A stretch of DNA of 64,000 nt from Agrobacterium larrymoorei (GTDB taxonomy: Bacteria > Pseudomonadota > Alphaproteobacteria > Rhizobiales > Rhizobiaceae), in the NCBI RefSeq assembly GCF_005145045.1, contig NZ_CP039694.1, positions 248,001 through 312,000 of the forward strand, written 5' to 3'. Shown here one piece after another: positions 1-64,000 of this stretch (the first letter of the stretch is position 1; each line of letters opens with the position of its first letter). The position numbers were made by a program, and so were the translations under genes. A model generated the notes under the pieces. It was not told the origin of the DNA and did not search any database. It saw only the letters and a list, made by a program, of their open reading frames with translations.

Positions 1-157
1 CGAGGCTCTGGATACCGGTATGGTCGGCATCAACCAGTATCTCGGCGCGCCCGTCGAAATACCGTTCGGCGGCACGAAGGCATCCGGCGTGGACCGCGAG
101 CTAGGCAGCAGCGGCATGGATGCCTTCGCCAACATCAAGACCTACTCGTTGGCCTGA
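1..157 (+). CDS. Aldehyde dehydrogenase, C-terminal end (cut by window edge)
   Basis: The last 51 residues of an NAD(P)-dependent aldehyde dehydrogenase (PF00171), open to the left edge. The visible end contains the family's C-terminal signature: a GINQYLG stretch followed by PFGGTKASGVDRE and a short tail ending in TYSLA. In the family this segment forms part of the oligomerisation and cofactor-side structure; the catalytic Cys and Glu lie outside the window. It is followed after 94 bases by an alcohol dehydrogenase gene on the same strand, so the pair may once have formed an alcohol to aldehyde to acid oxidation unit. The substrate cannot be inferred from this fragment. Confidence 0.8.
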   Translation, partial: EALDTGMVGINQYLGAPVEIPFGGTKASGVDRELGSSGMDAFANIKTYSLA

Positions 158-251
158 GAGCCGACTGGCGATGCCATTTGATGAATGGTGACGGAACAGC
201 CGTCGCCGGAACCCCGAAACAAATCTCAAACCTTCATATGGAAAGTACACC

Positions 252-1305
252 ATGCAAATAGACGGATACGCTGCGACCGCCCCTGATGCCCCCCTGAAGC
301 CGCTCTCGTTCGAATGCCGCGAAGTGCGCGACAACGACGTGACAATGGAGGTGCTCTATTGCGGCGTCTGCCACACGGATCTGCATCAATCACGTAATGA
401 CTGGGGATGGACGACCTATCCACTAGTCCCCGGACACGAGATCGTGGGCCGTGTCACGAATATCGGCCCTGACGTGACGCGCTACAAGGTAGGCGACCTC
501 GTGGCGGTGGGATGTATCGTCGACAGCTGCCAGAGTTGCGACCAGTGCCGATCGGGCGAAGAGCAGATGTGCCGGCAGGGCGTCACGTCTACCTATGGAG
601 CCCCGGACCGGATCACCGGGCAATTGACGACCGGCGGCTATGCAGCGACCCTCGTCGTTCGAGAGGAGTTCGTGCTGCGGCTGCCCGAAGGACTCGATCC
701 GGCGAAGGCGGCCCCGCTTCTTTGCGCCGGCATCACCACCTATTCGCCGCTCCGCACATGGAATGTCGGGCCAGGCAGTCGCGTAGGCGTCGTCGGGCTG
801 GGTGGTCTTGGACATATGGCGGTCAAGCTGGCTGTCGCGATGGGAGCGCACGTCACCGTTCTGAGCAGATCGAACGACAAGCAGGCCGATGCCCTAGCAC
901 TGGGCGCCGAGCGTCTCCTCGTCTCGTCTGACACCGAGGCCATGGCATCCGCGCATTCAAGCTTCGATCTGATCATCGATACGGTCCCTGTCAGGCACGA
1001 TGTCGATCCTTACCTGCCGTTGCTCGATGTCGACGCCACCCTTGTTCTGGTCGGCCAGCTTGGACCGATGAACGAGATGAACACGCTTCCCTTGATGACA
1101 GGGCGGCGCAGGATTGCCGGATCACCGATTGGCGGTATCACCGAAACTCAGGAACTGCTCGACTTCTGCGCCCCAGGCCAAAGTCCTGCCCGATGTCGAA
1201 TTCATTCGCATGGATGAAATCAACGAAGCGTTCGAAAGACTTGAGCGTGCAGATGTACGCTATCGCTTCGTCATCGATATGGCGACCTTGCAGCCATCGA
1301 TTTGA
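252..1305 (+). pseudogene. Zinc-dependent alcohol dehydrogenase (CAD/YahK type), frameshifted
   Basis: Medium-chain zinc alcohol dehydrogenase that would oxidise or reduce alcohol/aldehyde pairs with NADP(H). Visible motifs are GVCHTDLH with the catalytic zinc Cys and His, GHEIVG, the four structural-zinc cysteines (spacing C-x2-C-x2-C-x7-C), and the Rossmann glycine motif GLGGLGH. The frame runs from 252 but ends early at 1217 in a non-family tail. The family C-terminus (VLPDVEFIRMDEINEAFERL onward) continues in the +1 frame to 1305. Removing one C from the CCCC run at 1171-1174 restores an ungapped protein of about 350 residues. The gene is therefore most simply a one-base insertion mutant, or carries a sequencing error in a homopolymer. 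Confidence 0.85.
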
Positions 1306-1482
1306 ATGAAGTTGGTATGAGAACCATTGCGTGGCGCGTCAGCGCCGCGCCATCACCAAGTCTTAGCGAACCATCATCCCGATAGAATGGTTTTCGCAAT
1401 ATAGTCTACAAAATAGATAAACTTTATTTTCTTTGTTGAGCCAAGCTCGCTAGCTTGTTGGCGTTTAAGGGGAGTTTAAGTT

Positions 1483-2409
1483 ATGTCCAATCACGCTTCC
1501 GATGCTGGCAAGGCGGCACCCGCGCGACGCTCCATAGAATGGCCAACAGTCATCCTAGCAATCGCAATCTACGGCGGATTTGTTGGGATTACCTGGTGGT
1601 GGAAGTCAATGCCGTCGATCCTGGTTGCGGTTGCCGGAGGGTGGCTTATCGCATGGCAGGGCTCGCTCCAGCATGAGGTCATGCATGGCCATCCGACCCG
1701 CAGCCAGCAGATCAACGACGCGATCGGATCGATACCGTTGTCGCTTTGGTTACCCTATCAAATTTATAAAGACAGTCATCTGAAGCATCATCGTGATGAG
1801 CATCTCACGGACCCGATCGAGGATCCTGAGTCGTCCTATTTCACGCGCAACACGTGGGAACAACTCGGTCGGTTCGGACGTGGCCTGGCGCTTTGGAACA
1901 CCACGCTTTTCGGGCGTCTAACCATTGGTCCCGCCGTGATGATTCTGAGTTTTCTTGCACAGGAATGGCCCCTTGTGAGGGCAAACGAAGCTGGACGGAG
2001 GCGAATCTGGGCAGGACATCTCGTCGGCGTGAGCTTACTGCTCATTTGGGTGACGGTCATATGTGGCATGCCGATCTCGCTCTACTTCTTCGGCTTCGTC
2101 TATATCGGCGCGGCGATGACTCGGCTGAGGTCATACGCCGAGCATCGTTATGCCGAAAACCATGAAGAGCGCACGGCGATCGTCGAGAATAGTCATTTTT
2201 TTGGATTACTGTTTCTTTATAATAACCTTCACGTCCTTCATCATCGTCGCCCAGGCATTTCGTGGTATCGATTGCCGAGAGTGTATCGCCAAAATCGCGA
2301 GACGCTCGTTCGTTCGAACGGCGGCCTGGTCTACAATGGTTATTGGGAAATAGCGCGACGATTTTTCTTCAAACCGCACGACGATCCCACCCACCCACGT
2401 CATTCATGA
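1483..2409 (+). CDS. Fatty acid desaturase family membrane protein
   Basis: A 308-residue integral membrane di-iron enzyme of the fatty acid desaturase/hydroxylase superfamily (PF00487). The three histidine boxes are present: HEVMH at residues 64-68, HLKHH at 99-103 and LHVLHH at 249-254. Hydrophobic segments lie at about 24-60, 145-160 and 175-205, as in the family. It would use O2 and an external electron donor to desaturate or hydroxylate an acyl or hydrocarbon chain at the inner membrane. No ferredoxin or reductase gene is adjacent. It stands alone between a broken alcohol dehydrogenase and a PhnD-like gene, so the substrate is open. The start has a GGGGAG-like ribosome site about 11 bases upstream. 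Confidence 0.85.
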   Translation: MSNHASDAGKAAPARRSIEWPTVILAIAIYGGFVGITWWWKSMPSILVAVAGGWLIAWQGSLQHEVMHGHPTRSQQINDAIGSIPLSLWLPYQIYKDSHLKHHRDEHLTDPIEDPESSYFTRNTWEQLGRFGRGLALWNTTLFGRLTIGPAVMILSFLAQEWPLVRANEAGRRRIWAGHLVGVSLLLIWVTVICGMPISLYFFGFVYIGAAMTRLRSYAEHRYAENHEERTAIVENSHFFGLLFLYNNLHVLHHRRPGISWYRLPRVYRQNRETLVRSNGGLVYNGYWEIARRFFFKPHDDPTHPRHS

Positions 2410-2614
2410 CAATCAAGCTGCATGAGTGAAAAGGGCGCGGATTCGATATCGCTGGCACAATGGCCACAGGTTGACGACCGGGTCTGATTTTTCTTCGCAG
2501 TCTGCCGCCGTTCGTGCGATTCAAAAGGCCTATTGCGGATGAAGTGGTAGGCGACAACGCTTTCGCATGCACAAGCTATCAGACCTTAAGCTAACAGACC
2601 CGATACTCGGAAAC

Positions 2615-3436
2615 ATGAAGGATTTCGTAATGCTTGCAAGCCTTGCCATGTACGTGCGCCCACCGCCAATCGCTGCGGCGAACGCAAGACTTTGGGGCTT
2701 TGTGCGGGACACATTGCGGGATGAGGGTCTTGCCGGGGTTCCCGAGGCATTGGACCAGACTATTCGCTACGATGCAGCTTGGGTCCATCCTCAGCTTCTG
2801 CTCGCGCAGAGCTGTGGCTATCCTTATGTGAAGCATCTGCGCGGCAAAGTGCGGCTTGTTGCAACGCCGGTTTATTCTCTTCCAGGCTGTGATGGGCCGA
2901 ACATGTGCAGCTTCATCATCGTGCATAAAGATTCTCAAGTGCGCTCCTTGGGAGGCCTGCGAGGGGCTCGAGCAGCAATCAACGATCCGAACAGTAATTC
3001 CGGCGTCAATCTCTTTCGCGCCGCAATTGCGCCTTTTGCGAAAGGTGCTGACTACTTTTCGTCGGTCATCGAGACGGGCGGTCATAACAGTAGCCTAGAT
3101 GCGGTGACAGCGGGTAAAGCGGATGTGGCCGCTATCGACTGCGTAACCTATGGCAATACGCTTCGTTTCGATCCCGACCGGCTTGCAGGGGTCAGAGTCC
3201 TTGCCGAAACCCGCAACGGACCGGGGCTTCCCTTTATCACGCGGCGGGATGCTTCCGATGACGACGTTGCCGTACTTCGCCGCGCACTTTACAAAATGAT
3301 CACCGATCCTTCGCTTGCGGAAACACGCGACACGCTGGCCCTCAAGGATATCGCTGTCCTTTCTGATGCCGATTACGAACCTCTAGCGGAGCTTGAGCGT
3401 GATGCATACCGCCAGGGATATCCCGTCATCGGCTAA
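2615..3436 (+). CDS. PhnD/transferrin-like substrate-binding family protein without signal peptide
   Basis: About 273 residues resembling the phosphate/phosphonate periplasmic-binding family (PhnD-like, PF12974). Family-like features are the conserved stretch LVATPVYSLPGCDGPNMCSF, the segment LGGLRGARAAINDPNSNSG, and a late GKADVAAIDCVTYG segment. The start is set at the codon opening MKDFVMLASLAMYV; an in-frame upstream ATG at 2567 would add 16 residues. Neither start gives a convincing Sec, Tat or lipoprotein signal, unlike transporter-linked members, so it may act in the cytoplasm as a sensor or scavenger. No phosphonate permease is nearby, and the following ABC operon already has its own binding protein. 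Function uncertain. Confidence 0.7.
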   Translation: MKDFVMLASLAMYVRPPPIAAANARLWGFVRDTLRDEGLAGVPEALDQTIRYDAAWVHPQLLLAQSCGYPYVKHLRGKVRLVATPVYSLPGCDGPNMCSFIIVHKDSQVRSLGGLRGARAAINDPNSNSGVNLFRAAIAPFAKGADYFSSVIETGGHNSSLDAVTAGKADVAAIDCVTYGNTLRFDPDRLAGVRVLAETRNGPGLPFITRRDASDDDVAVLRRALYKMITDPSLAETRDTLALKDIAVLSDADYEPLAELERDAYRQGYPVIG

Positions 3437-3652
3437 AAATTGCCAGCCGAAAAGCGAAAGCCTCGGGTCAACTGGGTGGTTTTGTGCAGCATATGCGGCT
3501 CGGGCCCTATCTCAGCCTTTTAAGGTCACATGAAAGCGCCGGGTCCAGATTGGTGGTCGACCGTTCGAGCGGGGCGCTGTGTGCCGTGGACTTTAAAGTC
3601 TGGCGACCAAGAGAGAGTGCCAGGAGAATATTCTCTATGTTACGGAGCGATC

Positions 3653-4765
3653 ATGATCGTCTTTGAAGACGTGGTAAAACGATTTGCCGATGAAACTATC
3701 GGTGTGAACGGCCTTTCTTTGAAGGCTCCCAAAGGAAAGCTCACGGCACTGGTCGGCCCATCGGGATGCGGGAAGACAACGAGCCTGCGTATGATTAACA
3801 GGCTGGTGGTTCCCACCTCTGGTACAATCTTCATTGATGGTGAGCCAACACAAAATATGGATGTCGTGAAGCTCCGTCGAAGCATAGGATATGTCATTCA
3901 AAACGCCGGACTGTTTCCGCATCTGACGGTTCTGGAGAACGTCGCTACGACAGCAAGGTTGAATGGCGTGTCCAAAACAAAAGCGCTAGGGTCTGCCAAA
4001 GAACTGCTTCAGCGTGTCGGTCTGGCAGACGAAATCGCAGGCCGATATCCCTCCCAGTTGTCCGGTGGGCAACAACAACGTGTGGGCGTTGCACGGGCGT
4101 TGGCATCTGATCCTGAACTTATGCTGATGGACGAGCCATTTAGCGCCGTGGATCCAGTAGTCCGTACCCAATTGCAGGACGAATTTCTTCGGCTCCAACG
4201 TCAGCTGGGAAAGACGATCATAATGGTCACCCACGATATCGATGAGGCGCTGAAACTGGCCGATCAGATAGCCGTGCTGCGACCGGGTGGAACGCTTGCA
4301 CAGGTTGCAACCCCACGCCGGCTTCTTGCCGAGCCAGCCGACAAATACGTCGCGGAGTTCGTGGGTCGGGATCGCGGTTACCGCTTTCTTGGATTTGCTG
4401 GCACAGCTGAAGCAGTTCGCCTCGAAGCAGAGCCGACTGTTCGACCGGGTGCCGACGCCCAGGAGGCAAAGGCGGCCGCGCTTGGACGGTGGGTTCTGGC
4501 CTTGGACGAACACAACCGGCCCTTGGGTTGGGCCGACCTGAACCTGCCGTCCAAGCGCATTTTGCCTGTCGAACTTAATCTTAGCGGTACCGTGGCCGCA
4601 CAAGGTGATCCGCTGCGCGTGCTTCTCGATGCAGTGCTGAGCTCTCCGTCGGGCCGCGGCGTCGTCGTCGATGCCGATGGCCGGCTGCTTGGCACGGCTA
4701 CTCTCGCCAGCGTTTCTGCTGTTCTAGAAGAGGGCCGGTCGCGCAATTGGGCGGAAGTGCATTGA
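3653..4765 (+). CDS. OpuC/ProV-type ABC transporter ATP-binding protein
   Basis: ATPase of a quaternary-amine or osmoprotectant type importer, 370 residues. Walker A is GPSGCGKTT (residues 35-43), followed by a Q-loop in YVIQNAGLFPH, signature LSGGQQQR and Walker B LMLMDEPF. After the ATPase domain, residues from about 255 onward resemble a degenerate pair of CBS domains, as in OpuCA/ProV proteins that sense ionic strength. The ATG at 3653 is preferred because it begins the family N-terminus and follows a GGAG-like site; the open frame upstream is not family sequence. The stop overlaps the next start by one base (TGATG). Together with the next three genes it forms a complete importer. Confidence 0.88.
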   Translation: MIVFEDVVKRFADETIGVNGLSLKAPKGKLTALVGPSGCGKTTSLRMINRLVVPTSGTIFIDGEPTQNMDVVKLRRSIGYVIQNAGLFPHLTVLENVATTARLNGVSKTKALGSAKELLQRVGLADEIAGRYPSQLSGGQQQRVGVARALASDPELMLMDEPFSAVDPVVRTQLQDEFLRLQRQLGKTIIMVTHDIDEALKLADQIAVLRPGGTLAQVATPRRLLAEPADKYVAEFVGRDRGYRFLGFAGTAEAVRLEAEPTVRPGADAQEAKAAALGRWVLALDEHNRPLGWADLNLPSKRILPVELNLSGTVAAQGDPLRVLLDAVLSSPSGRGVVVDADGRLLGTATLASVSAVLEEGRSRNWAEVH

Positions 4766-5409
4766 TGAGCTTTGATTGGATCTTACGTGAGTCGGGATCG
4801 ATCGCCACCCTGTTCCTGTGGCATCTTGCTCTTTCCGTCGTGCCGGTCATCATCAGCCTGATCCTGGCCATCCCGATCGGAGGGCTGGCACACCACTCCG
4901 GCTTCATGCGTCCCTTCTGGCTCGGCTTTGCGGGACTCTTTTATACGATACCCTCCTTGGCTCTCTTCGTCCTCCTACCGCTTGTGCTTCACACGCGCAT
5001 TCTGGATCCACTCAACGTCGTTGTCGCGCTAACGGTCTACGCCCTGGCGATGCTGGTCAGAACGGTGGCAGATGGGCTTTCGACAGTCTCATCGGATACG
5101 TTGCAGGCTGCGACGGCGATGGGCTACCGGCCGATAGCGAGGTTTCTCGCGGTGGAACTACCACTGGCCGTCCCCGCCATCACAGCCGGATTGCGAGTAG
5201 CGGTCGTATCGAATGTCAGCATCGTGTCGGTGGCCGCACTGATTGGAACCCCGCAGCTCGGAAGTCTTTTCACGCAAGGGCTACAGCTTCGCTTCCTGAC
5301 GCCGATTATCGTCGGCATCGTCCTCTCCTTTCTCCTGGCATTGCTGCTTGATCAGGCTGTCGTCCGGGTCGGTCGTCGACTAGCTCCTTGGAACAGGAGC
5401 AGCAAGTGA
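4765..5409 (+). CDS. OpuC-type ABC transporter permease 1
   Basis: A 214-residue inner-membrane permease of the BPD_transp_1 family found in glycine betaine/carnitine/choline importers (OpuCB/OpuCD, YehW/YehY). About six membrane segments are visible. The EAA-type cytoplasmic loop that contacts the ATPase is at the segment TLQAATAMGYRPIARFLAVE. The start at 4765 overlaps the ATPase stop, indicating translational coupling. It pairs with the permease that follows; having two different permeases is usual for OpuC-type systems. The substrate is inferred only from family resemblance and may be another small quaternary or sulfur/nitrogen compound. Confidence 0.85.
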   Translation: MSFDWILRESGSIATLFLWHLALSVVPVIISLILAIPIGGLAHHSGFMRPFWLGFAGLFYTIPSLALFVLLPLVLHTRILDPLNVVVALTVYALAMLVRTVADGLSTVSSDTLQAATAMGYRPIARFLAVELPLAVPAITAGLRVAVVSNVSIVSVAALIGTPQLGSLFTQGLQLRFLTPIIVGIVLSFLLALLLDQAVVRVGRRLAPWNRSSK

Positions 5410-6083
5410 AGTTTTTTGGGTACTTGCTTGATACGGATAAATGGGTGGGCTCGGAAGGCATTCTCGCCCTCTGCGGTCAGCATCTTTGGTACACGCTTAT
5501 TACTTTGCTCCTGGCGGGTGCGATCGGCTTTCCGATTGGCATCTACGTCGGCCACACGCGACGAGGAGTAACTATGGTCGCTGGACTAGCGAATGCGTTA
5601 AGAGCTCTTCCCAGCCTCGGCCTTCTAGTCCTTCTTGTCATTCTCTGCGGTCCGCTCTTCACCTCGGACCTGGCGTTCGAAGTACCCAGCCTGATCGTTC
5701 TCGTCCTGCTTGCTGTGCCGCCCATCATGACGGCGACTTATGCCGGTATCGCCGCTGTTGACCCATCTGCCGTCGATGCTGCCAGAGGCATGGGATATCG
5801 GCCACTAGGCATCGTTTTTTATGTGGAGATTCCCTGTGCACTTCCCTTCATCTTTTCGGGCCTTCGAAACGCGACTCTTCAAGTCATATCCACAGCTACG
5901 ATCGCTGCTTACGCCTCCCTTGGCGGCCTTGGCCGACTGATCATCGATGGGCGGGCCCAAAGCGATTACGGCCAGATGGTCGCCGGTGCGGTGATGGTGG
6001 GCGTTCTCGTCATATTGGTGGATTTTCTAATCGGTACCATTGGCCGAGTTTTGGTCTCTCCCGGGCTGGGCCACCCTGTCTAG
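5406..6083 (+). CDS. OpuC-type ABC transporter permease 2 (GTG start)
   Basis: Second permease of the importer, about 225 residues, with BPD_transp_1 topology and an EAA loop at AVDAARGMGYRPLGIVFYVE. Two starts are possible. ATG at 5388 would overlap the previous gene by 22 bases. GTG at 5406 has an AGGAG ribosome site (5395-5399) six bases upstream and overlaps the previous stop by four bases (GTGA), so it is chosen. The protein probably forms a heterodimer with the upstream permease. A 145-base gap follows before the binding-protein gene, which may hold an internal promoter. Confidence 0.85.
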   Translation: MKFFGYLLDTDKWVGSEGILALCGQHLWYTLITLLLAGAIGFPIGIYVGHTRRGVTMVAGLANALRALPSLGLLVLLVILCGPLFTSDLAFEVPSLIVLVLLAVPPIMTATYAGIAAVDPSAVDAARGMGYRPLGIVFYVEIPCALPFIFSGLRNATLQVISTATIAAYASLGGLGRLIIDGRAQSDYGQMVAGAVMVGVLVILVDFLIGTIGRVLVSPGLGHPV

Positions 6084-6228
6084 GTGCAAGGAAGATCGAA
6101 ACGACGTTGTGCATCTGCGCACTTTAAGACGCATCTGTTCCTCTAAACCGGCCTACGCTAGGCGAAAGTACCTGTCACCAACACGCGATATTGTATACAT
6201 AATCTATAGGTATGGAGAAGGAAGCCTC

Positions 6229-7140
6229 ATGAAGAAAACCGCCGTAACGGTTGTCACCGCCGCCACATTGATGGCGTTCACTGCGCTATCGGCGTTGGCT
6301 CAAAGCGATCCTCTTGGGGGCAATTCCGTCGTGTCAGACAAATCGACGATCGTCGTCGGTTCCGCTGATTTTCCGGAGAGCCAGTTGCTCGCTACTATTT
6401 ATGCCAAGGCGCTGGCTGCAAAGGGTGTGAAAGTTGAGATCCACGCGAACATTGGTAGTCGCGAAGTGTATTTTCCGGCTTTGAAGGATGGTTCCATCGA
6501 TCTCATACCGGAATATGGTGGCGCGGTGCTTCGATACCTCGACAGAAGCTCGACGCTGAACTCAAGTGATGACGTTCTGGCAGCACTTAAGACGGTTTTG
6601 CCAGAAGGCGTGCAGGCGCTATCGGCATCGTCGGCGCAGGATACCAACACGGTTGTCGTCACGCAGGCTAGCGCCGAAAAATATGGATTGAAGGCGATTG
6701 GTGATCTTAAAAATCATGCTGGTGACTGGGTACTGGGCGGACCGCCCGAATGGAAGGTAAGGCCAGATGGCGTTCCGGGATTCGAGAAGAATTACGGCGT
6801 CAAGTTCAAGTCTTACAAAGCCCTGGACGTATGTGGGCCGCTGGTTCTCTCCGCTCTCAACAACGGCCAGATCGAGGTGGGTTGCGGCTTCTCCACCGAC
6901 CCGGCGCTCAAGTCTAACAAGCTCGTCGCGCTCGCCGACCCGCTAAATCAATTCCCCTCTCAGAACGTCCTTCCATTGATATCATCGACAAAGGTAACCA
7001 AGGAAATTACTGCGGCATTGGACGCGGTTTCGGACGCGCTGACGACTGACGATCTTCTCGATATGAATGCGCGGATCACAGCACATGAAAGCTACGATGT
7101 TATCGCTGACGACTGGCTGAAAGCGCATAAGCTACAGTGA
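6229..7140 (+). CDS. OpuC-type periplasmic substrate-binding protein
   Basis: A 303-residue binding protein of the OpuAC family (PF04069), the external receptor of the importer. The N-terminus has a clear Sec signal peptide (KK, then a hydrophobic stretch, cleavage near ALSALAQS). The family opening SDKSTIVVGSADFPESQLLA and the internal IDLIPEYGGAVLRYLD are present. The start is fixed by the signal peptide and by a GGAGAAGGA site about nine bases upstream; the open frame extending further upstream runs through the previous gene in another frame. The following flavin monooxygenase gene starts 109 bases downstream on the same strand, suggesting that the imported compound is its substrate or precursor. 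Confidence 0.88.
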   Translation: MKKTAVTVVTAATLMAFTALSALAQSDPLGGNSVVSDKSTIVVGSADFPESQLLATIYAKALAAKGVKVEIHANIGSREVYFPALKDGSIDLIPEYGGAVLRYLDRSSTLNSSDDVLAALKTVLPEGVQALSASSAQDTNTVVVTQASAEKYGLKAIGDLKNHAGDWVLGGPPEWKVRPDGVPGFEKNYGVKFKSYKALDVCGPLVLSALNNGQIEVGCGFSTDPALKSNKLVALADPLNQFPSQNVLPLISSTKVTKEITAALDAVSDALTTDDLLDMNARITAHESYDVIADDWLKAHKLQ

Positions 7141-7249
7141 GAGGACGGTCGGGCCAAGATGGAGCCCGGCTTCCCAGCTCCCCTTCTGCTACCGCCCGAG
7201 GGGCTAGGCCCGAACGATGGGCGCCGGAATTTGCAATGAGGAATTCGAC

Positions 7250-8590
7250 ATGCCAAGACGCCAGCACATGGTCCTTTCTGCGTTCTTTTATAATCCGCAG
7301 GGGGACCACCGGCTTTCGTGGAGGCATCGGGCGGCCCCCGGTCGTGAGATTTTCGATCTGGACTATTACAGGAACCTCGCTGAAATCGCGGAAGAAGCCA
7401 AGATCGACACGATCTTCATAGCCGACCACCTTGGCATTTGGGATACCTTCGAAAGCGGCGTCGCGCATTATGCTAATGCGCGGTTGGAGCCGCTGTCCCT
7501 CGTCGCTGCACTGTCGGCGGTTACAAAGAAGATCGGCTTTATCGTCACGGCGTCGACGTCCTATAACGAACCCTATAATATTGCTCGCACGTTCGCTTCG
7601 CTTGATCATCTCTCAAAAGGTCGGGTGGCCTGGAATGTGGTCACATCGGCGCTAGAGGAAGAAGCCAAGAACTTCGGCTTGAGTGCCAACATAGGCCACG
7701 CAACCCGCTATCAGCGGGCCGAGGAGTTTCTAGAGGTCGTCATCAAGCTCTGGGACAGTTGGGAAGACGCCGCGCTGCTCATGGACAAGGAAAGTGGGTA
7801 TTTTGCTGATCCTTCCAAAGTCCACTATCTCGACCATGCCAGCACGCACTTCAAGGTTCGAGGACCGTTAAACGTTGCACGTTCGCCACAGGGGCGCCCG
7901 CTCATCGTACAGGCTGGCTCTTCTGAGGCAGGAAGGGAATTGGCTACCGACTTTGCAGACATCCACTTCGCTGTCTTTCGCAACGAGGAGGAAGGGAAGC
8001 AGTACCGTGCCGACGTCGAGATGCGGCTGGCAAAGAAGGGTAGGACAGCAGAGAGTTTTCTGCTCTTGCCGGGCGTGCTTCCCGTTGTCGCGTCTTCTCG
8101 ACAGGAAGCTGGAGAGCGTCAAGCAGAACTTGAGGAGCTCATGATTGACCGCGTCAGCCTCGATCTCTTGTCAAGTTGGTCGGGGATGGATCTGTCCTCG
8201 CATGCGCTCGATGGACCTATGCCAGATCTTCCAGACGAAGCAAAGTTCGACGGCTGGCGAACCTGGCTCAACATTGTCAAGAGCGAGACGAACAGTTCTG
8301 CTACGGTCCGCGAGTTGGCGCGAAAGATTGCCAATACCGGCTCCGTGCCAATGGTCTCGGGTACTGTCAATGACGTAGCAGATCAGCTGGAGGGCTGGTT
8401 TTCATCTGGCATCGCCGATGGTTTCAATCTGATGTTCCCACTGCTCCCAGACGACTGGATCAATTTCGCTCGCTCGGTCGTCCCGGAACTTCAACGTCGT
8501 GGTCTATTTCGCACAGAGTACGAGGAAGGAACTTTCCGTGACCGCCTTAGTCTGAGGCTCCCGCCAAATCATTTTTTGGGTCGCGGGTAA
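7250..8590 (+). CDS. NtaA/SnaA/DszA-type FMN-dependent monooxygenase
   Basis: A 446-residue luciferase-like (LLM class) flavin-dependent monooxygenase of the NtaA/SnaA/SoxA/DszA branch, which cleaves C-N or C-S bonds using FMNH2 from a separate reductase. Recognisable segments are the N-terminal LSAFFYNPQGDH-type opening, KIDTIFIADHLG, GRVAWNVVTS, and the C-terminal EGTFRDRLSLRLPPN. The start at 7250 has a GAGGAATTCGAC spacing typical of a ribosome site. It is the last gene of the importer cluster, and no flavin reductase is adjacent on this strand; the FMN reductase at 9827-10417 is a possible partner. Substrate unknown; members act on nitrilotriacetate, dibenzothiophene sulfone or similar compounds. 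Confidence 0.85.
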   Translation: MPRRQHMVLSAFFYNPQGDHRLSWRHRAAPGREIFDLDYYRNLAEIAEEAKIDTIFIADHLGIWDTFESGVAHYANARLEPLSLVAALSAVTKKIGFIVTASTSYNEPYNIARTFASLDHLSKGRVAWNVVTSALEEEAKNFGLSANIGHATRYQRAEEFLEVVIKLWDSWEDAALLMDKESGYFADPSKVHYLDHASTHFKVRGPLNVARSPQGRPLIVQAGSSEAGRELATDFADIHFAVFRNEEEGKQYRADVEMRLAKKGRTAESFLLLPGVLPVVASSRQEAGERQAELEELMIDRVSLDLLSSWSGMDLSSHALDGPMPDLPDEAKFDGWRTWLNIVKSETNSSATVRELARKIANTGSVPMVSGTVNDVADQLEGWFSSGIADGFNLMFPLLPDDWINFARSVVPELQRRGLFRTEYEEGTFRDRLSLRLPPNHFLGRG

Positions 8591-8835
8591 CAGGACGCTC
8601 ACACCGACACCCTTGGTGTCGAAACGCGATCTTCTCGATTAGAAGGCTCGCGGACGGTCTATGCGGAATTCCACCGCGAATTCACTATGGAGATGGCCGC
8701 CAAATCGCCAGAGCTCGGTCCGACCATGGACGCTGACCGCGTGGTGGCAGGAGTTTGGCGACACCGTGATAGCCACGCCGATCGCGCTGGGGCGCGCGGC
8801 ACGCGGGGCAAGGCAATAGGTGGGGGCACGTACTA

Positions 8836-9798
8836 TCACGGTATGACGATGACGGTCTTCCCCTTCCCCCCTTTACCCTGCTCCATGGCAGCGATTTGCG
8901 CGATGGCATCTTCCAGACCGATCGCACGGCCGACAGGGATGCGAAGCTGACCAGCGGAGGCGAGATCGACCGCCGGCTGGATCTCCTTGGCGCTCATGCT
9001 TCCGAACACCATTTTTCGCCGACGCGACAGGATCGCCAGCAAGCGTTTGCGCCCTGACGGGTTGGTGTCGAGGATCACGCCTCCAGGCTGGACGAGCAGA
9101 TCGCCTTCTGCCGGCGTCAGGCTGCCATGGCAATCGAAGACGATGTCGAACTGGTGGCGCAGCTCAGGTGGGATCGGCCCCTTGTAGCTGATGGCCGGAT
9201 CGATGCCGGCTGCTCCGGCGGCCAAAATATCGTCCGGACCAACGCGGCCGGCGATGACGGAGGCTCCCTTGGCGCGGGCAATCTGCGCAGCCGCCCGCCC
9301 GACGCCGCCCATGGCGCCGTTGATGAAGACCGACTGGCCGGACTGAAGGCGGCCATATTTCAACAGCCCGCGCCACGCCGTGACGCCCACCGTGGGAAGC
9401 GCCGCCGCGGCCTCGAAATCAAGTCCGTCCGGCATGAGTAACGTCTGACCCTCTCGGGTAATGAGCGCTTCAGCGAAGGCGCCGGGCGTGCGCAACGGCG
9501 CGATGCCCATCACGCGATCGCCGATGGCAAAGCGGCTGACCTCCGGCCCGACCTGCTCGACTACACCGGCAAAGTCCATGCCCATGCCGCGCGGAAACCG
9601 CCAGCCTGTTATCAGCTTGAGATAGCCGTCTCGCAGTCTCCAGTCGATCTCGTTGACCGAGGCCGAGCGGACACGGACACGGATTTCGTGCCGTCCGGGC
9701 GGCGGTAGAACATGGTTTTCAAGCTTCATCTCTTCGGGACCACCAAAGCGGTAATACTGGATGCGCCTGATGGGTGGAGTGGGGTTGTTCATCGCCAT
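8836..9798 (-). CDS. Medium-chain NAD(P)-dependent alcohol dehydrogenase/quinone oxidoreductase
   Basis: A 320-residue zinc-free member of the medium-chain dehydrogenase/reductase superfamily, close to quinone oxidoreductases. It has the opening RIQYYRFGGPEEM, ASVNEIDWRLRDG, a GMGMDFAGVVEQVG segment and the nucleotide-binding INGAMGGVGRAAAQIA. The structural-zinc cysteines of true alcohol dehydrogenases are absent. It lies 28 bases downstream of an NADPH-dependent FMN reductase gene on the same strand and shares its promoter region with a divergent HxlR regulator. This matches the arrangement of QorR/YodB-type regulators with quinone or electrophile reductases, so a role in quinone/enal detoxification is inferred. 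Confidence 0.83.
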   Translation of the reverse strand: MAMNNPTPPIRRIQYYRFGGPEEMKLENHVLPPPGRHEIRVRVRSASVNEIDWRLRDGYLKLITGWRFPRGMGMDFAGVVEQVGPEVSRFAIGDRVMGIAPLRTPGAFAEALITREGQTLLMPDGLDFEAAAALPTVGVTAWRGLLKYGRLQSGQSVFINGAMGGVGRAAAQIARAKGASVIAGRVGPDDILAAGAAGIDPAISYKGPIPPELRHQFDIVFDCHGSLTPAEGDLLVQPGGVILDTNPSGRKRLLAILSRRRKMVFGSMSAKEIQPAVDLASAGQLRIPVGRAIGLEDAIAQIAAMEQGKGGKGKTVIVIP

Positions 9799-9826
9799 GC
9801 GTCGTCCTCAGAGCTGTTGTTGACGG

Positions 9827-10417
9827 TTAGGCTTTCGCCTTCGCCGTCATCGTCGCGCCGGCCCACCAGACAAGTTCGTCCAGCGCGGCTGTCGCGGACG
9901 GAATCAGGTTTGCCTCGATCGTTTTGATCAGCTGCTTCCCTGCTTGAGGATGGATCGCCATGAAGTCGGCGCCGCCGATATGGACGGCGGATCGGGTGGA
10001 AATCATCTGCAGCTCGACGGCGATGCCGCGCAGGTGCTCGACGGCCCGGGTGGCGCCCGTTCCGCCATAGCCGATCGCGGTGAACGGCTTGCGATTCCAC
10101 TCGTTGTAAGCCTGGTCGAGCGCGTTCTTGAGCACGCCAGTGATCGAGTGATTATATTCGGCGACGACGAAAATATATCCGTCGTATTGGCCGATCGTTT
10201 GCTGCCAGCGCACCGCTTCCTGATTCTGGCTTGGCATCCAGAGGTTCGACGCAAATTCGTCGAAAAAGGGTAGCGGGTGGTCGCGAAGGTCGACCACCTC
10301 GACCTCGATGTCGCCGCGCGCCTGCGCCTGCTTCAGCATCCATTGTGCAGGAATATCGGCCATCCTGCTGGGACGGGTCGAGCCGATGATGAGGGCGATT
10401 TTTGGCGTGGAATGCAT
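9827..10417 (-). CDS. NADPH-dependent FMN reductase
   Basis: A 196-residue flavodoxin-like NADPH:FMN reductase (PF03358). It opens with KIALIIGSTRPSRMADIPAQ and carries the FMN phosphate loop G-S-T-R and the later VAEYNHSITGVLKNALDQ motif, typical of the family. The start at 10417 follows a GAGGAG ribosome site; an open frame upstream is not family sequence. It would reduce free FMN, quinones or azo compounds in the cytoplasm. First gene of a two-gene unit with the quinone-type oxidoreductase; divergent from an HxlR regulator with a palindromic site between them. It may also feed FMNH2 to the convergent monooxygenase at 7250-8590, which is conjecture. Confidence 0.87.
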   Translation of the reverse strand: MHSTPKIALIIGSTRPSRMADIPAQWMLKQAQARGDIEVEVVDLRDHPLPFFDEFASNLWMPSQNQEAVRWQQTIGQYDGYIFVVAEYNHSITGVLKNALDQAYNEWNRKPFTAIGYGGTGATRAVEHLRGIAVELQMISTRSAVHIGGADFMAIHPQAGKQLIKTIEANLIPSATAALDELVWWAGATMTAKAKA

Positions 10418-10658
10418 AATGAGCTCCTCGTACTGGTTGCTTATATTAAAGGGTGACGCGGCAAACGGCAGTTTCGGCCCAGCGGCCTTCTCCGTCGCGA
10501 ATGTGGCGAGGAAGGCCCTAGCCAGACCAGCGCAGACAAAGCAGCATTGATCGAGCCTCACTCCGGTTTTTCATTTTGCACTTCCTCCCGGCTGATAGGC
10601 ACACTCTGTTCCTTATGTTATATATGTTCTCTGACAGGCGCGTAAGAATGTACAAAAT

Positions 10659-10673
10659 GGTGCGTCACGCACC
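10659..10673. promoter_or_regulatory. Palindrome, probable HxlR operator
   Basis: Perfect 7-bp inverted repeat with a one-base centre, GGTGCGTCACGCACC, ending 23 bases before the HxlR start and lying in the 279-base divergent promoter region shared with the FMN reductase gene. HxlR/QorR-type repressors bind such short palindromes over their own promoter. A related GCGTTACGC element occurs at 11821-11833 before the VOC gene, next to the second HxlR locus. Confidence 0.55.
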
Positions 10674-10696
10674 TTTATGTTCGTGGAAGGGTCTAC

Positions 10697-11086
10697 ATGC
10701 CGGCGATGACGAAGGAACGCGATACGCTTGACCATCAGCAGCACGCAAAGTGCAGATTGCTTGGCCAGATTCTCGACCGTGTCGGCGACAAATGGACGAT
10801 CATGACGGTCGGAGCGCTTTCCGACGGTCCACTGCGCTTCAACGCCATCATGCGGCGTATCGGCGGCGTGTCGCACCGCATGCTCACACTTACGCTGCGT
10901 GGTCTGGAGCGCGATGGCATGGTCCTCAGAACGGCCTATGCCACCATCCCGCCCAAGGTTGAATATGAGCTCACGCCACTCGGTCACTCACTTACCGAGC
11001 CCTTGGCCACTTTGCTGGAATGGGGAGAGAAGCATAGCAAGGACATCGAAGCTGCTCGAACAGCTTTCGATGCAAAATGCAGTTGA
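10697..11086 (+). CDS. HxlR-family transcriptional regulator (Cys-bearing, QorR/YodB-like)
   Basis: A 129-residue winged-helix protein of the HxlR family (PF01638): VGDKWTIMTVGALSDGPLRFNAIMRRIGGVSHRMLT with the wing and a conserved VEYELTPLG. A cysteine at residue 19 sits just before the first helix, the place of the redox-sensing cysteine in YodB, HypR and QorR. It is divergent from FMN reductase and quinone-type oxidoreductase genes, so repression lifted by quinones or other electrophiles is the likely mode. The upstream palindrome at 10659-10673 probably provides the operator. The sensing role is inferred from family and context. Confidence 0.85.
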   Translation: MPAMTKERDTLDHQQHAKCRLLGQILDRVGDKWTIMTVGALSDGPLRFNAIMRRIGGVSHRMLTLTLRGLERDGMVLRTAYATIPPKVEYELTPLGHSLTEPLATLLEWGEKHSKDIEAARTAFDAKCS

Positions 11087-11145
11087 TCCCGCCGTCGGTG
11101 AGCCCTGCTGACACCGCCCGGCGCACAAACCATGCGGTCAAGTTT

Positions 11146-11774
11146 CTACATGAGGATGCGTGGGTCATAAAGAGTTTCCGGCGCAAACTCCCCGGCGCGT
11201 GCGCGAACGTGCAAGCCCCATTGAGAGGCGCCAAGCGCGTGCGCGTCGATCATCTTGTCAGGATCGACGTAGACGCCCACCGGATTACGCGCAACTCGGG
11301 AGACGTGCGGATATACTCGCCGGAGGTCCACGCATTACCGAAATTGTCGACGTTGATCTCGACGATATTGCCGTCAGGATCGGCATAGTAAAACGCTGTT
11401 TGAAGACCCCCATCCGTACATAGCACAGGCAGAATACCTATTCCCTTGAGCCGCTGGTATGTCCCAAGAAGGTCATCGAGCTTCGGATATTCGAAGGCGA
11501 AATGCTGAACCCGGCTGTGATGGGATCGCTCGGCGTTGACTTCCAGGCCGGGCACTTCGACCAGAGCCAACCGGTGATTTGCCTCGTCATTGCTCATCCA
11601 GATGCTTTTGATAGGAGGAACACCCGCGTGTGCAGGTGCAGCGGACTGCGTCTCGTGAACGACGACCATCCCAAGCACCTGCCTGTACCACTCGGCCATG
11701 CGCGGGCCGTTCGAGGTCGTAAGGCCAATATGATGAAGTCGCGGGTGAACGATTGTGTCAGTATTCAACGACAT
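11146..11774 (-). pseudogene. VOC/glyoxalase-fold dioxygenase-like protein, frameshifted
   Basis: Vicinal-oxygen-chelate family protein of about 208 residues. It has the typical opening RLHHIGLTTSNGPRMAEWY, metal-ligand candidate HHIGL, a second-half SRVQHFAFEY and a third ligand region GNIVEINVDN. The first frame reads to TSGEYIRTSPEL and then leaves the family. The family tail (ARNPVGVYVDPDKMID onward to YDPRILM) continues in another frame down to 11146. One base lost near 11293-11294, where GAGTT should read GAGTTN, rejoins the two parts without a gap. The gene is probably inactive unless this is a read error. It was divergent from the HxlR gene at 14543 before the IS21 element came between them. 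Confidence 0.82.
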
Positions 11775-11820
11775 GAGGCAAACCTTTCTTGCATCAGGCA
11801 GAGAAGCGGAGCGCGCTTTG

Positions 11821-11833
11821 TTGCGTTACGCTA
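11821..11833. promoter_or_regulatory. GCGTNACGC element before the VOC gene
   Basis: TTGCGTTACGCTA contains GCGT-T-ACGC, the same core as the palindrome 10659-10673 next to the first HxlR gene. It sits about 47 bases upstream of the VOC start. A candidate operator of the second HxlR regulator; weak because the flanks do not pair. Confidence 0.35.
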
Positions 11834-12071
11834 TTCAACCGGGATACAGTTGATCGTACAAGAAGGATGAAAATGAATGCGGGTTTCGGTAATTCGCGGA
11901 CAGGGATTCCATTAAATCCCGGACAGCGATTTCACTAAATCCGGGACAGCATTTCCGCTAATTCCCGGACAGCGATTCCGGTGAATCCCGGACAGTCTTT
12001 CGGCATAAAGATCGACTTTCGCACGCGCCGTTTTGCCATTCTGGACCTCGATTTGAACGAGGGGCTGATGA

Positions 12072-13625
12072 ATGGCGAGACGGAAGCAGGTGAGACTTAC
12101 TGACGTGAAGGACATTCGATCGATATTGCGACTGACGCACGAACAGGGGCTTTCGGTTCGTGCGATATCGGAACGGCTGAAGATCAGCAAAACGACCATT
12201 TCGACCTACCTGCTGCGGGCGCGTGAGGCCGGGCTGACGGGCTGGCCGTTACCGCCTGGGCTGGACGATGATGGCATTCTGCAGCGCCGCCTGTTCCATC
12301 GTCGCGGCCGTCCGCCCCAGGACATGCACGAACCCGACTGGGGCAAGATCGCCAGTGAATTGAAGCGGAAGGGCGTGACACTGACGCTGTTGTGGCAGGA
12401 ATATCGCGAACGGCACCCCAACGGTTACGGATACACGTGGTTCTGCGAGCGGTTTGCCGCTTTCGAGCAGCGCGCCAGCGCCACCTTCCGCAATCGCCAC
12501 ACTGCCGGCGCGGCGATGCAGACCGACTACGCCGGCCAAACCGTCCCGGTGATCGATCCGGTGACGGGCGAAATCCGGCTGGCGCAGATTTTCGTCGCGG
12601 TTCTGCCAGCCTCCTTGTACACCTTCGCCTATGCAAGCTTCACTCAACGGTTGCCCGACTGGATCGAGGGTCAGCAGCTGGCGCTGGGTTTCTTCGGTGG
12701 CGTGACGAAAGCCATCGTCTGCGACAACCTCAAGGCCGGCGTTGCCAAGCCCTTGTGGTTCGAGCCGACCATCAACGCCACTTTTGCGGCATTCGCCGAG
12801 CATTACGACACGACGATCCTGCCGACCCGTCCGAAACGGCCGAAGGACAAGGCCAAGGTCGAAGGCAGCGTTCTCATCGTCGAGCGCTGGATCCTGGCGC
12901 GGCTGAGAAACGACCGTTTCTTCAGCCTTGTCGATCTCAACGTGCGGATCAGCCAGCTTCTCGACGATCTCAATAGCCGGCCGATGCGCCGGGTTGGCAA
13001 ATCCCGCCGGCAGCTCTTCGAGGAGATCGAGCAAGACGCGCTTGCGCCCTTGCCGGCAACGCCATTCGAATATTCCGAATGGAAGTCGGCAAAGGTTCAT
13101 CCCGACTACCATGTCGAGGTCGACAAGGCCTTCTATTCCGTGCCGCACCGCCTGATCGGCCGCCAGGTCGATGTCCGGCTTACAAGCCGGATCGTCGAGA
13201 TCCTCCATGATCACCAACGTGTCGCCAGCCACCGCCGGACGTCGCAGCGGGGCGGTCATGTCACCGTCAACGAGCATATGCCGAAGACACATCAGCATTA
13301 TGCCAACACGACGCCTGCGAGCCTCATCAAGCAAGCTGCAAAGATTGGCCGCAACGCTGCAATCCTGATCGAGCGGCTGATGCGCGATAGACCTCATCCT
13401 CAGCAGGGATACCGCGCCGCTCAAGGCGTTCTATCGCTCGCGCGCCGGTACGGCCCCGAGCGTCTGGAAGCGGCGTGCGATCGGGCACTGACGATCAATG
13501 CGCTCAGCTATTCCTCCGTCAGCACCATCCTCAAATCCGGTCTCGATCAGGCCCCGCCTGGTGCTGAGCCAGTCAAGCCCACCCCGGTGCATGGCAACAT
13601 CCGCGGCAGCTCCTATTACCAGTGA
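12072..13625 (+). CDS. istA: IS21 transposase IstA
   Basis: A 517-residue DDE transposase. The N-terminal helix-turn-helix is at about residues 20-50 (LTHEQGLSVRAISERLKISK). The integrase core (rve, PF00665) has MQTDYAG with the first catalytic Asp, VCDNLKAGV with the second, and KDKAKVEGSV with the Glu region. Length agrees with intact IS21 IstA proteins. It is followed after 18 bases by istB. The start at 12072 is the first ATG giving the MARRKQVRLTDVKDIRSILR family opening. Confidence 0.95.
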   Translation: MARRKQVRLTDVKDIRSILRLTHEQGLSVRAISERLKISKTTISTYLLRAREAGLTGWPLPPGLDDDGILQRRLFHRRGRPPQDMHEPDWGKIASELKRKGVTLTLLWQEYRERHPNGYGYTWFCERFAAFEQRASATFRNRHTAGAAMQTDYAGQTVPVIDPVTGEIRLAQIFVAVLPASLYTFAYASFTQRLPDWIEGQQLALGFFGGVTKAIVCDNLKAGVAKPLWFEPTINATFAAFAEHYDTTILPTRPKRPKDKAKVEGSVLIVERWILARLRNDRFFSLVDLNVRISQLLDDLNSRPMRRVGKSRRQLFEEIEQDALAPLPATPFEYSEWKSAKVHPDYHVEVDKAFYSVPHRLIGRQVDVRLTSRIVEILHDHQRVASHRRTSQRGGHVTVNEHMPKTHQHYANTTPASLIKQAAKIGRNAAILIERLMRDRPHPQQGYRAAQGVLSLARRYGPERLEAACDRALTINALSYSSVSTILKSGLDQAPPGAEPVKPTPVHGNIRGSSYYQ

Positions 13626-13643
13626 AGAAAGGAAGATACTCAC

Positions 13644-14396
13644 ATGCTCACACATCCAACCCTCGACCAGATGCATGCGCTCGGCCTATCCGGCATGGCG
13701 GCAGCATATCGCGACCTGGCCAATCAACCTGAGGGCAGCGATCTCAACCGCGATGAATGGCTCGGCCTGATGCTTGATCGGGAGATGGCCGTGCGCGGCG
13801 ACAAGCGACTGACCAACCGGCTTGCAATCGCCAAACTGCGTTTCCCCGATGCTTGCATCGAGAACATCGACTTCGCCGCCCCTCGCGGCCTCGACCGCCG
13901 ACAGCTCCTCTCGCTTGCCCAAGGCGAATGGCTCAAGGCCCATGAGCACTTGATCCTGACCGGACAAACGGGAACGGGCAAAACATGGCTCGCCTGCGCC
14001 ATCGGACGGCAAGCGGCCCGCCTCGATTATTCCGTTCTCTATGTCCGCATGCCCCGTCTCTTCGAGGATTTGGCGCTAGCGCGCCTCGACGGGCGGTTTC
14101 CCCGATTGGTCGACAAGCTCGCGCGTGTTCAATTACTCATCCTTGATGACTGGGGAACCCACGCGCTCAGCGATCAGCAGCGGCTCGATCTCCTGGAAAT
14201 CTTCGAAGAGCGCTACCGCCGGAAATCCACTCTGATCACCGCCCAGCTTCCCGTCGCGCAGTGGCACGAGATGATCGGCGAACCAACGATCGCTGACGCC
14301 ATCCTCGATCGTATCGTCCATAACGCCCATCGAATTGCGCTCGAGGGAGACAGCATGAGGAAGCAAAAACCAAGACCGCTCTTGACCGAAGCGTAA
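13644..14396 (+). CDS. istB: IS21 helper ATPase IstB
   Basis: A 250-residue AAA+ ATPase of the DnaC/IstB family that helps IstA select targets and assemble the strand-transfer complex. Walker A GQTGTGKT and Walker B LLILDDWG are present, with the N-terminal [18 protein letters not shown] opening typical of IstB. Full length. A GAAAGGAAG ribosome site precedes the start. Confidence 0.95.
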
Positions 14397-14542
14397 AACG
14401 CCGAAATCAATAACCAATGACATCAACCAGGCGAACGAAAGTCAATCCCGCGGGACTGTCCGCGATTTAGTGAAACGACTGTCCGGGATTTACCGGAATC
14501 GATGTCCCGTTAATCTGAAATCCGCAAAAATGAATACCTGGG

Positions 14543-14914
14543 ATGAAAATGAATACCGACGATCTGTTGCGCAGCTCTCCGGCTGAAGTGGCCGAGATGC
14601 GATCACGAGTGCGGGCAGCCGTGGGGCTGATAAGCGGCAAGTGGAAGCTCGAAATTCTCTCGCTGCTTTACCAACGTGTCCACCGCTTCAACGAGCTCAA
14701 GCGGGCCATCCCCGGTGTGACCCAGCACATGCTCACCGCACAGTTGCGAGAACTCGAGGCAGACGGGCTCGTTACCCGGACCGCCTATCCGGAGATACCG
14801 CCACGCGTTGAATATGGAATGACAGAGCACGCGCTCGAACTTCGACCGGTGTTTGCGGCCATACTTTCCTGGGCGGCTGACGGCGGCAAGAAAGCGATGC
14901 CACCGAATGCCTGA
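14543..14914 (+). CDS. HxlR-family transcriptional regulator (no sensor cysteine)
   Basis: A 123-residue winged-helix HxlR protein: ISGKWKLEILSLLYQRVHRFNELKRAIPGVTQHMLT, then VTRTAYPEIPPRVEYGMTEH. It has no cysteine in its N-terminal helix, so it is unlikely to act as a thiol switch like the regulator at 10697. Two starts six bases apart are possible (14543 and 14549). The upstream DNA holds a 15-bp direct duplication (ATGAAAATGAATACC) that overlaps the start. The IS21 right end lies 16 bases upstream, so its native promoter and its link to the VOC gene have been broken; transcription may now come from the IS. Confidence 0.85.
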   Translation: MKMNTDDLLRSSPAEVAEMRSRVRAAVGLISGKWKLEILSLLYQRVHRFNELKRAIPGVTQHMLTAQLRELEADGLVTRTAYPEIPPRVEYGMTEHALELRPVFAAILSWAADGGKKAMPPNA

Positions 14915-14983
14915 AGACAATAATCGTTGATTGTGGCTCCACGCGGCGTCAGGCTGAATATTCCAGCTTATCCTTCTAAACGA

Positions 14984-15886
14984 TCAGTCCGCCGATGCAT
15001 GCGTCATGTGGCCTGCCAGCATCGCGACGAACGCAGTCACCTTAGGTGGTCGAAACTTTGCGGCGGGATAAACCGCATGGATGCCGCCCGATGGCAAGGA
15101 CCAGCCTGGCAACACCTGGACGAGCGTGCCTCTCTCCAGCAGCTCGCTGACCAGAAAGTCCGGCAGTACCGAAAGCCCTCCGCCGGCTAGTGTCGCGGCA
15201 AGCACGGCTGGTGTCGCGTTGATGGTCATCGTTGGTCGCGTGCGTATGGTGCGGCGATCAAAGTCGGAACGCGAGAAATGCCAGACCAGCGGCTCACGTA
15301 AGGCAATGTTGGCGATGAATGGCTGCTGGGCGAGATCATCGGGTATATTGGCGGCGATCGTGCGCGCAAAGTCCGGCGCGGCAACAAGCAACTGCCGGAA
15401 AGTGCCGATACGGCGGGCTTGCTGGCTGGAATCGTCGAGCCAGCCGACCCGGATCGAAACGTCGATGTGGTCGGTGATCAGGTCGATCCTAGCGTCCGAC
15501 AAGACGAGGTCAACCGTGCAGACGGGATAGATCCGGCAGAATTGAGCCACCAATGGGGCAATGGTCGATGTGCCGAAGTCGTTCGGCGCTGTGATCCGCA
15601 ATGTCCCAATCGGACTGGCGGTGACCTCGGCAACCTCTCCGAACGCATCCTCCGCTTCGCGCAGGATGATCACCGATCGCGCGTGCAGCAAACAGCCCGC
15701 TTCGGTCGGCTCGACGCGGCGGGTCATCCGCAAGAGGAGGCTCGTCCTCAGGTCTGCTTCCAGCCGGGCCACCTGCTGGCTGACGACAGTCTTGGTGATG
15801 CCGAGCCGCTCGGCGGCACGCGTGAACGAGCCCGCGTCTACCACGGCAACGAAATAAGCGAGCCGATTGAGATTGATCGCCTCCAT
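14984..15886 (-). CDS. LysR-family transcriptional regulator
   Basis: A 300-residue LysR protein: N-terminal HTH in LNRLAYFVAVVDAGSFTRAAERLGITKTVVSQQVARLE and a C-terminal substrate-binding domain. The start at 15886 is preferred because it begins the standard HTH spacing; an ATG at 15919 adds 11 residues. It is divergent from the DsbA-like gene with 112 bases between, so it likely controls the run of five genes to the right and itself. Binding-site sequence not established, though an AT-rich ATTATCAATTCAAT stretch lies at 15940-15953. Confidence 0.88.
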   Translation of the reverse strand: MEAINLNRLAYFVAVVDAGSFTRAAERLGITKTVVSQQVARLEADLRTSLLLRMTRRVEPTEAGCLLHARSVIILREAEDAFGEVAEVTASPIGTLRITAPNDFGTSTIAPLVAQFCRIYPVCTVDLVLSDARIDLITDHIDVSIRVGWLDDSSQQARRIGTFRQLLVAAPDFARTIAANIPDDLAQQPFIANIALREPLVWHFSRSDFDRRTIRTRPTMTINATPAVLAATLAGGGLSVLPDFLVSELLERGTLVQVLPGWSLPSGGIHAVYPAAKFRPPKVTAFVAMLAGHMTHASAD

Positions 15887-15998
15887 AAGACGCTCCCACA
15901 TTGTAAGCCAATGACGCACAGTCTGGGCGACGTCATCGCAATTATCAATTCAATCCTAGTCGCATATCTTCAGTGCCAGACAACACGGAAAAACGGAT

Positions 15999-16631
15999 AT
16001 GCAGATCACCTATCTCTTCGATCCTCTTTGCGGCTGGTGCTACGGCGCCGGTCCAGCGCTTGAGAAACTGTCACGACTCGACGGTGTGACGCTCGATCTG
16101 GCGCCGACCGGCTTGTTTGCCGGAGAGGGTTCGCGGCCAATGAACAAGCAATTTGCAGACTATGGCTGGCAGAATGACCAGCGCATCGCCCGCCTGACCG
16201 GGCAGCCCTTCTCCGACGCCTATCGCGAGCATGTGCTCGGTGCGGTGGGCGGCCTGTTCGATGCCGCGCCGGCCACGCTTGGGCTGGTCGCTGTCGGCCT
16301 CAGCGAGCCGGCGCGCGAGGTTGAAGCGCTGAAGGTCCTTCAGCGCGCCCGCTATCAGGAGGGCCGCAACAATTCCGATCTCGGCATCGTTGCCGAAACG
16401 CTCACATCGGCCGGCTTCGTCGAGACGGCTCAGCGGGTTCAGGCTCCGGACGAGGCGCTTCTCGCCGCCTATCGGAGCAGGATCTCGGCGGCACGGGCCG
16501 ACATGGCGCGTTTCGGCATTCAGGGCGTACCCGCCATTCTCTTAAGGCACGGGGATCAGTGCCGAAAGATCGATAGCCGTCTTCTTTATGGTGAATTCGA
16601 TCTGCTCGTCGCCGAACTTCAAGTGGGCTGA
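15999..16631 (+). CDS. DsbA-family protein (FrnE-like thiol oxidoreductase)
   Basis: A 210-residue cytoplasmic DsbA-family protein (PF01323), with the active-site CGWC at residues 11-14 and the cis-proline region GVPAILL near residue 176. There is no signal peptide, which fits the FrnE-like cytoplasmic branch that acts as a disulfide isomerase or oxidoreductase in stress responses. It is first in a rightward run with an MBL-like, an NTF2-like and a MoaF-like gene, divergent from LysR. No target protein is indicated. Confidence 0.86.
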   Translation: MQITYLFDPLCGWCYGAGPALEKLSRLDGVTLDLAPTGLFAGEGSRPMNKQFADYGWQNDQRIARLTGQPFSDAYREHVLGAVGGLFDAAPATLGLVAVGLSEPAREVEALKVLQRARYQEGRNNSDLGIVAETLTSAGFVETAQRVQAPDEALLAAYRSRISAARADMARFGIQGVPAILLRHGDQCRKIDSRLLYGEFDLLVAELQVG

Positions 16632-16707
16632 TCGAAGCGCGCCCAATCAACATTTCCAACATCGCTGTGCGTGCGCGTATCGGCAACTGATAAGACAGGA
16701 GACAACC

Positions 16708-17607
16708 ATGTATTCAAGGAGAGACCTCATGAAAACGACGCTTGCAGCAGGTGCCGCCATCGCCTTCGCCCCGGCAGGTCTTGGGCATGCAGCCGGATCG
16801 ACATTGACGTGGAAACATTTTCCCGCCGGCCAGAACGGCTTCTTCCGCGCGCCGGTGCTGCTTACCGGGCCGACCGAAGCGCTGCTGATCGACGGCGGCT
16901 TCACCTATCCGGATGGCCGCGCGCTGGCCGAGGCGATCAAGGCCACGGGCAAGACGCTGACCACCATCTATGTCAGCCAGTCCGACCCGGACTATTATTT
17001 CAGTCTGAAGCAGGTGCGCGAGGCGTTCCCGAATGCCAAGGTCATCGCCGCTTCCGACACGATCGCCGCCATCAACGCCAACGTTGAGAAGAAACTGGCC
17101 GTCTGGGGGCCCCAGTTGAAGGAGAACGGGCCGCAGACGCTCGCCGATATCGTGCTGCCCGAAGCATTCGACGGTTCGACGTTGACCGTTGATGGCGAGA
17201 CGGTCGAGATCGTCGCCGCCGAGGGGCTGGCCAGCCGGCGCTATCTGCGTGTTCCCTCGCTCAACGCGGTGTTCGGTGGTGTGCTGATTTTTTCGGGCGT
17301 CCATGTCTGGACTGCCGACACACCGACCAAGGAGGTCCGGGCGGCATGGGTTGCCAATCTCGACAAGGTCGCTGCTCTGAACCCGGCCGTCGTCGTGCCC
17401 GGTCACCTCGATCCGCAGGCCGCGACCGATCTTAGCGCCGTCGCTTTCACCAAGGCCTATCTCCTCGCCTTCGAAGAGGAACTGGGCAAGGCCGATGACG
17501 CTGTCGCGCTGAAGTCAGCGATGGAGACCCGCTTCCCCGGACTTGGTATGGGCATTGCACTGGAGATCGGCTCCAAGGTCGCCAAGGGCGAAATGAAGTG
17601 GGGTTGA
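16708..17607 (+). CDS. Tat-exported MBL-fold-like protein with altered metal site
   Basis: A 299-residue protein of the metallo-beta-lactamase superfamily (PF00753). The N-terminus has a twin-arginine signal (SRRDLMKT then a hydrophobic stretch ending GLGHAAG), so it is probably periplasmic. The fold is suggested by ALLIDGGFTYPDGRALAEAI and VVVPGHLDP. The usual HxHxDH zinc motif is replaced by QSDPDYY, which keeps only the Asp; the classical mono- or binuclear hydrolase chemistry is therefore doubtful. The start has an AGGAGAC site eight bases upstream. It is followed one base later by the NTF2-like gene, so they are probably translated together. Confidence 0.8.
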   Translation: MYSRRDLMKTTLAAGAAIAFAPAGLGHAAGSTLTWKHFPAGQNGFFRAPVLLTGPTEALLIDGGFTYPDGRALAEAIKATGKTLTTIYVSQSDPDYYFSLKQVREAFPNAKVIAASDTIAAINANVEKKLAVWGPQLKENGPQTLADIVLPEAFDGSTLTVDGETVEIVAAEGLASRRYLRVPSLNAVFGGVLIFSGVHVWTADTPTKEVRAAWVANLDKVAALNPAVVVPGHLDPQAATDLSAVAFTKAYLLAFEEELGKADDAVALKSAMETRFPGLGMGIALEIGSKVAKGEMKWG

Positions 17608-17608
17608 G

Positions 17609-17998
17609 ATGAGCAGCAATCGCGACATCATCCGGAGGACCTATGAAGGGTCCTCCGAGGAGAACGGCAAGAATCTTCTTGCCGTTCAGTCTCCCGACAT
17701 CGAGTGGACAGAGGCAGCGGGATTTCCCTATGTGGGCACTTATGTAGGAGTGGATGCCCTGATGAGGGGCGTCTTTCATCGTCTCGCGACGGAATGGGGT
17801 GGCTATAGGGCCGAAGTTCACACCTATCTTGCCGATGGCGAACGCGTTGCCGCCTTCGGCATTTATTCCGGGACCTACAAGGCGACCGGCAGGTCCATGA
17901 CCGCCCACTTCGCGCATCTTTACGAACTTTGGGACGGCAAGATCCTGCGCATGCAGCAATATGTCGACACCGCGATGGTGCAGGACGCCCTCCGCTAA
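17609..17998 (+). CDS. SnoaL/NTF2-like protein
   Basis: A 129-residue protein of the NTF2-like/SnoaL-like superfamily (PF12680 type), with the opening RDIIRRTYEGSSEENGKNLL, a central WTEAAGFPYVGTYVG and the C-terminal LYELWDGKILRMQQYVDTA. Members are small cone-shaped enzymes (isomerases, cyclases, hydrolases) or binding proteins; the reaction is not predictable here. It starts one base after the MBL-like gene stop, so it is in the same operon. Confidence 0.82.
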   Translation: MSSNRDIIRRTYEGSSEENGKNLLAVQSPDIEWTEAAGFPYVGTYVGVDALMRGVFHRLATEWGGYRAEVHTYLADGERVAAFGIYSGTYKATGRSMTAHFAHLYELWDGKILRMQQYVDTAMVQDALR

Positions 17999-18016
17999 GA
18001 CAGGAGCCAAGACAAT

Positions 18017-18337
18017 ATGAACGAGATTTCTTTCCCGGCTGTCGGCCATGCTTATGAAGTCGATTTCGGCGGGGGCAACGCCTTCCGCATCGCCTTCAAT
18101 TCGAACACCGAAATGGTCTTTACCAGGCTCGTCGAGCCCAACAAGGGTTCCGTCGAGACAGTCAGGTTCACCCACAAACCGATCCGGGACGATGTGTTTC
18201 TCGTCTACTGGCAGGAAGCCGACAAGACGACCGTCGTCCATGTGGAGGATTTTGGCAAGGGCGAAATCTATACGAACATCACGGGACCCGATGGCTCGTT
18301 CTACAATGGTTTCTCCAAGTTGACCCAAGTTTCCTAA
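18017..18337 (+). CDS. MoaF-like domain protein
   Basis: A 106-residue protein resembling the MoaF-related family (calycin-like beta-barrel), with the opening VGHAYEVDFGGGNAFRIAF and the internal VFLVYWQEADKTTVVHVEDF pattern that family members share. It is last in the LysR-adjacent operon and has an AGGAG ribosome site. No direct link to molybdenum cofactor is seen; in many genomes such proteins sit with oxidoreductases and their role is unknown. Confidence 0.7.
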   Translation: MNEISFPAVGHAYEVDFGGGNAFRIAFNSNTEMVFTRLVEPNKGSVETVRFTHKPIRDDVFLVYWQEADKTTVVHVEDFGKGEIYTNITGPDGSFYNGFSKLTQVS

Positions 18338-18509
18338 AAGATCGTCGTTCGTGTTAAACAGATCGGTGCCAGAAGCACTGACAGTTAGGAGGGCGGCGAC
18401 GTCCTAACGTTGGCCCCTCATCGATGGGCGCGAACGCAGGAGTAATCGATCATTACAATGTCGCCGCCATAACGCTTACGATGTAAGGCACCTGCTTTCT
18501 ATTGGCTCA

Positions 18510-19223
18510 TCAATCCATTTCGGATAATTTAATCACGGCATCCCGACCAAGTTTCAGGGTCTTGAATGGGAGAGCGGCGGTCTGAACAAGCACAAAACCT
18601 GCGCCATTGATTGCGGCTTTCCCAACTTCAACAGCTTTGTTTGTCGGCTCAGTTTCCATGTTTTGATAAGAGGCCGAATGTGGAGCCGCAGAAATTGTGG
18701 GGACCGTGCCGACAACGAGAGTATCCCTAGTTTCGCAATCGGGAGCACACCGGTCATAACGCAGAACAGACGCAGCGTTTAATGCCGATACACGTTGATC
18801 TGTCTGGCCAGATCCTCGAGGTTTCATATTCGCATTGGCAGGACGTCTAATTGGAACGACCGAATATGTCGGCAAGACAGGTTGTGTGTCCGCGCCACCG
18901 AGTTGCCTCAGCGTGACATCTTCGACATGCTGGAATTTTGTTGAGACCTTCGCACTTTCCTGTGGCGCTGGATACGAGGCCATTGCCTCGTTCAAAACCG
19001 TGGCATGCCGTGAACTCAGGTCACCATTGGCGAGCATGCAGGTTGCGCCAAGCAGTAGGACACCCGTCCCAAAGGCAAGCGTCAGCACACGATGCTGTCT
19101 CGGCTTTTGTGTACGAAGCTCCAGATTATGTCGGTGCTGCCAGACACGTTCGACACGGATCACATCCTCTTTACGCGATGTCGTCGAGGGCAAGATGATA
19201 TCGCCGTTAAGATTTTTGGACAT
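18510..19223 (-). CDS. Hypothetical protein with one membrane segment
   Basis: A 237-residue protein of unknown function. A basic N-terminal 45 residues is followed by one hydrophobic segment (VLTLAFGTGVLLLGATCML, about residues 46-65). The rest is low-complexity, rich in Ser, Ala and Pro, with two cysteines spaced CAPDC near residue 160. This suggests a single-pass inner-membrane protein with a periplasmic tail. It lies downstream of other leftward genes for envelope proteins and a two-component system. I do not recognise a family. Confidence 0.55.
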   Translation of the reverse strand: MSKNLNGDIILPSTTSRKEDVIRVERVWQHRHNLELRTQKPRQHRVLTLAFGTGVLLLGATCMLANGDLSSRHATVLNEAMASYPAPQESAKVSTKFQHVEDVTLRQLGGADTQPVLPTYSVVPIRRPANANMKPRGSGQTDQRVSALNAASVLRYDRCAPDCETRDTLVVGTVPTISAAPHSASYQNMETEPTNKAVEVGKAAINGAGFVLVQTAALPFKTLKLGRDAVIKLSEMD

Positions 19224-19307
19224 TGGATGCTTTTCACATGGCGGCCGGCAATCGCCTGTCGGGGCCGCGCCGCTTGGCTAAAGAGGTGGTTCGGATGAGG
19301 CGTTGCC

Positions 19308-19679
19308 TCAGTATTGGTCGTGGACAACACCCATGATATCGCCAGACCGCGATACGCTGACGAGCACCTTATCCCCGCCTCGGGTCGCATTGACAAGAAA
19401 CCGCTCCCCGACATCCTGCACGTTGCTCACCCGGTAACCACGATCCTGGAGTAGGATGATAACGTCATCTGGTCCGAAATTTCCGCTGCGCCCCGACCAA
19501 CGGTTCTGGTTGTCGTGATGGCGGTTCCAGGCGTGAAGAAAGTCCGATTCCGTGTCGCCATCGACCGAGTAACGGTCCGAAGACTGACCATCGTAAATCA
19601 CAACCTGCGAAAAGGCCGGTAGCGTAGCGATCGCGCTGAGAGCGATGGCGACACCGACCAGAATGACATTGCGTCTCAT
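19308..19679 (-). CDS. Secreted PepSY-like small protein
   Basis: A 123-residue exported protein. It starts at 19679, where a GAGGAAAAG ribosome site is well placed, with a Sec signal peptide (RRNVILVGVAIALSAIATLPAFSQ). The mature part ends in a region resembling the PepSY fold: DDVIILLQDRGYRVSNVQDV then FLVNATRGGDKVLVSVSRSG. Such domains often bind or inhibit other envelope proteins. It lies between a hypothetical membrane protein and a lipoprotein gene in a leftward group next to a histidine kinase. Confidence 0.6.
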   Translation of the reverse strand: MRRNVILVGVAIALSAIATLPAFSQVVIYDGQSSDRYSVDGDTESDFLHAWNRHHDNQNRWSGRSGNFGPDDVIILLQDRGYRVSNVQDVGERFLVNATRGGDKVLVSVSRSGDIMGVVHDQY

Positions 19680-19826
19680 AGACTTTTCCTCGATCTTGTT
19701 GTGCATAGGCTCGTTTGTAAATCAGCCGGACGCATCAAGTTTGGCGACGATACTGTCCTGCCGATACGGTGCGCCTGACTGCTGTTGCGGTGTGTCGCTT
19801 GTTGTTATGAAATGTTGCGGTCGATC

Positions 19827-20489
19827 TCATGGGCGCAATTGAGCCAACAGCGCGTCTGCGCCCTTTTCGATGGCCACCTGAGACGCCTTCAGCGCGCCAA
19901 AGCTGGCGCCGACGTTCATAGCATTCGGGTACTGCTTGGTAACATAGGCGGACAAAAGCGTGTTGGTTGTAGCGTCGTATATTTCGACGGCGTAAGACAC
20001 AGAGCCGGTCATCGACCCTTCCTTGTCACGAACAGATTGCACAGCGTTGTAGACACCGCCTCCGACATCAAGATGCGAGAGAAGCCCAAGGACAGGCGTG
20101 GTCGTCTTTGCTCCCGTGAGTGTCAGATGAATACGCAACGTTCCAGGCATCGGCGAATTCACGACGGAAAATCCTGTTCGCAGCTTCTGCGTAAACCGGG
20201 ACTGCATATAGCTGGCAAGAGCGGCCTTGTCCTGCTCGCTGACTTTAATGAACTGATTGTCCTGCCCACGATAGACCGTGACAGGATCGATGATTATCTT
20301 GTTGTACTCGCTCCAGTTCGCTCCGCTGTTGTAGCGGTACGGGACACGACCGCTGCGATCACTTGGATCAGCTTTGAGACGCTGGGCTGACGCGAGACCG
20401 CTGTATGCCGTCGGATCTGCCGTGGTACAACTGGCAAGCGTAGCGCTGGCCACGAGGACGCAGATCGTGGCTCTGGAAAATATCTTCAA
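19827..20489 (-). CDS. DUF3313-type outer-membrane lipoprotein, probable TTG start
   Basis: About 220 residues resembling DUF3313 lipoproteins: after a lipobox LASC come YSGLASAQRLKADPSDRSGR, then VPYRYNSGANWSEYNKIIID and VYRGQDNQF. The open frame extends upstream to 20618 without a signal, but the signal peptide begins near ...KIFSRATICVLVASATLASC. The TTG at 20489 has GGAG eight bases upstream and is proposed as the start. The protein is probably anchored in the outer membrane; function unknown. It lies just downstream of the histidine kinase gene and may be part of its operon. Confidence 0.65.
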   Translation of the reverse strand: MKIFSRATICVLVASATLASCTTADPTAYSGLASAQRLKADPSDRSGRVPYRYNSGANWSEYNKIIIDPVTVYRGQDNQFIKVSEQDKAALASYMQSRFTQKLRTGFSVVNSPMPGTLRIHLTLTGAKTTTPVLGLLSHLDVGGGVYNAVQSVRDKEGSMTGSVSYAVEIYDATTNTLLSAYVTKQYPNAMNVGASFGALKASQVAIEKGADALLAQLRP

Positions 20490-20610
20490 TGGTTTGGCTC
20501 CAGCCGGTGTTGTGCCGTGTGGCGAATGTGGCTGGAAAAGGGATAACGCACGGAGATATTGCTGTGTCTTTTGTAATGTTGAAAAATGTTCGTGCCGCGA
20601 GAATGTCTTA

Positions 20611-21969
20611 TTAGACAACTATATCGGGGGAAAAGCTGCCGGGACGAGCCATTTGCTGTTTTGGTAACACGATTTCGACGATGAGACCATTTGGCTGACG
20701 GTCCAGTAGCCTGAGCGAACCTCTGTGGCCGATGACCACAACGCCCTGAGCAATTGAAAGCCCCAATCCAAAACCACCGCTTTTAGTGCCAGTCTGTCGA
20801 GACTCATCCGCTTTGAAAAATGGTTCGAAGACCTTTTCCTTGAGATCATCCGGTAGACCAGGCCCGTCGTCAGTAACCCTGATGAACACGCCGTCACGAC
20901 GATCCTGCAAATTAATTCCGATGTGTTCAGCATAACGAGAGGCATTATCAACGAGATTGGAAATCGCGCGTGTCAATCCCTGCGGCATGCAAACATATGT
21001 AAGGCGTCTGGGTCCGGTGAATTCTATGCTGACCCCGGTGTCGGCAAAATCGTCAGAAATCGTTTGCAGCAGGCTCGAGAGGTCAATCTTGCGAGCCGGC
21101 TCGAACTTGTTGTCCAAAAAACCGAGTGCAGCGTCAATCAGAGAAGAGAGGGTCGTGACGTCGGCCAGCATCATTTCTTTCAGCGCAGGCTCATTTGATC
21201 GATCGATCCGCATACGAAGCCTTGTGAGCGGGGTCCTGAGATCGTGGCTGATCGCTCGGAGGACCCGCGTCCGTTCGCGCAGCATAGTTTGAACCCGGCC
21301 TTGCATAACGTTAAGTGACGCTGCGAGGCTCCGGATTTCGGATGCACCTTCGGCTTTAAAGGGCTGCTCGGAGTGATCATCCATGCTGGCGCGCTGGGCT
21401 GCGCCGGCGAACCGGACCAAAGGTTCAGTAACCAGCCAACTTCCAAGATAGGCGAGAAGTATGAGCGGAATGACGATTTTGAGAAGTCCGCTTGCCATGG
21501 CCGGTGCAAGCCAGACGCTGGTGGGGAACTGTGGCATGGCGAACGACAGTGCCCTACCCTCATCGACCTTGACGGTTAGCGTCGACAGACTGCTACCGGA
21601 GACAGCGCTTCGAATCGATGTCAAAAATCCATCATTGATGAGACGTTTAACCTGCTGCAAGACTTCGTCATTTGGCGCGCCAGCCTCATACGACATTGAC
21701 GCTTGCGCAGCGTTCGCGCGCTTTGTCGAAATTCCCATCCGATCAGCAAACCGAATTGCCGCATCTTCCTCAACTGCAGTTTTTGCACGGACAAATTGTT
21801 CGAGCACGGTCTCTATGCGACCAGCGAACAAACCGATCTCGATACCTTTGTCATGGCGTCCATAAATGAAGGGTTCCGTTGTCGCTGCAACTGCTGAAAC
21901 GAGAACGACCAATAATATGGCAAGAAACAGAAGTTGTGTGCGGATAGAGGCGCTCCGGAGCCCTTTCAT
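20611..21969 (-). CDS. Two-component sensor histidine kinase
   Basis: A 452-residue inner-membrane kinase. Membrane segments are at about 13-31 and 160-178, with a periplasmic sensor region of about 130 residues, a HAMP linker (TEPLVRFAGAAQRASMDD), the H-box ISHDLRTPLTRLRMR with His242, the N-box VDNASRYA and the G-boxes DDGPGLPDD and GFGLGLSIA. It overlaps the response regulator by four bases (ATGA). The sensor region has no recognised fold. The organisation resembles EnvZ/RstB-like kinases. The signal is unknown; neighbouring envelope genes suggest an envelope cue. Confidence 0.9.
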   Translation of the reverse strand: MKGLRSASIRTQLLFLAILLVVLVSAVAATTEPFIYGRHDKGIEIGLFAGRIETVLEQFVRAKTAVEEDAAIRFADRMGISTKRANAAQASMSYEAGAPNDEVLQQVKRLINDGFLTSIRSAVSGSSLSTLTVKVDEGRALSFAMPQFPTSVWLAPAMASGLLKIVIPLILLAYLGSWLVTEPLVRFAGAAQRASMDDHSEQPFKAEGASEIRSLAASLNVMQGRVQTMLRERTRVLRAISHDLRTPLTRLRMRIDRSNEPALKEMMLADVTTLSSLIDAALGFLDNKFEPARKIDLSSLLQTISDDFADTGVSIEFTGPRRLTYVCMPQGLTRAISNLVDNASRYAEHIGINLQDRRDGVFIRVTDDGPGLPDDLKEKVFEPFFKADESRQTGTKSGGFGLGLSIAQGVVVIGHRGSLRLLDRQPNGLIVEIVLPKQQMARPGSFSPDIVV

Positions 21970-22724
21970 GCAATACGCTCGACCTTAGATGCGAACATGT
22001 ATCCACCCAGCCGCACGGTCTTGATGAATGTCGGGTCCTTGAGATTAGGCTCGATCTTCTGCCGAACACGGCTGATATGGGCATCGATGCTGCGCTCGAT
22101 CGGGCCAGCCGAGCCCGCATGTGTCATCGCCAAAAGCTGTTCGCGGGTCAGGACCTTGTGGGGATGGCAGCAGAACGCCCAAAGCAGGTCAAACTCTGCA
22201 GTCGTCATGGAAACCTGAGCCCCGTCCGCATCGAAGAGCTGACGGCTTCTTGGATCTATTCGCCATCCCGAGAACGTCTTGGGTAGAAGCTCAGCTTCCG
22301 CGTCATCATGATTCGAGGCCCTGCGCAGAATATTCTTGATACGTGCCATCAATACACGAGAGTTGAAGGGCTTGGTGACGTAGTCGTCGGCACCCAGTTC
22401 AAGTCCGAGAATACGGTCGATATCCTCGCGGAGGGCGGTCAACATCAGAATCGGCGTTTTTCCGGAAGACCGTAATCGTCGGCAAATGCTGAAACCATCC
22501 TCGCCAGGCAACATTCCATCCAGAAGGATCAGATCGAAACTATGACGGGCGAGGATCCTGTCCATCTCTATCCCGTTCGCGACCGAAGCTGTTTCGAAGC
22601 CATTGGCTTTGACCAGATCGACCAACATGGCTGCGATGTCGCCGTCGTCTTCGACGATCAGGACCTTTGGCGCCGTAGTTCGATACAATATGATACTTCC
22701 CGGCTGCTGGGGGGGCAAGGCCAT
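21966..22724 (-). CDS. OmpR-family response regulator
   Basis: A 252-residue regulator. The receiver has acidic residues VEDDGD near the N-terminus, phosphoacceptor Asp69 in DLILLDGMLPG and the conserved Lys in DDYVTKPF. The C-terminal winged helix has DLLWAFCCHPHKVLTREQLL and the ISRVRQKIE recognition region. It pairs with the overlapping kinase gene. About 17 extra residues precede the usual receiver start, so a later start is possible. Confidence 0.92.
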   Translation of the reverse strand: MALPPQQPGSIILYRTTAPKVLIVEDDGDIAAMLVDLVKANGFETASVANGIEMDRILARHSFDLILLDGMLPGEDGFSICRRLRSSGKTPILMLTALREDIDRILGLELGADDYVTKPFNSRVLMARIKNILRRASNHDDAEAELLPKTFSGWRIDPRSRQLFDADGAQVSMTTAEFDLLWAFCCHPHKVLTREQLLAMTHAGSAGPIERSIDAHISRVRQKIEPNLKDPTFIKTVRLGGYMFASKVERIA

Positions 22725-22899
22725 GTCTGTAAGCTCTTTCCGGTCAGGGCTAGTATGCGGTTGCCGAGGTCAGCGGTTCTGCCGCGTGCCATTCTACATC
22801 TATCCGATGTCGTGCAAAACTTAATTCAGAAATGTTGCAAGATGTTGCGGTGATTTGCTCTCGGGCAGATTAGAAATAAATGACTTTCCGACCGGCCGG

Positions 22900-23376
22900 C
22901 TATTTCTGCGCATTATAGATTTCCAAGGGGTTCGTCCGGAACTGGGAGTCTACAATCACGGCAGCGAGATAGCATGCTCTGAAGGTCAGGAGCGAGAAGA
23001 ACGCAACGGACGCCCAGGCAATCAGATGATGTCTGGTGCGCGACCGATTGGGTAGTCTTTGTGCGAACGCAAGGCAGCTTTCCTTGGCAAATCGCGCAAG
23101 CGCCACGAGTACAAATATTGCCAGTATCGCATATCCAGTAAAGGACGCGGTATCTATGAACCAGGATATCAAGAGACATCCTCCCAAAAATATTCGTTCC
23201 TGCCTCGGTGCAGCGATTTTCCAAATAACAGCGGCGCGTAACCGCCGCATCGAGCTCATCGCCTTTACAGCCTGCCTACATACCGTTCCGGCGCTGAACC
23301 AGACCAGCAGACTGGGCAACATTGAGAGATTCGATAAGCATGTGACATAACGACGAGGGCCATCGACAAGCGACAT
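22900..23376 (-). CDS. Hypothetical membrane protein
   Basis: About 158 residues with two strong hydrophobic segments (near FLGGCLLISWFIDTASFTGY through AILAIFVLVALARF, and LIAWASVAFFSLLTFRACYL). No family recognised. The start is uncertain: ATG at 23376, or a TTG at 23406 overlapping the stop of the upstream gene. It could be part of a leftward pair with the gene at 23396-23836. Coding status is moderately supported by length and hydrophobic pattern only. Confidence 0.45.
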   Translation of the reverse strand: MSLVDGPRRYVTCLSNLSMLPSLLVWFSAGTVCRQAVKAMSSMRRLRAAVIWKIAAPRQERIFLGGCLLISWFIDTASFTGYAILAIFVLVALARFAKESCLAFAQRLPNRSRTRHHLIAWASVAFFSLLTFRACYLAAVIVDSQFRTNPLEIYNAQK

Positions 23377-23395
23377 CCATCGAATCTTTGCGGCT

Positions 23396-23836
23396 TCAGA
23401 GGCCAAGCGTGTTTGCCGCGCGGGTCCACCATTTGAAGCTTCTTCTTTCTACCATCTGTGGCGCTTTTGCGCGACCTTTCTCGGCTTTCGATCCCACCTT
23501 CGTTGAAGCTCGAGCGAGAAACTCGACCCGTTCAATAAAGGCCTTGTTGTCGAACCATTTCGATTTCACAGAGCTACCATCACCCGAGATGCCCGCGTGA
23601 AAGAAGACCTCGAGATTGATCACCGGCAGTGGACGAATATTCCGCAGCAAGTTGATGTCGGGCCTGGTCGTGATGGCAAAAGCGAATTTGTCGGACCGAA
23701 GTGCGTCAAACGCTTGCGGTACAGTGGATATTAAGGCGGACGTAAACCCTCTCTCTGACAGTCTGGCAATGATTGTTGTTCCGGCCGTCTCCGGTAGAAA
23801 AACGAGTAGTTTTGACGATTCACAGTCGCTGGGCAT
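23396..23836 (-). CDS. Hypothetical protein, degenerate receiver-like
   Basis: About 146 residues starting MPSDCESSKLLVFLPE. The alternating beta/alpha pattern (LLVFLPE, ARLSERGFTSALIS, FAFAITTRPD, PLPVINLEVFF) is reminiscent of a receiver domain but lacks a clear phosphoacceptor. The C-terminus is basic. Unknown function. The stop overlaps a possible TTG start of the membrane protein gene downstream, which hints that the two are coupled. Confidence 0.45.
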   Translation of the reverse strand: MPSDCESSKLLVFLPETAGTTIIARLSERGFTSALISTVPQAFDALRSDKFAFAITTRPDINLLRNIRPLPVINLEVFFHAGISGDGSSVKSKWFDNKAFIERVEFLARASTKVGSKAEKGRAKAPQMVERRSFKWWTRAANTLGL

Positions 23837-23890
23837 TGGGCGCTTTCCTGATCGCTGGTCATGGCAATCTAACGCATGCCGTTGCAGCAC

Positions 23891-24590
23891 TGTGTTTGGT
23901 TTTTTGCAGTTTTATGCGGATCGTAGCGCTGCAACAGAACTATATGAAAAAGAAGCCAATCACCTTTTTGCCACGTCTACTGAAGCGTCCTGTGCCAGTG
24001 AGCATTGAACTGACTCGGGGCGCGCGTGCGTTTCCGCTCGACCGAGAATGGGCTTTGGCCGATGAAACGGCTCGGTCGGAGACGACTTGCGCGGGTTGCA
24101 ACACGGTCTAGCCGCATTCGGTGGAACCCGTCTTAGGGGCGAATTCTCTCAGGCGCCGAGCCGAAACAAATTTAGATCACTCAGGTTTGGAATCGATCAA
24201 TTCGAAGTACACCAAGCCGCCGCTTCTCTCACGACAGGTCTTGTTGTTGCGGATCGGAATTTCCCGACCTGTCAGTGTGTTAAACAAACCGAGCAAGCCG
24301 GGTCAATGCGCTAACGATCGAACAGCACTTTGCTTCAAACCTCAAATTGGAGCATGTTCGGGACATTCTGGAAGGCCAGATTTTCGCGACCATTAATCGT
24401 AGGGACAGCCGAAAGAATGAGAGGCGAAGGATCGACGGAAAACGTCGATCCGACGTGCAGGTTGGAGGCGGCGTCGCCGCGTCGAATGCGGCCTTCGAGA
24501 TGATCCTGTTCCGCGTGGCGATCTGATGCCCGCCACAAGCCCTTCAGTGGCGGGCATCGCCTTATTGAGCCTGGTTTGAAAGAAACCTGA
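23891..24590. other. About 700 bases without a recognised gene
   Basis: No open frame here shows family motifs, a ribosome site and sensible composition together. A − strand frame at 24335-24538 (67 codons) and a + strand frame across the same DNA were both inspected and neither resembles a known protein. The one structure seen is the perfect hairpin at 24525-24558. Confidence 0.5.
24525..24558. terminator. 12-bp perfect hairpin downstream of a leftward gene
   Basis: GATGCCCGCCAC, loop AAGCCCTTCA, GTGGCGGGCATC. The stem is perfect and GC-rich. It lies 33 bases past the stop of the leftward membrane-protein gene (24591). No U-run follows on that strand, so it is either a weak terminator or an RNA-stabilising stem. 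Confidence 0.5.
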
Positions 24591-25253
24591 CTAGGTGGCG
24601 TCGTTTAAAATCAGGGAGGTGAAGCCTACCAATAGCAGGCCGATGCTCCAGACTGCTTCGAGATTGAACCAGCTTCGCTTCAGAAGTCCCAATCCGAGCG
24701 AACGGTACACTGCCCATGCGATCAATCCTCCGCATATCGACATGGCAATGGTGTGAACGACGCCAACGAGAATTCCAATACCCAGATTCGTTCCGGCGAG
24801 CGACGTTGCGGCTTGAGAAGCGCTGTCCATTCCCATCGGGCCACAAAGGCCAAGGTAAACCGGGACAAGCATAAGGCCCGCCCCATGTGCGACGGCGACG
24901 GCAAAGGACCATAGCGCGAGGCGTGAAGGCGGTATCCTCACCAAAGCACGTGGGTGTCGGCGCCAGATTAGCAGCACAAGACCCATGAAAATCAGCAAAA
25001 GGCTCGCAGCGACCTGTATTTCACGCTCCCAGTCTAGCAAAGCCGAAAGCAAGCCAAATGGGAGAGTTACAACCAATATCGCTAAGCTATGGCCGACACC
25101 TAACCAGCAGAGCGCAGCAATCAACCCCTTGGCGCTGCGATCCATGAGGGCATTTGATACAGCCAAGGGCCAACCCATCGAAGGATTGGCCCCATGGTAG
25201 AGCCCGCTGAGAAGCACGGCTGCCCATAGTGCCACTTGCGAAGAAACGCTCAA
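24591..25253 (-). CDS. Integral membrane protein linked to SBP56/methanethiol oxidase, TTG start
   Basis: About 220 residues with six probable membrane segments. It has the conserved opening LSGLYHGANPSMGWPLAVS and a later VAVAHGAGLMLVP, with paired His residues in membrane regions. I place the start at TTG 25253, which overlaps the stop of the upstream methanethiol oxidase fragment (TTGA); the longer frame to 25442 only extends over that gene in another frame. Proteins of this kind often follow SBP56-type genes, and the two may cooperate in sulfur metabolism or transport. Its partner is truncated here and its promoter has probably been lost. Exact function unknown. Confidence 0.6.
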   Translation of the reverse strand: MSVSSQVALWAAVLLSGLYHGANPSMGWPLAVSNALMDRSAKGLIAALCWLGVGHSLAILVVTLPFGLLSALLDWEREIQVAASLLLIFMGLVLLIWRRHPRALVRIPPSRLALWSFAVAVAHGAGLMLVPVYLGLCGPMGMDSASQAATSLAGTNLGIGILVGVVHTIAMSICGGLIAWAVYRSLGLGLLKRSWFNLEAVWSIGLLLVGFTSLILNDAT

Positions 25254-25578
25254 GATTTCGCGGACGGATAGCAGAAGGAATCTGTCGAGCAATCCCCTCC
25301 TTCCAAACGGATTTGATGTGCGGCATAACCTTCGGGGAACTTGACCCAATAATCCTCTGCCAAGCTGATCCCGCCTTGCTGGTTCACGTGAGCCATGACC
25401 TGCGCTGCTGGCACCCCCGCCGGATAAAATTGCGTGTCCCAAGTCGAATACAGGGAATTCGTCCAGTAGACACGCTTTCCATCGCGACTGATTTCCACCA
25501 TCTGGGGTCCGCCGGCGAAGGTCTCTCCATTCGGGTGCTTGGCTTTCCGCACGATCCTGTCAATCGGCGTTGAATATT
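25250..25578 (-). pseudogene. Methanethiol oxidase/selenium-binding protein (SBP56), 3' fragment
   Basis: The last 109 or so codons of an SBP56-family methanethiol oxidase, a periplasmic copper enzyme that turns methanethiol into formaldehyde, sulfide and peroxide. Diagnostic segments are GGPQMVEISRDGKRVYWTNS, LYSTWDTQFYP and HQIRLEGGDCSTDSFCYP. Normal proteins have about 450 residues, so three quarters is missing. The 5' break coincides exactly with the inverted repeat of the ISL3 element at 25579, and the missing part is not on the other side of the element, so a deletion accompanied or followed insertion. Confidence 0.88.
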
Positions 25579-27223
25579 GGCTCTGACGCAATTTCGATGA
25601 CATTAGGGCGCTCCGACAATACGTGCCTCGAGCAAATCCAGCTTCCCGCGTCCGTACATCTGTCGTTTGATGAGTTTAAGCTTGGTGATCTGTCCCTCAG
25701 TTTGGCCGTTCGACCACATTGAAGTTATTGCGTTCTGGACCGCCGCCCGGTCGCGGATTATGCCGTTGGCAAACGACGCGACCAAGCTTCTTGCGGCGCG
25801 GTCGATCCAAGTTTCCAGATCATCTTTGGACTTGCTGCGTAGCATTTTGTGGAAGCTCTCGACGACATCCCTGGCCTCAACAAGATCTGGTAGCCTCTCT
25901 TCGATGGCGGCGACGGTCACCGTTTGGGCTTTGGTCAAGTTGTTGCGTTCAAGCGTCATCAGGCGGACGATGGTACGAGCGGCCGGCGCATGCCCGAGTC
26001 CGTTCTCGGCCTTTTCGGCACGCCTTCGCCGCGTCGCCCATTCGGTGACAACCCGGAGACCGCCGCCGAAGCCAGCCAACCGTAGCTGCCGCCAAAGTTC
26101 AGCGCCGTTTCGCAATCCGGCGTCCCATTGCGCTTCAAGCCAAGGCAGATGCGGTTCCAGGGAAGTTTGCCGGACCCGAAAGATGTCGGTCCGTTGACCG
26201 CGAACGACACTGCGAACCAGCTTTCGGCTGTGTCCGGTCCTGCGCACGATCTCCTTGATGGATACGCCTTCTTTGACGAGATCACGGATGACGGCGTCTG
26301 CCTCTTCACGCCGCAGATATCCCTCATATTGCAGGCGCTCGGCGGCAGTCAGAAGCTTTGGATTTATTGTTGCTGTGCCGATTGCAACGCGGACCTGCCG
26401 CATCGACTTGCGAACAGCGTCAAGAAAGGCGTGGCTGGCGTTTTCCATAAGATGCCAGAGGTCGGCGACCTGTTTGGCGTGTGGCAGAGCTTGTGCAGCG
26501 GCCTGCGCATACCCGCCGCCGCGGTCTCGTGCGACGATCTCGATCTGTGGATAATCGACCAGCCAAGCCTTGGCGGTCGAGGGTTCTCGGTCAGGCAACA
26601 ACGCGATCGTCTTTCGTCGTTCGAGATCGCAAATGATCGTGCCATATCGATGATTGCGACGCCATGCCCAATCGTCGATGCCGATCACTGTCAGCGCCGT
26701 TGGCGGCGGGCGATCATATCGGCGAACGGTTCGTAGCAGCGTATCATTGCTCACCGGAAGTCCGAGACGATCGGCAAACCGTGTGGCCGGGCGACCACCT
26801 AATGCAAGAGCGAGATGCTGTACCAAGCAGTCCAGACGGACCGTTCGACGGGCCATGGGGCGGATCACACCATCGCCGAAGCGCTCGGCGAAAATCTTTC
26901 GATGGCAATTGGCTGCACAACAGACGAAGCGCCGGACCGCCAGGCGCAATTCGATCCTTCGACCAGCACAGGGAAGATCGGCAATTATCCGGTGGTAGCG
27001 ACTATGAATACGACGTGAGACGCTACCGCATTGTGGACATCTGCAATCTGCTGAACGACCACATGCGGCAACGACGATCGTGTCGGCAGATTGATGCATC
27101 GATTCAACGCTTAACTCGGCAGGGATCAGATCGGAAAGTCGAAATTTGGCTTGCATGGCGCTGATTCTCTATTGGAAACCAAGCCAATTGAGCAACAAAC
27201 ATCATCGAGAATGAGTCAGACCC
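25579..27223 (-). mobile_element. ISL3-family insertion sequence without target duplication
   Basis: A 1645-bp element with one transposase gene. The left end begins GGCTCTGACGCAATTTCGAT and the right end, reverse complemented, begins GGGTCTGACTCATTCTCGAT (16 of 20 identical). The flanking 8-mers (TGAATATT and CCGGGTAC) differ, so the usual 8-bp duplication is absent. The left flank is the cut SBP56 gene; the right flank is unrelated DNA with a VOC remnant. This is consistent with an adjacent deletion or recombination between two copies. Confidence 0.85.
25603..27156 (-). CDS. ISL3-family transposase
   Basis: A 517-residue DDE transposase of the ISL3 family (PF01610). The N-terminal zinc-finger-like region has CPQCGSVSRRIHSRY and VCCAANCHRKIF. 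The catalytic core has IGIDDWAWRRNHRYGTIICD with the first Asp, then VARDRGGGYAQAAAQALPHA with the second, and the C-terminal WSNGQTEGQITKLKLIKRQM with the Glu. Length is intact, so the protein may be functional. Confidence 0.94.
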   Translation of the reverse strand: MQAKFRLSDLIPAELSVESMHQSADTIVVAACGRSADCRCPQCGSVSRRIHSRYHRIIADLPCAGRRIELRLAVRRFVCCAANCHRKIFAERFGDGVIRPMARRTVRLDCLVQHLALALGGRPATRFADRLGLPVSNDTLLRTVRRYDRPPPTALTVIGIDDWAWRRNHRYGTIICDLERRKTIALLPDREPSTAKAWLVDYPQIEIVARDRGGGYAQAAAQALPHAKQVADLWHLMENASHAFLDAVRKSMRQVRVAIGTATINPKLLTAAERLQYEGYLRREEADAVIRDLVKEGVSIKEIVRRTGHSRKLVRSVVRGQRTDIFRVRQTSLEPHLPWLEAQWDAGLRNGAELWRQLRLAGFGGGLRVVTEWATRRRRAEKAENGLGHAPAARTIVRLMTLERNNLTKAQTVTVAAIEERLPDLVEARDVVESFHKMLRSKSKDDLETWIDRAARSLVASFANGIIRDRAAVQNAITSMWSNGQTEGQITKLKLIKRQMYGRGKLDLLEARIVGAP

Positions 27224-27283
27224 CCGGGTACATGCCGATTTCAGGACCTTCGACCTCGACGCGGAAATCAAAAAACCTGGTTG

Positions 27284-27384
27284 CTCTCGGCGCCGAGCAT
27301 TTCCAGACATTCGACCTGTCTCACATACGATATGCGCGACGGGCTGATCCCGAGGGCAACAAGTTCGATGTTGTTCAGAGCTGA
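27284..27384 (+). pseudogene. VOC/glyoxalase-like C-terminal remnant
   Basis: About 33 codons reading VALGAEHFQTFDLSHIRYAR then ADPEGNKFDVVQS before a stop. The DPEGNKFDVV ending is the usual last strand and metal-ligand region of VOC proteins. Upstream sequence towards the ISL3 end is not in frame with a full domain, so this is a leftover of a truncated gene. Confidence 0.45.
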
Positions 27385-27580
27385 TTGGCACGAAGTGTCA
27401 GTCGATCGCTGGGGCGGCCCGGACCGCGACAGCAGGTGAATTGATAAGGCTACTGTCGCTGGTCCCGCCTTTAGGCGGGATTGATGTTGTCTAATCGGCA
27501 GCACACTACGTAATTCCAAAGATGTCCGAGTTCGTCGTAACGCTAACCGGAAAACACAACACTAAATCACTCGCGTGAGT

Positions 27581-28495
27581 TCACGCGTTGGCAGCGTAGC
27601 GCTCAAGATTGTCTTCAAGGACCTCCAGCATCTGATCTCGGCGTGGATCCCGGACGGCCTTAACCCAGGCGACGGCGAGAGGTAAGCGGTCGGGCCTTCC
27701 CTTTTCCGTCACGCGCAGGGGGATATATTTAACGCCATCCAGCACAAGTTTTGACGTCCAGCGGGGCACCAATGCAGAACCGATACCTGCGGCAACAAGA
27801 TTGATGATCGTCTGTTTCTCGTCAGCAACCTGGGCGATACAAGGCCGCAGACCGGCCTCTGCGAACATTCCGAATGTCAGATCGTGACTGTGCGGCCGCG
27901 AGCGCCGTTCAGGGACGATAAGCGGCTCGTCGGCAAGATCGCCGATCGAAATCTCCCCTTGTTGCGCCATCGGGCTATGGACTGGCACCGCAACGACGAC
28001 ACTTTCCGAAAACAGCCTTTTTATCGAGAGGTTGCGACTGAGCTTTTCGCGCGGCCTAATCAATACCAGATCGAGGCGGCCTGCCAGTAGCTTCGGTATC
28101 AGCCGAATCGATTTGTCTTCCATAAGCTGTGTCGAGGTTTCAGGTGATCGCTCACGGAAATCGTGCAGCAATTGAGGCACCAGGCCCGCCGCTGCACTAT
28201 CGATTGCACCGATGCGCAATACATTTGTCTGGTGCGGACGTGACGTTCGAAAACGATTTGCCACGGTTTCGAGGCGGCCAAAGAGAGGCTTCACCTCCCT
28301 CAGCAACATGACGCCGTCGTCGGTTAAGTCGACGCTCCTTGTCGTTCGGGAGAGAAGCTTGGTTCCGAGTGATTCTTCCAGCAGCCGTACATGGCGACCG
28401 AGGGAAGCGGGTAACATGCCGGTTTTTTGCGCCGCTTTGCCAAAATGCAGTTCCTCGGCGACCGCGACAAAGCATCTCAGTTGTTCCAGCTCCAT
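27581..28495 (-). CDS. ttuA: TtuA-type LysR regulator of tartrate utilisation
   Basis: A 304-residue LysR protein with an N-terminal HTH (CFVAVAEELHFGKAAQKTGM) and a substrate-binding domain (LRIGAIDSAAAGLVPQLLHD). It is divergent from the ttuBCD genes, with 122 bases between, which is the position of the regulator in the A. vitis tartrate system. The name rests on this context. It probably activates ttuB-E in the presence of tartrate; the palindrome at 28514-28529 lies in the shared promoter region. Confidence 0.82.
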   Translation of the reverse strand: MELEQLRCFVAVAEELHFGKAAQKTGMLPASLGRHVRLLEESLGTKLLSRTTRSVDLTDDGVMLLREVKPLFGRLETVANRFRTSRPHQTNVLRIGAIDSAAAGLVPQLLHDFRERSPETSTQLMEDKSIRLIPKLLAGRLDLVLIRPREKLSRNLSIKRLFSESVVVAVPVHSPMAQQGEISIGDLADEPLIVPERRSRPHSHDLTFGMFAEAGLRPCIAQVADEKQTIINLVAAGIGSALVPRWTSKLVLDGVKYIPLRVTEKGRPDRLPLAVAWVKAVRDPRRDQMLEVLEDNLERYAANA

Positions 28496-28513
28496 GACGC
28501 CTCATAATATCAA

Positions 28514-28529
28514 ATAATTATATAATTAT
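28514..28529. promoter_or_regulatory. 16-bp AT palindrome between ttuA and ttuB
   Basis: ATAATTATATAATTAT is a perfect palindrome 18 bases from the ttuA start and 88 bases from ttuB. It fits the LysR-type T-N11-A pattern and is a candidate TtuA site. AT-rich palindromes can occur by chance, hence modest confidence. Confidence 0.45.
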
Positions 28530-28617
28530 CTGAACATTGGATTTCCGCAAGCGGCAGAATACCGTTTTTGGATGGCGCAGGAGGATGCGTCTCATCGAAC
28601 ATCGGGAGGAGCTTGCT

Positions 28618-29934
28618 ATGTCCAGCGAGTTGGAATCGCGCGTCCTGCGCAAAATTACATGGCGTATCGTGCCATTCATCATGGTTCTTTATCTGATTGC
28701 CTTCATAGACCGAGTGAACATTGGCTTTGCGGCGCTGACGATGAACCAGGATCTTGGATTTTCATCGACTGTCTTCGGCGTTGGGGCCGGCATCTTCTTT
28801 CTTGGGTACTTTATTTTTGAAGTCCCTTCGAACCTGATTCTCGACAAGGTGGGCGCGCGCATCTGGATTGCCCGCGTCATGATTACCTGGGGTATAATCT
28901 CGGGTGCCATGGCTCTCGTTCAGGGCACGACGAGCTTTTACACTCTGCGCTTCCTGCTCGGCGTGGCGGAAGCCGGATTTTTCCCCGGAATCATTCTTTA
29001 TCTCAGCTACTGGTTCCCTGCCCGTCGCAGAGCGGCTGTAACCGCCATGTTCATGGCTGCCGCACCTCTTGCGACAGCGATCGGCTCTCCAATTTCCGGC
29101 GCGCTTCTCGAAATGCACGGCATTTGGGGGCTGGCTGGCTGGCAGTGGATGTTTATCATCGAGGCTGTTCCTGCCGTCATTCTTGGTGTCGTCGTCCTCT
29201 TTTATCTGACGGATCGCCCCGAGAAGGCCAAGTGGCTCAACGATGAGGAGCGTAACTGGCTGGTTCAGACCATGGAGCAGGAACGTGCGGGCAAGCCGAA
29301 GGCAAGCCATAGTATCTGGGCCGGTCTTGCTGACGTCCGTGTACTGGCACTGGCGCTCGTATACTTCGGCACCTCGGCAGGTCTCTACACGCTCGGCATC
29401 TGGTCGCCGCAGATCATCAAGAGCTTCGGCCTCTCCTCGTTCCACACGGGCCTGATCAACTCCATTCCTGCCGTGTTTGCAGTTGTCGCGATGATCCTCT
29501 GGGCACGCCATTCGGACAAGACGAATGAACGTACCTGGCACGTCGTCGGCGCTTGTCTGCTGGCATCAGCCGGCCTCGCTCTCGCCACCGGCGCAACCAC
29601 AGTCTTCGCCGTCCTCGTTGCACTTACACTGGTCAATATCGGCATCAGCGCATCCAAGCCTCCTCTTTGGAGCATGCCAACCCTGTTCCTGTCGGGCCCG
29701 GCTGCTGCTGCAGGCATTGCAACAATCAATTCGATCGGCAATCTCGGCGGCTTCGTTGGTCCGTCGATGATCGGATGGATCAAGGATACGACCGGAAGTT
29801 TCGCTGGCGGTCTCTACTTCGTATCGGCGCTCCTCGTCGTTTCCGCTGCGGTAACGCTGATCCTTGCTCGCGGCGCTTCGAACCGGGGCACTCCCCCAGC
29901 TTCCACCCAGAACAAAATTCAGATTGGAGAATAA
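28618..29934 (+). CDS. ttuB: MFS tartrate transporter (ACS family)
   Basis: A 438-residue major-facilitator protein with about 12 membrane segments, of the anion:cation symporter family. The opening RKITWRIVPFIMVLYLIAFI then DRVNIGFAALTMN is characteristic, as is the loop FLLGVAEAGFFPGIILYLSYW. It would import tartrate with protons at the inner membrane. The start at 28618 follows a GGGAGGAG ribosome site; an upstream in-frame ATG at 28537 lies in the promoter region. The next gene begins two bases after its stop. Confidence 0.9.
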   Translation: MSSELESRVLRKITWRIVPFIMVLYLIAFIDRVNIGFAALTMNQDLGFSSTVFGVGAGIFFLGYFIFEVPSNLILDKVGARIWIARVMITWGIISGAMALVQGTTSFYTLRFLLGVAEAGFFPGIILYLSYWFPARRRAAVTAMFMAAAPLATAIGSPISGALLEMHGIWGLAGWQWMFIIEAVPAVILGVVVLFYLTDRPEKAKWLNDEERNWLVQTMEQERAGKPKASHSIWAGLADVRVLALALVYFGTSAGLYTLGIWSPQIIKSFGLSSFHTGLINSIPAVFAVVAMILWARHSDKTNERTWHVVGACLLASAGLALATGATTVFAVLVALTLVNIGISASKPPLWSMPTLFLSGPAAAAGIATINSIGNLGGFVGPSMIGWIKDTTGSFAGGLYFVSALLVVSAAVTLILARGASNRGTPPASTQNKIQIGE

Positions 29935-29936
29935 AC

Positions 29937-31025
29937 ATGCGTGAATACAAGATAGCCGCCATCCCCGCCGATGGCATTGGTCCGGAAGTGATTGCCGCAG
30001 GACTTCAGGTTCTGGAAGCGCTCGAGAAGCGCAGCGGTAACTTCAAGATCCACTCCGAGACCTTCGACTGGGGTTCGGACTACTACAAGAAGCACGGCGT
30101 CATGATGCCCGCCGATGGTCTCGAGCAGCTCAAGAAGTTCGATGCGATCTACTTCGGTGCCGTCGGCGCCCCCGACGTTCCGGACCACATCACCCTGTGG
30201 GGTCTGCGCCTGCCCATCTGCCAGGGCTTCGACCAGTATGCCAACGTGCGTCCCACAAAGATCCTGCCCGGCATCACCCCGCCCCTGCGCAATTGCGGTG
30301 CTGGCGACCTCGACTGGGTGATCGTGCGTGAAAACTCGGAAGGTGAATATTCCGGTCATGGCGGACGTGCCCACAAGGGCCTGCCGGAAGAAGTCGGCAC
30401 CGAAGTCGCCATCTTCACCCGCGTCGGCGTTACCCGCATCATGCGCTATGCCTTCAAGCTGGCCCAGTCGCGCCCACGCAAGCTACTCACCGTCGTCACC
30501 AAGTCCAACGCACAGCGCCACGGCATGGTGATGTGGGACGAGATTGCCGCCGAAGTCTCCAGGGAATATCCGGATGTGACCTGGGACAAGATGCTGGTGG
30601 ACGCCATGACCGTGCGCATGACGCTGAAGCCCGAAACCCTCGACACCATCGTCGCCACCAACCTGCATGCCGACATCCTGTCCGACCTCGCCGGTGCGCT
30701 GGCCGGTTCGCTCGGTGTCGCACCGACGGGCAATATCGATCCCGAGCGCCGTTTCCCGTCGATGTTCGAACCGATCCACGGTTCGGCCTTCGACATCACC
30801 GGCAAGGGCATCGCCAACCCGATCGCGACATTCTGGACCGCAGCGCAGATGCTCGAACATCTCGGCGAGCAGGAAGCCGCAGCGCGCCTGATGGCAGCCG
30901 TGGAACGGGTCACCGAGGCAGGCATCCTTACTCCTGATGTCGGCGGAACCGCAAACACCCAGCAGGTCACAGACGCAGTCTGCGAAGCAATCGCCGGATC
31001 GAATATTCTGGTCGCTGCCGAATGA
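29937..31025 (+). CDS. ttuC: Tartrate dehydrogenase/decarboxylase
   Basis: A 362-residue NAD-dependent enzyme of the isocitrate/isopropylmalate dehydrogenase family. The family opening IAAIPADGIGPEVIAAGLQV, substrate region LRLPICQGFDQYANVRP, metal-binding NLHADILSDLAGALAGSLG and cofactor loop EPIHGSAFDITGKGIANP are all present. It oxidises tartrate to oxaloglycolate or decarboxylates it toward glycerate. Members also act on malate. Start at 29937, two bases after ttuB. Codon use here is strongly GC-ending, as for a well-expressed metabolic gene. Confidence 0.94.
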   Translation: MREYKIAAIPADGIGPEVIAAGLQVLEALEKRSGNFKIHSETFDWGSDYYKKHGVMMPADGLEQLKKFDAIYFGAVGAPDVPDHITLWGLRLPICQGFDQYANVRPTKILPGITPPLRNCGAGDLDWVIVRENSEGEYSGHGGRAHKGLPEEVGTEVAIFTRVGVTRIMRYAFKLAQSRPRKLLTVVTKSNAQRHGMVMWDEIAAEVSREYPDVTWDKMLVDAMTVRMTLKPETLDTIVATNLHADILSDLAGALAGSLGVAPTGNIDPERRFPSMFEPIHGSAFDITGKGIANPIATFWTAAQMLEHLGEQEAAARLMAAVERVTEAGILTPDVGGTANTQQVTDAVCEAIAGSNILVAAE

Positions 31026-32290
31026 CCTGGGATGATGTGTCCGCCCGCAAGGTGCTGCGTCGAATTTTCGACGCAGCCGTAGACAGTGCCGATCCGGCCA
31101 AGGTGGTCGCGACACATCTCCCTGAACGTCCTAAAGGTCGTTGTGTCGTCGTAGGCGCCGGCAAGGCATCGGCAGCAATGGCTGCTGCACTCGACACAGC
31201 CTGGGGTGATGTGGAGCTCACAGGGCTCGTCGTCACCCGTTATGCCCATGCGGTTCCCGCAGGTCGCATAGAGATCATCGAGGCAGCTCACCCTGTCCCC
31301 GATGAGATGAGCGTGGAAGCGGCAACGCGCATTCTCGGTTCGGTCGAAAACCTCAGTGCAGACGATTTGGTCATCGCCCTCATTTCGGGCGGTGGTTCCT
31401 CTCTTCTGGTTTCGCCCGCTGGCAACATGACCCTTGCCGACAAACGAGCGGTCAATCAGGCATTGCTTGCAAGCGGTGCAACCATTTCGGAAATGAACAC
31501 GGTTCGCAAACAGCTTTCGAATATCAAAGGCGGAAGGCTGGCGCAGGCCGCATATCCCGCGAAAGTGGTTACGCTGGTCATATCCGATGTACCTGGTGAC
31601 GACCCTTCAGAGATCGCATCAGGGCCCACAGTTGCCGATGACACCACGATCGAGGACGCCAGGGAAATCGTTGCCCGTTACGGACTGGAACTTCCCGCCG
31701 CAGCACAGGACGTGCTTGCACAGGGCGGCTCGCTCGATGCATCCCGCCCACTGAATGCCGAGGTGCGGCTGATTGCATCTCCATCCATAGCCTTGGAGGC
31801 AGCGGCAAAGGTTGCGAAGGCCAACGGTTTGCAGACGCTCGTTCTCGGGGACGCGCTAGAGGGTGAAGCCCGTGAAGTCGGCACCGTCTTTGCAGGCATT
31901 GCCAAATCGACCAAAGCGAAAGGGCTTCCCATCTCCGGCCCTGCGGTCATTCTTTCTGGCGGAGAGACATCCGTCTCATTGCCCAAGGGATCGACCGGCC
32001 GCGGTGGTAGGAATACCGAGTTCCTTCTGAGCCTGGCGATCGGTCTGGACGGATCAGCGAATATCTGGGCCATTGCGGGCGATACCGACGGCATCGACGG
32101 TGTGGAGGACGCTGCTGGCGCCATCATCACTCCGGATACGTTGTCGCGCATGCAGGAGGCCGGCATCTCGCCACGCACCGCCCTTTCCGCGCATGATAGC
32201 TACACCGCCTTCAAGGCCGCAGGCGATCTGGTCGTAACCGGCCCGACGCTTACAAACGTCAACGACATACGTGCAATTTTGATCGGTTAA
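31022..32290 (+). CDS. ttuD: Glycerate 2-kinase/hydroxypyruvate reductase family protein
   Basis: A 422-residue protein of the MOFRL/DUF4147 glycerate kinase family. Motifs are VVGAGKASAAMAAALD, LISGGGSSLLVSP, ISDVPGDDPSEIASGPT and the C-terminal GGETSVSLPKGSTGRGGRNT. In the A. vitis tartrate operon the equivalent was named hydroxypyruvate reductase, but the family's biochemical role is ATP-dependent glycerate 2-phosphorylation. It would take glycerate from the TtuC step to 2-phosphoglycerate. The start overlaps the ttuC stop by four bases (ATGA). Confidence 0.92.
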   Translation: MTWDDVSARKVLRRIFDAAVDSADPAKVVATHLPERPKGRCVVVGAGKASAAMAAALDTAWGDVELTGLVVTRYAHAVPAGRIEIIEAAHPVPDEMSVEAATRILGSVENLSADDLVIALISGGGSSLLVSPAGNMTLADKRAVNQALLASGATISEMNTVRKQLSNIKGGRLAQAAYPAKVVTLVISDVPGDDPSEIASGPTVADDTTIEDAREIVARYGLELPAAAQDVLAQGGSLDASRPLNAEVRLIASPSIALEAAAKVAKANGLQTLVLGDALEGEAREVGTVFAGIAKSTKAKGLPISGPAVILSGGETSVSLPKGSTGRGGRNTEFLLSLAIGLDGSANIWAIAGDTDGIDGVEDAAGAIITPDTLSRMQEAGISPRTALSAHDSYTAFKAAGDLVVTGPTLTNVNDIRAILIG

Positions 32291-32294
32291 ATCC

Positions 32295-32737
32295 ATGTTC
32301 ATTCGCAGCAATCGTCGAGCCAAGATCGTCGCTACGGTCGGGCCATCCTCAAACTCGCCCGAAAAACTGCGGGAAATGTTCCTCGCGGCGTCGATACCTT
32401 CCGGCTCAATTTCAGCCATGGCAGTCATGAGGATCATGCCGCCTCCTTCCCCCATATCAGGGCGCTGGAAAAGGAACTTGGAACGTCCATCGGTATTCTT
32501 CAGGACTTGCAGGGTCCCAAAATACGCATCGGCGTTTTGAGCGAAGGGAAACTTGATCTTCCCAAGGGATCGGCTGTCCGGTTTCTGTGTGGTACGGAAC
32601 CGGGCAAAGGTTTGCTCGACATTCCGCTTCCCCATCGCGAAATCTTCGCAGCCGTGAAGCCTGGGGATGATCTTCTGATCGACGACGGCCTGGTTCGCGT
32701 GCGCACCACGATTGGCTGCTCGGGCCTGTCGGGTTGA
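32295..32737 (+). pseudogene. ttuE: Pyruvate kinase of the tartrate operon, frameshifted and truncated
   Basis: The N-terminal 140 or so residues of a pyruvate kinase, in the place of ttuE. The first frame gives RRAKIVATVGPSSNSPEKLR then FLA. The family sequence GVDTFRLNFSHGSHEDHAAS resumes one base out of frame, so one base is missing near 32386 (CTCGC-GGC). The second frame continues through LQDLQGPKIRIGVLSEGKLD to DDGLVRVRTT at about 32710. There it ends in foreign DNA belonging to an IS5-family remnant. More than two thirds of the protein, including the substrate- and K-binding parts, is gone. A housekeeping pyruvate kinase would have to replace it. Confidence 0.9.
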
Positions 32738-32913
32738 CCTGCTTTCTCTGCATGTGCTTCAAAGATGCGGTTGAAGACGCCGAGCCTGCTCCAGCGGACG
32801 GACCGGTTACAAAGCGTCTTATGTGGACCGTATTCCTTCGCCGCAGGTCGAATGCAGTTGAACTGAGATGGCGTCAGCAAAAACAAATCACTGGTGGCAA
32901 ATCCTCCTATCAT
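32725..32913 (-). mobile_element. IS5-family transposase remnant
   Basis: About 63 codons: an N-terminal SDLFLLTPSQFNCIRP joined directly to AAKEYGPHKTLCNRSVRW and LGVFNRIFEAHAEKAGQPD. In complete IS5-family proteins these blocks are separated by about 30 residues (LSHGIPRVDDRR through GLRWRDAP), so the fragment has an internal deletion as well as a lost C-terminus. It abuts the end of the ttuE fragment. Confidence 0.75.
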
Positions 32914-33045
32914 AAGTGAATCAAAAGAACGTCAGACTGGGAATATGATTGATTAATAGGGCCTGAGCCATTCTAAACTAGTGGATATCGGGGACAGAAC
33001 GCCGTCGTCACGCTCTTCTTAAGCTTTTTGTGCTGAACTCTCCCA

Positions 33046-34098
33046 ATGACGAAGCCACCGAGATCAGAGTCGCTCCTTCGTGATACCGAAGCCCCGATCC
33101 GCTCAAAGCCGCGTCGGAAGCGCAATCCCGCACAGCCACAGCTTTTGATCGATCCGATGCCTGATCGCGTCGAGCCAGCGCTTGCGCAGCTAAAGGCGCA
33201 TCCACCCAAAGGTGACCAGTGGAGCTGGGAGCTCAAATGGGATGGCTATCGTCTGGCCGTCCATCTCGAGCCAACAGGCGTCCGCATCCCCACCCGTGGC
33301 GGCCATGACTGGACGCACAGGTTTCCGGCGATTGAACAGGCCGCCACAGCGCTTGGACCAGCAACGATGATCATCGATGGCGAGGCGGTGGTGCTCGACG
33401 ATGAGGGGCGACCGGATTTTGGCCTACTGCAGAAGTCATTGGGTGCTTCGGGCAGGGCTACCGGTAATCGAGCCTCTGATGCTGTCCTTTACGCCTTCGA
33501 CCTGCTTTATCTGGATGGCCATGATCTCAGAGAGATAGAGTATCGCTCGCGCCGCCATCTTCTTGAAGACACATTGAAGGGATGTGAGGGTGCTATCCGT
33601 GTGTCGGAAACCCTCGACGCCAAACCCGACGTTTTGCTAGAACACGTTCGCAGCCTTGGCCTTGAGGGCATCGTCGGCAAGAACATGGATCAGCCCTATC
33701 GCTCCGGCCGCACCGGCGACTGGGTGAAGATCAAATGCGTTGCGAGCGAAGCGTTCATGATCGTGGGCTTTGAGCCATCGACGGTATCACCTGGCGGCTT
33801 CGCCTCAGTGGTATTGGCTGCCTACCGCGGTGACGAGTTCGTCCACATCGGAAATGTCGGCACAGGCTTCAAGGAAGCTGAGATGACAAAGCTGCGTAAG
33901 ATGCTGGACAGGCTGCGCTGGAAGCAAAAGCAGCCGCCTGTGCCCTACCCCGAAAAATCAGATATCGTCTGGGTCGAGCCAACCCTGATCGCCGAGATCG
34001 AGTTCAGAGCCTGGACTGGAGACGGCAAATTGCGACATGCTTCTTATAAGGGTCTGCGGGAACGGCAGGACAACGCCGACGTTTTCAAGCTCGACTAG
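33046..34098 (+). CDS. ATP-dependent DNA ligase, stand-alone LigD ligase-domain type
   Basis: A 350-residue ATP-dependent ligase like the ligase module of LigD (PF01068 plus PF04679). Motif I ELKWDGYR carries the AMP-accepting Lys64, followed by MIIDGEAVVLDDEGRPDFG (motif III region), AFDLLYLDG, and LEGIVGKNMDQPYRSGRTGD with WVKIKC (motifs IV and V). An OB-fold domain with WVEPTLIAEIEFRAWT and a final GLRERQDNADV follows. A basic Arg/Lys-rich N-terminus precedes the domain. Polymerase and nuclease modules are absent, and no ku gene is in the window. Plasmid-borne ligases of this type are common in rhizobia and may take part in end joining. It is flanked by IS remnants. Confidence 0.92.
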   Translation: MTKPPRSESLLRDTEAPIRSKPRRKRNPAQPQLLIDPMPDRVEPALAQLKAHPPKGDQWSWELKWDGYRLAVHLEPTGVRIPTRGGHDWTHRFPAIEQAATALGPATMIIDGEAVVLDDEGRPDFGLLQKSLGASGRATGNRASDAVLYAFDLLYLDGHDLREIEYRSRRHLLEDTLKGCEGAIRVSETLDAKPDVLLEHVRSLGLEGIVGKNMDQPYRSGRTGDWVKIKCVASEAFMIVGFEPSTVSPGGFASVVLAAYRGDEFVHIGNVGTGFKEAEMTKLRKMLDRLRWKQKQPPVPYPEKSDIVWVEPTLIAEIEFRAWTGDGKLRHASYKGLRERQDNADVFKLD

Positions 34099-34334
34099 CG
34101 AAATGAGTGGCATCCGGGCCCAATTGTCGTAGCGCCAAGTAAGCGAAGCTTCGGTTTAGTTCTGCTCGAGCGCGTCGCAGAAGACTACTTTGGCGACGAG
34201 AGTAAACAAAAATTTAAGCCTGTGGGTGTTAAATACACCTTGAGAGCGAGGTCCGCTCGGACAAAGTAACAACGCAGGGCGTGCTATCTAGTTTGAGCGC
34301 TAAATAGAAAATCCACCGAGATGAACCGAGCTTT
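34099..34334. other. Intergenic DNA between ligase and IS remnant
   Basis: No gene or clear signal seen in this 236-base stretch. Confidence 0.4.
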
Positions 34335-34610
34335 ATGCAAGCCTTGGAGAGACACGATCCGCGACCTCGCCATTGGAATCGCGGTGATGCTGATGATTTT
34401 AGCCGTCATCCGCCGAAAACTTTGAGGCCTGCCCGGCAGCGCAAGCTGATCGACGGCATGCTGGTGGACTGGGGCATATCAATCCGACGGGCCTGCAAGG
34501 TCCTGAGGTTCGACACCTCGACATACCACTACAAGTCCCGCCGCACCGGACAGGCCCCACTCGAACGACGCATCAAGGAGATTTGTGAGACACGCGTGCG
34601 GTATGGCTAA
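34335..34610 (+). mobile_element. IS3-family OrfB N-terminal remnant
   Basis: The segment LRPARQRKLIDGMLVDWGIS then RRACKVLRFDTSTYHYKSRR and ERRIKEICETRVRYG is the N-terminus of an IS3-group (IS407-like) OrfB transposase. It stops directly after ETRVRYG, where complete proteins continue with YRRVHVLL and the DDE core. Only about 60 of 270 residues remain. Sequence before residue 30 is not family-like. Confidence 0.7.
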
Positions 34611-34632
34611 CCATGGAACCAACCTCCCGAGA

Positions 34633-35511
34633 TCAGATATCTGCAACCGCACTACTCGACGGGTGATTGCTTATGAACTCGTCAGATAGGCTGGCCCAAA
34701 GTCCCTGCACTAGTTTTTTCATCACAAGCGCGTCGTTCCAACGGTCTGAGATATCGTTGCCATCCGGGCCCGTTATGGCATAAGGCTTTGGCCCAAGCTC
34801 ACAGACGAAAGGCAACGTGGCATCGGCACCGGCGCGTTTACGCCAGCTTTGAAAACCATTACGCCACCAGCCAAGGAAAACATCGACCCATTGTTGATGC
34901 TGGGGAAACGATATCTCGACCTGTATCTGCTGCGGGCTCGATACGCGACCGTGATAGGCCCAGCAGTGATCCATAATTCGCTCGATCTGTACATGTATTT
35001 CATTTGATATCGGCCACGCAAACTCGCGCCCGACCATATAGTGCGACAAATCACCAAGGAGTTGAAGGTTTGGGAATTGGTCCAGAAGATCCAGTGTAAA
35101 AAGAAGATCGCTAGTCACCCGGTCGCGATGGGTCTCAAGCAAGACTGGAAATGTGATCTGCTCAGCCAAACGCTGCCATCCCTCGATGACAGAGACGCAA
35201 TCGCTTATTTTTCGCGGACGGATATCGGCGTGCACATCCAGATGGTCGACCCCGAATTCCGATGCAACTTCAAGAACTGGTTTGAGATCATCAATGGTTT
35301 GTACGAAGCACTGCCCCTCATAATATTTACATCCGTCCGGCAAAAGTTTCTTGATGCGGCGTACGCTATCCCGATCATGGCAATGAGCGCTAACGCCACC
35401 GAACCCGGCACCTGCGATTTTTGCGATATTTTCTTCCAGCAATAATTCGTATCCGTCAGTATGACGTCGCTCCATTGCCCATAGCGACTGCAACACAAGA
35501 AAGTTCTGCAT
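34633..35511 (-). CDS. Xylose isomerase-like TIM-barrel protein
   Basis: About 292 residues of the AP endonuclease 2/sugar isomerase-epimerase superfamily (PF01261). Recognisable parts are NIAKIAGAGFGGVSAHCHD, VDHLDVHADIRPRKISD, FPVLLETHRDRVTSDLLFTL with the metal-binding Glu-Thr-His, and LQLLGDLSHYMVGREFAWP with a metal-binding Asp and His. It would act on a sugar or sugar-like polyol in the cytoplasm. The start is ATG 35511; a GTG at 35520 is also possible. It is divergent from the lacI gene, with two AAGCGCTT palindromes between, so it belongs to the P450/nucleoside regulon. It could process the ribose or other sugar released from the substrate; that is inference. Confidence 0.8.
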   Translation of the reverse strand: MQNFLVLQSLWAMERRHTDGYELLLEENIAKIAGAGFGGVSAHCHDRDSVRRIKKLLPDGCKYYEGQCFVQTIDDLKPVLEVASEFGVDHLDVHADIRPRKISDCVSVIEGWQRLAEQITFPVLLETHRDRVTSDLLFTLDLLDQFPNLQLLGDLSHYMVGREFAWPISNEIHVQIERIMDHCWAYHGRVSSPQQIQVEISFPQHQQWVDVFLGWWRNGFQSWRKRAGADATLPFVCELGPKPYAITGPDGNDISDRWNDALVMKKLVQGLWASLSDEFISNHPSSSAVADI

Positions 35512-35569
35512 CGAAAACACCCCATCGGCTCATCTTAAGTTGACAGGAAAGCTGGATTGTTAGATTCAG

Positions 35570-35582
35570 TCAAGCGCTTAAC
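35570..35582. promoter_or_regulatory. LacI-type operator O1
   Basis: TCAAGCGCTTAAC, centred on AAGCGCTT (35572-35579). Nearly the same as the site at 35601-35614 in inverted orientation and as the perfect palindrome at 36728-36741. It lies 59 bases upstream of the isomerase start. Confidence 0.75.
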
Positions 35583-35600
35583 GAAGGTGAAAATAGTTTT

Positions 35601-35614
35601 GTTAAGCGCTTGAC
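35601..35614. promoter_or_regulatory. LacI-type operator O2
   Basis: GTTAAGCGCTTGAC with core AAGCGCTT at 35604-35611. The centre is 32 bases from O1, about three helical turns, so two repressor dimers could bind the same face. It lies 55 bases upstream of the lacI start. Confidence 0.75.
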
Positions 35615-35668
35615 TATTGCTAAATGAGGCGTAGGCTTCATCCAGTCAATGTCGGAAAGAGCGTTGTA

Positions 35669-36688
35669 ATGAGGAAGCCTCGAATCAAAGCGCTGGATGT
35701 AGCGAAAGCCGCCGAGGTTTCGACTGCGACGGTCTCGCTCGTAATCAACGGCAAAGCGGATAAACGTGTCCCTCTTGAAACCCGTCAACGGGTTTTGAAG
35801 GTGGCGTCCGAATTGGGATATACCGTTGATCGTCGGGCTCGAGGGCTTGCCACTGGAACGAGCCGACTTATAGGCTTTATCGTCCCCAACAGTGTTGGTA
35901 ACCCATTCTTTAGCGCTGTCCATATGGAGCTCATGCGAGAACTGGGAAGTAGTTATCAGGTATTGATTGTTGCAACTGATGTTGGTGAGGATATCGCCCG
36001 ACAAAACATAGAGCAACTACTCGCGATCGGTATCGATGCACTTGTCGGCATATCTGTCGATAGCGCTTACCTGAAGCCGATAGAAGCCAATATTCCAATG
36101 ATTTTGGTCGATTCTGATCGCTCCGGCCCCGGGATTGCAGCGCTGAATTTCGCTGTAGAAGACGGCGCACGAGAGTTAGCACGACATTTGGTTGATTTCG
36201 GGCATCGCAAATTCGCATATATCGATGCAAAAACCCAGTCTCGTACATTTCCCGCACGTCGCAATGCGTTTATGGCAGCACTCGCGGAAATGGGTGTGGA
36301 AAGTCCAGTCATTCTGGAAACCGAAATCGAGATGACAGACGCAGAAACGACTGTCGCAACCATTCTTCAAAAATGGAAGTCGGACGGGATCACAGCCATC
36401 GTGTGCGCAACCGACCTACAAGCCTACGGTGTCCTCACTGCATTGAAGGCACTTGCAATACAGGTGCCGGATGACATGTCGCTCGCAGGGTTTGATGACT
36501 TGCCGTTTTCCCGAGCGATGGACCCGCAGCTGACGTCCGTGCGACTTCCCGGCGATGCACTGGCAAGAGGCGCTGTCGCTGAATTGCGTGGGCTGTTAAA
36601 GCAGAAGTCTCCACGCATAGCCAGCATCGTTATCAATGTAGAGCTGCACCCGCGAGCCTCTACAGGCAAAGCTAAGACACTCGCCTGA
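35669..36688 (+). CDS. LacI-family transcriptional repressor
   Basis: A 339-residue LacI/GalR regulator. The N-terminal HTH is IKALDVAKAAEVSTATVSLV with hinge RRARGLATGTS, followed by a periplasmic-binding-protein-like effector domain (LIGFIVPNSVGNPFFSAVHM through DDMSLAGFDDLPFSRAMDPQ). The start at 35669 gives the correct HTH spacing; an ATG at 35624 would add 15 residues. It is divergent from the isomerase gene and 86 bases ahead of the ferredoxin gene. Three matching palindromes in both intergenic regions indicate that it controls itself, the isomerase and the P450/nucleoside operon. The inducer is unknown, probably a sugar or nucleoside. Confidence 0.9.
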   Translation: MRKPRIKALDVAKAAEVSTATVSLVINGKADKRVPLETRQRVLKVASELGYTVDRRARGLATGTSRLIGFIVPNSVGNPFFSAVHMELMRELGSSYQVLIVATDVGEDIARQNIEQLLAIGIDALVGISVDSAYLKPIEANIPMILVDSDRSGPGIAALNFAVEDGARELARHLVDFGHRKFAYIDAKTQSRTFPARRNAFMAALAEMGVESPVILETEIEMTDAETTVATILQKWKSDGITAIVCATDLQAYGVLTALKALAIQVPDDMSLAGFDDLPFSRAMDPQLTSVRLPGDALARGAVAELRGLLKQKSPRIASIVINVELHPRASTGKAKTLA

Positions 36689-36727
36689 AACGATACGACG
36701 GTGTAGGGCACACATCTCGCGCAGTTA

Positions 36728-36741
36728 GTTAAGCGCTTAAC
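36728..36741. promoter_or_regulatory. LacI-type operator O3 before the ferredoxin gene
   Basis: GTTAAGCGCTTAAC is a perfect 14-bp palindrome. It lies 33 bases upstream of the ferredoxin start and 39 bases after the lacI stop. Its identity with O1 and O2 links the downstream operon to the LacI regulator. Confidence 0.8.
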
Positions 36742-36774
36742 TTGAAAACGTTTCGCTTGAGTTCGGGGAAAACT

Positions 36775-36981
36775 ATGAAGAAGATGCACGTCAAGGTCAA
36801 TCTTGAGGCCTGCCAAGGACATGGGCTTTGCTACTTCGCAGCCGAGGCACTTTACGAAATCAGAGACAGTGACGGTCGGGCGATTGTTCTGTTGGACCCA
36901 GTGCCCGAGGACATGCACGATGCTGCCAGAAAATCTGCGGAAGTCTGTCCCGAGCGGGCAATCGAGATCATTGAAGAGTGA
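36775..36981 (+). CDS. P450-associated ferredoxin with C-x2-H-x2-C motif
   Basis: A 68-residue small iron-sulfur ferredoxin of the type that serves bacterial P450s. The cluster motif is C13-x2-H16-x2-C19 ... C58-P, so the second of the usual four cysteine positions is histidine. Three Cys ligands suggest a [3Fe-4S] cluster, or a [4Fe-4S] cluster with a non-Cys ligand. It should carry electrons from the reductase (38235) to the P450 (37033) in the same operon. Start at 36775 with a CGGGGAA ribosome site; the longer frame from 36742 includes DNA next to the operator. Confidence 0.88.
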   Translation: MKKMHVKVNLEACQGHGLCYFAAEALYEIRDSDGRAIVLLDPVPEDMHDAARKSAEVCPERAIEIIEE

Positions 36982-37032
36982 ATTTCCAGCCGTCGGACCG
37001 AGTCAGGGTCACTTTGTATAGGAGTTAGCGCT

Positions 37033-38235
37033 GTGAGCACAGTAGATTTTGACCACAACAGCAAAGACCATGTGGACAACGCATACGATACATACAAGCT
37101 TCACCGATCGAAGTGTCCCGTGGCCAAGACCGAAAGACACGGGGGCTACTGGGTTATTGCAGGATATGACGAGGTTTTTCAGGTTGCCAGAGATGACGAC
37201 ACGTTTTCGTCGGCTGGTGGAACAGTGGTACCCAACACAAATGTCGGCAGACTTTTGCCGATCATGGCAGACCCGCCTGAGCTTGAGCGTTACAGGACCC
37301 TGATCAATCCATTCCTTACGCCCAAGGCCATAAAGGAAATAGAACCGTTCATACGGCGTATCACTGACGACGCGATAGACTCCTTTATTGAACAAGGTTC
37401 TGTCGATATCGTTGCGGAGCTTGCAAGTCCCATTCCGGCAATGGGGACAATGCGCTTGCTTGGCCTTGATCCGTCTGAATGGTGCATGTTTGCCGAGCCC
37501 CTTCATGACGTCATGTACACGCGGCCTGGCACCCCTGAGAATGAAGATGGCCAGCGTCGGGTTCTCGCGTTTTCGCAAAAGATTGTCGATGAGATCGATG
37601 AAAGAATAAGAGCCCCGCGGGAGGACATGATCTCCCGACTTTTGGCCTCGGAATCCAACGGCATCAAGACTTCGCGCCAGGAAGTCATCGATCTGGTCAG
37701 GATGGTCATTTTCGGTGGCATGGACACTGTTGTCGCTGCATTGGGAAATATTTTCCTGCAACTGGATCGCCACCCCGATATTCGGCAGCGCCTCATCGCC
37801 GACAGGGCACTGTTACCAACTGCCATTGAAGAATTCCTCCGCTTCGAAGCGCCGATCCAAGGCTTCGGACGCAAAGTAATGCGTGACACTTGCGTCGGTG
37901 ATCAGTCCATCAAAGCAGGCGAAACTGTTTTCATGCTGTGGGCGAGCGCTAATCGGGATGAAAGCGTCTTTGGTGAGACTGCAGACCAGCTCGTGATTGA
38001 CAGAGTGCCAAACCGCCACATGACGTTTGGCATCGGGGGCCACCGTTGCCAGGGATCGACCATGGCGCGCACCGAGTTGCGGATCGTGCTGGATCGAGTT
38101 CTCGAAAGGCTTCCGGATTACAAAGTTGTTTGGGACAAGGTTGTGGGTCCTGATACGGTCGGCTCGTCCTATGGTCAACGTGCTGTGCCGATATTGTTCA
38201 CACCCGGCAGAAAGCTGAACACGGTGGCTGCGTGA
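37033..38235 (+). CDS. Cytochrome P450 monooxygenase (GTG start)
   Basis: A 400-residue soluble class I bacterial P450. The I-helix motif is GGMDT (residues 228-232, with Asp-Thr for oxygen activation), the ExxR motif is E267-x2-R270, and the heme-binding loop FGIGGHRCQG has the heme-ligand Cys339. The GTG start is preceded by GGAG 10 bases upstream. It would hydroxylate or dealkylate a small substrate using electrons from the adjacent ferredoxin and reductase. Co-location with a nucleoside transporter and nucleoside hydrolase-like gene suggests a nucleoside-like or base-bearing substrate. I cannot assign a CYP family. Confidence 0.93.
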   Translation: MSTVDFDHNSKDHVDNAYDTYKLHRSKCPVAKTERHGGYWVIAGYDEVFQVARDDDTFSSAGGTVVPNTNVGRLLPIMADPPELERYRTLINPFLTPKAIKEIEPFIRRITDDAIDSFIEQGSVDIVAELASPIPAMGTMRLLGLDPSEWCMFAEPLHDVMYTRPGTPENEDGQRRVLAFSQKIVDEIDERIRAPREDMISRLLASESNGIKTSRQEVIDLVRMVIFGGMDTVVAALGNIFLQLDRHPDIRQRLIADRALLPTAIEEFLRFEAPIQGFGRKVMRDTCVGDQSIKAGETVFMLWASANRDESVFGETADQLVIDRVPNRHMTFGIGGHRCQGSTMARTELRIVLDRVLERLPDYKVVWDKVVGPDTVGSSYGQRAVPILFTPGRKLNTVAA

Positions 38236-39455
38236 TGGTCATCTCCACGACACCACGACAGCCAGATCAAAAGCGCATCGCTATCGTTGGAGCATCCGTT
38301 GCTGGTGTTGCAGCGGCAGAGGCGCTCTCGAAAGGCGGGTTCCTGGGGACGGTTGACGTTTTTGATTCCGAAACGTCGCTTCCCTATGATCGCCCGCCCC
38401 TTTCGAAGCAGTTCGCCCTCGGCACCTGTAATGTGGAGAAGCTTCAGTTTTACGATATCGAAGGCTGGGACAGGCTTGGTGCGACCCTGCATCTTGGGTT
38501 AAAAGTTGCCGCGATCGAGGAAAAGGGTCGACGCTTGCGTTTGAGCGACGGTCGTTCGTTTGAGAATGATGGCCTGATCATTGCAACAGGTGCTGAGCCA
38601 ATCAATCTCAAAGTCTTGAAAGGTCGCGAAAACGTTATCTCGCTGAGAACACTCTGCGATGGTCAGCGTCTTGCCACAGCCCTCAAGAGCTCCCGGCGTC
38701 TTGCAATCGTCGGAAGCGGTTTTATCGGGCTCGAGGTTGCAGCTGTCGCGGCAAGTCTCGATATCGATGTGACGGTAATAGAGCGATCTCCGCTTCCAAT
38801 GGAAGCGAGATTGGGGAAAATCGTCGCCAAGCGAATTCTGGATCTGCATCAACGCCATAACATCAACTTCCTGCGTGGACGGACGGTTGCCTCTGCGGAG
38901 GGAGGTGTAAAGGTCGAAACGCTGGTTCTAGATGACGGCACGCGTTTGGATATCGATACCGTCCTCGTCGGCATCGGTGTGCGTCCGGCTCTGGCGTGGC
39001 TGGAAAATTCAGGCATCGCTCTGAGCGATGGAATTGTCTGCGACGACCATGGCCGTACGAACCTTTCGGCGGTCTATGCCGCAGGAGATGCTGCCTCCTG
39101 GCTTAACTCGCTTTTCAATGAGCAAATGCGGCTTGAACATTGGACGACTGCCAGAGAACAGGGACAGCACGTCGCACAATGTTTGATCCGCGAACTGGCC
39201 GGTGAAAGTTCCCACGAAATGGTGTTCGATCATGTCCCTTATGTATGGTCCGACCAATATGGCCTGAAAATTCAGACTGTTGGGCGATTTCTTCCCAATG
39301 ATGTATTTCGCATTGATCATGACGAGCCTGAGAACAACAGGTTCGCAGGCAGCTATTGGCGCAACGATAAAATTCGCGGTGCAATAGCGATAAACATGCC
39401 GAAACAGCTCATGTCCTACCGAAAGGAGATAATCTCTCAATACAAAGGCGTTTGA
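38235..39455 (+). CDS. NAD(P)H-dependent ferredoxin reductase
   Basis: A 406-residue FAD-dependent reductase of the putidaredoxin-reductase type. It has an FAD-binding RIAIVGASVAGVAAAEAL, SLPYDRPPLSKQ, a second Rossmann motif RLAIVGSGFIGLEVAA for NAD(P)H, the conserved VYAAGDAA near residue 280, and a C-terminal reductase domain (EHWTTAREQGQHVA, VWSDQYGLKIQTVG). The start is ATG 38235 overlapping the P450 stop, or GTG three bases earlier. It completes a three-component P450 system with the ferredoxin and P450. Confidence 0.92.
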   Translation: MVISTTPRQPDQKRIAIVGASVAGVAAAEALSKGGFLGTVDVFDSETSLPYDRPPLSKQFALGTCNVEKLQFYDIEGWDRLGATLHLGLKVAAIEEKGRRLRLSDGRSFENDGLIIATGAEPINLKVLKGRENVISLRTLCDGQRLATALKSSRRLAIVGSGFIGLEVAAVAASLDIDVTVIERSPLPMEARLGKIVAKRILDLHQRHNINFLRGRTVASAEGGVKVETLVLDDGTRLDIDTVLVGIGVRPALAWLENSGIALSDGIVCDDHGRTNLSAVYAAGDAASWLNSLFNEQMRLEHWTTAREQGQHVAQCLIRELAGESSHEMVFDHVPYVWSDQYGLKIQTVGRFLPNDVFRIDHDEPENNRFAGSYWRNDKIRGAIAINMPKQLMSYRKEIISQYKGV

Positions 39456-39552
39456 GCGCGCATGACGGCTGGGCTGCCGTGACACGAAGCAAGTGGAACG
39501 TCCGCCATCAACAATGAGTATCAAAAACAGGCGATCCAAAAGGGGAACAACA

Positions 39553-41133
39553 ATGTCCGAAGAGACAAAGCCTGCTCTTGAATGTCGCAAGGTTACCGTG
39601 AACTATGGACAGGTAACCGCGCTTGAAGACGTATGCGCCAGATTTGCGCAGGGGCAGATTCACGCGGTAGTAGGTCAGAATGGCGCTGGCAAAACAACAT
39701 TTGCGCGCGTCGCAGCAGGTCTTGTTCGCCCCACATCTGGATCAGTCATGGTCATGGAGCGAGAAGTCCGAACTGGTCATGTCAACGACAGCCGCGCTGC
39801 CGGTGTGGAACTCGTGCACCAGAGCTTTGCGCTTCCGCCCTCATTCACGGTGGTCGAAGCCATGGAGTTCAGCGTTGCCGGAACTGGAGGCTTCTACAGC
39901 CGGAAATGTCTGAAAAACAAATGGCATGATCATCTCCGAGATCTCGATATCACCGTCGATCTCGGCGAGCGTTTACGCGCTCTGCCCGTTGAAACCCAGC
40001 AAGGCATAGAGATTGCTCGCGCTCTGGTCACAGATGCCAAAGTCCTCATATTGGACGAACCCACGGCAGTACTGTCTCCTGCGGGTATCGATGTTTTGTT
40101 CAATCGCGTGAGACGTCTCAAGGAACGTGGCGTGACGGTCATTATGATCCTTCACAAAATCCGGGAAGTCCTTGCCATTGCAGATACGGTTACGGTCTTG
40201 CGTGGCGGTCGCAAGATCGAAGGCCCCCTCTCGGTTAAAGAGCTGTCAAGCGAGCGGTTGGCGAAACTCATCATCGGGGATTCAGTCGTAAGGGCGCCGA
40301 ATGCACTTGGTCAGAGTGTTCCTGTCCAGGTCACGCAATCCGACATCGCCGGAAGCGGCAAAATTTCGGAGCCGAGCAAACCAAAGGCGCTCGAACTGCG
40401 CGGTGTTTCTACGAATCCGGACAGCGAAGGGATGCCTCTCGACGATGTCGATCTGGAGATACGAGCGGGCGAAATAGTCGGCATCGCAGGCGTTGAGGGC
40501 AACGGGCAAAGAACCTTGGTTCGCACCATAGCGGCACTTTCCGATATGCACTCCGGACACCTCTGTCTTGGGGGGCAAGATGTCACGGATCAATCGCTTT
40601 CAGGCCGCCGAAACAGCGGTTTACGCATCATTCCTTTTGAACGAAACGTAGAAGGCCTGAGCCTGACGAGTTCGCTATGGGAAAACTGGAGCGCGCGAGC
40701 CCTGCTACAAAATGGTCTTTTGCGGTTTATCGCACCAAGCGCAATCCGAAGAGACTGCGACCAATCGCTAAAAAGCTGGGGTGTGCGTTTTCACAGTCCC
40801 GGTCAGCGAGCGGAATCTCTTTCCGGCGGCAACGCGCAAAAGGTAATCTTCGCCCGCGAAATCGATCCGGATGCGAAGCTCATCATTGCTGCGCAACCCA
40901 CGCGCGGGCTCGACATCGGCGCGACGGCTTTCGTCTGGCAGACACTACGAGAAGCCCGTGATCGAGGTGCTGCAGTGCTGCTGATTTCGTCAGACTTGGA
41001 TGAACTTTTCGACATTTCCGACCGAGTTCTCGTGATGCTGTCTGGCCGTATCAACGGTGAGTTTTCCGCGCCATACGACATGCTGTCTGTTGGCAGGGCC
41101 ATGACTGACGCAGCGACAGAGGTAACAGCATGA
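39553..41133 (+). CDS. Nucleoside-type ABC transporter ATPase with two ATPase domains
   Basis: A 526-residue double-ATPase subunit like YufO/NupA of BMP-type nucleoside importers. First domain: Walker A GQNGAGKTTFARVAAG, Walker B VLILDEPTAVLSP. Second domain: degenerate Walker A GVEGNGQRTLVRT, signature LSGGNAQKVIFARE, then QPTRGLDIGA. The second Walker A lacks the standard Lys-Thr pair, as is usual in this subfamily and in RbsA-type proteins. The start at 39553 has an AGGGGAA site. It is translationally coupled to the next permease (ATGA at 41130). Confidence 0.9.
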   Translation: MSEETKPALECRKVTVNYGQVTALEDVCARFAQGQIHAVVGQNGAGKTTFARVAAGLVRPTSGSVMVMEREVRTGHVNDSRAAGVELVHQSFALPPSFTVVEAMEFSVAGTGGFYSRKCLKNKWHDHLRDLDITVDLGERLRALPVETQQGIEIARALVTDAKVLILDEPTAVLSPAGIDVLFNRVRRLKERGVTVIMILHKIREVLAIADTVTVLRGGRKIEGPLSVKELSSERLAKLIIGDSVVRAPNALGQSVPVQVTQSDIAGSGKISEPSKPKALELRGVSTNPDSEGMPLDDVDLEIRAGEIVGIAGVEGNGQRTLVRTIAALSDMHSGHLCLGGQDVTDQSLSGRRNSGLRIIPFERNVEGLSLTSSLWENWSARALLQNGLLRFIAPSAIRRDCDQSLKSWGVRFHSPGQRAESLSGGNAQKVIFAREIDPDAKLIIAAQPTRGLDIGATAFVWQTLREARDRGAAVLLISSDLDELFDISDRVLVMLSGRINGEFSAPYDMLSVGRAMTDAATEVTA

Positions 41134-42167
41134 GAGACAGTCTCGCTACAGTCGGACGCAGTTTTATCTTCGTCATTTTGGCACTGGCGCTTTGCGCGGT
41201 GGTTTTCCAGGCGTGTCGTTATAACGCCCCACTCATGATTTGGTCCGTTATCGAAGGCGCGTTCTTTAGAAATGGTGCGATTGTCCAAAGCCTGAGATGG
41301 GCGCTACCGTTGTTCATCACTGCGGCTGGCGTCGCCATTTCGTTTCGAGCAGGCTTTTTCAACATAGGTGCGCAGGGTCAATTTTATGTTGGTGCGATTG
41401 CAGCGGCAACCGCTGCCCATTTTCTGTCGGGCGGTCCGGCATTTGTGGTCATACCCCTGATCTTCCTGGCAGGAATTTGCGGAGGTGCGATTTGGGCTCT
41501 ATGGCCGGGGCTTTTAAGATTAAGTTCCGGCACTGACGAAGTCATCACGACCCTCATGGGCAACTTTCTGGCCGGACTTTTGCTGATTTACGTTACCTCC
41601 GGCCCACTCAAGGATCCCTCGGGTTCGGGGCAGCAAGCATCCAGCAAACCTCTTGATCCGGCCTATCGTATGTCGGACTCGCTTGGTCTTTCTCCAACCA
41701 TTATTGCCATCGCGCTGATTGTTGGCATCGCGACGTGGCTGCTGGTCAATCGTACTGCTTTTGGCGTGCTTGCGGGCCTCGCCGGACGTAACGTTGTCAT
41801 GGTAAAATGGCAGGGAGCGCGGATCTGGAAACTTGGCCTGTCGAGCTTTCTAATTTCTGGTGCATTGGCAGGACTTGCCGGAACGATAGAATTCATGGGG
41901 CCGAACGGCCGTATCGTATCTGGCTTCCTGCCCGCTCATGGTTTCACTGCAATCCTCATCGCTCTTGTCGCCAACCTGTCGATTGTCGGAACCGCAGTCA
42001 CGGCCATATTCTTCGGTGGCCTATCGGCAGCTGCACTTTACCTGCCCATCATCGCGGGCCTCCCGGCCTCTGCCATCGATATCATAAATGCTGCAATCGC
42101 CCTGTTCATTACGGCCAAATCGAATTTTATCGACAGGGTGTTCGGTGTTGGGAGTCAGCCCAAATGA
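41130..42167 (+). CDS. Nucleoside-type ABC transporter permease 1
   Basis: A 345-residue permease of the BPD_transp_2 family (YufP/NupB-like) with about ten membrane segments. It has the family's early AGVAISFRAGFFNIGAQGQF motif and the later FLPAHGFTAILIALVANLS. It overlaps the ATPase stop and the next permease start by four bases each, so all three are coupled. Location: inner membrane. Confidence 0.9.
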   Translation: MRDSLATVGRSFIFVILALALCAVVFQACRYNAPLMIWSVIEGAFFRNGAIVQSLRWALPLFITAAGVAISFRAGFFNIGAQGQFYVGAIAAATAAHFLSGGPAFVVIPLIFLAGICGGAIWALWPGLLRLSSGTDEVITTLMGNFLAGLLLIYVTSGPLKDPSGSGQQASSKPLDPAYRMSDSLGLSPTIIAIALIVGIATWLLVNRTAFGVLAGLAGRNVVMVKWQGARIWKLGLSSFLISGALAGLAGTIEFMGPNGRIVSGFLPAHGFTAILIALVANLSIVGTAVTAIFFGGLSAAALYLPIIAGLPASAIDIINAAIALFITAKSNFIDRVFGVGSQPK

Positions 42168-43057
42168 ATGAAATCATTATTGCCATACTCCGTTCTGGAA
42201 CTCCGCTGATTTACGTGACACTGGCTGGTGTATTGGCACAGCGTGCCGGTGTCTGGAATCTGGGCCTCGAAGGGTTGATGATCATAGGCGCATGCGCCAC
42301 GATCGTGGGCATCATGCTGACCCATTCCGTTGCAGCGGCGATCCTTATCGCCATTACGCTCTGCGTGCTCGCCTCGGTGCTTCTGTGGTTTGTCATCGAT
42401 AAGCTGAAGGCAAACCCCATCATCGCAGGCCTTGGAATGACAGGTCTCGGGCTTGGCGGAACGGCACTTGCGGTTCAATCGATTTTTGGCAGTCAGGCTA
42501 CGGTAACGGCGCCATTCGGCCTGCCGAAACTCGGACCGGCATTCGGCGCATATGGCGTCCTTTCCATCGCTGTCGCTGCCATGCCTTTCGTGGTCTTCGG
42601 CATTTGGCTTCTATTGCGCCGGTCTCGCTTCGGCCTAAAGCTTGCTGCGTCTGGAGAACACCCTTTCGCTGCCCGTAGCGTCGGCATAAATCCTTCACGA
42701 ATGCGCTTGATAGCCTTGATTATAGGTGGTGCACTCTGTGCGCTCGGTGGAGCAGAGCTTGCAGCTGGTAGCTTGCAGTTCTTCGCGCAGGGAATGACGG
42801 CAGGCCGTGGCTTCATGGCCTTCGCAGCCGTGATTTTTGGAGCTGCACATCCGGTGGGCGCAGCCCTTGCGGCCGTGTTTTTTGCGGTCGCCGGTGCAAT
42901 CGGCGTGCGCGCTCAATTGTTGTTCGGAGGAAAGATGCCGAACGAGATCCTCCAAAGCTTACCCTATATCGCGACGATCTTTGGCGTGTGGTTATCAGGG
43001 CGACTGCGTGGAGGTGCCAAAGGCGTGAACGGTTTCAACGAACTTAAAGATCAGTGA
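42164..43057 (+). CDS. Nucleoside-type ABC transporter permease 2
   Basis: A 297-residue second BPD_transp_2 permease (YufQ/NupC-like). Typical motifs are LAGVLAQRAGVWNLGLEGLM near the N-terminus and GMTAGRGFMAFAAVIFGAAH near residue 210. It starts at 42164 in an ATGA overlap; longer open frame upstream is antifunctional extension inside permease 1. It pairs with permease 1 to form the channel. The gene is followed after 13 bases by the nucleoside hydrolase-like gene. Confidence 0.9.
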   Translation: MNEIIIAILRSGTPLIYVTLAGVLAQRAGVWNLGLEGLMIIGACATIVGIMLTHSVAAAILIAITLCVLASVLLWFVIDKLKANPIIAGLGMTGLGLGGTALAVQSIFGSQATVTAPFGLPKLGPAFGAYGVLSIAVAAMPFVVFGIWLLLRRSRFGLKLAASGEHPFAARSVGINPSRMRLIALIIGGALCALGGAELAAGSLQFFAQGMTAGRGFMAFAAVIFGAAHPVGAALAAVFFAVAGAIGVRAQLLFGGKMPNEILQSLPYIATIFGVWLSGRLRGGAKGVNGFNELKDQ

Positions 43058-43070
43058 GAGGATAACTGGA

Positions 43071-44009
43071 ATGGCACGCAAACTGATCATCCTGACCGAT
43101 CCTGGCCAGGATCAGGCGGCACCGATCCTCATGTTTCTGGGTCAGCCGCAGTCCTTCGACGTTCTCGGTCTCGTCGCAACTGCGGGCAACATCAACCTCG
43201 CCAATACGATCAACAACTGCCTGAAGCTGCTGGAACTGGCTGGGCGTCCTGACATTCCTGTGTTTGCAGGATGTGTCCATCCCCTCGTCCGCCCGCTCGT
43301 CATGGCCGAGCATGTCCATGGCCCGACAGGTCTTGACGGTCCAGATCTACCGTCACCGTCGATCCTGGCTCAAGACCAACATGGCGTGGACTTCATCATC
43401 GACACTGTTCGCGCGCATCCCGGCGAGATCACCATTTGTTCGCTGTCACCCACGACCAATCTGGCCATGGCTTTGCGCGAGGAACCGGACATCGCCGACA
43501 AAATTCAAGAGATCGTCGCCATGCTGGGCGCTTATTTCGAGGTCGGCAATATAACGCCCACGGCGGAGTTCAACTGCTACGTTGACCCGGAGGCTGCCGA
43601 TATAGTGCTTAAATCCGGTGTGAAAACAACACTCCTTCCGCTGGATGTCACCCATCGAATGCTGTCGAACCGGGAGCGGCTCGATGCCATGCGAGCAGTC
43701 GGCAGTCGTTGCGGCGTGGCTCTTGCCGAAATGCTTGAATTCTCCGCGGCTTCTGACCTCAAGAAATACGGTTGGGAAGGCGCACCTCTCCATGGCTTAT
43801 GCGTGTCAGCCTTCATGGCCGCGCCGCAGCTTTTTTCTGGGCGAGATGTCATTGTTTCCGTCGAACTGGCAGGCACGCTGACAACGGGAATGACAGTCGT
43901 CGATTGGTGGCAGATCACCAACAGACCGAAGAATGCCTTTTACGTAAGAGACTGTGTTGCATCCGATAGCTACCGACTTCTCAATCAGTCCTTGGCAAAT
44001 CTACCATGA
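43071..44009 (+). CDS. Nucleoside hydrolase-like protein with altered calcium site
   Basis: A 312-residue member of the inosine-uridine nucleoside N-ribohydrolase family (PF01156), which splits nucleosides into ribose and base. Using the well-known protozoan enzyme numbering, which this protein matches without offset, Asp10, Asp14, Asn160, Glu166, Asn168 and His241 are kept. The usual DPGxDD motif, however, is DPGQDQ (Asp15 is Gln) and the HD pair is H241-G242 (Asp242 is Gly). Both lost Asp residues bind the essential calcium. So ribose contacts look retained while the metal site is changed. It may use another mechanism, another substrate, or be a binding protein. A GAGAGGATAAC ribosome site precedes the start. 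Confidence 0.85.
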   Translation: MARKLIILTDPGQDQAAPILMFLGQPQSFDVLGLVATAGNINLANTINNCLKLLELAGRPDIPVFAGCVHPLVRPLVMAEHVHGPTGLDGPDLPSPSILAQDQHGVDFIIDTVRAHPGEITICSLSPTTNLAMALREEPDIADKIQEIVAMLGAYFEVGNITPTAEFNCYVDPEAADIVLKSGVKTTLLPLDVTHRMLSNRERLDAMRAVGSRCGVALAEMLEFSAASDLKKYGWEGAPLHGLCVSAFMAAPQLFSGRDVIVSVELAGTLTTGMTVVDWWQITNRPKNAFYVRDCVASDSYRLLNQSLANLP

Positions 44010-44109
44010 CCCAAAAAACGCGTTGGACGCGGGAGTAAATAGGACGGCCTTTGAATAAGTTTCACGTTTAATTGCTGAAATAGGCATGACATTAAAAAAG
44101 GGAACGAAA

Positions 44110-45165
44110 ATGAAAAATAATACTGGGATGATGACAACAATAAACCGTCGCACCTTTCTCCAAGGCAGTGCTGGTGCCGTTGCCATGGGCGTGGCCCTAA
44201 GCGCAATTCCTGATTTTGCAGGCGCCGCAGAAGGGCTCGTTGCGCTGGTGCATACACAGGCCGCGGGCGATAATGGTCCTGTCGATCAGATGATTGCAAA
44301 ATTGAAACAACTCTCGCAGGAAAAGGGTTTCGAGCATCGCGCCATTTACGCGCAGGACCCTGCAACCTATGAGGCGATTTTCCGAACACTCGGTGACGCT
44401 GGCGCCGCAATTGTTATTTCCACCTTTAACGGCGTTTCCGAACCTTTCAAAGCGCTTGCACCATCATATCCACAAACCAAATGGATCCAGCTTTTCGGCG
44501 ATGCCTTCAATCCGCCTATCGCCAATGTGGTCACGGTATCCTACGATTATCATCTGGGCTGTTATCTCTCCGGCGTCTTTGCCGCCCACATCACAACATC
44601 AGGTAAAATTGGCTACGTCGGGGGCGTGTCGTTGCCGCAACTAAATGCGGATTTCAATGCATTGAAAGCCGGCGCACTATCCGTACGCCCCGAAGCCAAT
44701 GTAACCAGCGCCTTTGCCGGATCGTTTCAAGACCCGGCTAAGGGTCAGGAAATTGCGACGCAGATGTACAACAGCGGCATCGACTACATTCAGACCGACG
44801 CTGCTGCAACTGACAGCGGCATAATCGCTGCGGCCAATGAAAAAGACGGGCGTTTGGTCAGCTCTATCTCTCCTTCCCAATATGCACTTGGACCGAAATC
44901 CGTCGTCTCAATCGTCAGCCTCGATTTCGGCGTCTCGCTCTATAACGAAATCTCGAAGGCGTTGACGTCTGGGTGGAAGGGTGGCACGCATGAGAAAACT
45001 GGACTGGGCAATGGCGTAATCGACTTTATCGCCTCACCGGTATTTGCTGAACAAAGCGCCGGCGAACTTGCGCAAAAAGCCAAAGCGGCGATGCTCGAAG
45101 TGGAAAAGGTTCGTGCGGGAATCCTCGACGGTTCGATCGTCGTTCCTTTCAACACGACGATCTAG
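44110..45165 (+). CDS. BMP-family substrate-binding protein, Tat signal
   Basis: A 351-residue periplasmic receptor of the BMP/PnrA family (PF02608), which binds purine or pyrimidine nucleosides for the Yuf/Nup-type importer. The N-terminus has a twin-arginine signal (NRRTFLQGSAGAVAMG) rather than a lipobox. Family parts include IVISTFNGVSEPFKALAPSY, YLSGVFAAHITTSGKIGYVG, and NSGIDYIQTDAAATDSGII. The start at 44110 follows an AAAGGGAACG site. Placing the receptor last, after the hydrolase, is unusual but keeps it in the operon; 100 bases separate the two. Confidence 0.88.
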   Translation: MKNNTGMMTTINRRTFLQGSAGAVAMGVALSAIPDFAGAAEGLVALVHTQAAGDNGPVDQMIAKLKQLSQEKGFEHRAIYAQDPATYEAIFRTLGDAGAAIVISTFNGVSEPFKALAPSYPQTKWIQLFGDAFNPPIANVVTVSYDYHLGCYLSGVFAAHITTSGKIGYVGGVSLPQLNADFNALKAGALSVRPEANVTSAFAGSFQDPAKGQEIATQMYNSGIDYIQTDAAATDSGIIAAANEKDGRLVSSISPSQYALGPKSVVSIVSLDFGVSLYNEISKALTSGWKGGTHEKTGLGNGVIDFIASPVFAEQSAGELAQKAKAAMLEVEKVRAGILDGSIVVPFNTTI

Positions 45166-45328
45166 CGTATCGGTTAAAGAGGGAGAGCATTTGCTTTCGA
45201 GCCGGATCTGAAGACCATGGTAAAGAGACATGACAGTTTTTGAATAATATGGTAACGATACCTCGCCACCAAACGGCACAATTTGCCTAACGCGGATTTC
45301 AAGAAACATCCGCTTTCGGAGAAACAGT

Positions 45329-45439
45329 ATGGAAATTGGTGTTTTCATTCCAATCGGAAACAATGGCTGGCTGCCGAATTGTTTCACTGTCGTTCGTCTC
45401 GCTTGCTTCCGTCATGGCATGGCCCCTCTCAACCGATGA
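45329..45439 (+). pseudogene. RutA-like pyrimidine monooxygenase, 5' fragment
   Basis: The first 15 codons, MEIGVFIPIGNNGWL, match the start of RutA-type FMN-dependent pyrimidine monooxygenases, which open the uracil ring. The reading frame then goes on in unrelated sequence to a stop at 45439. A CGGAGAAAC ribosome site precedes the ATG, as for a real start. The break is near 45373, about 135 bases before the IS3 element's left end. It follows the BMP receptor by 163 bases on the same strand, so an intact monooxygenase gene was probably once part of, or next to, the LacI-controlled operon. Confidence 0.65.
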
Positions 45440-45617
45440 TGAGGAGGCAATGTGCCAGAACGGCGCTTGCGAAAATCGACCTAAATCTGCTTCTGAGACT
45501 GTCCCGTATTGTTGATTTCCACTGAGAGCTGACCCGGCAGTGGAGTGAACCCCTCGGGCTGGACCACGGGACCCAGAAAAACTGGTACACTCTGCGGGCC
45601 TCAATCGGAGAAGGCTC

Positions 45618-45980
45618 ATGGAGTCCCGAGGTCCATATCGCCGGCATTCGACGCCGTTCAAGTTGCAGCTTTGCCAAGATGTCCGAAACGGCGTCATCGG
45701 ACGGCGCGACGCACAGCGGACATACGGCGTTTCGGCAAACCTCATACAGCTGTGGCTGACGCAGTTCGATCGCGGCGATCTGAACGATGAGGAGGCTGAG
45801 GCCGGCGTCATTGCCGAGTACGAGGCCCACATTGCGGCGCTTGAACGCAAGGTCGGCCAGCTCACCATGGAGCTGGACCTGGTTAAAAAAACACCGCGCC
45901 AGTTGATCGTCGGCGACAGCGGGAGCTCCTCCATCATCACCGGTCCCCGGCCTGCTCTGTCAGACGGGGGTGCAAAATGA
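45618..45980 (+). CDS. IS3-family OrfA
   Basis: A 120-residue helix-turn-helix protein (transposase_8 type), with RRHSTPFKLQLCQDVRNGVI and GVSANLIQLWLTQFDRGDLN, then a leucine-zipper-like helix YEAHIAALERKVGQLTMELD. A run of seven A bases (45885-45891) lies in the proper phase for -1 frameshifting into OrfB, which is open through the overlap. The final 25 residues of OrfA past the A7 are therefore the non-shifted product. Confidence 0.85.
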   Translation: MESRGPYRRHSTPFKLQLCQDVRNGVIGRRDAQRTYGVSANLIQLWLTQFDRGDLNDEEAEAGVIAEYEAHIAALERKVGQLTMELDLVKKTPRQLIVGDSGSSSIITGPRPALSDGGAK

Positions 45981-46475
45981 TCGATCTCCCGAGGAGCACT
46001 TACTATTACCGATCAACGGCAAAAGCTTTAAATCTCGGCGACAGCGAGCTCATTGCAATCATAGAGGACATCCAGGACGAGCTGCCTTGCTATGGATACC
46101 GACGCGTAACACACGAGCTTCAGCGAAGAGGCCACATCGTCAATCACAAGCGTGTCGCCCGCGTCATGCGGGCCAATGGCCTCGGGATCAAGCCTCGCAA
46201 GCGGTATGTTCGCACGACGGATAGCAACCACGGTTCGCCGATCTACCCGAACCTTTATCGCAATGTGATCCCGGCGCGGCCCGATATGGTCTGGGTGGCC
46301 GACTTCACGTACATCCGCATCGCCGCTGGTTTCTGCTATCTCGCTGTCATTCTCGACGCCTGCAGCCGGAAAGTCATCGGCTATGGCCTGTCAAAACGCC
46401 TGGATACGCCGCTGGCATTGGCAGCGTTGCGTTCGGCGCTCGAGAACAGAAAGCCTCCACCCGGCTGTATTCACC
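45977..46475 (+). pseudogene. IS3-family OrfB, 5' part (split by IS66)
   Basis: The N-terminal 165 or so residues of OrfB: RSTYYYRSTAKALNLGD, CYGYRRVTHELQRRGH, and the rve core with VWVADFTYIRIAAGFCYLAV containing the first catalytic Asp. The frame is cut after PPPGCIH by the IS66 insertion at 46476. The remaining part lies at 49283-49581. Precise excision including one target repeat would restore the gene. Confidence 0.9.
46468..46475. repeat. IS66 target duplication, left copy
   Basis: TATTCACC, repeated exactly at 49275-49282 on the other side of the IS66 element. Confidence 0.92.
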
Positions 46476-46579
46476 GTGAGCGTCCAGTGAGCTGTTTTTG
46501 CTGATCGGGCAAATCAGGCGATGTTCTGGCATTAGAACCAGCATTAGTGCTGACATAAATACCAGAGCAAAGAGGTTTC

Positions 46580-46942
46580 ATGGCCCGCATGGAGATCATG
46601 TCCGGTACCGAGCGCAGACGGCGCTGGTCGGACGAGGCGAAGCTGAGGATACTGGCGGAAGCTGATGAGCCGGGTGCTCGCATTGGTGACGTGGCGCGCC
46701 GGCATGACGTTCATCCTGGCCAGATCCGCTTGTGGCGAAAGTCGTTCAACTATGTTGATCGACCGACGGTGTTCCTTCCAGTGGAAATCGTGGAGGAGTT
46801 TGGCGTAAGTCAGGCGTCTACGACGGCAACGAGGCTGGCGATCGTCGAGATCTTGCTTCGAAACGGTCGGAGTTTGAAGGTTCCTGTTGACGTTGAGTTG
46901 AAACTGCTCGGCCCGCTCGTCGCTTGCGTGGAGGCGGCATGA
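46580..46942 (+). CDS. tnpA: IS66 TnpA (HTH protein)
   Basis: A 120-residue IS66 OrfA with a helix-turn-helix: RRRRWSDEAKLRILAEADEP, IGDVARRHDVHPGQIRLWRK. Its exact role in transposition is not settled, but it is present in all full IS66 elements. It overlaps tnpB by four bases (ATGA). Confidence 0.92.
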   Translation: MARMEIMSGTERRRRWSDEAKLRILAEADEPGARIGDVARRHDVHPGQIRLWRKSFNYVDRPTVFLPVEIVEEFGVSQASTTATRLAIVEILLRNGRSLKVPVDVELKLLGPLVACVEAA

Positions 46943-47286
46943 TCGGGCCGTCAGGGAATGTACAGGTTTATCTGGCCTGCGGAGTGACTGACATGCGTCG
47001 CGGTATCGACGGTTTGTCAGCGCTGGTCGAGGGGGTGATCAGACAAGCGCCTGGTTCTGGCGCGATCTTCGGGTTCCGCGGCAGGCGCGCGGACCGAATC
47101 AAGCTTTTATGGTGGGACGGCCAAGGCTTTTGCCTGTTTTACAAGGTTTTGGAACGCGGATACTTCCCATGGCCGGCGGCCAAAGATGGCGTTGTGCATC
47201 TGACGCAGGCTCAGTTGTCGATGCTCGTCGAGGGGATCGACTGGCGACGACCGACATGGACGTCAGCGCCTCATCGCACGGGCTGA
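46939..47286 (+). CDS. tnpB: IS66 accessory protein TnpB
   Basis: A 115-residue IS66 Orf2 (PF05717): VYLACGVTDMRRGIDGLSAL, DRIKLLWWDGQGFCLFYKVL and the ending region WPAAKDGVVHLTQAQLSMLV. The start at 46939 overlaps tnpA. Full length. Confidence 0.94.
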   Translation: MIGPSGNVQVYLACGVTDMRRGIDGLSALVEGVIRQAPGSGAIFGFRGRRADRIKLLWWDGQGFCLFYKVLERGYFPWPAAKDGVVHLTQAQLSMLVEGIDWRRPTWTSAPHRTG

Positions 47287-47352
47287 AAGCGTTAATTTGC
47301 AAGGGTGTCAGGGGTAAAATGCTGGCGCTAAAGGGCCAAATCAGTTACATTT

Positions 47353-48924
47353 TTGGGTATGGAAACAACGCCGCCACAGGGTCAGGACGAGCTATCTGCA
47401 CTGCGTGCATTGGTTGCTGAACAGGCGGCGAAACTCGAGCGACAAGACGCGGAAGTTACCAAGCGCGATACCATAATCGACATTTTGCGCGCGCAGTTGG
47501 AGTTGCTGCGCCATCGACAGCATGGGGCCTCGTCCGAGAAAATAGACCGCAAGATCGAACAATTCGAACTGATGCTCGAGGAGATTGAAGCGTCCCGCGC
47601 CGAGGCTGAGGTTCGCTCTGGAAGGACACCACTGCCGGAGCTGGAAGATGCCTGCGAAAAGCCAAAACGCAGACCTTTGCCGGATGGGCTGCCGACAGAA
47701 GAGCGGATCTATCCGGCGCCGTGCAATTGCCCGACCTGCGGCGGGACATCGTTCCTGAAAGCACCTGATAAGGTGGTCCAGGTCATGGAGCATGTGCCGG
47801 CATCCGTGAAGATTGTTCGCCATGTCGAAAAGCGCTTCGTTTGCAAGGACTGCGACACTTCGTTGGCTGGCAAGATGCCGACCCTGCCGATCGAGCGCGG
47901 CAAACCCGGTCCCGGATTGCTTGCCCATATCATGGTCTCCAAGTTCGACGATCACATCCCACTTTACCGACTGTCGGAGATGTACGATCGGCTTGGGATC
48001 GATATCTCCCGTTCCGTGATGGCCGACTGGATGGGGCGTGCATCGGCTTTGCTCGGCCCCCTGATTTTGCTGATCAGAGCGCATATCGCGGCCGTCGATC
48101 GGATCCATACCGACGACACTCCGGTCGATGTTCTCGACCCTGGACGAGGAAAGACCAGGACCGGGAGGGTCTGGGTCTACGTCTTCGATGGGCGTGGCTA
48201 TCAAGATCCCAGGCCCGGAGCGATCGCTTATTATTACAGCCCTGACCGCAAGGGGGTTCACCCAGCCGAACATCTTTCCAACTTCAGTGGCGTGATGCAC
48301 GCGGACGGCTATGCTGGCTACAACAAGCTGTACGGCAATCAGATCATAGAGGCTGCCTGCATGGCGCATGTACGCCGCAAATTCCATGACGTGATCAAAC
48401 TCAAGCCATCAACGATCGCGCAGGAAGCGCTGTCGCGCATTGGTGCTCTCTACGATATCGAGGATCGTATCCGTGGCATGTTGCCTGACGAGAGGCGGGA
48501 TTTGCGCCAGCAGCATGCCAAACCCATCCTGGACGAGCTGAAAGAGTGGATTGAGGATGTCCAGACAACACTGCCACAGAAACAGAAGCTGGCGGAAGCG
48601 ATGCGGTATGCGCTGTCACGATGGGCAGCATTGAGCGTCTATCTTGATGACGGCCGGGTTGAAATCGACAACAACATAGCTGAGCGTGCCATGCGACCAC
48701 TGGGAATTGGCCGAAAGAACTGGTTATTTGCGGGCTCCGACAAGGGTGGTGAGCGCATCGCAAATATCTTGAGCATCATCGAAACCGCAAAGCTTCATGG
48801 CCACAATCCGGAAGCCTATCTGACCGATGTGTTGGCCCGGATCCAGGATCATCCCAAAGACCGACTTGAAAATCTGCTGCCTTGGAACTGGACGCCGGCA
48901 AACGCTCGGTGCGAGGCTGCCTGA
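47353..48924 (+). CDS. tnpC: IS66 transposase TnpC
   Basis: A 523-residue DDE transposase (PF03050). An N-terminal coiled-coil is followed by a zinc-binding region (CNCPTCGG, VCKDCDTSLAGK). The catalytic core has DRIHTDDTPVDVLDPG with the first Asp, MHADGYAGYNKLYG with the second, and VEIDNNIAERAMRPLGIGRK with the Glu. Full length. Its stop overlaps the next gene's start by one base. Confidence 0.95.
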   Translation: MGMETTPPQGQDELSALRALVAEQAAKLERQDAEVTKRDTIIDILRAQLELLRHRQHGASSEKIDRKIEQFELMLEEIEASRAEAEVRSGRTPLPELEDACEKPKRRPLPDGLPTEERIYPAPCNCPTCGGTSFLKAPDKVVQVMEHVPASVKIVRHVEKRFVCKDCDTSLAGKMPTLPIERGKPGPGLLAHIMVSKFDDHIPLYRLSEMYDRLGIDISRSVMADWMGRASALLGPLILLIRAHIAAVDRIHTDDTPVDVLDPGRGKTRTGRVWVYVFDGRGYQDPRPGAIAYYYSPDRKGVHPAEHLSNFSGVMHADGYAGYNKLYGNQIIEAACMAHVRRKFHDVIKLKPSTIAQEALSRIGALYDIEDRIRGMLPDERRDLRQQHAKPILDELKEWIEDVQTTLPQKQKLAEAMRYALSRWAALSVYLDDGRVEIDNNIAERAMRPLGIGRKNWLFAGSDKGGERIANILSIIETAKLHGHNPEAYLTDVLARIQDHPKDRLENLLPWNWTPANARCEAA

Positions 48925-49229
48925 TGGCACGCTCAAGGTTCATTTACACACTCAACCAAGTCGCCGGCATGATCGGCGAGAACCTCGAACTGATCGAAGA
49001 AGTGACGGCCAACTCGGACAACATCTCCGAAGGCGAACTGGTTTACGTCAGCGATGGCACTGAAGATGGCACGAAGGGTCTGACCGAGAACGGCATCAAA
49101 GAACTTCAAAGCCTACTTGCCGACATCAGGACGTGGGACGGCGGTATCCGCGAGTTCCTCATCGACACACAGTGCGATCCTGAAATAATCGACCGCATCA
49201 TGGCCGATGAGATGAAGCGCGGCCTTTAG
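48924..49229 (+). CDS. IS66-borne small passenger protein
   Basis: A 101-residue acidic protein, [20 protein letters not shown] onward, translated from an ATG overlapping the tnpC stop. It is rich in Glu, Asp and Ile and mostly helical in appearance. It is not one of the three canonical IS66 proteins, yet it lies inside the terminal repeats and is translationally coupled to tnpC. It may act in regulation of transposition or give a host effect; function unknown. Confidence 0.7.
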
Positions 49230-49274
49230 ATTCTATCTCGCGACACCCGAAAAATGCTTTCGCCGGACGCTCAC

Positions 49275-49282
49275 TATTCACC
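49275..49282. repeat. IS66 target duplication, right copy
   Basis: TATTCACC, identical to 46468-46475. Confidence 0.92.
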
Positions 49283-49581
49283 ACACGGACCGCGGGTGCC
49301 AATACGCAAGTGAAACCTATCGACGAGCGCTCGATGCGGCAGGTCTACAGGGATCCATGAGCGCCGTCGGCAACCCTTATCACAATGCGCAGGCAGAAAG
49401 CTTCATGAAGACCCTGAAAGTGGAGGAAATCTACCCCGCAGGCTACGAGACATTCGCTGACGTGGCCGAACACTTGCCCAGGTTCATCGAGCAGATTTAC
49501 AATGCCAAACGGCTGCATTCAGCCCTTGGCTATTTATCGCCAGTAGAATTCGAAACTCAACTCGCCCAGCAGGCGGCTTAG
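49283..49581 (+). pseudogene. IS3-family OrfB, 3' part
   Basis: The C-terminal 100 or so residues of the split OrfB. It has [20 protein letters not shown] with the second catalytic Asp, then [19 protein letters not shown] with the Glu, and the ending [18 protein letters not shown]. The frame joins that of 45977-46475 once the IS66 element and one target repeat are removed. Confidence 0.9.
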
Positions 49582-49654
49582 TTTGAAGCGGTCCCGTGGT
49601 CCAGCCCTAGGTGTTCACTCCAATGCCGGGTCAGCTCTCAGTGGAAATCAACAA

Positions 49655-49943
49655 CGATCGACAGCCTGTGCAAGGAAACTAGCGTTGAAACTAGCCAATG
49701 AGCGCACTACCACCATCGCTTGGCTTCTGAGGTTAATGAAGGTCAATCGATTGATCGAGATTTGCCGCACAATCGCGACCGTCGGCGCATGGGCCGGTCA
49801 AACCAAAAGTTCGCTCTCCAAAACGGGTTAGAGGGTGCAACTCCCTCACGTGCAGAGAGAAATTCGAACTAAGGCAACCTGCTTAACTTCGCTTTCGATC
49901 GCGTTTAGAGCACAAGGGAAAGAAACCTAGGTACCGTTAGCTA
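49655..49943. other. Intergenic DNA right of the IS3 element
   Basis: Nothing recognised in these 289 bases. They separate the IS3 right end from the 3' end of the leftward sigma-54 operon. Confidence 0.4.
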
Positions 49944-51353
49944 TCAGTAATTGAAAGGTTCAATTCGAGTAGGCTGCAAAAGGCCCAAGTCTGAGACCAA
50001 AGTAACGTACCTGTTTATCGCTAGGACCAAGTCTCTCGACTCACTATCAATATTGTTTGTCGTCAAACCCTGCCAGATCTCCGCCATTTGCCAAGATAGA
50101 ACCCGCAGGCGGGTCAAGCCAGCTTCATCGTTCAAGATCGTCTTTAAGTCTTCTGCTTGCACGTAGCCTACACCAGGAGCGACTTTTGTCCCATACCATC
50201 GGTAGCCTTCCGGCAGCACCCCAACGAGATTGGTCACAAGCCCGTGAGTGATGGAATCGAACATCTGTCGGACGGCCTGTTTGGCCCCCTCAACCCGTGA
50301 TGAATGATCTGTGTCTGCTACTGCGTGCGGCAGCAGAAGCATACGGCCCGGGTACGTTTTTGCCAGTGCGATATATGGTGAAAGTGGACCGCTGACGCTA
50401 CAATCTTTTTCATTTACGAAGATGTCGGCATCAACGGCAAAAAAGCTGATCGTCCCGTTCTCAAGAGCTTCAGCAAGGGAGTCGATATCGACAATTTGTC
50501 CGCGATCATAATTTACGACCACTGCACCGGGGCTGAGCTTCCCGAAAAAGCTTCGATCCATCAACTGCTCATTGGCAAAGTGCTCACTGCCGTTTTTCTT
50601 GGTTCCAAGGCCAACGTGAGCGCTGACAAAATGAGCATCCGTTGCAGCGTCAGCGAGCGTTTCACAATAGCGGTACCCTTGAGCCTCTATCCAATCGCGG
50701 TGAATCTTCCTTGCGTAGATCGACACATGCATCCCGAATGCCTTTCCCAGCTTCGCGACTTCACGGCCAATGTTTCCGTATCCCAGAACGAGGAGGTTTT
50801 TCCCTTCGATCTTGTCGGTCGGGAAATTCTTAAGGTCCCGCCCAGTGTCCATCTGACCCGCGATCACCGCCTCATGGAGCTCATCCAGCGGCAGGTCAGG
50901 GGATGCTCGTAGAATAGCCTTGAAGACCATATGCGCTGTCGCCCGGCTGTTAAATCCGGGTGTGTTCATCAGTGGAGCCGTTCCACCACTGCCGTCAGAT
51001 CCTCCCCAAGACTGCGACTGCATGTTGCCCGTTCCGGCACCAATGCGTACGCCGCCTTTCTCGAACCTACACGCTGGAGGAATAATTGTTGCTGCAGCAA
51101 TGACGGCATCGTATCGACCGCCGCCTGCCGCGAGAATGAGATCTTCGGCTTCCGACAGATCGGGCTGGTAGTAAAAATGCAGCCGATCCAACGGAGTGTC
51201 CGCATCCATACTTGCTGGACCAATATGGAAGACCCCTCCGTGTTCCTCAATAAATTCTACGACCTCGCTGAAGTCGTGGCATCCATCAGGATCTGAACGA
51301 AGTCCAATTCGGTCGCATATGAGGATACGTGCGCCAATTTTTCCGCGTTCCAT
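49944..51353 (-). CDS. 2-hydroxyacid dehydrogenase family protein with extended C-terminus
   Basis: About 469 residues of the D-isomer-specific 2-hydroxyacid dehydrogenase superfamily (PF02826). Present are the NAD-binding GYGNIGREVAKLGKAFG, the VVVNYDRGQIVDIDSLAEAL segment, and a catalytic-type His in LLLPHAVADTDHSSRV. It is about 130 residues longer than usual, with an additional C-terminal part (KTILNDEAGLTRLRVLSWQM onward). Two ATGs are possible; the one at 51353 has AAGGAG nine bases upstream, while 51371 lies directly against the previous stop. Last gene of the sigma-54 operon. It probably reduces or oxidises a 2-oxo/2-hydroxy acid formed by the preceding oxidases. Confidence 0.8.
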   Translation of the reverse strand: MERGKIGARILICDRIGLRSDPDGCHDFSEVVEFIEEHGGVFHIGPASMDADTPLDRLHFYYQPDLSEAEDLILAAGGGRYDAVIAAATIIPPACRFEKGGVRIGAGTGNMQSQSWGGSDGSGGTAPLMNTPGFNSRATAHMVFKAILRASPDLPLDELHEAVIAGQMDTGRDLKNFPTDKIEGKNLLVLGYGNIGREVAKLGKAFGMHVSIYARKIHRDWIEAQGYRYCETLADAATDAHFVSAHVGLGTKKNGSEHFANEQLMDRSFFGKLSPGAVVVNYDRGQIVDIDSLAEALENGTISFFAVDADIFVNEKDCSVSGPLSPYIALAKTYPGRMLLLPHAVADTDHSSRVEGAKQAVRQMFDSITHGLVTNLVGVLPEGYRWYGTKVAPGVGYVQAEDLKTILNDEAGLTRLRVLSWQMAEIWQGLTTNNIDSESRDLVLAINRYVTLVSDLGLLQPTRIEPFNY

Positions 51354-51371
51354 TTTTCCAACTCCTTGCAT

Positions 51372-52631
51372 TTAATTGAAGCGACCAAGACTATAAGGTT
51401 TGGGATCGATTGCTGTCGGGCGATTTAGGACGAGGTCTCTTATGAGAGATGAAGTCTCGCTTGCACCCACCATGCCGGTATGCCCGTGGCCAACAGCCAC
51501 AAAAATGTCCTTATGCTTTAAAGCCGCTCCAATAGCCGCGACGCTATCGGGAAGCGACGGGCGGAAACCCATCCACTGCTTGCATGCGTCAGCCTGGAGT
51601 GTTGGAAAGATTGCACGTGCCTTCGCATAGAGCGCGTTGCAGCGCGTTTCATTTGGCGCTGAAACCAAACCCGCGATCTCCACGCCGCCCGCTAGGCGAA
51701 GCCCATGTTCCATCGGCGTAATCGCCATTCCACTATCGCGCAACAGTATCGGCAACTTGTTCGAAAGGCTGGGTCCTTCCAGCATCACATGATAGCCGCG
51801 CTCCGTTTCTAGCGGCAGCTTCACGCCGAGCGGAGCCAGTAGTTCTTTGGCCCAAGACCCTGTTGCAATGACCACCTTACAGGCCCGACGATTTTGGCTA
51901 TTGGTGAACAAGTCTACATATCCCTCTCCCGGGATAAGCTTCAGCACCTTTTCTGCCGCCGATTTCCCGCCGGCCTCATGGAAGAGACGCAGCAATGTGG
52001 CGGTAAGCCTGCCCGGATTTACGGTCCAGCCGTTTCGCGGGAAATATATTCCGCGCTTTGCTCTTGGCCCGATTGCGGGGAATATCTCCTTCAGCTGTTC
52101 AGCACTCACATCTTGCCCGCCTAGCGAGTGCCTGTCCGCGAGATAGCGTATAACCCGTTCAGTAGAGGTTTCAGTCTCGCCTTCAAAGACGCTGACACTT
52201 CCCTCGGTACGAATGAGGTCTTCGAAAAGCGAGTTACCGAGGAGTTCTCGATACCGCGACATCGTATTGTGATGCAGATGGTAAAGTGCGTCTGAAGATC
52301 TGCGCACGACGCTCATGCGGCTCGCGGCGAGCCACTTTACCAGCCACGGCAAGGCGACGGGCAGGTACTTAGGGCTTACTGCAAGAGGACCGTTCCGATC
52401 TAGCATCCATCCCGGCACCTTCCGCCACATTCCTGGCAAAGCGATTGGGCTGTTCGTGCATGCACTGAGCAAGCCCGCATTTCCATAAGAACTCTGTTTG
52501 CCTGCTGACATAGGGTCGACAATTGTAACGTTGCGACCCGCGCGCTGCAGAGACAGCGCGCAACAAAGACCGACGATTCCGGCGCCAATGACGATCACAT
52601 CCGCTTCGTCGACATTCAAGGGAATGTTCAT
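51372..52631 (-). CDS. FAD-dependent D-amino-acid dehydrogenase-like oxidoreductase
   Basis: A 419-residue DAO-fold flavoprotein (PF01266), closest in pattern to DadA. It begins with the FAD Rossmann motif DVIVIGAGIVGLCCALSLQR and has the SSYGNAGLLSA segment found in DadA, GWTVNPGRLTATLLRLFHEA, and a C-terminal FVAVGHGHTGMVGASETSSL. It would dehydrogenate an amino acid or amine to an imine, passing electrons to a membrane acceptor. Fifth in substrate order after GMC and DAO enzymes in the same leftward operon; 72 bases separate it from the GMC gene. Confidence 0.85.
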   Translation of the reverse strand: MNIPLNVDEADVIVIGAGIVGLCCALSLQRAGRNVTIVDPMSAGKQSSYGNAGLLSACTNSPIALPGMWRKVPGWMLDRNGPLAVSPKYLPVALPWLVKWLAASRMSVVRRSSDALYHLHHNTMSRYRELLGNSLFEDLIRTEGSVSVFEGETETSTERVIRYLADRHSLGGQDVSAEQLKEIFPAIGPRAKRGIYFPRNGWTVNPGRLTATLLRLFHEAGGKSAAEKVLKLIPGEGYVDLFTNSQNRRACKVVIATGSWAKELLAPLGVKLPLETERGYHVMLEGPSLSNKLPILLRDSGMAITPMEHGLRLAGGVEIAGLVSAPNETRCNALYAKARAIFPTLQADACKQWMGFRPSLPDSVAAIGAALKHKDIFVAVGHGHTGMVGASETSSLIRDLVLNRPTAIDPKPYSLGRFN

Positions 52632-52703
52632 GATATTACTTTCCTGCTCGTTCAGGAGCGGTGAGTTGGATTTACAGATCGAACACTGCAGCGAACTTAT
52701 TTG

Positions 52704-54290
52704 TCAGACACGATTTCCCTTGATGAAGGAGGACGCCCGCTCGCCGATCATGATGCTGGGTGCATTCAAGTTGCCAGATGTGACGTAGGGCATGATAGAT
52801 GAATCAGCGACGCGTAGACCGTCAATACCTCTAACGCGAAGCTGCGGGTCAACCACAGCCATTTCATCGGTGCCCATCTTGCAAGCTCCGCTCAAATGGT
52901 ATGCACCTTGCGTGTGCTTGCGCACGAACGCGTCGAAATCAGATCTTGTTTTCAGCTGGGCGCTCGGAAGGTGCGATGCCCGAACAAACTTCGCAATGGA
53001 AGGTTGGGACATGATGTCCTGCCCGATACGCACACCGTCGATCATGCGATCTACATCGTATTGCTCGGCGAGATAGTTCGGATCGACGATAGGTGCGACT
53101 GAGGGGTCGCTTGAACGGAGCCTGATCTCACCTCTTGAATGCGGCCGGCAGGCATAGACGTTTACCGTGCAACCGTTTCCGCTCGGTGTGCTGTCCACCC
53201 CCTCCTCGACACCAGCGCCTGCAAGAAAGTGATATTGGAGGTCGGGTACCGGATCGTTCGGGTCGCCATGCCAGAAGGCGCCGCCTTCGCAAACGTTTGA
53301 TGAAATCGGTCCATTGCCGAATAAGCCGTACTGTAAGGCGGCGGCGGCTTGCCAACGGAATTTCTTGTATTTGTCATAGCTCGAAGCTTCCTTGAGATCA
53401 TATACAAGGAAGCAATCCGTATGATCCTGCAAGTTCTTGCCGACGCCCGCCAGGTCGTGCGCGACCGTTACGCCGACGGACTTGAGTTCATCTGCGGGGC
53501 CGATGCCGGACTGAAGAAGCAGCTTCGGAGAGCCCAGCGCGCCTGAGCACACGATGACTTCCTTATCTGCGCGTAAGGTCTTGACCGCGCCGTTTTCGAT
53601 ATATTCGATGCCATAAGCGCGGCCAGACTGGATCAGTATTCTGGTGATCTGCTTTCCAGTGTGAACTTTCAGGTTGCGGCGATTGCGTGCCGGATTAAGA
53701 TAGGCGACCACTGCGCTGCATCGGCGGCCATCTCGCGTCGTCAACTGGTACAAGCCGGCTCCTGCCTGATTGCCGGAATTGAAATCTGGGTTGTACGGAA
53801 TGCCCGCCTCCTGGCATGCCTTAACCCAGGCCTTTGAGATCGGAAGCGTCTGACGCTGGTCGGACACGGTAAGGGGCCCATTACTTCCGTGCTGATCATT
53901 CGAGAAGCGCTCATTGCCTTCTGCCTTCTTGAAGAACGGCAAGACATCCTGGTATCTCCAGCCTTCGGCGCCTGACGCTGCCCAACGATCGTAGTCTTCG
54001 GGGCAGCCACGAATATAGATCATGGCGTTGACAGAGCTGCCGCCGCCGAGGACACGAGCTTGCCCCGTATCGGTTTCCAAGTTGTTCTGGTGCTTCAGCG
54101 TCTCAAGCTTGAACCGTTGAAGAAGACTACTCTTACACGTCTTGTAATATGTAACAGGCAGATGGATCCATGGGCTCTTATCGCTTGGGCCAGCTTCGAA
54201 AAGAGCGACACTGACGGCTTCATCCTCACTCAGACGTCCGGCGATGGTGCATCCGGCAGACCCGCCGCCGACGATAATATAATCTGGCAT
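52704..54290 (-). CDS. GMC-family oxidoreductase (choline/alcohol dehydrogenase-like)
   Basis: A 528-residue glucose-methanol-choline family flavoprotein. It has the N-terminal FAD motif YIIVGGGSAGCTIAGRLSED, the ARVLGGGSSVNAMIYIRG signature, IVCSGALGSPKLLLQSGIGP and the C-terminal active-site region GAYHLSGACKMG with the conserved His. It would oxidise an alcohol to an aldehyde, which the operon's aldehyde dehydrogenase could convert to an acid. A GAGGGAAAC ribosome site precedes the start; 11 bases follow the stop of the upstream DAO gene. Confidence 0.9.
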   Translation of the reverse strand: MPDYIIVGGGSAGCTIAGRLSEDEAVSVALFEAGPSDKSPWIHLPVTYYKTCKSSLLQRFKLETLKHQNNLETDTGQARVLGGGSSVNAMIYIRGCPEDYDRWAASGAEGWRYQDVLPFFKKAEGNERFSNDQHGSNGPLTVSDQRQTLPISKAWVKACQEAGIPYNPDFNSGNQAGAGLYQLTTRDGRRCSAVVAYLNPARNRRNLKVHTGKQITRILIQSGRAYGIEYIENGAVKTLRADKEVIVCSGALGSPKLLLQSGIGPADELKSVGVTVAHDLAGVGKNLQDHTDCFLVYDLKEASSYDKYKKFRWQAAAALQYGLFGNGPISSNVCEGGAFWHGDPNDPVPDLQYHFLAGAGVEEGVDSTPSGNGCTVNVYACRPHSRGEIRLRSSDPSVAPIVDPNYLAEQYDVDRMIDGVRIGQDIMSQPSIAKFVRASHLPSAQLKTRSDFDAFVRKHTQGAYHLSGACKMGTDEMAVVDPQLRVRGIDGLRVADSSIMPYVTSGNLNAPSIMIGERASSFIKGNRV

Positions 54291-54301
54291 GTTTCCCTCA
54301 G

Positions 54302-55759
54302 CTATCTTACGCCGATACGTAGGTTTAAAAGTTCTGGTAGTCTGGACATCATCCGTGCAATTGCGGGTGCCTTTTGATCACGTTCGTCCGCATCTTCACA
54401 AGCGAGAATACTCGATCTGATCATCCGTCCGCCAAGATAGCGGAAAGGTTCCGGCGGGAGGTTCGGCAGTGCTCGCGTACAGAATGCGGAACGCGTCCAC
54501 TCGTTATCCTTTCCGAGCACAAGCGAGGCAAGGCAGCGTCCCATGATGTAGCTCGGATTGATACCGTGACCTGAAAATCCGCATGCATAATGTACATTCG
54601 TTCCCGGTTTCGTCCGCGCGAATGGCAACCGGTCGGACGAGACATCAATTGCCCCACCCCACGCCCGAGATGGCTGCATGTCAGTGACATGCGGGAAAAG
54701 ATGTCTGAAACCACGCTCGACACGCTCGACGGTGTCTGTGTCCATAGAGAGGCTTTTGGCCTCCACTCGACTTCCGTACCCAATCGGCCCGGAGCCGGCG
54801 CCAAACAAAACGCGGCCATCCGCCGTCTTGCGCGAATAGTGTAGAAACATGCGGCTGTCGGATAAGCTGCAATCCGACTTCCAGCCGGAAGTGCCCACTA
54901 TGTCTTCGTTGGGATCCGTAACCAAGGCATAGCTCGAAAATGCAACGACTTTGGCTGCGACGTCAGGCTGCTTCAGAAGACCTACATTCGTAGCGAGAAC
55001 TACGTGATCGGCAGATATAATTCCATCTGGCGTGGTCACCTGTGGCCTTCGGCCCTCTTTTATGAGAAGTGCTGGCGTGTTTTCAAAAACTTTGACGCCT
55101 AGGGCTAGCGCGTGGGCTCTGATAGCCCTGGCCAGACGAGCCGGGTGCACCGTCGCCTCTTCGGGATAGAATATCCCGTTGCGGAACGAAGGTGACGAAC
55201 AATGTTCGCTGACCTGTCGTGCAGATAAAAGCTTCGCCTTCGAACCTGATCCGAGCTCGATCATTGTCTGGGCTGTCTTCCTCAGCTTCGCTTCGTGGTC
55301 TGCGGTGGTCGCAACCTTCAGACCTCCGCCCTCAAGCCACCAAACATCAACGTCGGATGCTTTGACGAAATCTGTGATGTGCTGCTGGGCGACGCTCCCC
55401 AGCCGCGCGACCTCCAGGGCATCTTCCTTGCCTAGACTGCTTGCAAGGGACGAGAGTGACATCCAGTACCCATGCACTTTGCCGGCATTTTTGCCGCTTG
55501 CGCCGGCTCCGCAGATATTCGCTTCTATGACGATCACATTGAGGTCGGGCCGCTCAATTTTCAACTGAACCGCCGTCCACAAGCCGGTATAGCCGCCGCC
55601 GACAATTGCGACGTCGGCGTATACTTCCCCTTTCAGCACGGGAAGAGCGTTATGAGCTTTCTCATAGTGCAGCGCCTCATCAAGCCACCAGGACCTCTCA
55701 TGGAGCTCGACCGCACGTTTTCCATTCATACTAGCAATTTGCGAATCCGTCATTTGCAT
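54302..55759 (-). CDS. PuuB-like FAD-dependent amine oxidoreductase
   Basis: About 485 residues of the DAO family in the gamma-glutamylputrescine oxidoreductase (PuuB/OrdL) branch. Motifs: ADVAIVGGGYTGLWTAVQLK for FAD, the NICGAGASGKNAGKVHGYW segment, and a C-terminal GFSGHGINPSYIMGRCLASL. It would oxidise a primary or secondary amine to an imine/aldehyde with ammonia release. The open frame extends to 55858, but the start at 55759 overlaps the RidA stop (TGATG) and gives a family-length protein; an ATG six bases later is also possible. Sits between RidA and GMC genes. Confidence 0.86.
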   Translation of the reverse strand: MQMTDSQIASMNGKRAVELHERSWWLDEALHYEKAHNALPVLKGEVYADVAIVGGGYTGLWTAVQLKIERPDLNVIVIEANICGAGASGKNAGKVHGYWMSLSSLASSLGKEDALEVARLGSVAQQHITDFVKASDVDVWWLEGGGLKVATTADHEAKLRKTAQTMIELGSGSKAKLLSARQVSEHCSSPSFRNGIFYPEEATVHPARLARAIRAHALALGVKVFENTPALLIKEGRRPQVTTPDGIISADHVVLATNVGLLKQPDVAAKVVAFSSYALVTDPNEDIVGTSGWKSDCSLSDSRMFLHYSRKTADGRVLFGAGSGPIGYGSRVEAKSLSMDTDTVERVERGFRHLFPHVTDMQPSRAWGGAIDVSSDRLPFARTKPGTNVHYACGFSGHGINPSYIMGRCLASLVLGKDNEWTRSAFCTRALPNLPPEPFRYLGGRMIRSSILACEDADERDQKAPAIARMMSRLPELLNLRIGVR

Positions 55760-56115
55760 CAGACCACTGCTGTGGCCATCATTTCCACGAGATTGCCGCC
55801 AGCCGCCAGCCTGGACTCGACTGTCGCCCGCGCTGGCTGATGATCTTTGTTGACCCATGTGTCCCAGACACTGTTCATCGCATCGAAGTCGTCGATGTTG
55901 TTCAGCCAGATATTGACGCGGATGAGCCGCTCCTTGCTCGAGCCCGCTTTTTCTAGATACTCCTCGATCTGCTTAAGGATGTCTGCGGTCTGTACCTTGA
56001 CGTCAAGCTCCTTGTTGCGGGACGTCAGACCCGACAAATAGACGCCGCCGTTCACGACGACGACCTTCGAGAGACGACCGATGGGGTCAATTCTTGTTAT
56101 TTCAGATGCGCTCAT
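55759..56115 (-). CDS. RidA-family enamine/imine deaminase
   Basis: A 118-residue Rid-superfamily protein (YjgF/YER057c/UK114), with VYLSGLTSRNKELDVKVQTA, DFDAMNSVWDTWVNKDHQPA and the near-invariant Arg in PARATVESRLAAGG. RidA proteins hydrolyse reactive 2-imino or enamine products. Placed between aldehyde dehydrogenase and two amine-oxidising flavoproteins, it fits removal of imines made by them. It belongs to one of the non-archetypal Rid groups by its shorter SGL region; subgroup not assigned. Confidence 0.87.
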   Translation of the reverse strand: MSASEITRIDPIGRLSKVVVVNGGVYLSGLTSRNKELDVKVQTADILKQIEEYLEKAGSSKERLIRVNIWLNNIDDFDAMNSVWDTWVNKDHQPARATVESRLAAGGNLVEMMATAVV

Positions 56116-56126
56116 AACAGTTCTAC

Positions 56127-57632
56127 CTACTTTGCAATATTCATGACAACCGACTTGACCTGCAAGTACTCGTCGAGATGGTGTGGGCCAGACTCTCGAC
56201 CGTAGCCGCTCATTTTATAGCCCCCGAAAGGTACCGCGGCGTCGAGAAGGCCGTAGCAATTGACCCAAACGATGCCAGACTCGATGTTGTGGGAAACACG
56301 GTGAGCTCTAGCCGCGTTGGTCGTCCAAACTCCTGCACCCAGGCCATATTCACTGTCGTTTGCAACTTGAACCGCTTCTTCCTCAGTGTCGAAGGGTATG
56401 ATCGAAGCAACCGGACCGAAGATTTCTTCCTTTGCAATCGCCATATTGTTGGTGACGTTGGCAAACACGGTTGGCTCGAAGAAGTATCCGTCATTTAGTC
56501 CGTCTGTCAGGATGCGGTTACCGCCCACCGCCGTCGTTGCGCCCTCGGCCTTGCCGATATCAGCATATTTCGCCACCCGTTCAAGCTGCTGAGCCGACAC
56601 CAGGGGACCGATTTGCGTTTCAGGGTCGGTCCCGAACCCGACCTTTAGTGTCTTTGCAAATGCCGACATTCCCTTGACTACTTCATCATAGATCGAGCGC
56701 TCTACAAGCACACGCGTTCCAGCGCTGCAGATCTGACCTGAATTGACAAAGACGCCCATTGCCGCAGCCGGAATTGCTTTCGCCAAATCGGCGTCAGCAA
56801 AGATGATATCCGGAGATTTGCCGCCGAGCTCAAGGGTCACCTTCTTAAGTGTGCCGCGCGCGCGCGCGACGATTTCTTGACCTACGCCTGTGGAGCCCGT
56901 GAAGGCAATCTTGCGCACGTCCCTGTGCTCAACCAGCGCATTTCCTGCTATCCGGCCTGTGCCCGGTACGACATTTAGGACGCCTGCAGGCAGACCGGCC
57001 TCCAGCATGAGTTCTCCCAAGCGCAATGCCGTCAGCGGGGCCTGCTCTGCAGGCTTCAGCACTCCGGCGCATCCGCTGGCAAGGATGGGGCCGATCTTCC
57101 AGATAGTCGAGGTCAGCGGCGCGTTCCACGGCGTGATCGAGCCCACCACGCCGATCGGCTCTTTCACGGTGTAAGAGAAATACTCCCCAGGCATCGAGTT
57201 CTGCATCGTATCGCCGTGGATCGTCGCTGCGAGGCCGGCATAGTAACGCAACTGCCCCACTGCTCGCTGCTTACGACCACGTGTAAGCGAAATTGGCGCT
57301 CCCATATCGAGAGTATCCAGCATCGCGATCTCTTCGAAGTTCTCTTCCACGAGATCCGCGAGCTTAAGCAGGATTCTTTGACGGTCAGCGGGCTTCATGC
57401 GTCCCCATTCACCTGCAAGCGCTCGATTCGCTGCCGCTACTGCCAGATCGATATCCTGGGCGTTCCCCATCGAGACCGTAGCGAGTAACTCGTTGTCGGC
57501 AGGGTTCCGTGTCTCAAACGTCTCCCCGCTCACTGAAGCGACGAACTTCCCATCAATCAAGAGGCCTTTGTGGCCGAACCGCGCTTCGCCCGCTGTTGGC
57601 GCGGACCGCGTCTGTTGCTCAATTTCACACAA
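56127..57632 (-). CDS. NAD(P)-dependent aldehyde dehydrogenase (TTG start)
   Basis: A 501-residue aldehyde dehydrogenase (PF00171). Cofactor binding FTGSTGVGQEI, catalytic Glu in VTLELGGKSPDIIF, catalytic Cys in NSGQICSAGTRV and the C-terminal PFGGYKMSGYGRE are all present. The codon at 57632 is TTG, with AGGAG eight bases upstream (CTAGGAGTATCGATATTG), so an unusual start is well supported. 20 bases follow the ribB stop. It would oxidise an aldehyde from the GMC, amine-oxidase or monooxygenase steps. Confidence 0.92.
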   Translation of the reverse strand: MCEIEQQTRSAPTAGEARFGHKGLLIDGKFVASVSGETFETRNPADNELLATVSMGNAQDIDLAVAAANRALAGEWGRMKPADRQRILLKLADLVEENFEEIAMLDTLDMGAPISLTRGRKQRAVGQLRYYAGLAATIHGDTMQNSMPGEYFSYTVKEPIGVVGSITPWNAPLTSTIWKIGPILASGCAGVLKPAEQAPLTALRLGELMLEAGLPAGVLNVVPGTGRIAGNALVEHRDVRKIAFTGSTGVGQEIVARARGTLKKVTLELGGKSPDIIFADADLAKAIPAAAMGVFVNSGQICSAGTRVLVERSIYDEVVKGMSAFAKTLKVGFGTDPETQIGPLVSAQQLERVAKYADIGKAEGATTAVGGNRILTDGLNDGYFFEPTVFANVTNNMAIAKEEIFGPVASIIPFDTEEEAVQVANDSEYGLGAGVWTTNAARAHRVSHNIESGIVWVNCYGLLDAAVPFGGYKMSGYGRESGPHHLDEYLQVKSVVMNIAK

Positions 57633-57652
57633 TATCGATACTCCTAGTCTGG

Positions 57653-58357
57653 TTAAGCATTAGCGTCGGTGGTAATAGGATCGGTCGTTTCGATGCTCCT
57701 GCGATAAGAAATCAGGTCCGCAATCGATCCGACGCTGAGGCTGTGCTTTCGCGCGAATGCGACCAATTCGGGCAGGCGAGCCATGCTGCCGTCTTCTTTC
57801 AGGATTTCACAGATCACGCCGCTTGGCTGCATTCCGGCAAGTCGAGCCAGATCGACCGACGCCTCTGTATGCCCTGCTCGCTCGAACACCCCACCCTCTC
57901 GCGCCACAAGGGGAAACATGTGTCCTGGTGACGAAATCGCTTCTGAACCCCAACTTGGATTGATCGCGGTTGCAATTGTGTGAGCACGATCGAAGGCCGA
58001 GATCCCAGTCGTAATACCAGTACGAGCCTCAATCGAAACCGTGAACGCTGTTTGCAGCGGCGTTTCATTGTTGGCAGTCATCATCGGAAGTTGCAGTCGG
58101 TCAGCTCGGGCCTGATCGAGCGTAAGACACACGAGGCCTCTGCCATACGTTACCATGAAATTGATCGCTTGAGGCGTCGCCATTTCGGCAGCGATGAAAA
58201 GATCACCCTCGTTCTCGCGACCCTCATCATCCACTAGGATGACCATTCGCCCGGCGCGCAAATCCTCTATGAGCTCAGTTGTCGAGACCAGAACATCCGC
58301 AACGTCCGCCTCCTGCTGCAAACTGACTGATACTTCATGGGCACGGGAACTTTGCAT
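57653..58357 (-). CDS. ribB: 3,4-dihydroxy-2-butanone-4-phosphate synthase
   Basis: A 234-residue RibB, which makes the four-carbon precursor of riboflavin from ribulose 5-phosphate. Present are the acidic loop [20 protein letters not shown] that binds Mg, [10 protein letters not shown], and [20 protein letters not shown] then [11 protein letters not shown]. It is a monofunctional form without a RibA domain. It is the first gene after a sigma-54 promoter and heads an operon of flavin enzymes, so it is probably a second, inducible copy that boosts FMN/FAD supply. No FMN riboswitch was found in its leader. Confidence 0.93.
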
Positions 58358-58425
58358 CGCTGATCACACTCCATAGACGTAGCCGGGATACGCCAGTCGC
58401 AACGGCGTGGCATAATTTTCCATGG

Positions 58426-58441
58426 AGCAATCCGCGTGCCA
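58426..58441 (-). promoter_or_regulatory. Sigma-54 promoter of the ribB operon
   Basis: Read on the - strand: TGGCACGCGGATTGCT. It matches the -24/-12 consensus TGGCACG-N4-TTGCW at every fixed position. It lies about 70 bases upstream of the ribB start. Confidence 0.9.
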
Positions 58442-58529
58442 ATTCCTTCAAAAATCACTTAACGGAGTTAAATCATATACTTAGAATGATAGCATAACTC
58501 GCTAACGGCGGTGAATTTATAAAATTCTC

Positions 58530-58554
58530 ATCTCAGTCTCATTTGATTTGAGAC
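58530..58554. promoter_or_regulatory. Candidate activator-binding site (UAS)
   Basis: ATCTCA then GTCTCA-TTTGATT-TGAGAC, a perfect 6-bp inverted repeat with a 7-base spacer, preceded by another TCTCA. It lies about 90 bases upstream of the leftward sigma-54 promoter. TCTCA units also occur as a triple direct repeat at 61354-61371. Confidence 0.5.
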
Positions 58555-58668
58555 GGTAACCGCTTGGCAGAAAATCTGCGACGCTTCTAAAATATTTATA
58601 AGCGGCTGTTGACAAACGAGATTGTTAGGCATGCTATTGTGGAATAAGACCAATAATGGGAACTTCAA

Positions 58669-60609
58669 ATGCGTGCTTCAGACCATTACGCACGCGTCGA
58701 GGCTCGAATAAAGGAGCCCGCCGTAAGTGCAGAGCGCATCATGAGTGATACGTCCGCAACAGCGTCCTGGCGTCGTTGCGTGGAAGTTCATAACCTTGAT
58801 CCATGTAACTTCAGATCATTGCCCATCATGGGGCATCGGGAGCTTAACCTCGAACGAGAACGCCTTGAAGATGCCCTTCTTCTGGCGAAAGAAGAGCTGG
58901 ACGGGCTTTATCTAGCCGTAAAGTCGATAGGGTATTCGACATCTTTGGCGAACAAGGATGGTGTGCTAATCGTGGACAGCGCAGATCATGATTCTGCGAA
59001 TTGGTGCGAATTCGATCGACCGGGTTCGGTTTGGACTGAAGCATACGGCGGCACGAACGGCGTCGGGACGTGTATTGCTACGGGAGAATTCACTACCGTT
59101 TTTCAAAACGAGCATTTCTTCTCCGATCTTTCGCCGACTGCATGCGTTGCGGCGCCGTTGTATGGCCCAAGTTGCGAGTTTTGGGGCGTTTTAAACCTTT
59201 CGATCAAGCGCGAGATGTTACAGGAAGAAACACATAAGCTTGCGGCCTCCATAACGCGCCAATATGCCCGCCGCCTCTCAGCGCGACTTTTCAAGAACAA
59301 GTTTCGCGAGACCTCAATATTTCAGTTCCGTGAAGATGGTGGTGATATCGGGCTTTTGGCGTTAGGCGAGGATCAGCTGCTCCTGGGGGCGAATGCAGCG
59401 GCGCGGAAGCTCCTCAATATTAACGAGCGCGAAATTAACTCTTCTACTATTTGGCGATTCGTCGAAAGGGATACGGCTCTCTTCAAATCAGGGGGGCGTT
59501 CACGAGATGTGAGCTTGCGGCTTAGAGACCGTCCAACTTTGGTTACTGGGAACATAAGCTTCGCCAGCAGGGTAACTACCTCCAAGGCTTCAAGCATTTC
59601 CAAGGCCCGTACTCCACTTCGGACCTTGCCAGGTTCAAGCGTCACGCTGGAAGATTGGGCGGGTGGCGACGCAAAAATGCAACGTTCCGCACAACTTGCT
59701 GAAAGAATTTTGTCCGCTGGCCTTCCGGTCTTGATACTTGGTGAGACCGGGACCGGAAAAGATACTCTGGCCCGCGCACTCCACCAAGCGAGCCCTCGTT
59801 CATCTGGTCCTTTTGTAGCATTTAACTGCGCGGCAGTGCCTGAGACCCTGATCGATAGCGAATTGTTTGGATATACGTCGGGCGCATTCACAGGAGCAAA
59901 TAGGGAAGGGAATCAGGGGCGCGTTCTTGAAGCTCACGGCGGCACACTATTTCTCGATGAGATTGGCGATATGCCGATCTCGCTGCAGACGAGGCTTCTC
60001 CGCTTGCTGGAGACGAGGGAGGTAGTGCCGCTAGGATCGGGCAAAGCAACCCAAGTCGATATTCATGTCATAGCTGCGACAAACCAAAATCTTGAGCAGG
60101 CTATCGCAAAGAAGCACTTTCGAGAGGATTTGTACTACCGCCTTGCAGGTGCCGTAATCGACATTCCCGCTTTGAGAGATCGCAACGATGTCGGTCAGAT
60201 CATAGATCGGCTGCTAGTAAGGCTTACTCCGGGCCAAATCGAGCTTGCTCCAAATGCGCGGCGGCTCTTGCTGGAGCATCGCTGGCCTGGAAATATCCGA
60301 GAACTTGTGAATGTACTGCGGCGGGCCGCAGCTGTGGCCAGCGAAGGGTTGATCACAGCCGACGATCTGATGCTTAGGGCAGCTTACCATAATGCGGATA
60401 CTCATGATCCCATCCCCACAGCACGATCGGCCTCCCCGGCTGGACCTAAAGCTTGCTCGAACCAGCGTGAACGCGAGCTTCTCCTAACTGCGCTTTCGGA
60501 GTATCCCAGAGACGTGGAAGCCGCAGCTTCTTCTCTCGGAATGAGCAGAGCTACGATCTATCGAAAGATAAGCAAGCATGCTATCGATCTCAAAACTATC
60601 TACTCGTGA
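58669..60609 (+). CDS. Sigma-54-dependent activator, AcoR-like
   Basis: A 646-residue enhancer-binding protein. The N-terminal part has a GAF-like sensor (LANKDGVLIVDSADHDSANW, GGTNGVGTCIATGEF) as in AcoR-type regulators. The AAA+ domain has Walker A GETGTGKD (358-365), the sigma-54-contacting loop GAFTGA (405-410), and GGTLFLDEIGDMP as Walker B. The C-terminal Fis-type HTH is AASSLGMSRATIYRKISKH. It lies between, and likely activates, the leftward ribB operon and the two rightward units, all of which have -24/-12 promoters. The inducer probably binds the GAF domain; AcoR-type relatives respond to small ketones, alcohols or other metabolites. Confidence 0.93.
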   Translation: MRASDHYARVEARIKEPAVSAERIMSDTSATASWRRCVEVHNLDPCNFRSLPIMGHRELNLERERLEDALLLAKEELDGLYLAVKSIGYSTSLANKDGVLIVDSADHDSANWCEFDRPGSVWTEAYGGTNGVGTCIATGEFTTVFQNEHFFSDLSPTACVAAPLYGPSCEFWGVLNLSIKREMLQEETHKLAASITRQYARRLSARLFKNKFRETSIFQFREDGGDIGLLALGEDQLLLGANAAARKLLNINEREINSSTIWRFVERDTALFKSGGRSRDVSLRLRDRPTLVTGNISFASRVTTSKASSISKARTPLRTLPGSSVTLEDWAGGDAKMQRSAQLAERILSAGLPVLILGETGTGKDTLARALHQASPRSSGPFVAFNCAAVPETLIDSELFGYTSGAFTGANREGNQGRVLEAHGGTLFLDEIGDMPISLQTRLLRLLETREVVPLGSGKATQVDIHVIAATNQNLEQAIAKKHFREDLYYRLAGAVIDIPALRDRNDVGQIIDRLLVRLTPGQIELAPNARRLLLEHRWPGNIRELVNVLRRAAAVASEGLITADDLMLRAAYHNADTHDPIPTARSASPAGPKACSNQRERELLLTALSEYPRDVEAAASSLGMSRATIYRKISKHAIDLKTIYS

Positions 60610-60705
60610 GAATTCTCGAGAAGTGGGTTATCCGAAACCGAGTATCCAAATCCGTGAACCTTAAAGTGTATAAATTTCAGTTATTTAAATAGGGCGTCCG
60701 CCGCC

Positions 60706-60721
60706 TGGCACGTCGTTTGCA
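60706..60721 (+). promoter_or_regulatory. Sigma-54 promoter of the flavin reductase gene
   Basis: TGGCACGTCGTTTGCA matches TGGCACG-N4-TTGCW exactly. It lies 34 bases before the flavin reductase start, leaving a very short leader. Confidence 0.9.
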
Positions 60722-60754
60722 TCTTGCTCCTCATTAGAAATCAGGAGAAAGACA

Positions 60755-61258
60755 ATGGATCATCTTTTCAAAGAGGCCATGGCAAGATTAACAGGTGTTG
60801 TGACCGTCATAACCACAGGCAAGGACGAAGGCCGGTGTGGACTGACAGCAACTGCGGTCTGCAGCCTCTCCGCCAATCCACCATCCATTCTCGTTTGCGT
60901 TAATGGCTCTGCGAGCGCACATGATTCGATCGTGGAAAACGGCTACTTCGGCGTAAACGTTCTAGCGCCGCGGCAGGCCTGGATCGCAAACCGGTTCGCC
61001 GGAATGGATGGACGAAAGGGCGTAGCCCGATTCGACGATGCTGTCTGGAACCAGACGGAAGGCGGTGCGCCGCTACTCGAAGGGGCCCTCATCAGTTTGG
61101 ACTGCGAACTTGGCTCCCGGTTTGACGGCTATTCGCACAGCATCCTTCTCGGCAATATCAAGTCCATCAAGCTCAGCGATGTCTCAGAGGAGAGCTGCCT
61201 CCTCTGGAGAGGACGCAAGTATCACCAGAGCAACGAGCTTGCCACCTCTCACGCTTGA
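60755..61258 (+). CDS. Flavin reductase (HpaC/DIM6-NTAB type)
   Basis: A 167-residue flavin reductase (PF01613), with the opening FKEAMARLTGVVTVITTGKD, LTATAVCSLSANPPSILVCV and the C-terminal YSHSILLGNIKSIKLSD. It reduces free FMN with NAD(P)H and hands FMNH2 to a partner monooxygenase. The LLM monooxygenase at 61531 under the same type of promoter is the obvious partner. An AGGAG ribosome site lies eight bases upstream. Confidence 0.92.
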   Translation: MDHLFKEAMARLTGVVTVITTGKDEGRCGLTATAVCSLSANPPSILVCVNGSASAHDSIVENGYFGVNVLAPRQAWIANRFAGMDGRKGVARFDDAVWNQTEGGAPLLEGALISLDCELGSRFDGYSHSILLGNIKSIKLSDVSEESCLLWRGRKYHQSNELATSHA

Positions 61259-61353
61259 ACTAACCCTGGCCGGTGACCGTCCAACCGATTAGCGGCCAGT
61301 TCACGACTAATATCTCATCGATCCTCATTGATATCTACTCCCGTCGCAACCGA

Positions 61354-61371
61354 GTCTCAGTCTCAATCTCA
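61354..61371. promoter_or_regulatory. Triple TCTCA direct repeat, candidate UAS
   Basis: GTCTCAGTCTCAATCTCA, three hexamers in a row, ending 47 bases upstream of the -24/-12 promoter at 61419. It shares the units and order CTCAGTCTCA with 58530-58541. Probably the activator's binding site for the monooxygenase promoter; not tested. Confidence 0.45.
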
Positions 61372-61418
61372 GCGCCTCCAGAAGCTAAATAATTCAATAG
61401 ATACAATTATTTAAAATC

Positions 61419-61434
61419 TGGCATGTCCTTTGCT
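61419..61434 (+). promoter_or_regulatory. Sigma-54 promoter of the LLM monooxygenase gene
   Basis: TGGCATGTCCTTTGCT, one mismatch (T for C at position 6) from TGGCACG-N4-TTGCW. It lies 97 bases upstream of the monooxygenase start. Confidence 0.87.
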
Positions 61435-61530
61435 TGGTATTTACTGAGTAGTGATGCCGCACCGCTGGCAATGCTCAAAACAACGCTATTGAATTAGTCT
61501 GGCCGCCAACAGGGCGGGGAAGGAAATAAA

Positions 61531-62634
61531 ATGGATCTTGGCCTTTTCATGCAACCGCTTCACGATCCAAAGAAGCGCACGATTACCGAAATGTTGGAAC
61601 AGGACCGGGAAGCAGCGCTTTTCATCGACAAGGTCGGTTTCGATGAAATCTGGGTCGGCGAACACTATTCGTCGAGCATCGAGCCGATCGTCAATCCTCT
61701 GCAGTTTCTTGCATCGATCATGGCGGACACAAAACTTAAGCTTGCCACCGGCGTGCTCAATCTGCCGCAGCATCATCCCGCGACAATCGCTGGCGATGTC
61801 GCCCAGCTAGACCACATGTCGAAGGGGCGCGTCATCATGGGGGTTGGTCCCGGCGGTCTGGCCAGCGACTTCGAGCTGTTTGACACTATGGACAAGAACC
61901 GTGGTGAGATGCTGGGCGAATCCGTTCGTATGATCCATGAGATCTGGGCCTCCAACCCGCCATACAACATCCCAGGCAAGTACTGGAATGTTAAGGTTCA
62001 GGACACGATCCACGAAAAGCTCGGCTTTGGTCCGATGCTGAAGCCTTTCCAGAAGCCCTACCCGCCGGTAGTCGTCTCGATCATGTCCCCGAACTCGAAG
62101 TCTGCATACGTTGCCGGCCAGAAGGGTTGGGGCATCGCCTCGGCGAACTTCATTCAGTCGGTCTGGGCCAAGACGCACTGGGAACAGTATGCGATGGGTT
62201 GTGAAGCCGCAGGGATCAAACCAGATCGTAAGAACTGGCGTGTCGGACGCTCTATCCTCGTCGCTAGCAGCGATCAGGAAGCGGCGGATTACCTGGCGCA
62301 GGAAGGCAACGCGTACGCTTGGTACTACGACTTCGTTATCGATGATATGCGCACCTACAATATCGAAGGCGTCCTGAAGCAGGATCTCAGCATGCCGAGC
62401 GATGATATCACCCTGCAATATTGCTTGGACACCATGGTGATCTCCGGCTCGGCCAAGACCGTTCTCGACAAGCTCATTGCGTTCGTCGACGAAATGGGCG
62501 GACCATTCGGCGGCTTGCTTGCAGGCTTCAAGGAATGGGATCATCCCGAAGTGCAGAAGCAGTCATTGCAACTGCTTGCCGAAGACGTCATGCCGAAGCT
62601 GCGCGCATACTGCGCGTCCAAGAAGGCAGCCTAA
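61531..62634 (+). CDS. Luciferase-like FMN-dependent monooxygenase
   Basis: A 367-residue LLM-class monooxygenase (PF00296). It has the N-terminal MDLGLFMQPLHDPKK, VGFDEIWVGEHYSSS with the conserved active-site His, LATGVLNLPQHHPATIAGDV, and HMSKGRVIMGVGPGGLASDF. The arrangement resembles limonene monooxygenase and alkanal monooxygenase relatives more than the NtaA branch. FMNH2 is probably supplied by the reductase at 60755. It begins a unit under its own sigma-54 promoter and starts after an AAGGAAATAAA ribosome site. It is probably the first enzyme acting on the regulon's substrate; substrate unknown. Confidence 0.9.
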   Translation: MDLGLFMQPLHDPKKRTITEMLEQDREAALFIDKVGFDEIWVGEHYSSSIEPIVNPLQFLASIMADTKLKLATGVLNLPQHHPATIAGDVAQLDHMSKGRVIMGVGPGGLASDFELFDTMDKNRGEMLGESVRMIHEIWASNPPYNIPGKYWNVKVQDTIHEKLGFGPMLKPFQKPYPPVVVSIMSPNSKSAYVAGQKGWGIASANFIQSVWAKTHWEQYAMGCEAAGIKPDRKNWRVGRSILVASSDQEAADYLAQEGNAYAWYYDFVIDDMRTYNIEGVLKQDLSMPSDDITLQYCLDTMVISGSAKTVLDKLIAFVDEMGGPFGGLLAGFKEWDHPEVQKQSLQLLAEDVMPKLRAYCASKKAA

Positions 62635-62642
62635 TTTTTCAA

Positions 62643-62665
62643 GCCGGCTCGCTTCGCGAGCCGGC
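62643..62665. terminator. GC-rich hairpin after the monooxygenase gene
   Basis: GCCGGCTCGC-TTC-GCGAGCCGGC, a perfect 10-bp stem with a three-base loop, eight bases after the monooxygenase stop. No U-run follows, and a ribosome site comes only six bases later. It may reduce read-through or protect the upstream mRNA 3' end, giving unequal expression inside one transcript. Confidence 0.55.
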
Positions 62666-62680
62666 ACTAAGGAGCGGATT

Positions 62681-62815
62681 ATGAATTTAATTCGATACTT
62701 GATATGGTCCAACCGGGTTAAAATTGACTGGGCTAGCACACTGTGGGAGCTCCTGAAACGAATTCGTGGTCGAGACGACAAAATCCATTTGAAGAAATCG
62801 GACGACAACCGCTAA
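62681..62815 (+). CDS. Small basic protein of 44 residues
   Basis: An ORF of 44 codons beginning MNLIRYLIWSNRVKIDWAST. An AAGGAG ribosome site sits seven bases upstream of its ATG. The first half is hydrophobic/amphipathic with Trp and Ile; the second half is strongly charged (KRIRGRDDKIHLKKSDDNR). It lies between the sigma-54-controlled monooxygenase and the MFS gene and ends 21 bases before the latter. It could be a small membrane-associated protein or a leader affecting translation of the transporter. No family recognised. Confidence 0.5.
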   Translation: MNLIRYLIWSNRVKIDWASTLWELLKRIRGRDDKIHLKKSDDNR

Positions 62816-62836
62816 ATCGGGGCAAATGGTTTCATT

Positions 62837-63970
62837 ATGTCCGACTATTTTTCTGAACGATTGGCGACACGGCTGACGTTCTTCAATTTCGGCTTCGCAA
62901 TGTCGGCATGGGCACCGATCGTCCCCCTAACGAAGGCTAGGCTGGGACTTGACGATGGAGAACTGGGATTTCTCCTTCTTTGCTTCGGCATGGGATCAAT
63001 GGTAGCGCTGCCCTTGTCGGGCGCTGCCTGCGGACGGTTTGGAGTACGGGCGACAATTCTGGTCGCGTCGTTTGTCCTGTTCGTGGTTTTCCCGATGCTC
63101 GTCCTTGTGGCCAATCCACTGACTTTATCGATTGTCTTGTTCTTTTTCGGAGCGAGCATTGGTGCGATCGATGGCGTCGTGAACATCCAGGCAATACAGG
63201 TCGAAAGGCTTTGCGCCCGAAAGATGATGTCAGGGTTTCACGCTCTTTTCAGTATTGGTAGCATCTGCGGTCCTGCCATCGTCGCAGCGATGCTCACCTA
63301 TGGTCTTTCATTGCCAGCAATTGCGGCGGTCGCGGTGGCGGTCATAGCACTTGTCACTGCTGCGTCGTTCCCCGGTCTTATCACTGGGTCCTTGGACAGC
63401 AATGGAGCGCTCTTTGCGATCCCTAGAGGTCAGGTGCTCGCCATCAGCCTGTTCTGCTTCACCGTTTTCCTGATCGAAGGTGCAATGCTGGACTGGAGCG
63501 CCGTGTTCCTGACATCAGAAAAATCCATTGAACCTGCAAGCGCAGGACTTGGCTACACCTCGTTCGCCATTGCAATGACCTTCGGTCGTCTCAGCGGCGA
63601 CTATTGGGTTCGGCTGCTTGGGGCCAGGCGGCTTGTCCTTTGCGGAGCGATCGCTTCGGCAACCGCTTTGTTCATGGCGACAATAACCCCGGATTGGCCG
63701 ACAACGCTGGGATGCTACTTCGTCGTCGGTCTCGGCGTCTCAAATCTAGCCCCGATATTCTTCTCGGCAGCCGGAGACCAGAAAAAGATGCCAGAGCACT
63801 TGGCTGTAGCGGCTATTGCAAGCATTGGCTATTCGGGCATACTCGTTGGTCCCGCCATCATCGGTTTCGTGTCGCACGCGAGTGGCCTGAAATCGTCATT
63901 TATACTTTTGGCCATCCTTATGGCGACCGTAACTATGAGTCGGCTCGCCCTCCCTGCCATCCGGAGCTAG
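62837..63970 (+). CDS. MFS transporter
   Basis: A 377-residue major-facilitator protein with about 12 membrane segments. It begins RLTFFNFGFAMSAWAPIVPL, and the loop GAACGRFGVRATILVASFVL and the FHALFSIGSICGPAIVAAML segment follow the pattern of the YbjJ/FucP-like MFS branch. It probably imports the regulon's substrate or exports a product. It is last in the LLM monooxygenase unit, and the stop lies 30 bases from the window end. Confidence 0.86.
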   Translation: MSDYFSERLATRLTFFNFGFAMSAWAPIVPLTKARLGLDDGELGFLLLCFGMGSMVALPLSGAACGRFGVRATILVASFVLFVVFPMLVLVANPLTLSIVLFFFGASIGAIDGVVNIQAIQVERLCARKMMSGFHALFSIGSICGPAIVAAMLTYGLSLPAIAAVAVAVIALVTAASFPGLITGSLDSNGALFAIPRGQVLAISLFCFTVFLIEGAMLDWSAVFLTSEKSIEPASAGLGYTSFAIAMTFGRLSGDYWVRLLGARRLVLCGAIASATALFMATITPDWPTTLGCYFVVGLGVSNLAPIFFSAAGDQKKMPEHLAVAAIASIGYSGILVGPAIIGFVSHASGLKSSFILLAILMATVTMSRLALPAIRS

Positions 63971-64000
63971 CCGCGAAGGCGCTGTTTCACCCAGAATTAC

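Follow-up and report, generated by a model that had tools for sequence, protein, structure and literature searches.

MocDEF O-demethylates rhizopine. MocDEF-type operons resemble the locus described here in having a ferredoxin, a reductase, often a nearby LacI gene and a TIM-barrel protein of 57-63% identity; however, they mostly carry a MocD-type oxygenase and sugar-type binding proteins. According to the accessible part of one paper (PMC10107442), mocDEF is required for rhizopine catabolism; one of the titles cited there speaks of a 'ferredoxin oxygenase complex'. A sugar methyl ether is likewise removed by a marine-bacterial P450, which demethylates 6-O-methyl-galactose and releases formaldehyde (accessible sections of PMC10033563); this enzyme acts on a different substrate, and the likeness is one of reaction. 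In the case of nucleosides, FJS, a PhyH dioxygenase, converts 2'-O-methyl nucleosides to nucleoside and formaldehyde, as the available portion of PMC12709175 describes. The reaction that we propose below would have the same overall outcome. However, FJS/PHYHD1 is a 2-oxoglutarate dioxygenase, not a P450, and the word 'cytochrome' occurs 0 times in the main text of PMC12709175. The breakdown of modified nucleosides is in general poorly known, and the same 2025 study, in its available text, calls the catabolic pathways of 2'-O-methylated nucleosides largely unexplored. Our literature search, with partial coverage that left subscription journals mostly outside, yielded no described operon with a P450 that acts on modified nucleosides.

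Organization of the cluster on the Ti plasmid

The window analysed is a stretch of 64,000 nucleotides from Agrobacterium larrymoorei. The replicon is a Ti plasmid, and the cluster is identical to that of pTiAF3.44. Pfam agrees with the earlier note that the genes for a P450, its ferredoxin and its reductase stand in a single rightward run with a BMP importer and a hydrolase-family gene (36775-45165, plus strand). The run begins with a small, single-cluster iron-sulfur ferredoxin (36775-36981; Fer4_15, 46.8 bits), the P450 (37033-38235; p450, 86.2 bits) and a ferredoxin reductase (38232-39455; Pyr_redox_2 and Reductase_C). Because ferredoxin and reductase genes adjoin the P450 gene, this is a class I three-component system. 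The importer genes follow: an ATPase with two ABC_tran stretches (39493-41133), permease 1 (41130-42167) and permease 2 (42164-43057), both BPD_transp_2, and, beyond the nucleoside-hydrolase-family gene (43071-44009; IU_nuc_hydro, 292.4 bits), a BMP/PnrA-type binding protein (44140-45165, start as annotated in pTiAF3.44, open frame from 44086; Bmp, 131 bits). A binding protein, a double ATPase and two permeases are thus found together, as in a BMP/PnrA-type importer. The genes had been described as overlapping or nearly adjacent, and indeed there are overlaps of 1-4 bp between P450 and reductase, ATPase and permease 1, and permease 1 and permease 2, with a gap of 37 bp between the reductase and the importer ATPase frame.

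Upstream of the run lie a LacI-family regulator gene (35669-36688, plus strand, start according to the pTiAF3.44 annotation, open frame from 35624; LacI and Peripla_BP_3) and, divergent from it, the gene for a TIM-barrel protein that is sugar-isomerase/epimerase-like (34633-35520, minus strand). A sequence, GTYAAGCGCTTRAC, occurs in three exact copies in the window, vs none in 100 shuffles. All copies lie at the two control regions and there is no other in the 5.26 Mb genome. An exact-copy search located operator 1 (GTCAAGCGCTTAAC) at 35569-35582, operator 2 (GTTAAGCGCTTGAC) at 35601-35614 and operator 3 (GTTAAGCGCTTAAC), between LacI and ferredoxin, at 36728-36741; each site is also present at locus L029, and all three copies recur in Rhizobium sp. 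AQ_MP. The divergent arrangement given in the earlier note is confirmed. The family assignment of the TIM barrel is less firm: its AP_endonuc_2 score is 20.6 bits, below the cut-off of 31.1 bits, and the gene is annotated as xylose isomerase in pTiAF3.44.

The earlier note also placed the start of a RutA-like gene after the cluster and gave RutA a ring-opening step. The match is limited to 45329-45374 (plus strand). These 46 bp copy the resident rutA at its 5' end with 100% identity and are not a gene. Past 45374, the 36-codon frame departs from RutA and transposase genes come next. The full rutA is located on C2, outside the cluster. RutA was therefore ruled out as a member of the pathway, and the ring-opening step loses its support.

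Relatives and neighbours of the P450

In an alignment of 30 P450 rows, C339, E267/R270 and D231-T232 are invariant; we take these to be the Cys-ligand loop, the ExxR motif and the acid-threonine pair, respectively. With a start at 37033, H8 is also invariant in the 30 aligned relatives; the pTiAF3.44 annotation starts at the equivalent of 37120. A structure model of the P450 (pLDDT 91.5) retrieved general P450s only. The nearest folds are those of P450cin (30-31% identity), and the nearest solved enzymes act on terpenes or sterols. On metagenome contigs there are P450 relatives at the 60-80% level. Among the 1232 plasmid records that match the P450, one is at least 99% identical and 1231 are below 60% identity. 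In a family search of 247 genomes, the best match outside the window's own genome had 32% identity (E 2.8e-51), and no match among those listed exceeded 34%. At E 1e-65, the P450 was found in 2 of 397 genomes of the order and 3 of 385 of the class, the window's own genome being counted in both.

We collected 78 loci with a P450 profile and compared the neighbouring genes, which in GC-rich loci were called by codon usage. Four profiles were used: BMP binding protein, hydrolase, thymidine-phosphorylase family and uridine-phosphorylase family. Matches were obtained at five loci (L028, L029, L030, L037 and L038), all with P450 identity of at least 47%. With a cut at 42% identity, chosen after looking, and with profiles that include copies from L028, L030, L037 and L038, these are 5 of the 15 closer loci, as against none of the 63 under the cut (Fisher p 1.4e-4). 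At the other 10 close loci, some of them on short contigs, none of the four profiled genes was matched. All six rows with such genes, the window's included, fall within one 11-row P450 clade (support 100/99), whose members come from Proteobacteria, Chloroflexi and Acidimicrobiia. For example, in Bauldia (L028) the P450 is followed by the importer, a thymidine phosphorylase and a canonical hydrolase; there was no match to the TIM barrel, LacI or reductase at this locus. The P450 of L037 has a canonical hydrolase gene immediately upstream, and at L030 a uridine-phosphorylase-family gene follows the P450 on the opposite strand. The plasmid P450s of Mycobacterium and Cupriavidus (L026 and L027; 40% and 37%) were also considered; neither an importer nor a hydrolase was matched there.

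Co-conservation of P450, importer and hydrolase had been expected. The P450 clade is associated with uptake or cleavage genes. Conservation of the whole set is weaker: the same gene order was found at only one of the 78 loci, that of the nearest relative, Rhizobium sp. AQ_MP. The hydrolase is absent from the AQ_MP locus, and the best one in that genome (47% identical) is on another contig.

Oxygenase systems beside relatives of the TIM-barrel protein

Relatives of the TIM barrel (57-63% identity) have oxygenase genes with ferredoxin and/or reductase genes beside them at all ten loci read. The oxygenase is of the MocD type at eight loci, an FA_desaturase at one and a P450 at one. A formaldehyde dehydrogenase, S-(hydroxymethyl)glutathione dehydrogenase, is present at four of the ten, and both of the two tested score over the NCBIfam cut-off. 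The oxygenase systems that adjoin these relatives probably dealkylate. Within the whole cluster analysed here (L025), the MocD oxygenase and the MocE Rieske-type ferredoxin gave no match at E 1e-12, and no formaldehyde gene was found by Pfam among its ten genes.

The importer and the divergent hydrolase

At 14 other Rhizobiaceae importer loci, the importer parts are 53-85% identical, and the TIM barrel, ferredoxin, P450 and reductase are all unmatched at E 1e-10. In 13 of the 14, a choline-dehydrogenase-like GMC oxidoreductase and a NIPSNAP protein stand in place of the P450. A Sinorhizobium/Ensifer-type BMP operon, with the same gene set in the annotations of S. meliloti and of E. canadensis, comprises a RutR-like TetR, a UDG-like protein, the GMC oxidoreductase, NIPSNAP, the BMP importer, a VOC protein, a nucleoside hydrolase and an amidohydrolase; our literature search found no description of it. 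The importer and the divergent hydrolase subfamily are common to this operon and the Ti-plasmid cluster, whereas the TIM barrel, ferredoxin, P450 and reductase gave no match at these loci. Where a hydrolase is present at the Rhizobiaceae importer loci, it belongs to the same subfamily. Judged by sequence, importer plus hydrolase subfamily without this P450 is a common combination in Rhizobiales. Therefore, the specificity of the importer need not match that of the P450. At locus L126, a distant LacI gene (26%) lies beyond the importer operon.

The hydrolase is a nucleoside-hydrolase-family protein, as the earlier note had it (IU_nuc_hydro), and belongs to a divergent Rhizobiales subfamily rather than the canonical type. 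Its best solved relative is E. coli RihA (about 228 bits), and against the RihA equivalog it scores 272.7 bits, below the cut-off of 433 bits. RihA and RihB share its fold family; however, L8, Q15 and G242 replace Asp in the alignments. Accordingly, the motif of calcium-dependent enzymes, DxDPGxDD, reads LTDPGQDQ, and HD reads HG. This motif and the HD pair are presumably the calcium ligands, and we assume that the two acidic residues lost bind the catalytic calcium. Among the 120 closest relatives, the N-terminal pattern was matched in 116, all with Q at 15, and HG or HA is present in all 120. The hydrolase may use a calcium-free route or may act on another bond. With these two residues missing, cleavage of the glycosidic bond may be due to this hydrolase or to another protein. 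The binding protein has PDB relatives of at most 78.7 bits, with AtzT as the second-best solved one.

Proposed pathway and alternatives

Our best explanation is that the cluster is a LacI-controlled catabolic operon in which the P450 would oxidatively dealkylate, and probably demethylate, an imported modified nucleoside; we give it slightly less than even odds. Several findings count against it: importer and hydrolase subfamily occur without the P450, the hydrolase is non-canonical here and absent from the AQ_MP locus, Bauldia has no match to the TIM barrel, LacI or reductase, ten close P450 loci have none of the profiled genes, the cluster has no formaldehyde gene, and the nearest solved P450s act on terpenes or sterols. 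The BMP-type importer would take up the nucleoside, and electrons would pass from NAD(P)H through reductase and ferredoxin to the P450. The P450 would hydroxylate a small alkyl group, most likely a ribose O-methyl, and the hydroxylated group would depart as formaldehyde. The freed nucleoside would then be cleaved, and base and sugar would enter ordinary metabolism. We infer that the importer's cargo is the substrate of the P450 and that the reaction is a dealkylation; the 2'-O-methyl position is a first guess, and for the substrate our leading guess is a 2'-O-methyl pyrimidine nucleoside. Import of a modified nucleoside and removal of its modification by the P450 had been suggested before. In favour of this suggestion, the P450 clade goes together with nucleoside-type uptake or cleavage genes, and the TIM barrel with oxygenase systems that probably dealkylate; the RutA step is not supported, and the conservation of the whole set is weakened.

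The P450 might instead dealkylate a nitrogen of a purine- or triazine-like base (an N-methylated base or nucleoside, a cytokinin-like compound or an s-triazine), which we consider unlikely. An ipt-family gene is on the same plasmid, a cyanuric acid amidohydrolase that scores over its cut-off lies about 3 kb from the P450 of L032, and the one amidohydrolase tested from an importer operon (L124) has MTA/SAH deaminase and atrazine chlorohydrolase as best solved relatives. Yet the regulator of L124 is RutR-like, RihA as the hydrolase's best solved relative gives a pyrimidine signal, and thymidine- and uridine-phosphorylase-family genes stand beside members of the P450 clade. AtzT takes guanine, with a Kd of about 110 nM, and 2-hydroxyatrazine as ligands according to the accessible part of PMC6834077; however, by a hand mapping to that part, with an inferred numbering offset, two Asn of its guanine site are Asp and Ala in our protein. 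The pyrimidine context and the same phosphorylase-family genes would also suit hydroxylation of a carbon-bound methyl group (5-methyluridine/thymidine type) on the way to uracil. Fungal thymine 7-hydroxylase is a precedent for such a route. This reading leaves the tie of the TIM barrel to MocD-type systems and formaldehyde dehydrogenase unexplained, and we think it very improbable.

It is also conceivable, albeit quite unlikely, that the TIM barrel, LacI, ferredoxin, P450 and reductase form a demethylase half for an O-methyl sugar or cyclitol, with importer and hydrolase as an unrelated nucleoside module downstream. The TIM-barrel relatives in MocDEF-like operons, several of them with sugar-type binding proteins, and the importer's occurrence as a separate module elsewhere fit such a division. 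However, the importer lies closely behind the reductase, the order is kept in AQ_MP, and in Bauldia the P450 is still joined to an importer and two cleavage genes where the TIM barrel has no match.

If demethylation of an imported nucleoside by the P450 is true, it would be a new enzyme activity, would give a likely function to an uncharacterised P450 clade and would be a Ti-plasmid nutritional trait other than a classical opine. A broader proposal, which we regard as doubtful, is that the clade is a second, heme-based and import-coupled 2'-O-methyl eraser for free nucleosides besides the PhyH dioxygenases. On the Ti plasmid, it would let the bacterium use as food the methylated nucleosides that plant RNA turnover yields in the gall, and a calcium-free offshoot of the nucleoside hydrolases would be its partner. 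A PhyH gene at L035 was considered as a relative of FJS and rejected as too weak: its best PDB match is SnoK (66 bits), and PHYHD1 scores 39.7 bits. The hydrolase subfamily poses a puzzle of its own: the loss of two acidic positions, which is conserved in its Rhizobiales relatives.

Gene organization, regulation and location of the cluster

Apart from its RutA component, the gene cluster described in the earlier note is real: a P450 system, a BMP/PnrA-type importer, a hydrolase-family gene, a LacI gene and a divergent TIM-barrel gene (minus strand, 34633-35520) are present in 34633-45439. The rightward run comprises ferredoxin, P450, reductase, importer ATPase, two permeases, a nucleoside-hydrolase-family protein (43071-44009) and the BMP binding protein; LacI lies directly upstream and is co-directional. 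Neighbouring genes in this run share 1-4 bp at three junctions, and 37 bp separate the reductase end from the start of the ATPase open frame. The operator GTYAAGCGCTTRAC occurs at 35569, 35601 and 36728; it was absent from 100 shuffles of the window sequence, and no further copy was found in the whole 5.26-Mb genome. In Rhizobium sp. AQ_MP, three identical 14-mers occupy the corresponding intergenic positions, of which the first two are likewise spaced by 32 bp, and the TIM-barrel, LacI, ferredoxin, P450, reductase and importer genes are 66-91% identical to those of the window. The simplest reading of these operators is that the LacI regulon would be exactly this cluster.

The RutA-like start was not borne out. 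Positions 45329-45374 (46 bp) reproduce the 5' end of the resident rutA (full gene, contig C2, 1034497-1035561) exactly, beginning at its ATG; the frame then leaves RutA and stops after 36 codons, and transposase genes lie downstream. Thus, a RutA step in the cluster was rejected. This short rutA copy is flanked by the binding-protein gene and an IS region.

The source genome (5.26 Mb) has four contigs, and the window is C4:248001-312000. Because the cluster is identical (0 mismatches in 10,968 bases) to that of the A. larrymoorei plasmid pTiAF3.44, a 403-kb replicon typed as conjugative, and C4 carries an ipt-family (cytokinin) gene (193529-194200, 306.8 bits), we assign the replicon to the Ti plasmids by sequence. 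This replicon also bears a leftward run (49944-57632) of an NAD(P)-dependent oxidoreductase, three FAD-dependent or FAD-binding oxidoreductases, RidA and an aldehyde dehydrogenase, perhaps for opine-like amine oxidation.

Relatives of the P450 and of the TIM barrel

A P450 profile scan covering one genome for each species yielded 189 confirmed stretches, of which the best 80 were retained, giving 78 loci, some on short contigs. The Bauldia litoralis locus (P450 identity 61%) contains genes for a GMC oxidoreductase, NIPSNAP, a binding protein, P450, ferredoxin, a second binding protein, ATPase, two permeases, VOC, thymidine phosphorylase and a canonical hydrolase; TIM barrel, LacI and reductase were looked for there without a match. 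A canonical hydrolase gene is immediately upstream of the P450 in a Chloroflexi locus (47%), a uridine-phosphorylase-family gene adjoins it on the opposite strand in a Proteobacteria MAG (L030, 49%), and BMP importer genes lie about 7 kb away in an Acidimicrobiia locus (48%). Nucleoside context was scored with profiles for binding protein, hydrolase, thymidine phosphorylase and uridine phosphorylase. Matches were found at 5 of the 15 loci with P450 identity of at least 42% versus 0 of 63 below (p 1.4e-4, 78 loci), where the 42% threshold was chosen post hoc, the thymidine phosphorylase profile was built from the Bauldia locus and L135 (in another genome), that for uridine phosphorylase from L030 only, and the Bauldia, Chloroflexi and Acidimicrobiia copies are among the sequences in the remaining two. 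Without L030, four loci still match. The 10 close loci without a match include a Gammaproteobacteria MAG (45%; L035:3995-16195) with xanthine/uracil-permease-family, 5'-nucleotidase-like, HAD, PhyH dioxygenase and adenosine-deaminase-family genes, and an Acidimicrobiia MAG (49%) with a cyanuric acid amidohydrolase over cut-off (L032:6981-8081) near the clade P450. In the P450 tree (75 rows; six rows with stops left out), all six nucleoside-context rows fall inside one 11-row clade (support 100/99), within which they form no clade of their own.

For the TIM barrel, no solved relative was found by sequence search at E 1; 96 plasmid records match. We examined 10 of the 24 matches listed besides the identical plasmid (L141-L144, L153-L158). 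All 10 loci have an oxygenase with ferredoxin and/or ferredoxin reductase genes, the oxygenase being MocD-type in eight, FA_desaturase in L156 and P450 in L158; a reductase was looked for in L154 without a match. S-(hydroxymethyl)glutathione dehydrogenase occurs at four; among the proteins tested, one MocE ferredoxin and two of these dehydrogenases passed NCBIfam cut-offs. Because the oxygenase type varies while the TIM barrel and ferredoxin partner remain, these oxygenases probably perform the same sort of job, and the formaldehyde disposal genes point to demethylation. This TIM-barrel family, paired with MocD, desaturase or P450 systems, may mark unrecognised demethylase operons.

Putative substrate

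The presence of importer and cleavage genes suggests that the imported compound is a nucleoside, and the TIM-barrel link suggests dealkylation, whose target may be a sugar-like ether. 2'-O-methylation is a common natural nucleoside modification. Combining both pointers, our leading guess for the P450 substrate is an O-methyl nucleoside, with 2'-O-methyl first. Comparison with other loci lends support to the proposal that the P450 acts on a modified nucleoside brought in by the importer, but the substrate itself is putative. Importer-coupled catabolic P450 operons are an already known type; the activity may be new. The 2'-O-methylnucleoside enzymes described in the available text of two reports comprise hydrolases as well as the PhyH dioxygenase FJS and its relatives, with no P450 among them (PMC12709175, PMC6278475).

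The importer module and its divergent hydrolase

At E 1e-40, the binding protein was found in 17 of 199 Rhizobiaceae genomes, the window's own counted. Importer loci were examined in 14 of the other 16: none has a P450, 13 each have GMC oxidoreductase, NIPSNAP and a UDG-like protein, and 10 have the hydrolase. The same gene set is on one S. meliloti and one E. canadensis plasmid. Therefore, we regard the importer, from these gene contents, as a module of wider occurrence in Rhizobiales, to which the P450 is a rare addition. The case for conservation of P450, importer and hydrolase as a whole set is weakened: Rhizobium sp. AQ_MP (P450 82%) keeps P450 and importer in the window's order, but its locus lacks the hydrolase (its genome's best is on another contig, 47% identity), and the P450 is missing from the 14 other importer loci.

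The Rhizobiales operon (L124, L140, L145) comprises a RutR-like regulator, a UDG-like protein, GMC oxidoreductase, NIPSNAP, BMP importer, VOC, the divergent hydrolase and an amidohydrolase. At L124, the single locus tested, the TetR RutR-like regulator scored 169.7 bits, under the equivalog cut-off, and the UDG-like protein was under Pfam and NCBIfam cut-offs; the best solved relatives of the amidohydrolase are MTA/SAH deaminase and atrazine chlorohydrolase. A uracil-DNA-glycosylase-like protein inside a catabolic operon is odd.

Compared with E. coli RihA, the module hydrolase has LTDPGQDQ for DxDPGxDD and HG for HD. Among its 120 best relatives, 116 fit the N-terminal pattern and each of these carries Q at 15; HG or HA is present in all 120. 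The window protein keeps D10, D14, N40, N160, E166, N168 and H241. Hydrolysis by this protein is doubtful because two of D10, D15 and D242, which we take to be the catalytic calcium ligands, are absent. At the Bauldia and Chloroflexi loci, the hydrolase is of the canonical kind. The Rhizobiales subfamily (window 43071-44009; relatives P0121-P0240) is strongly conserved though without the usual D8, D15 and D242.
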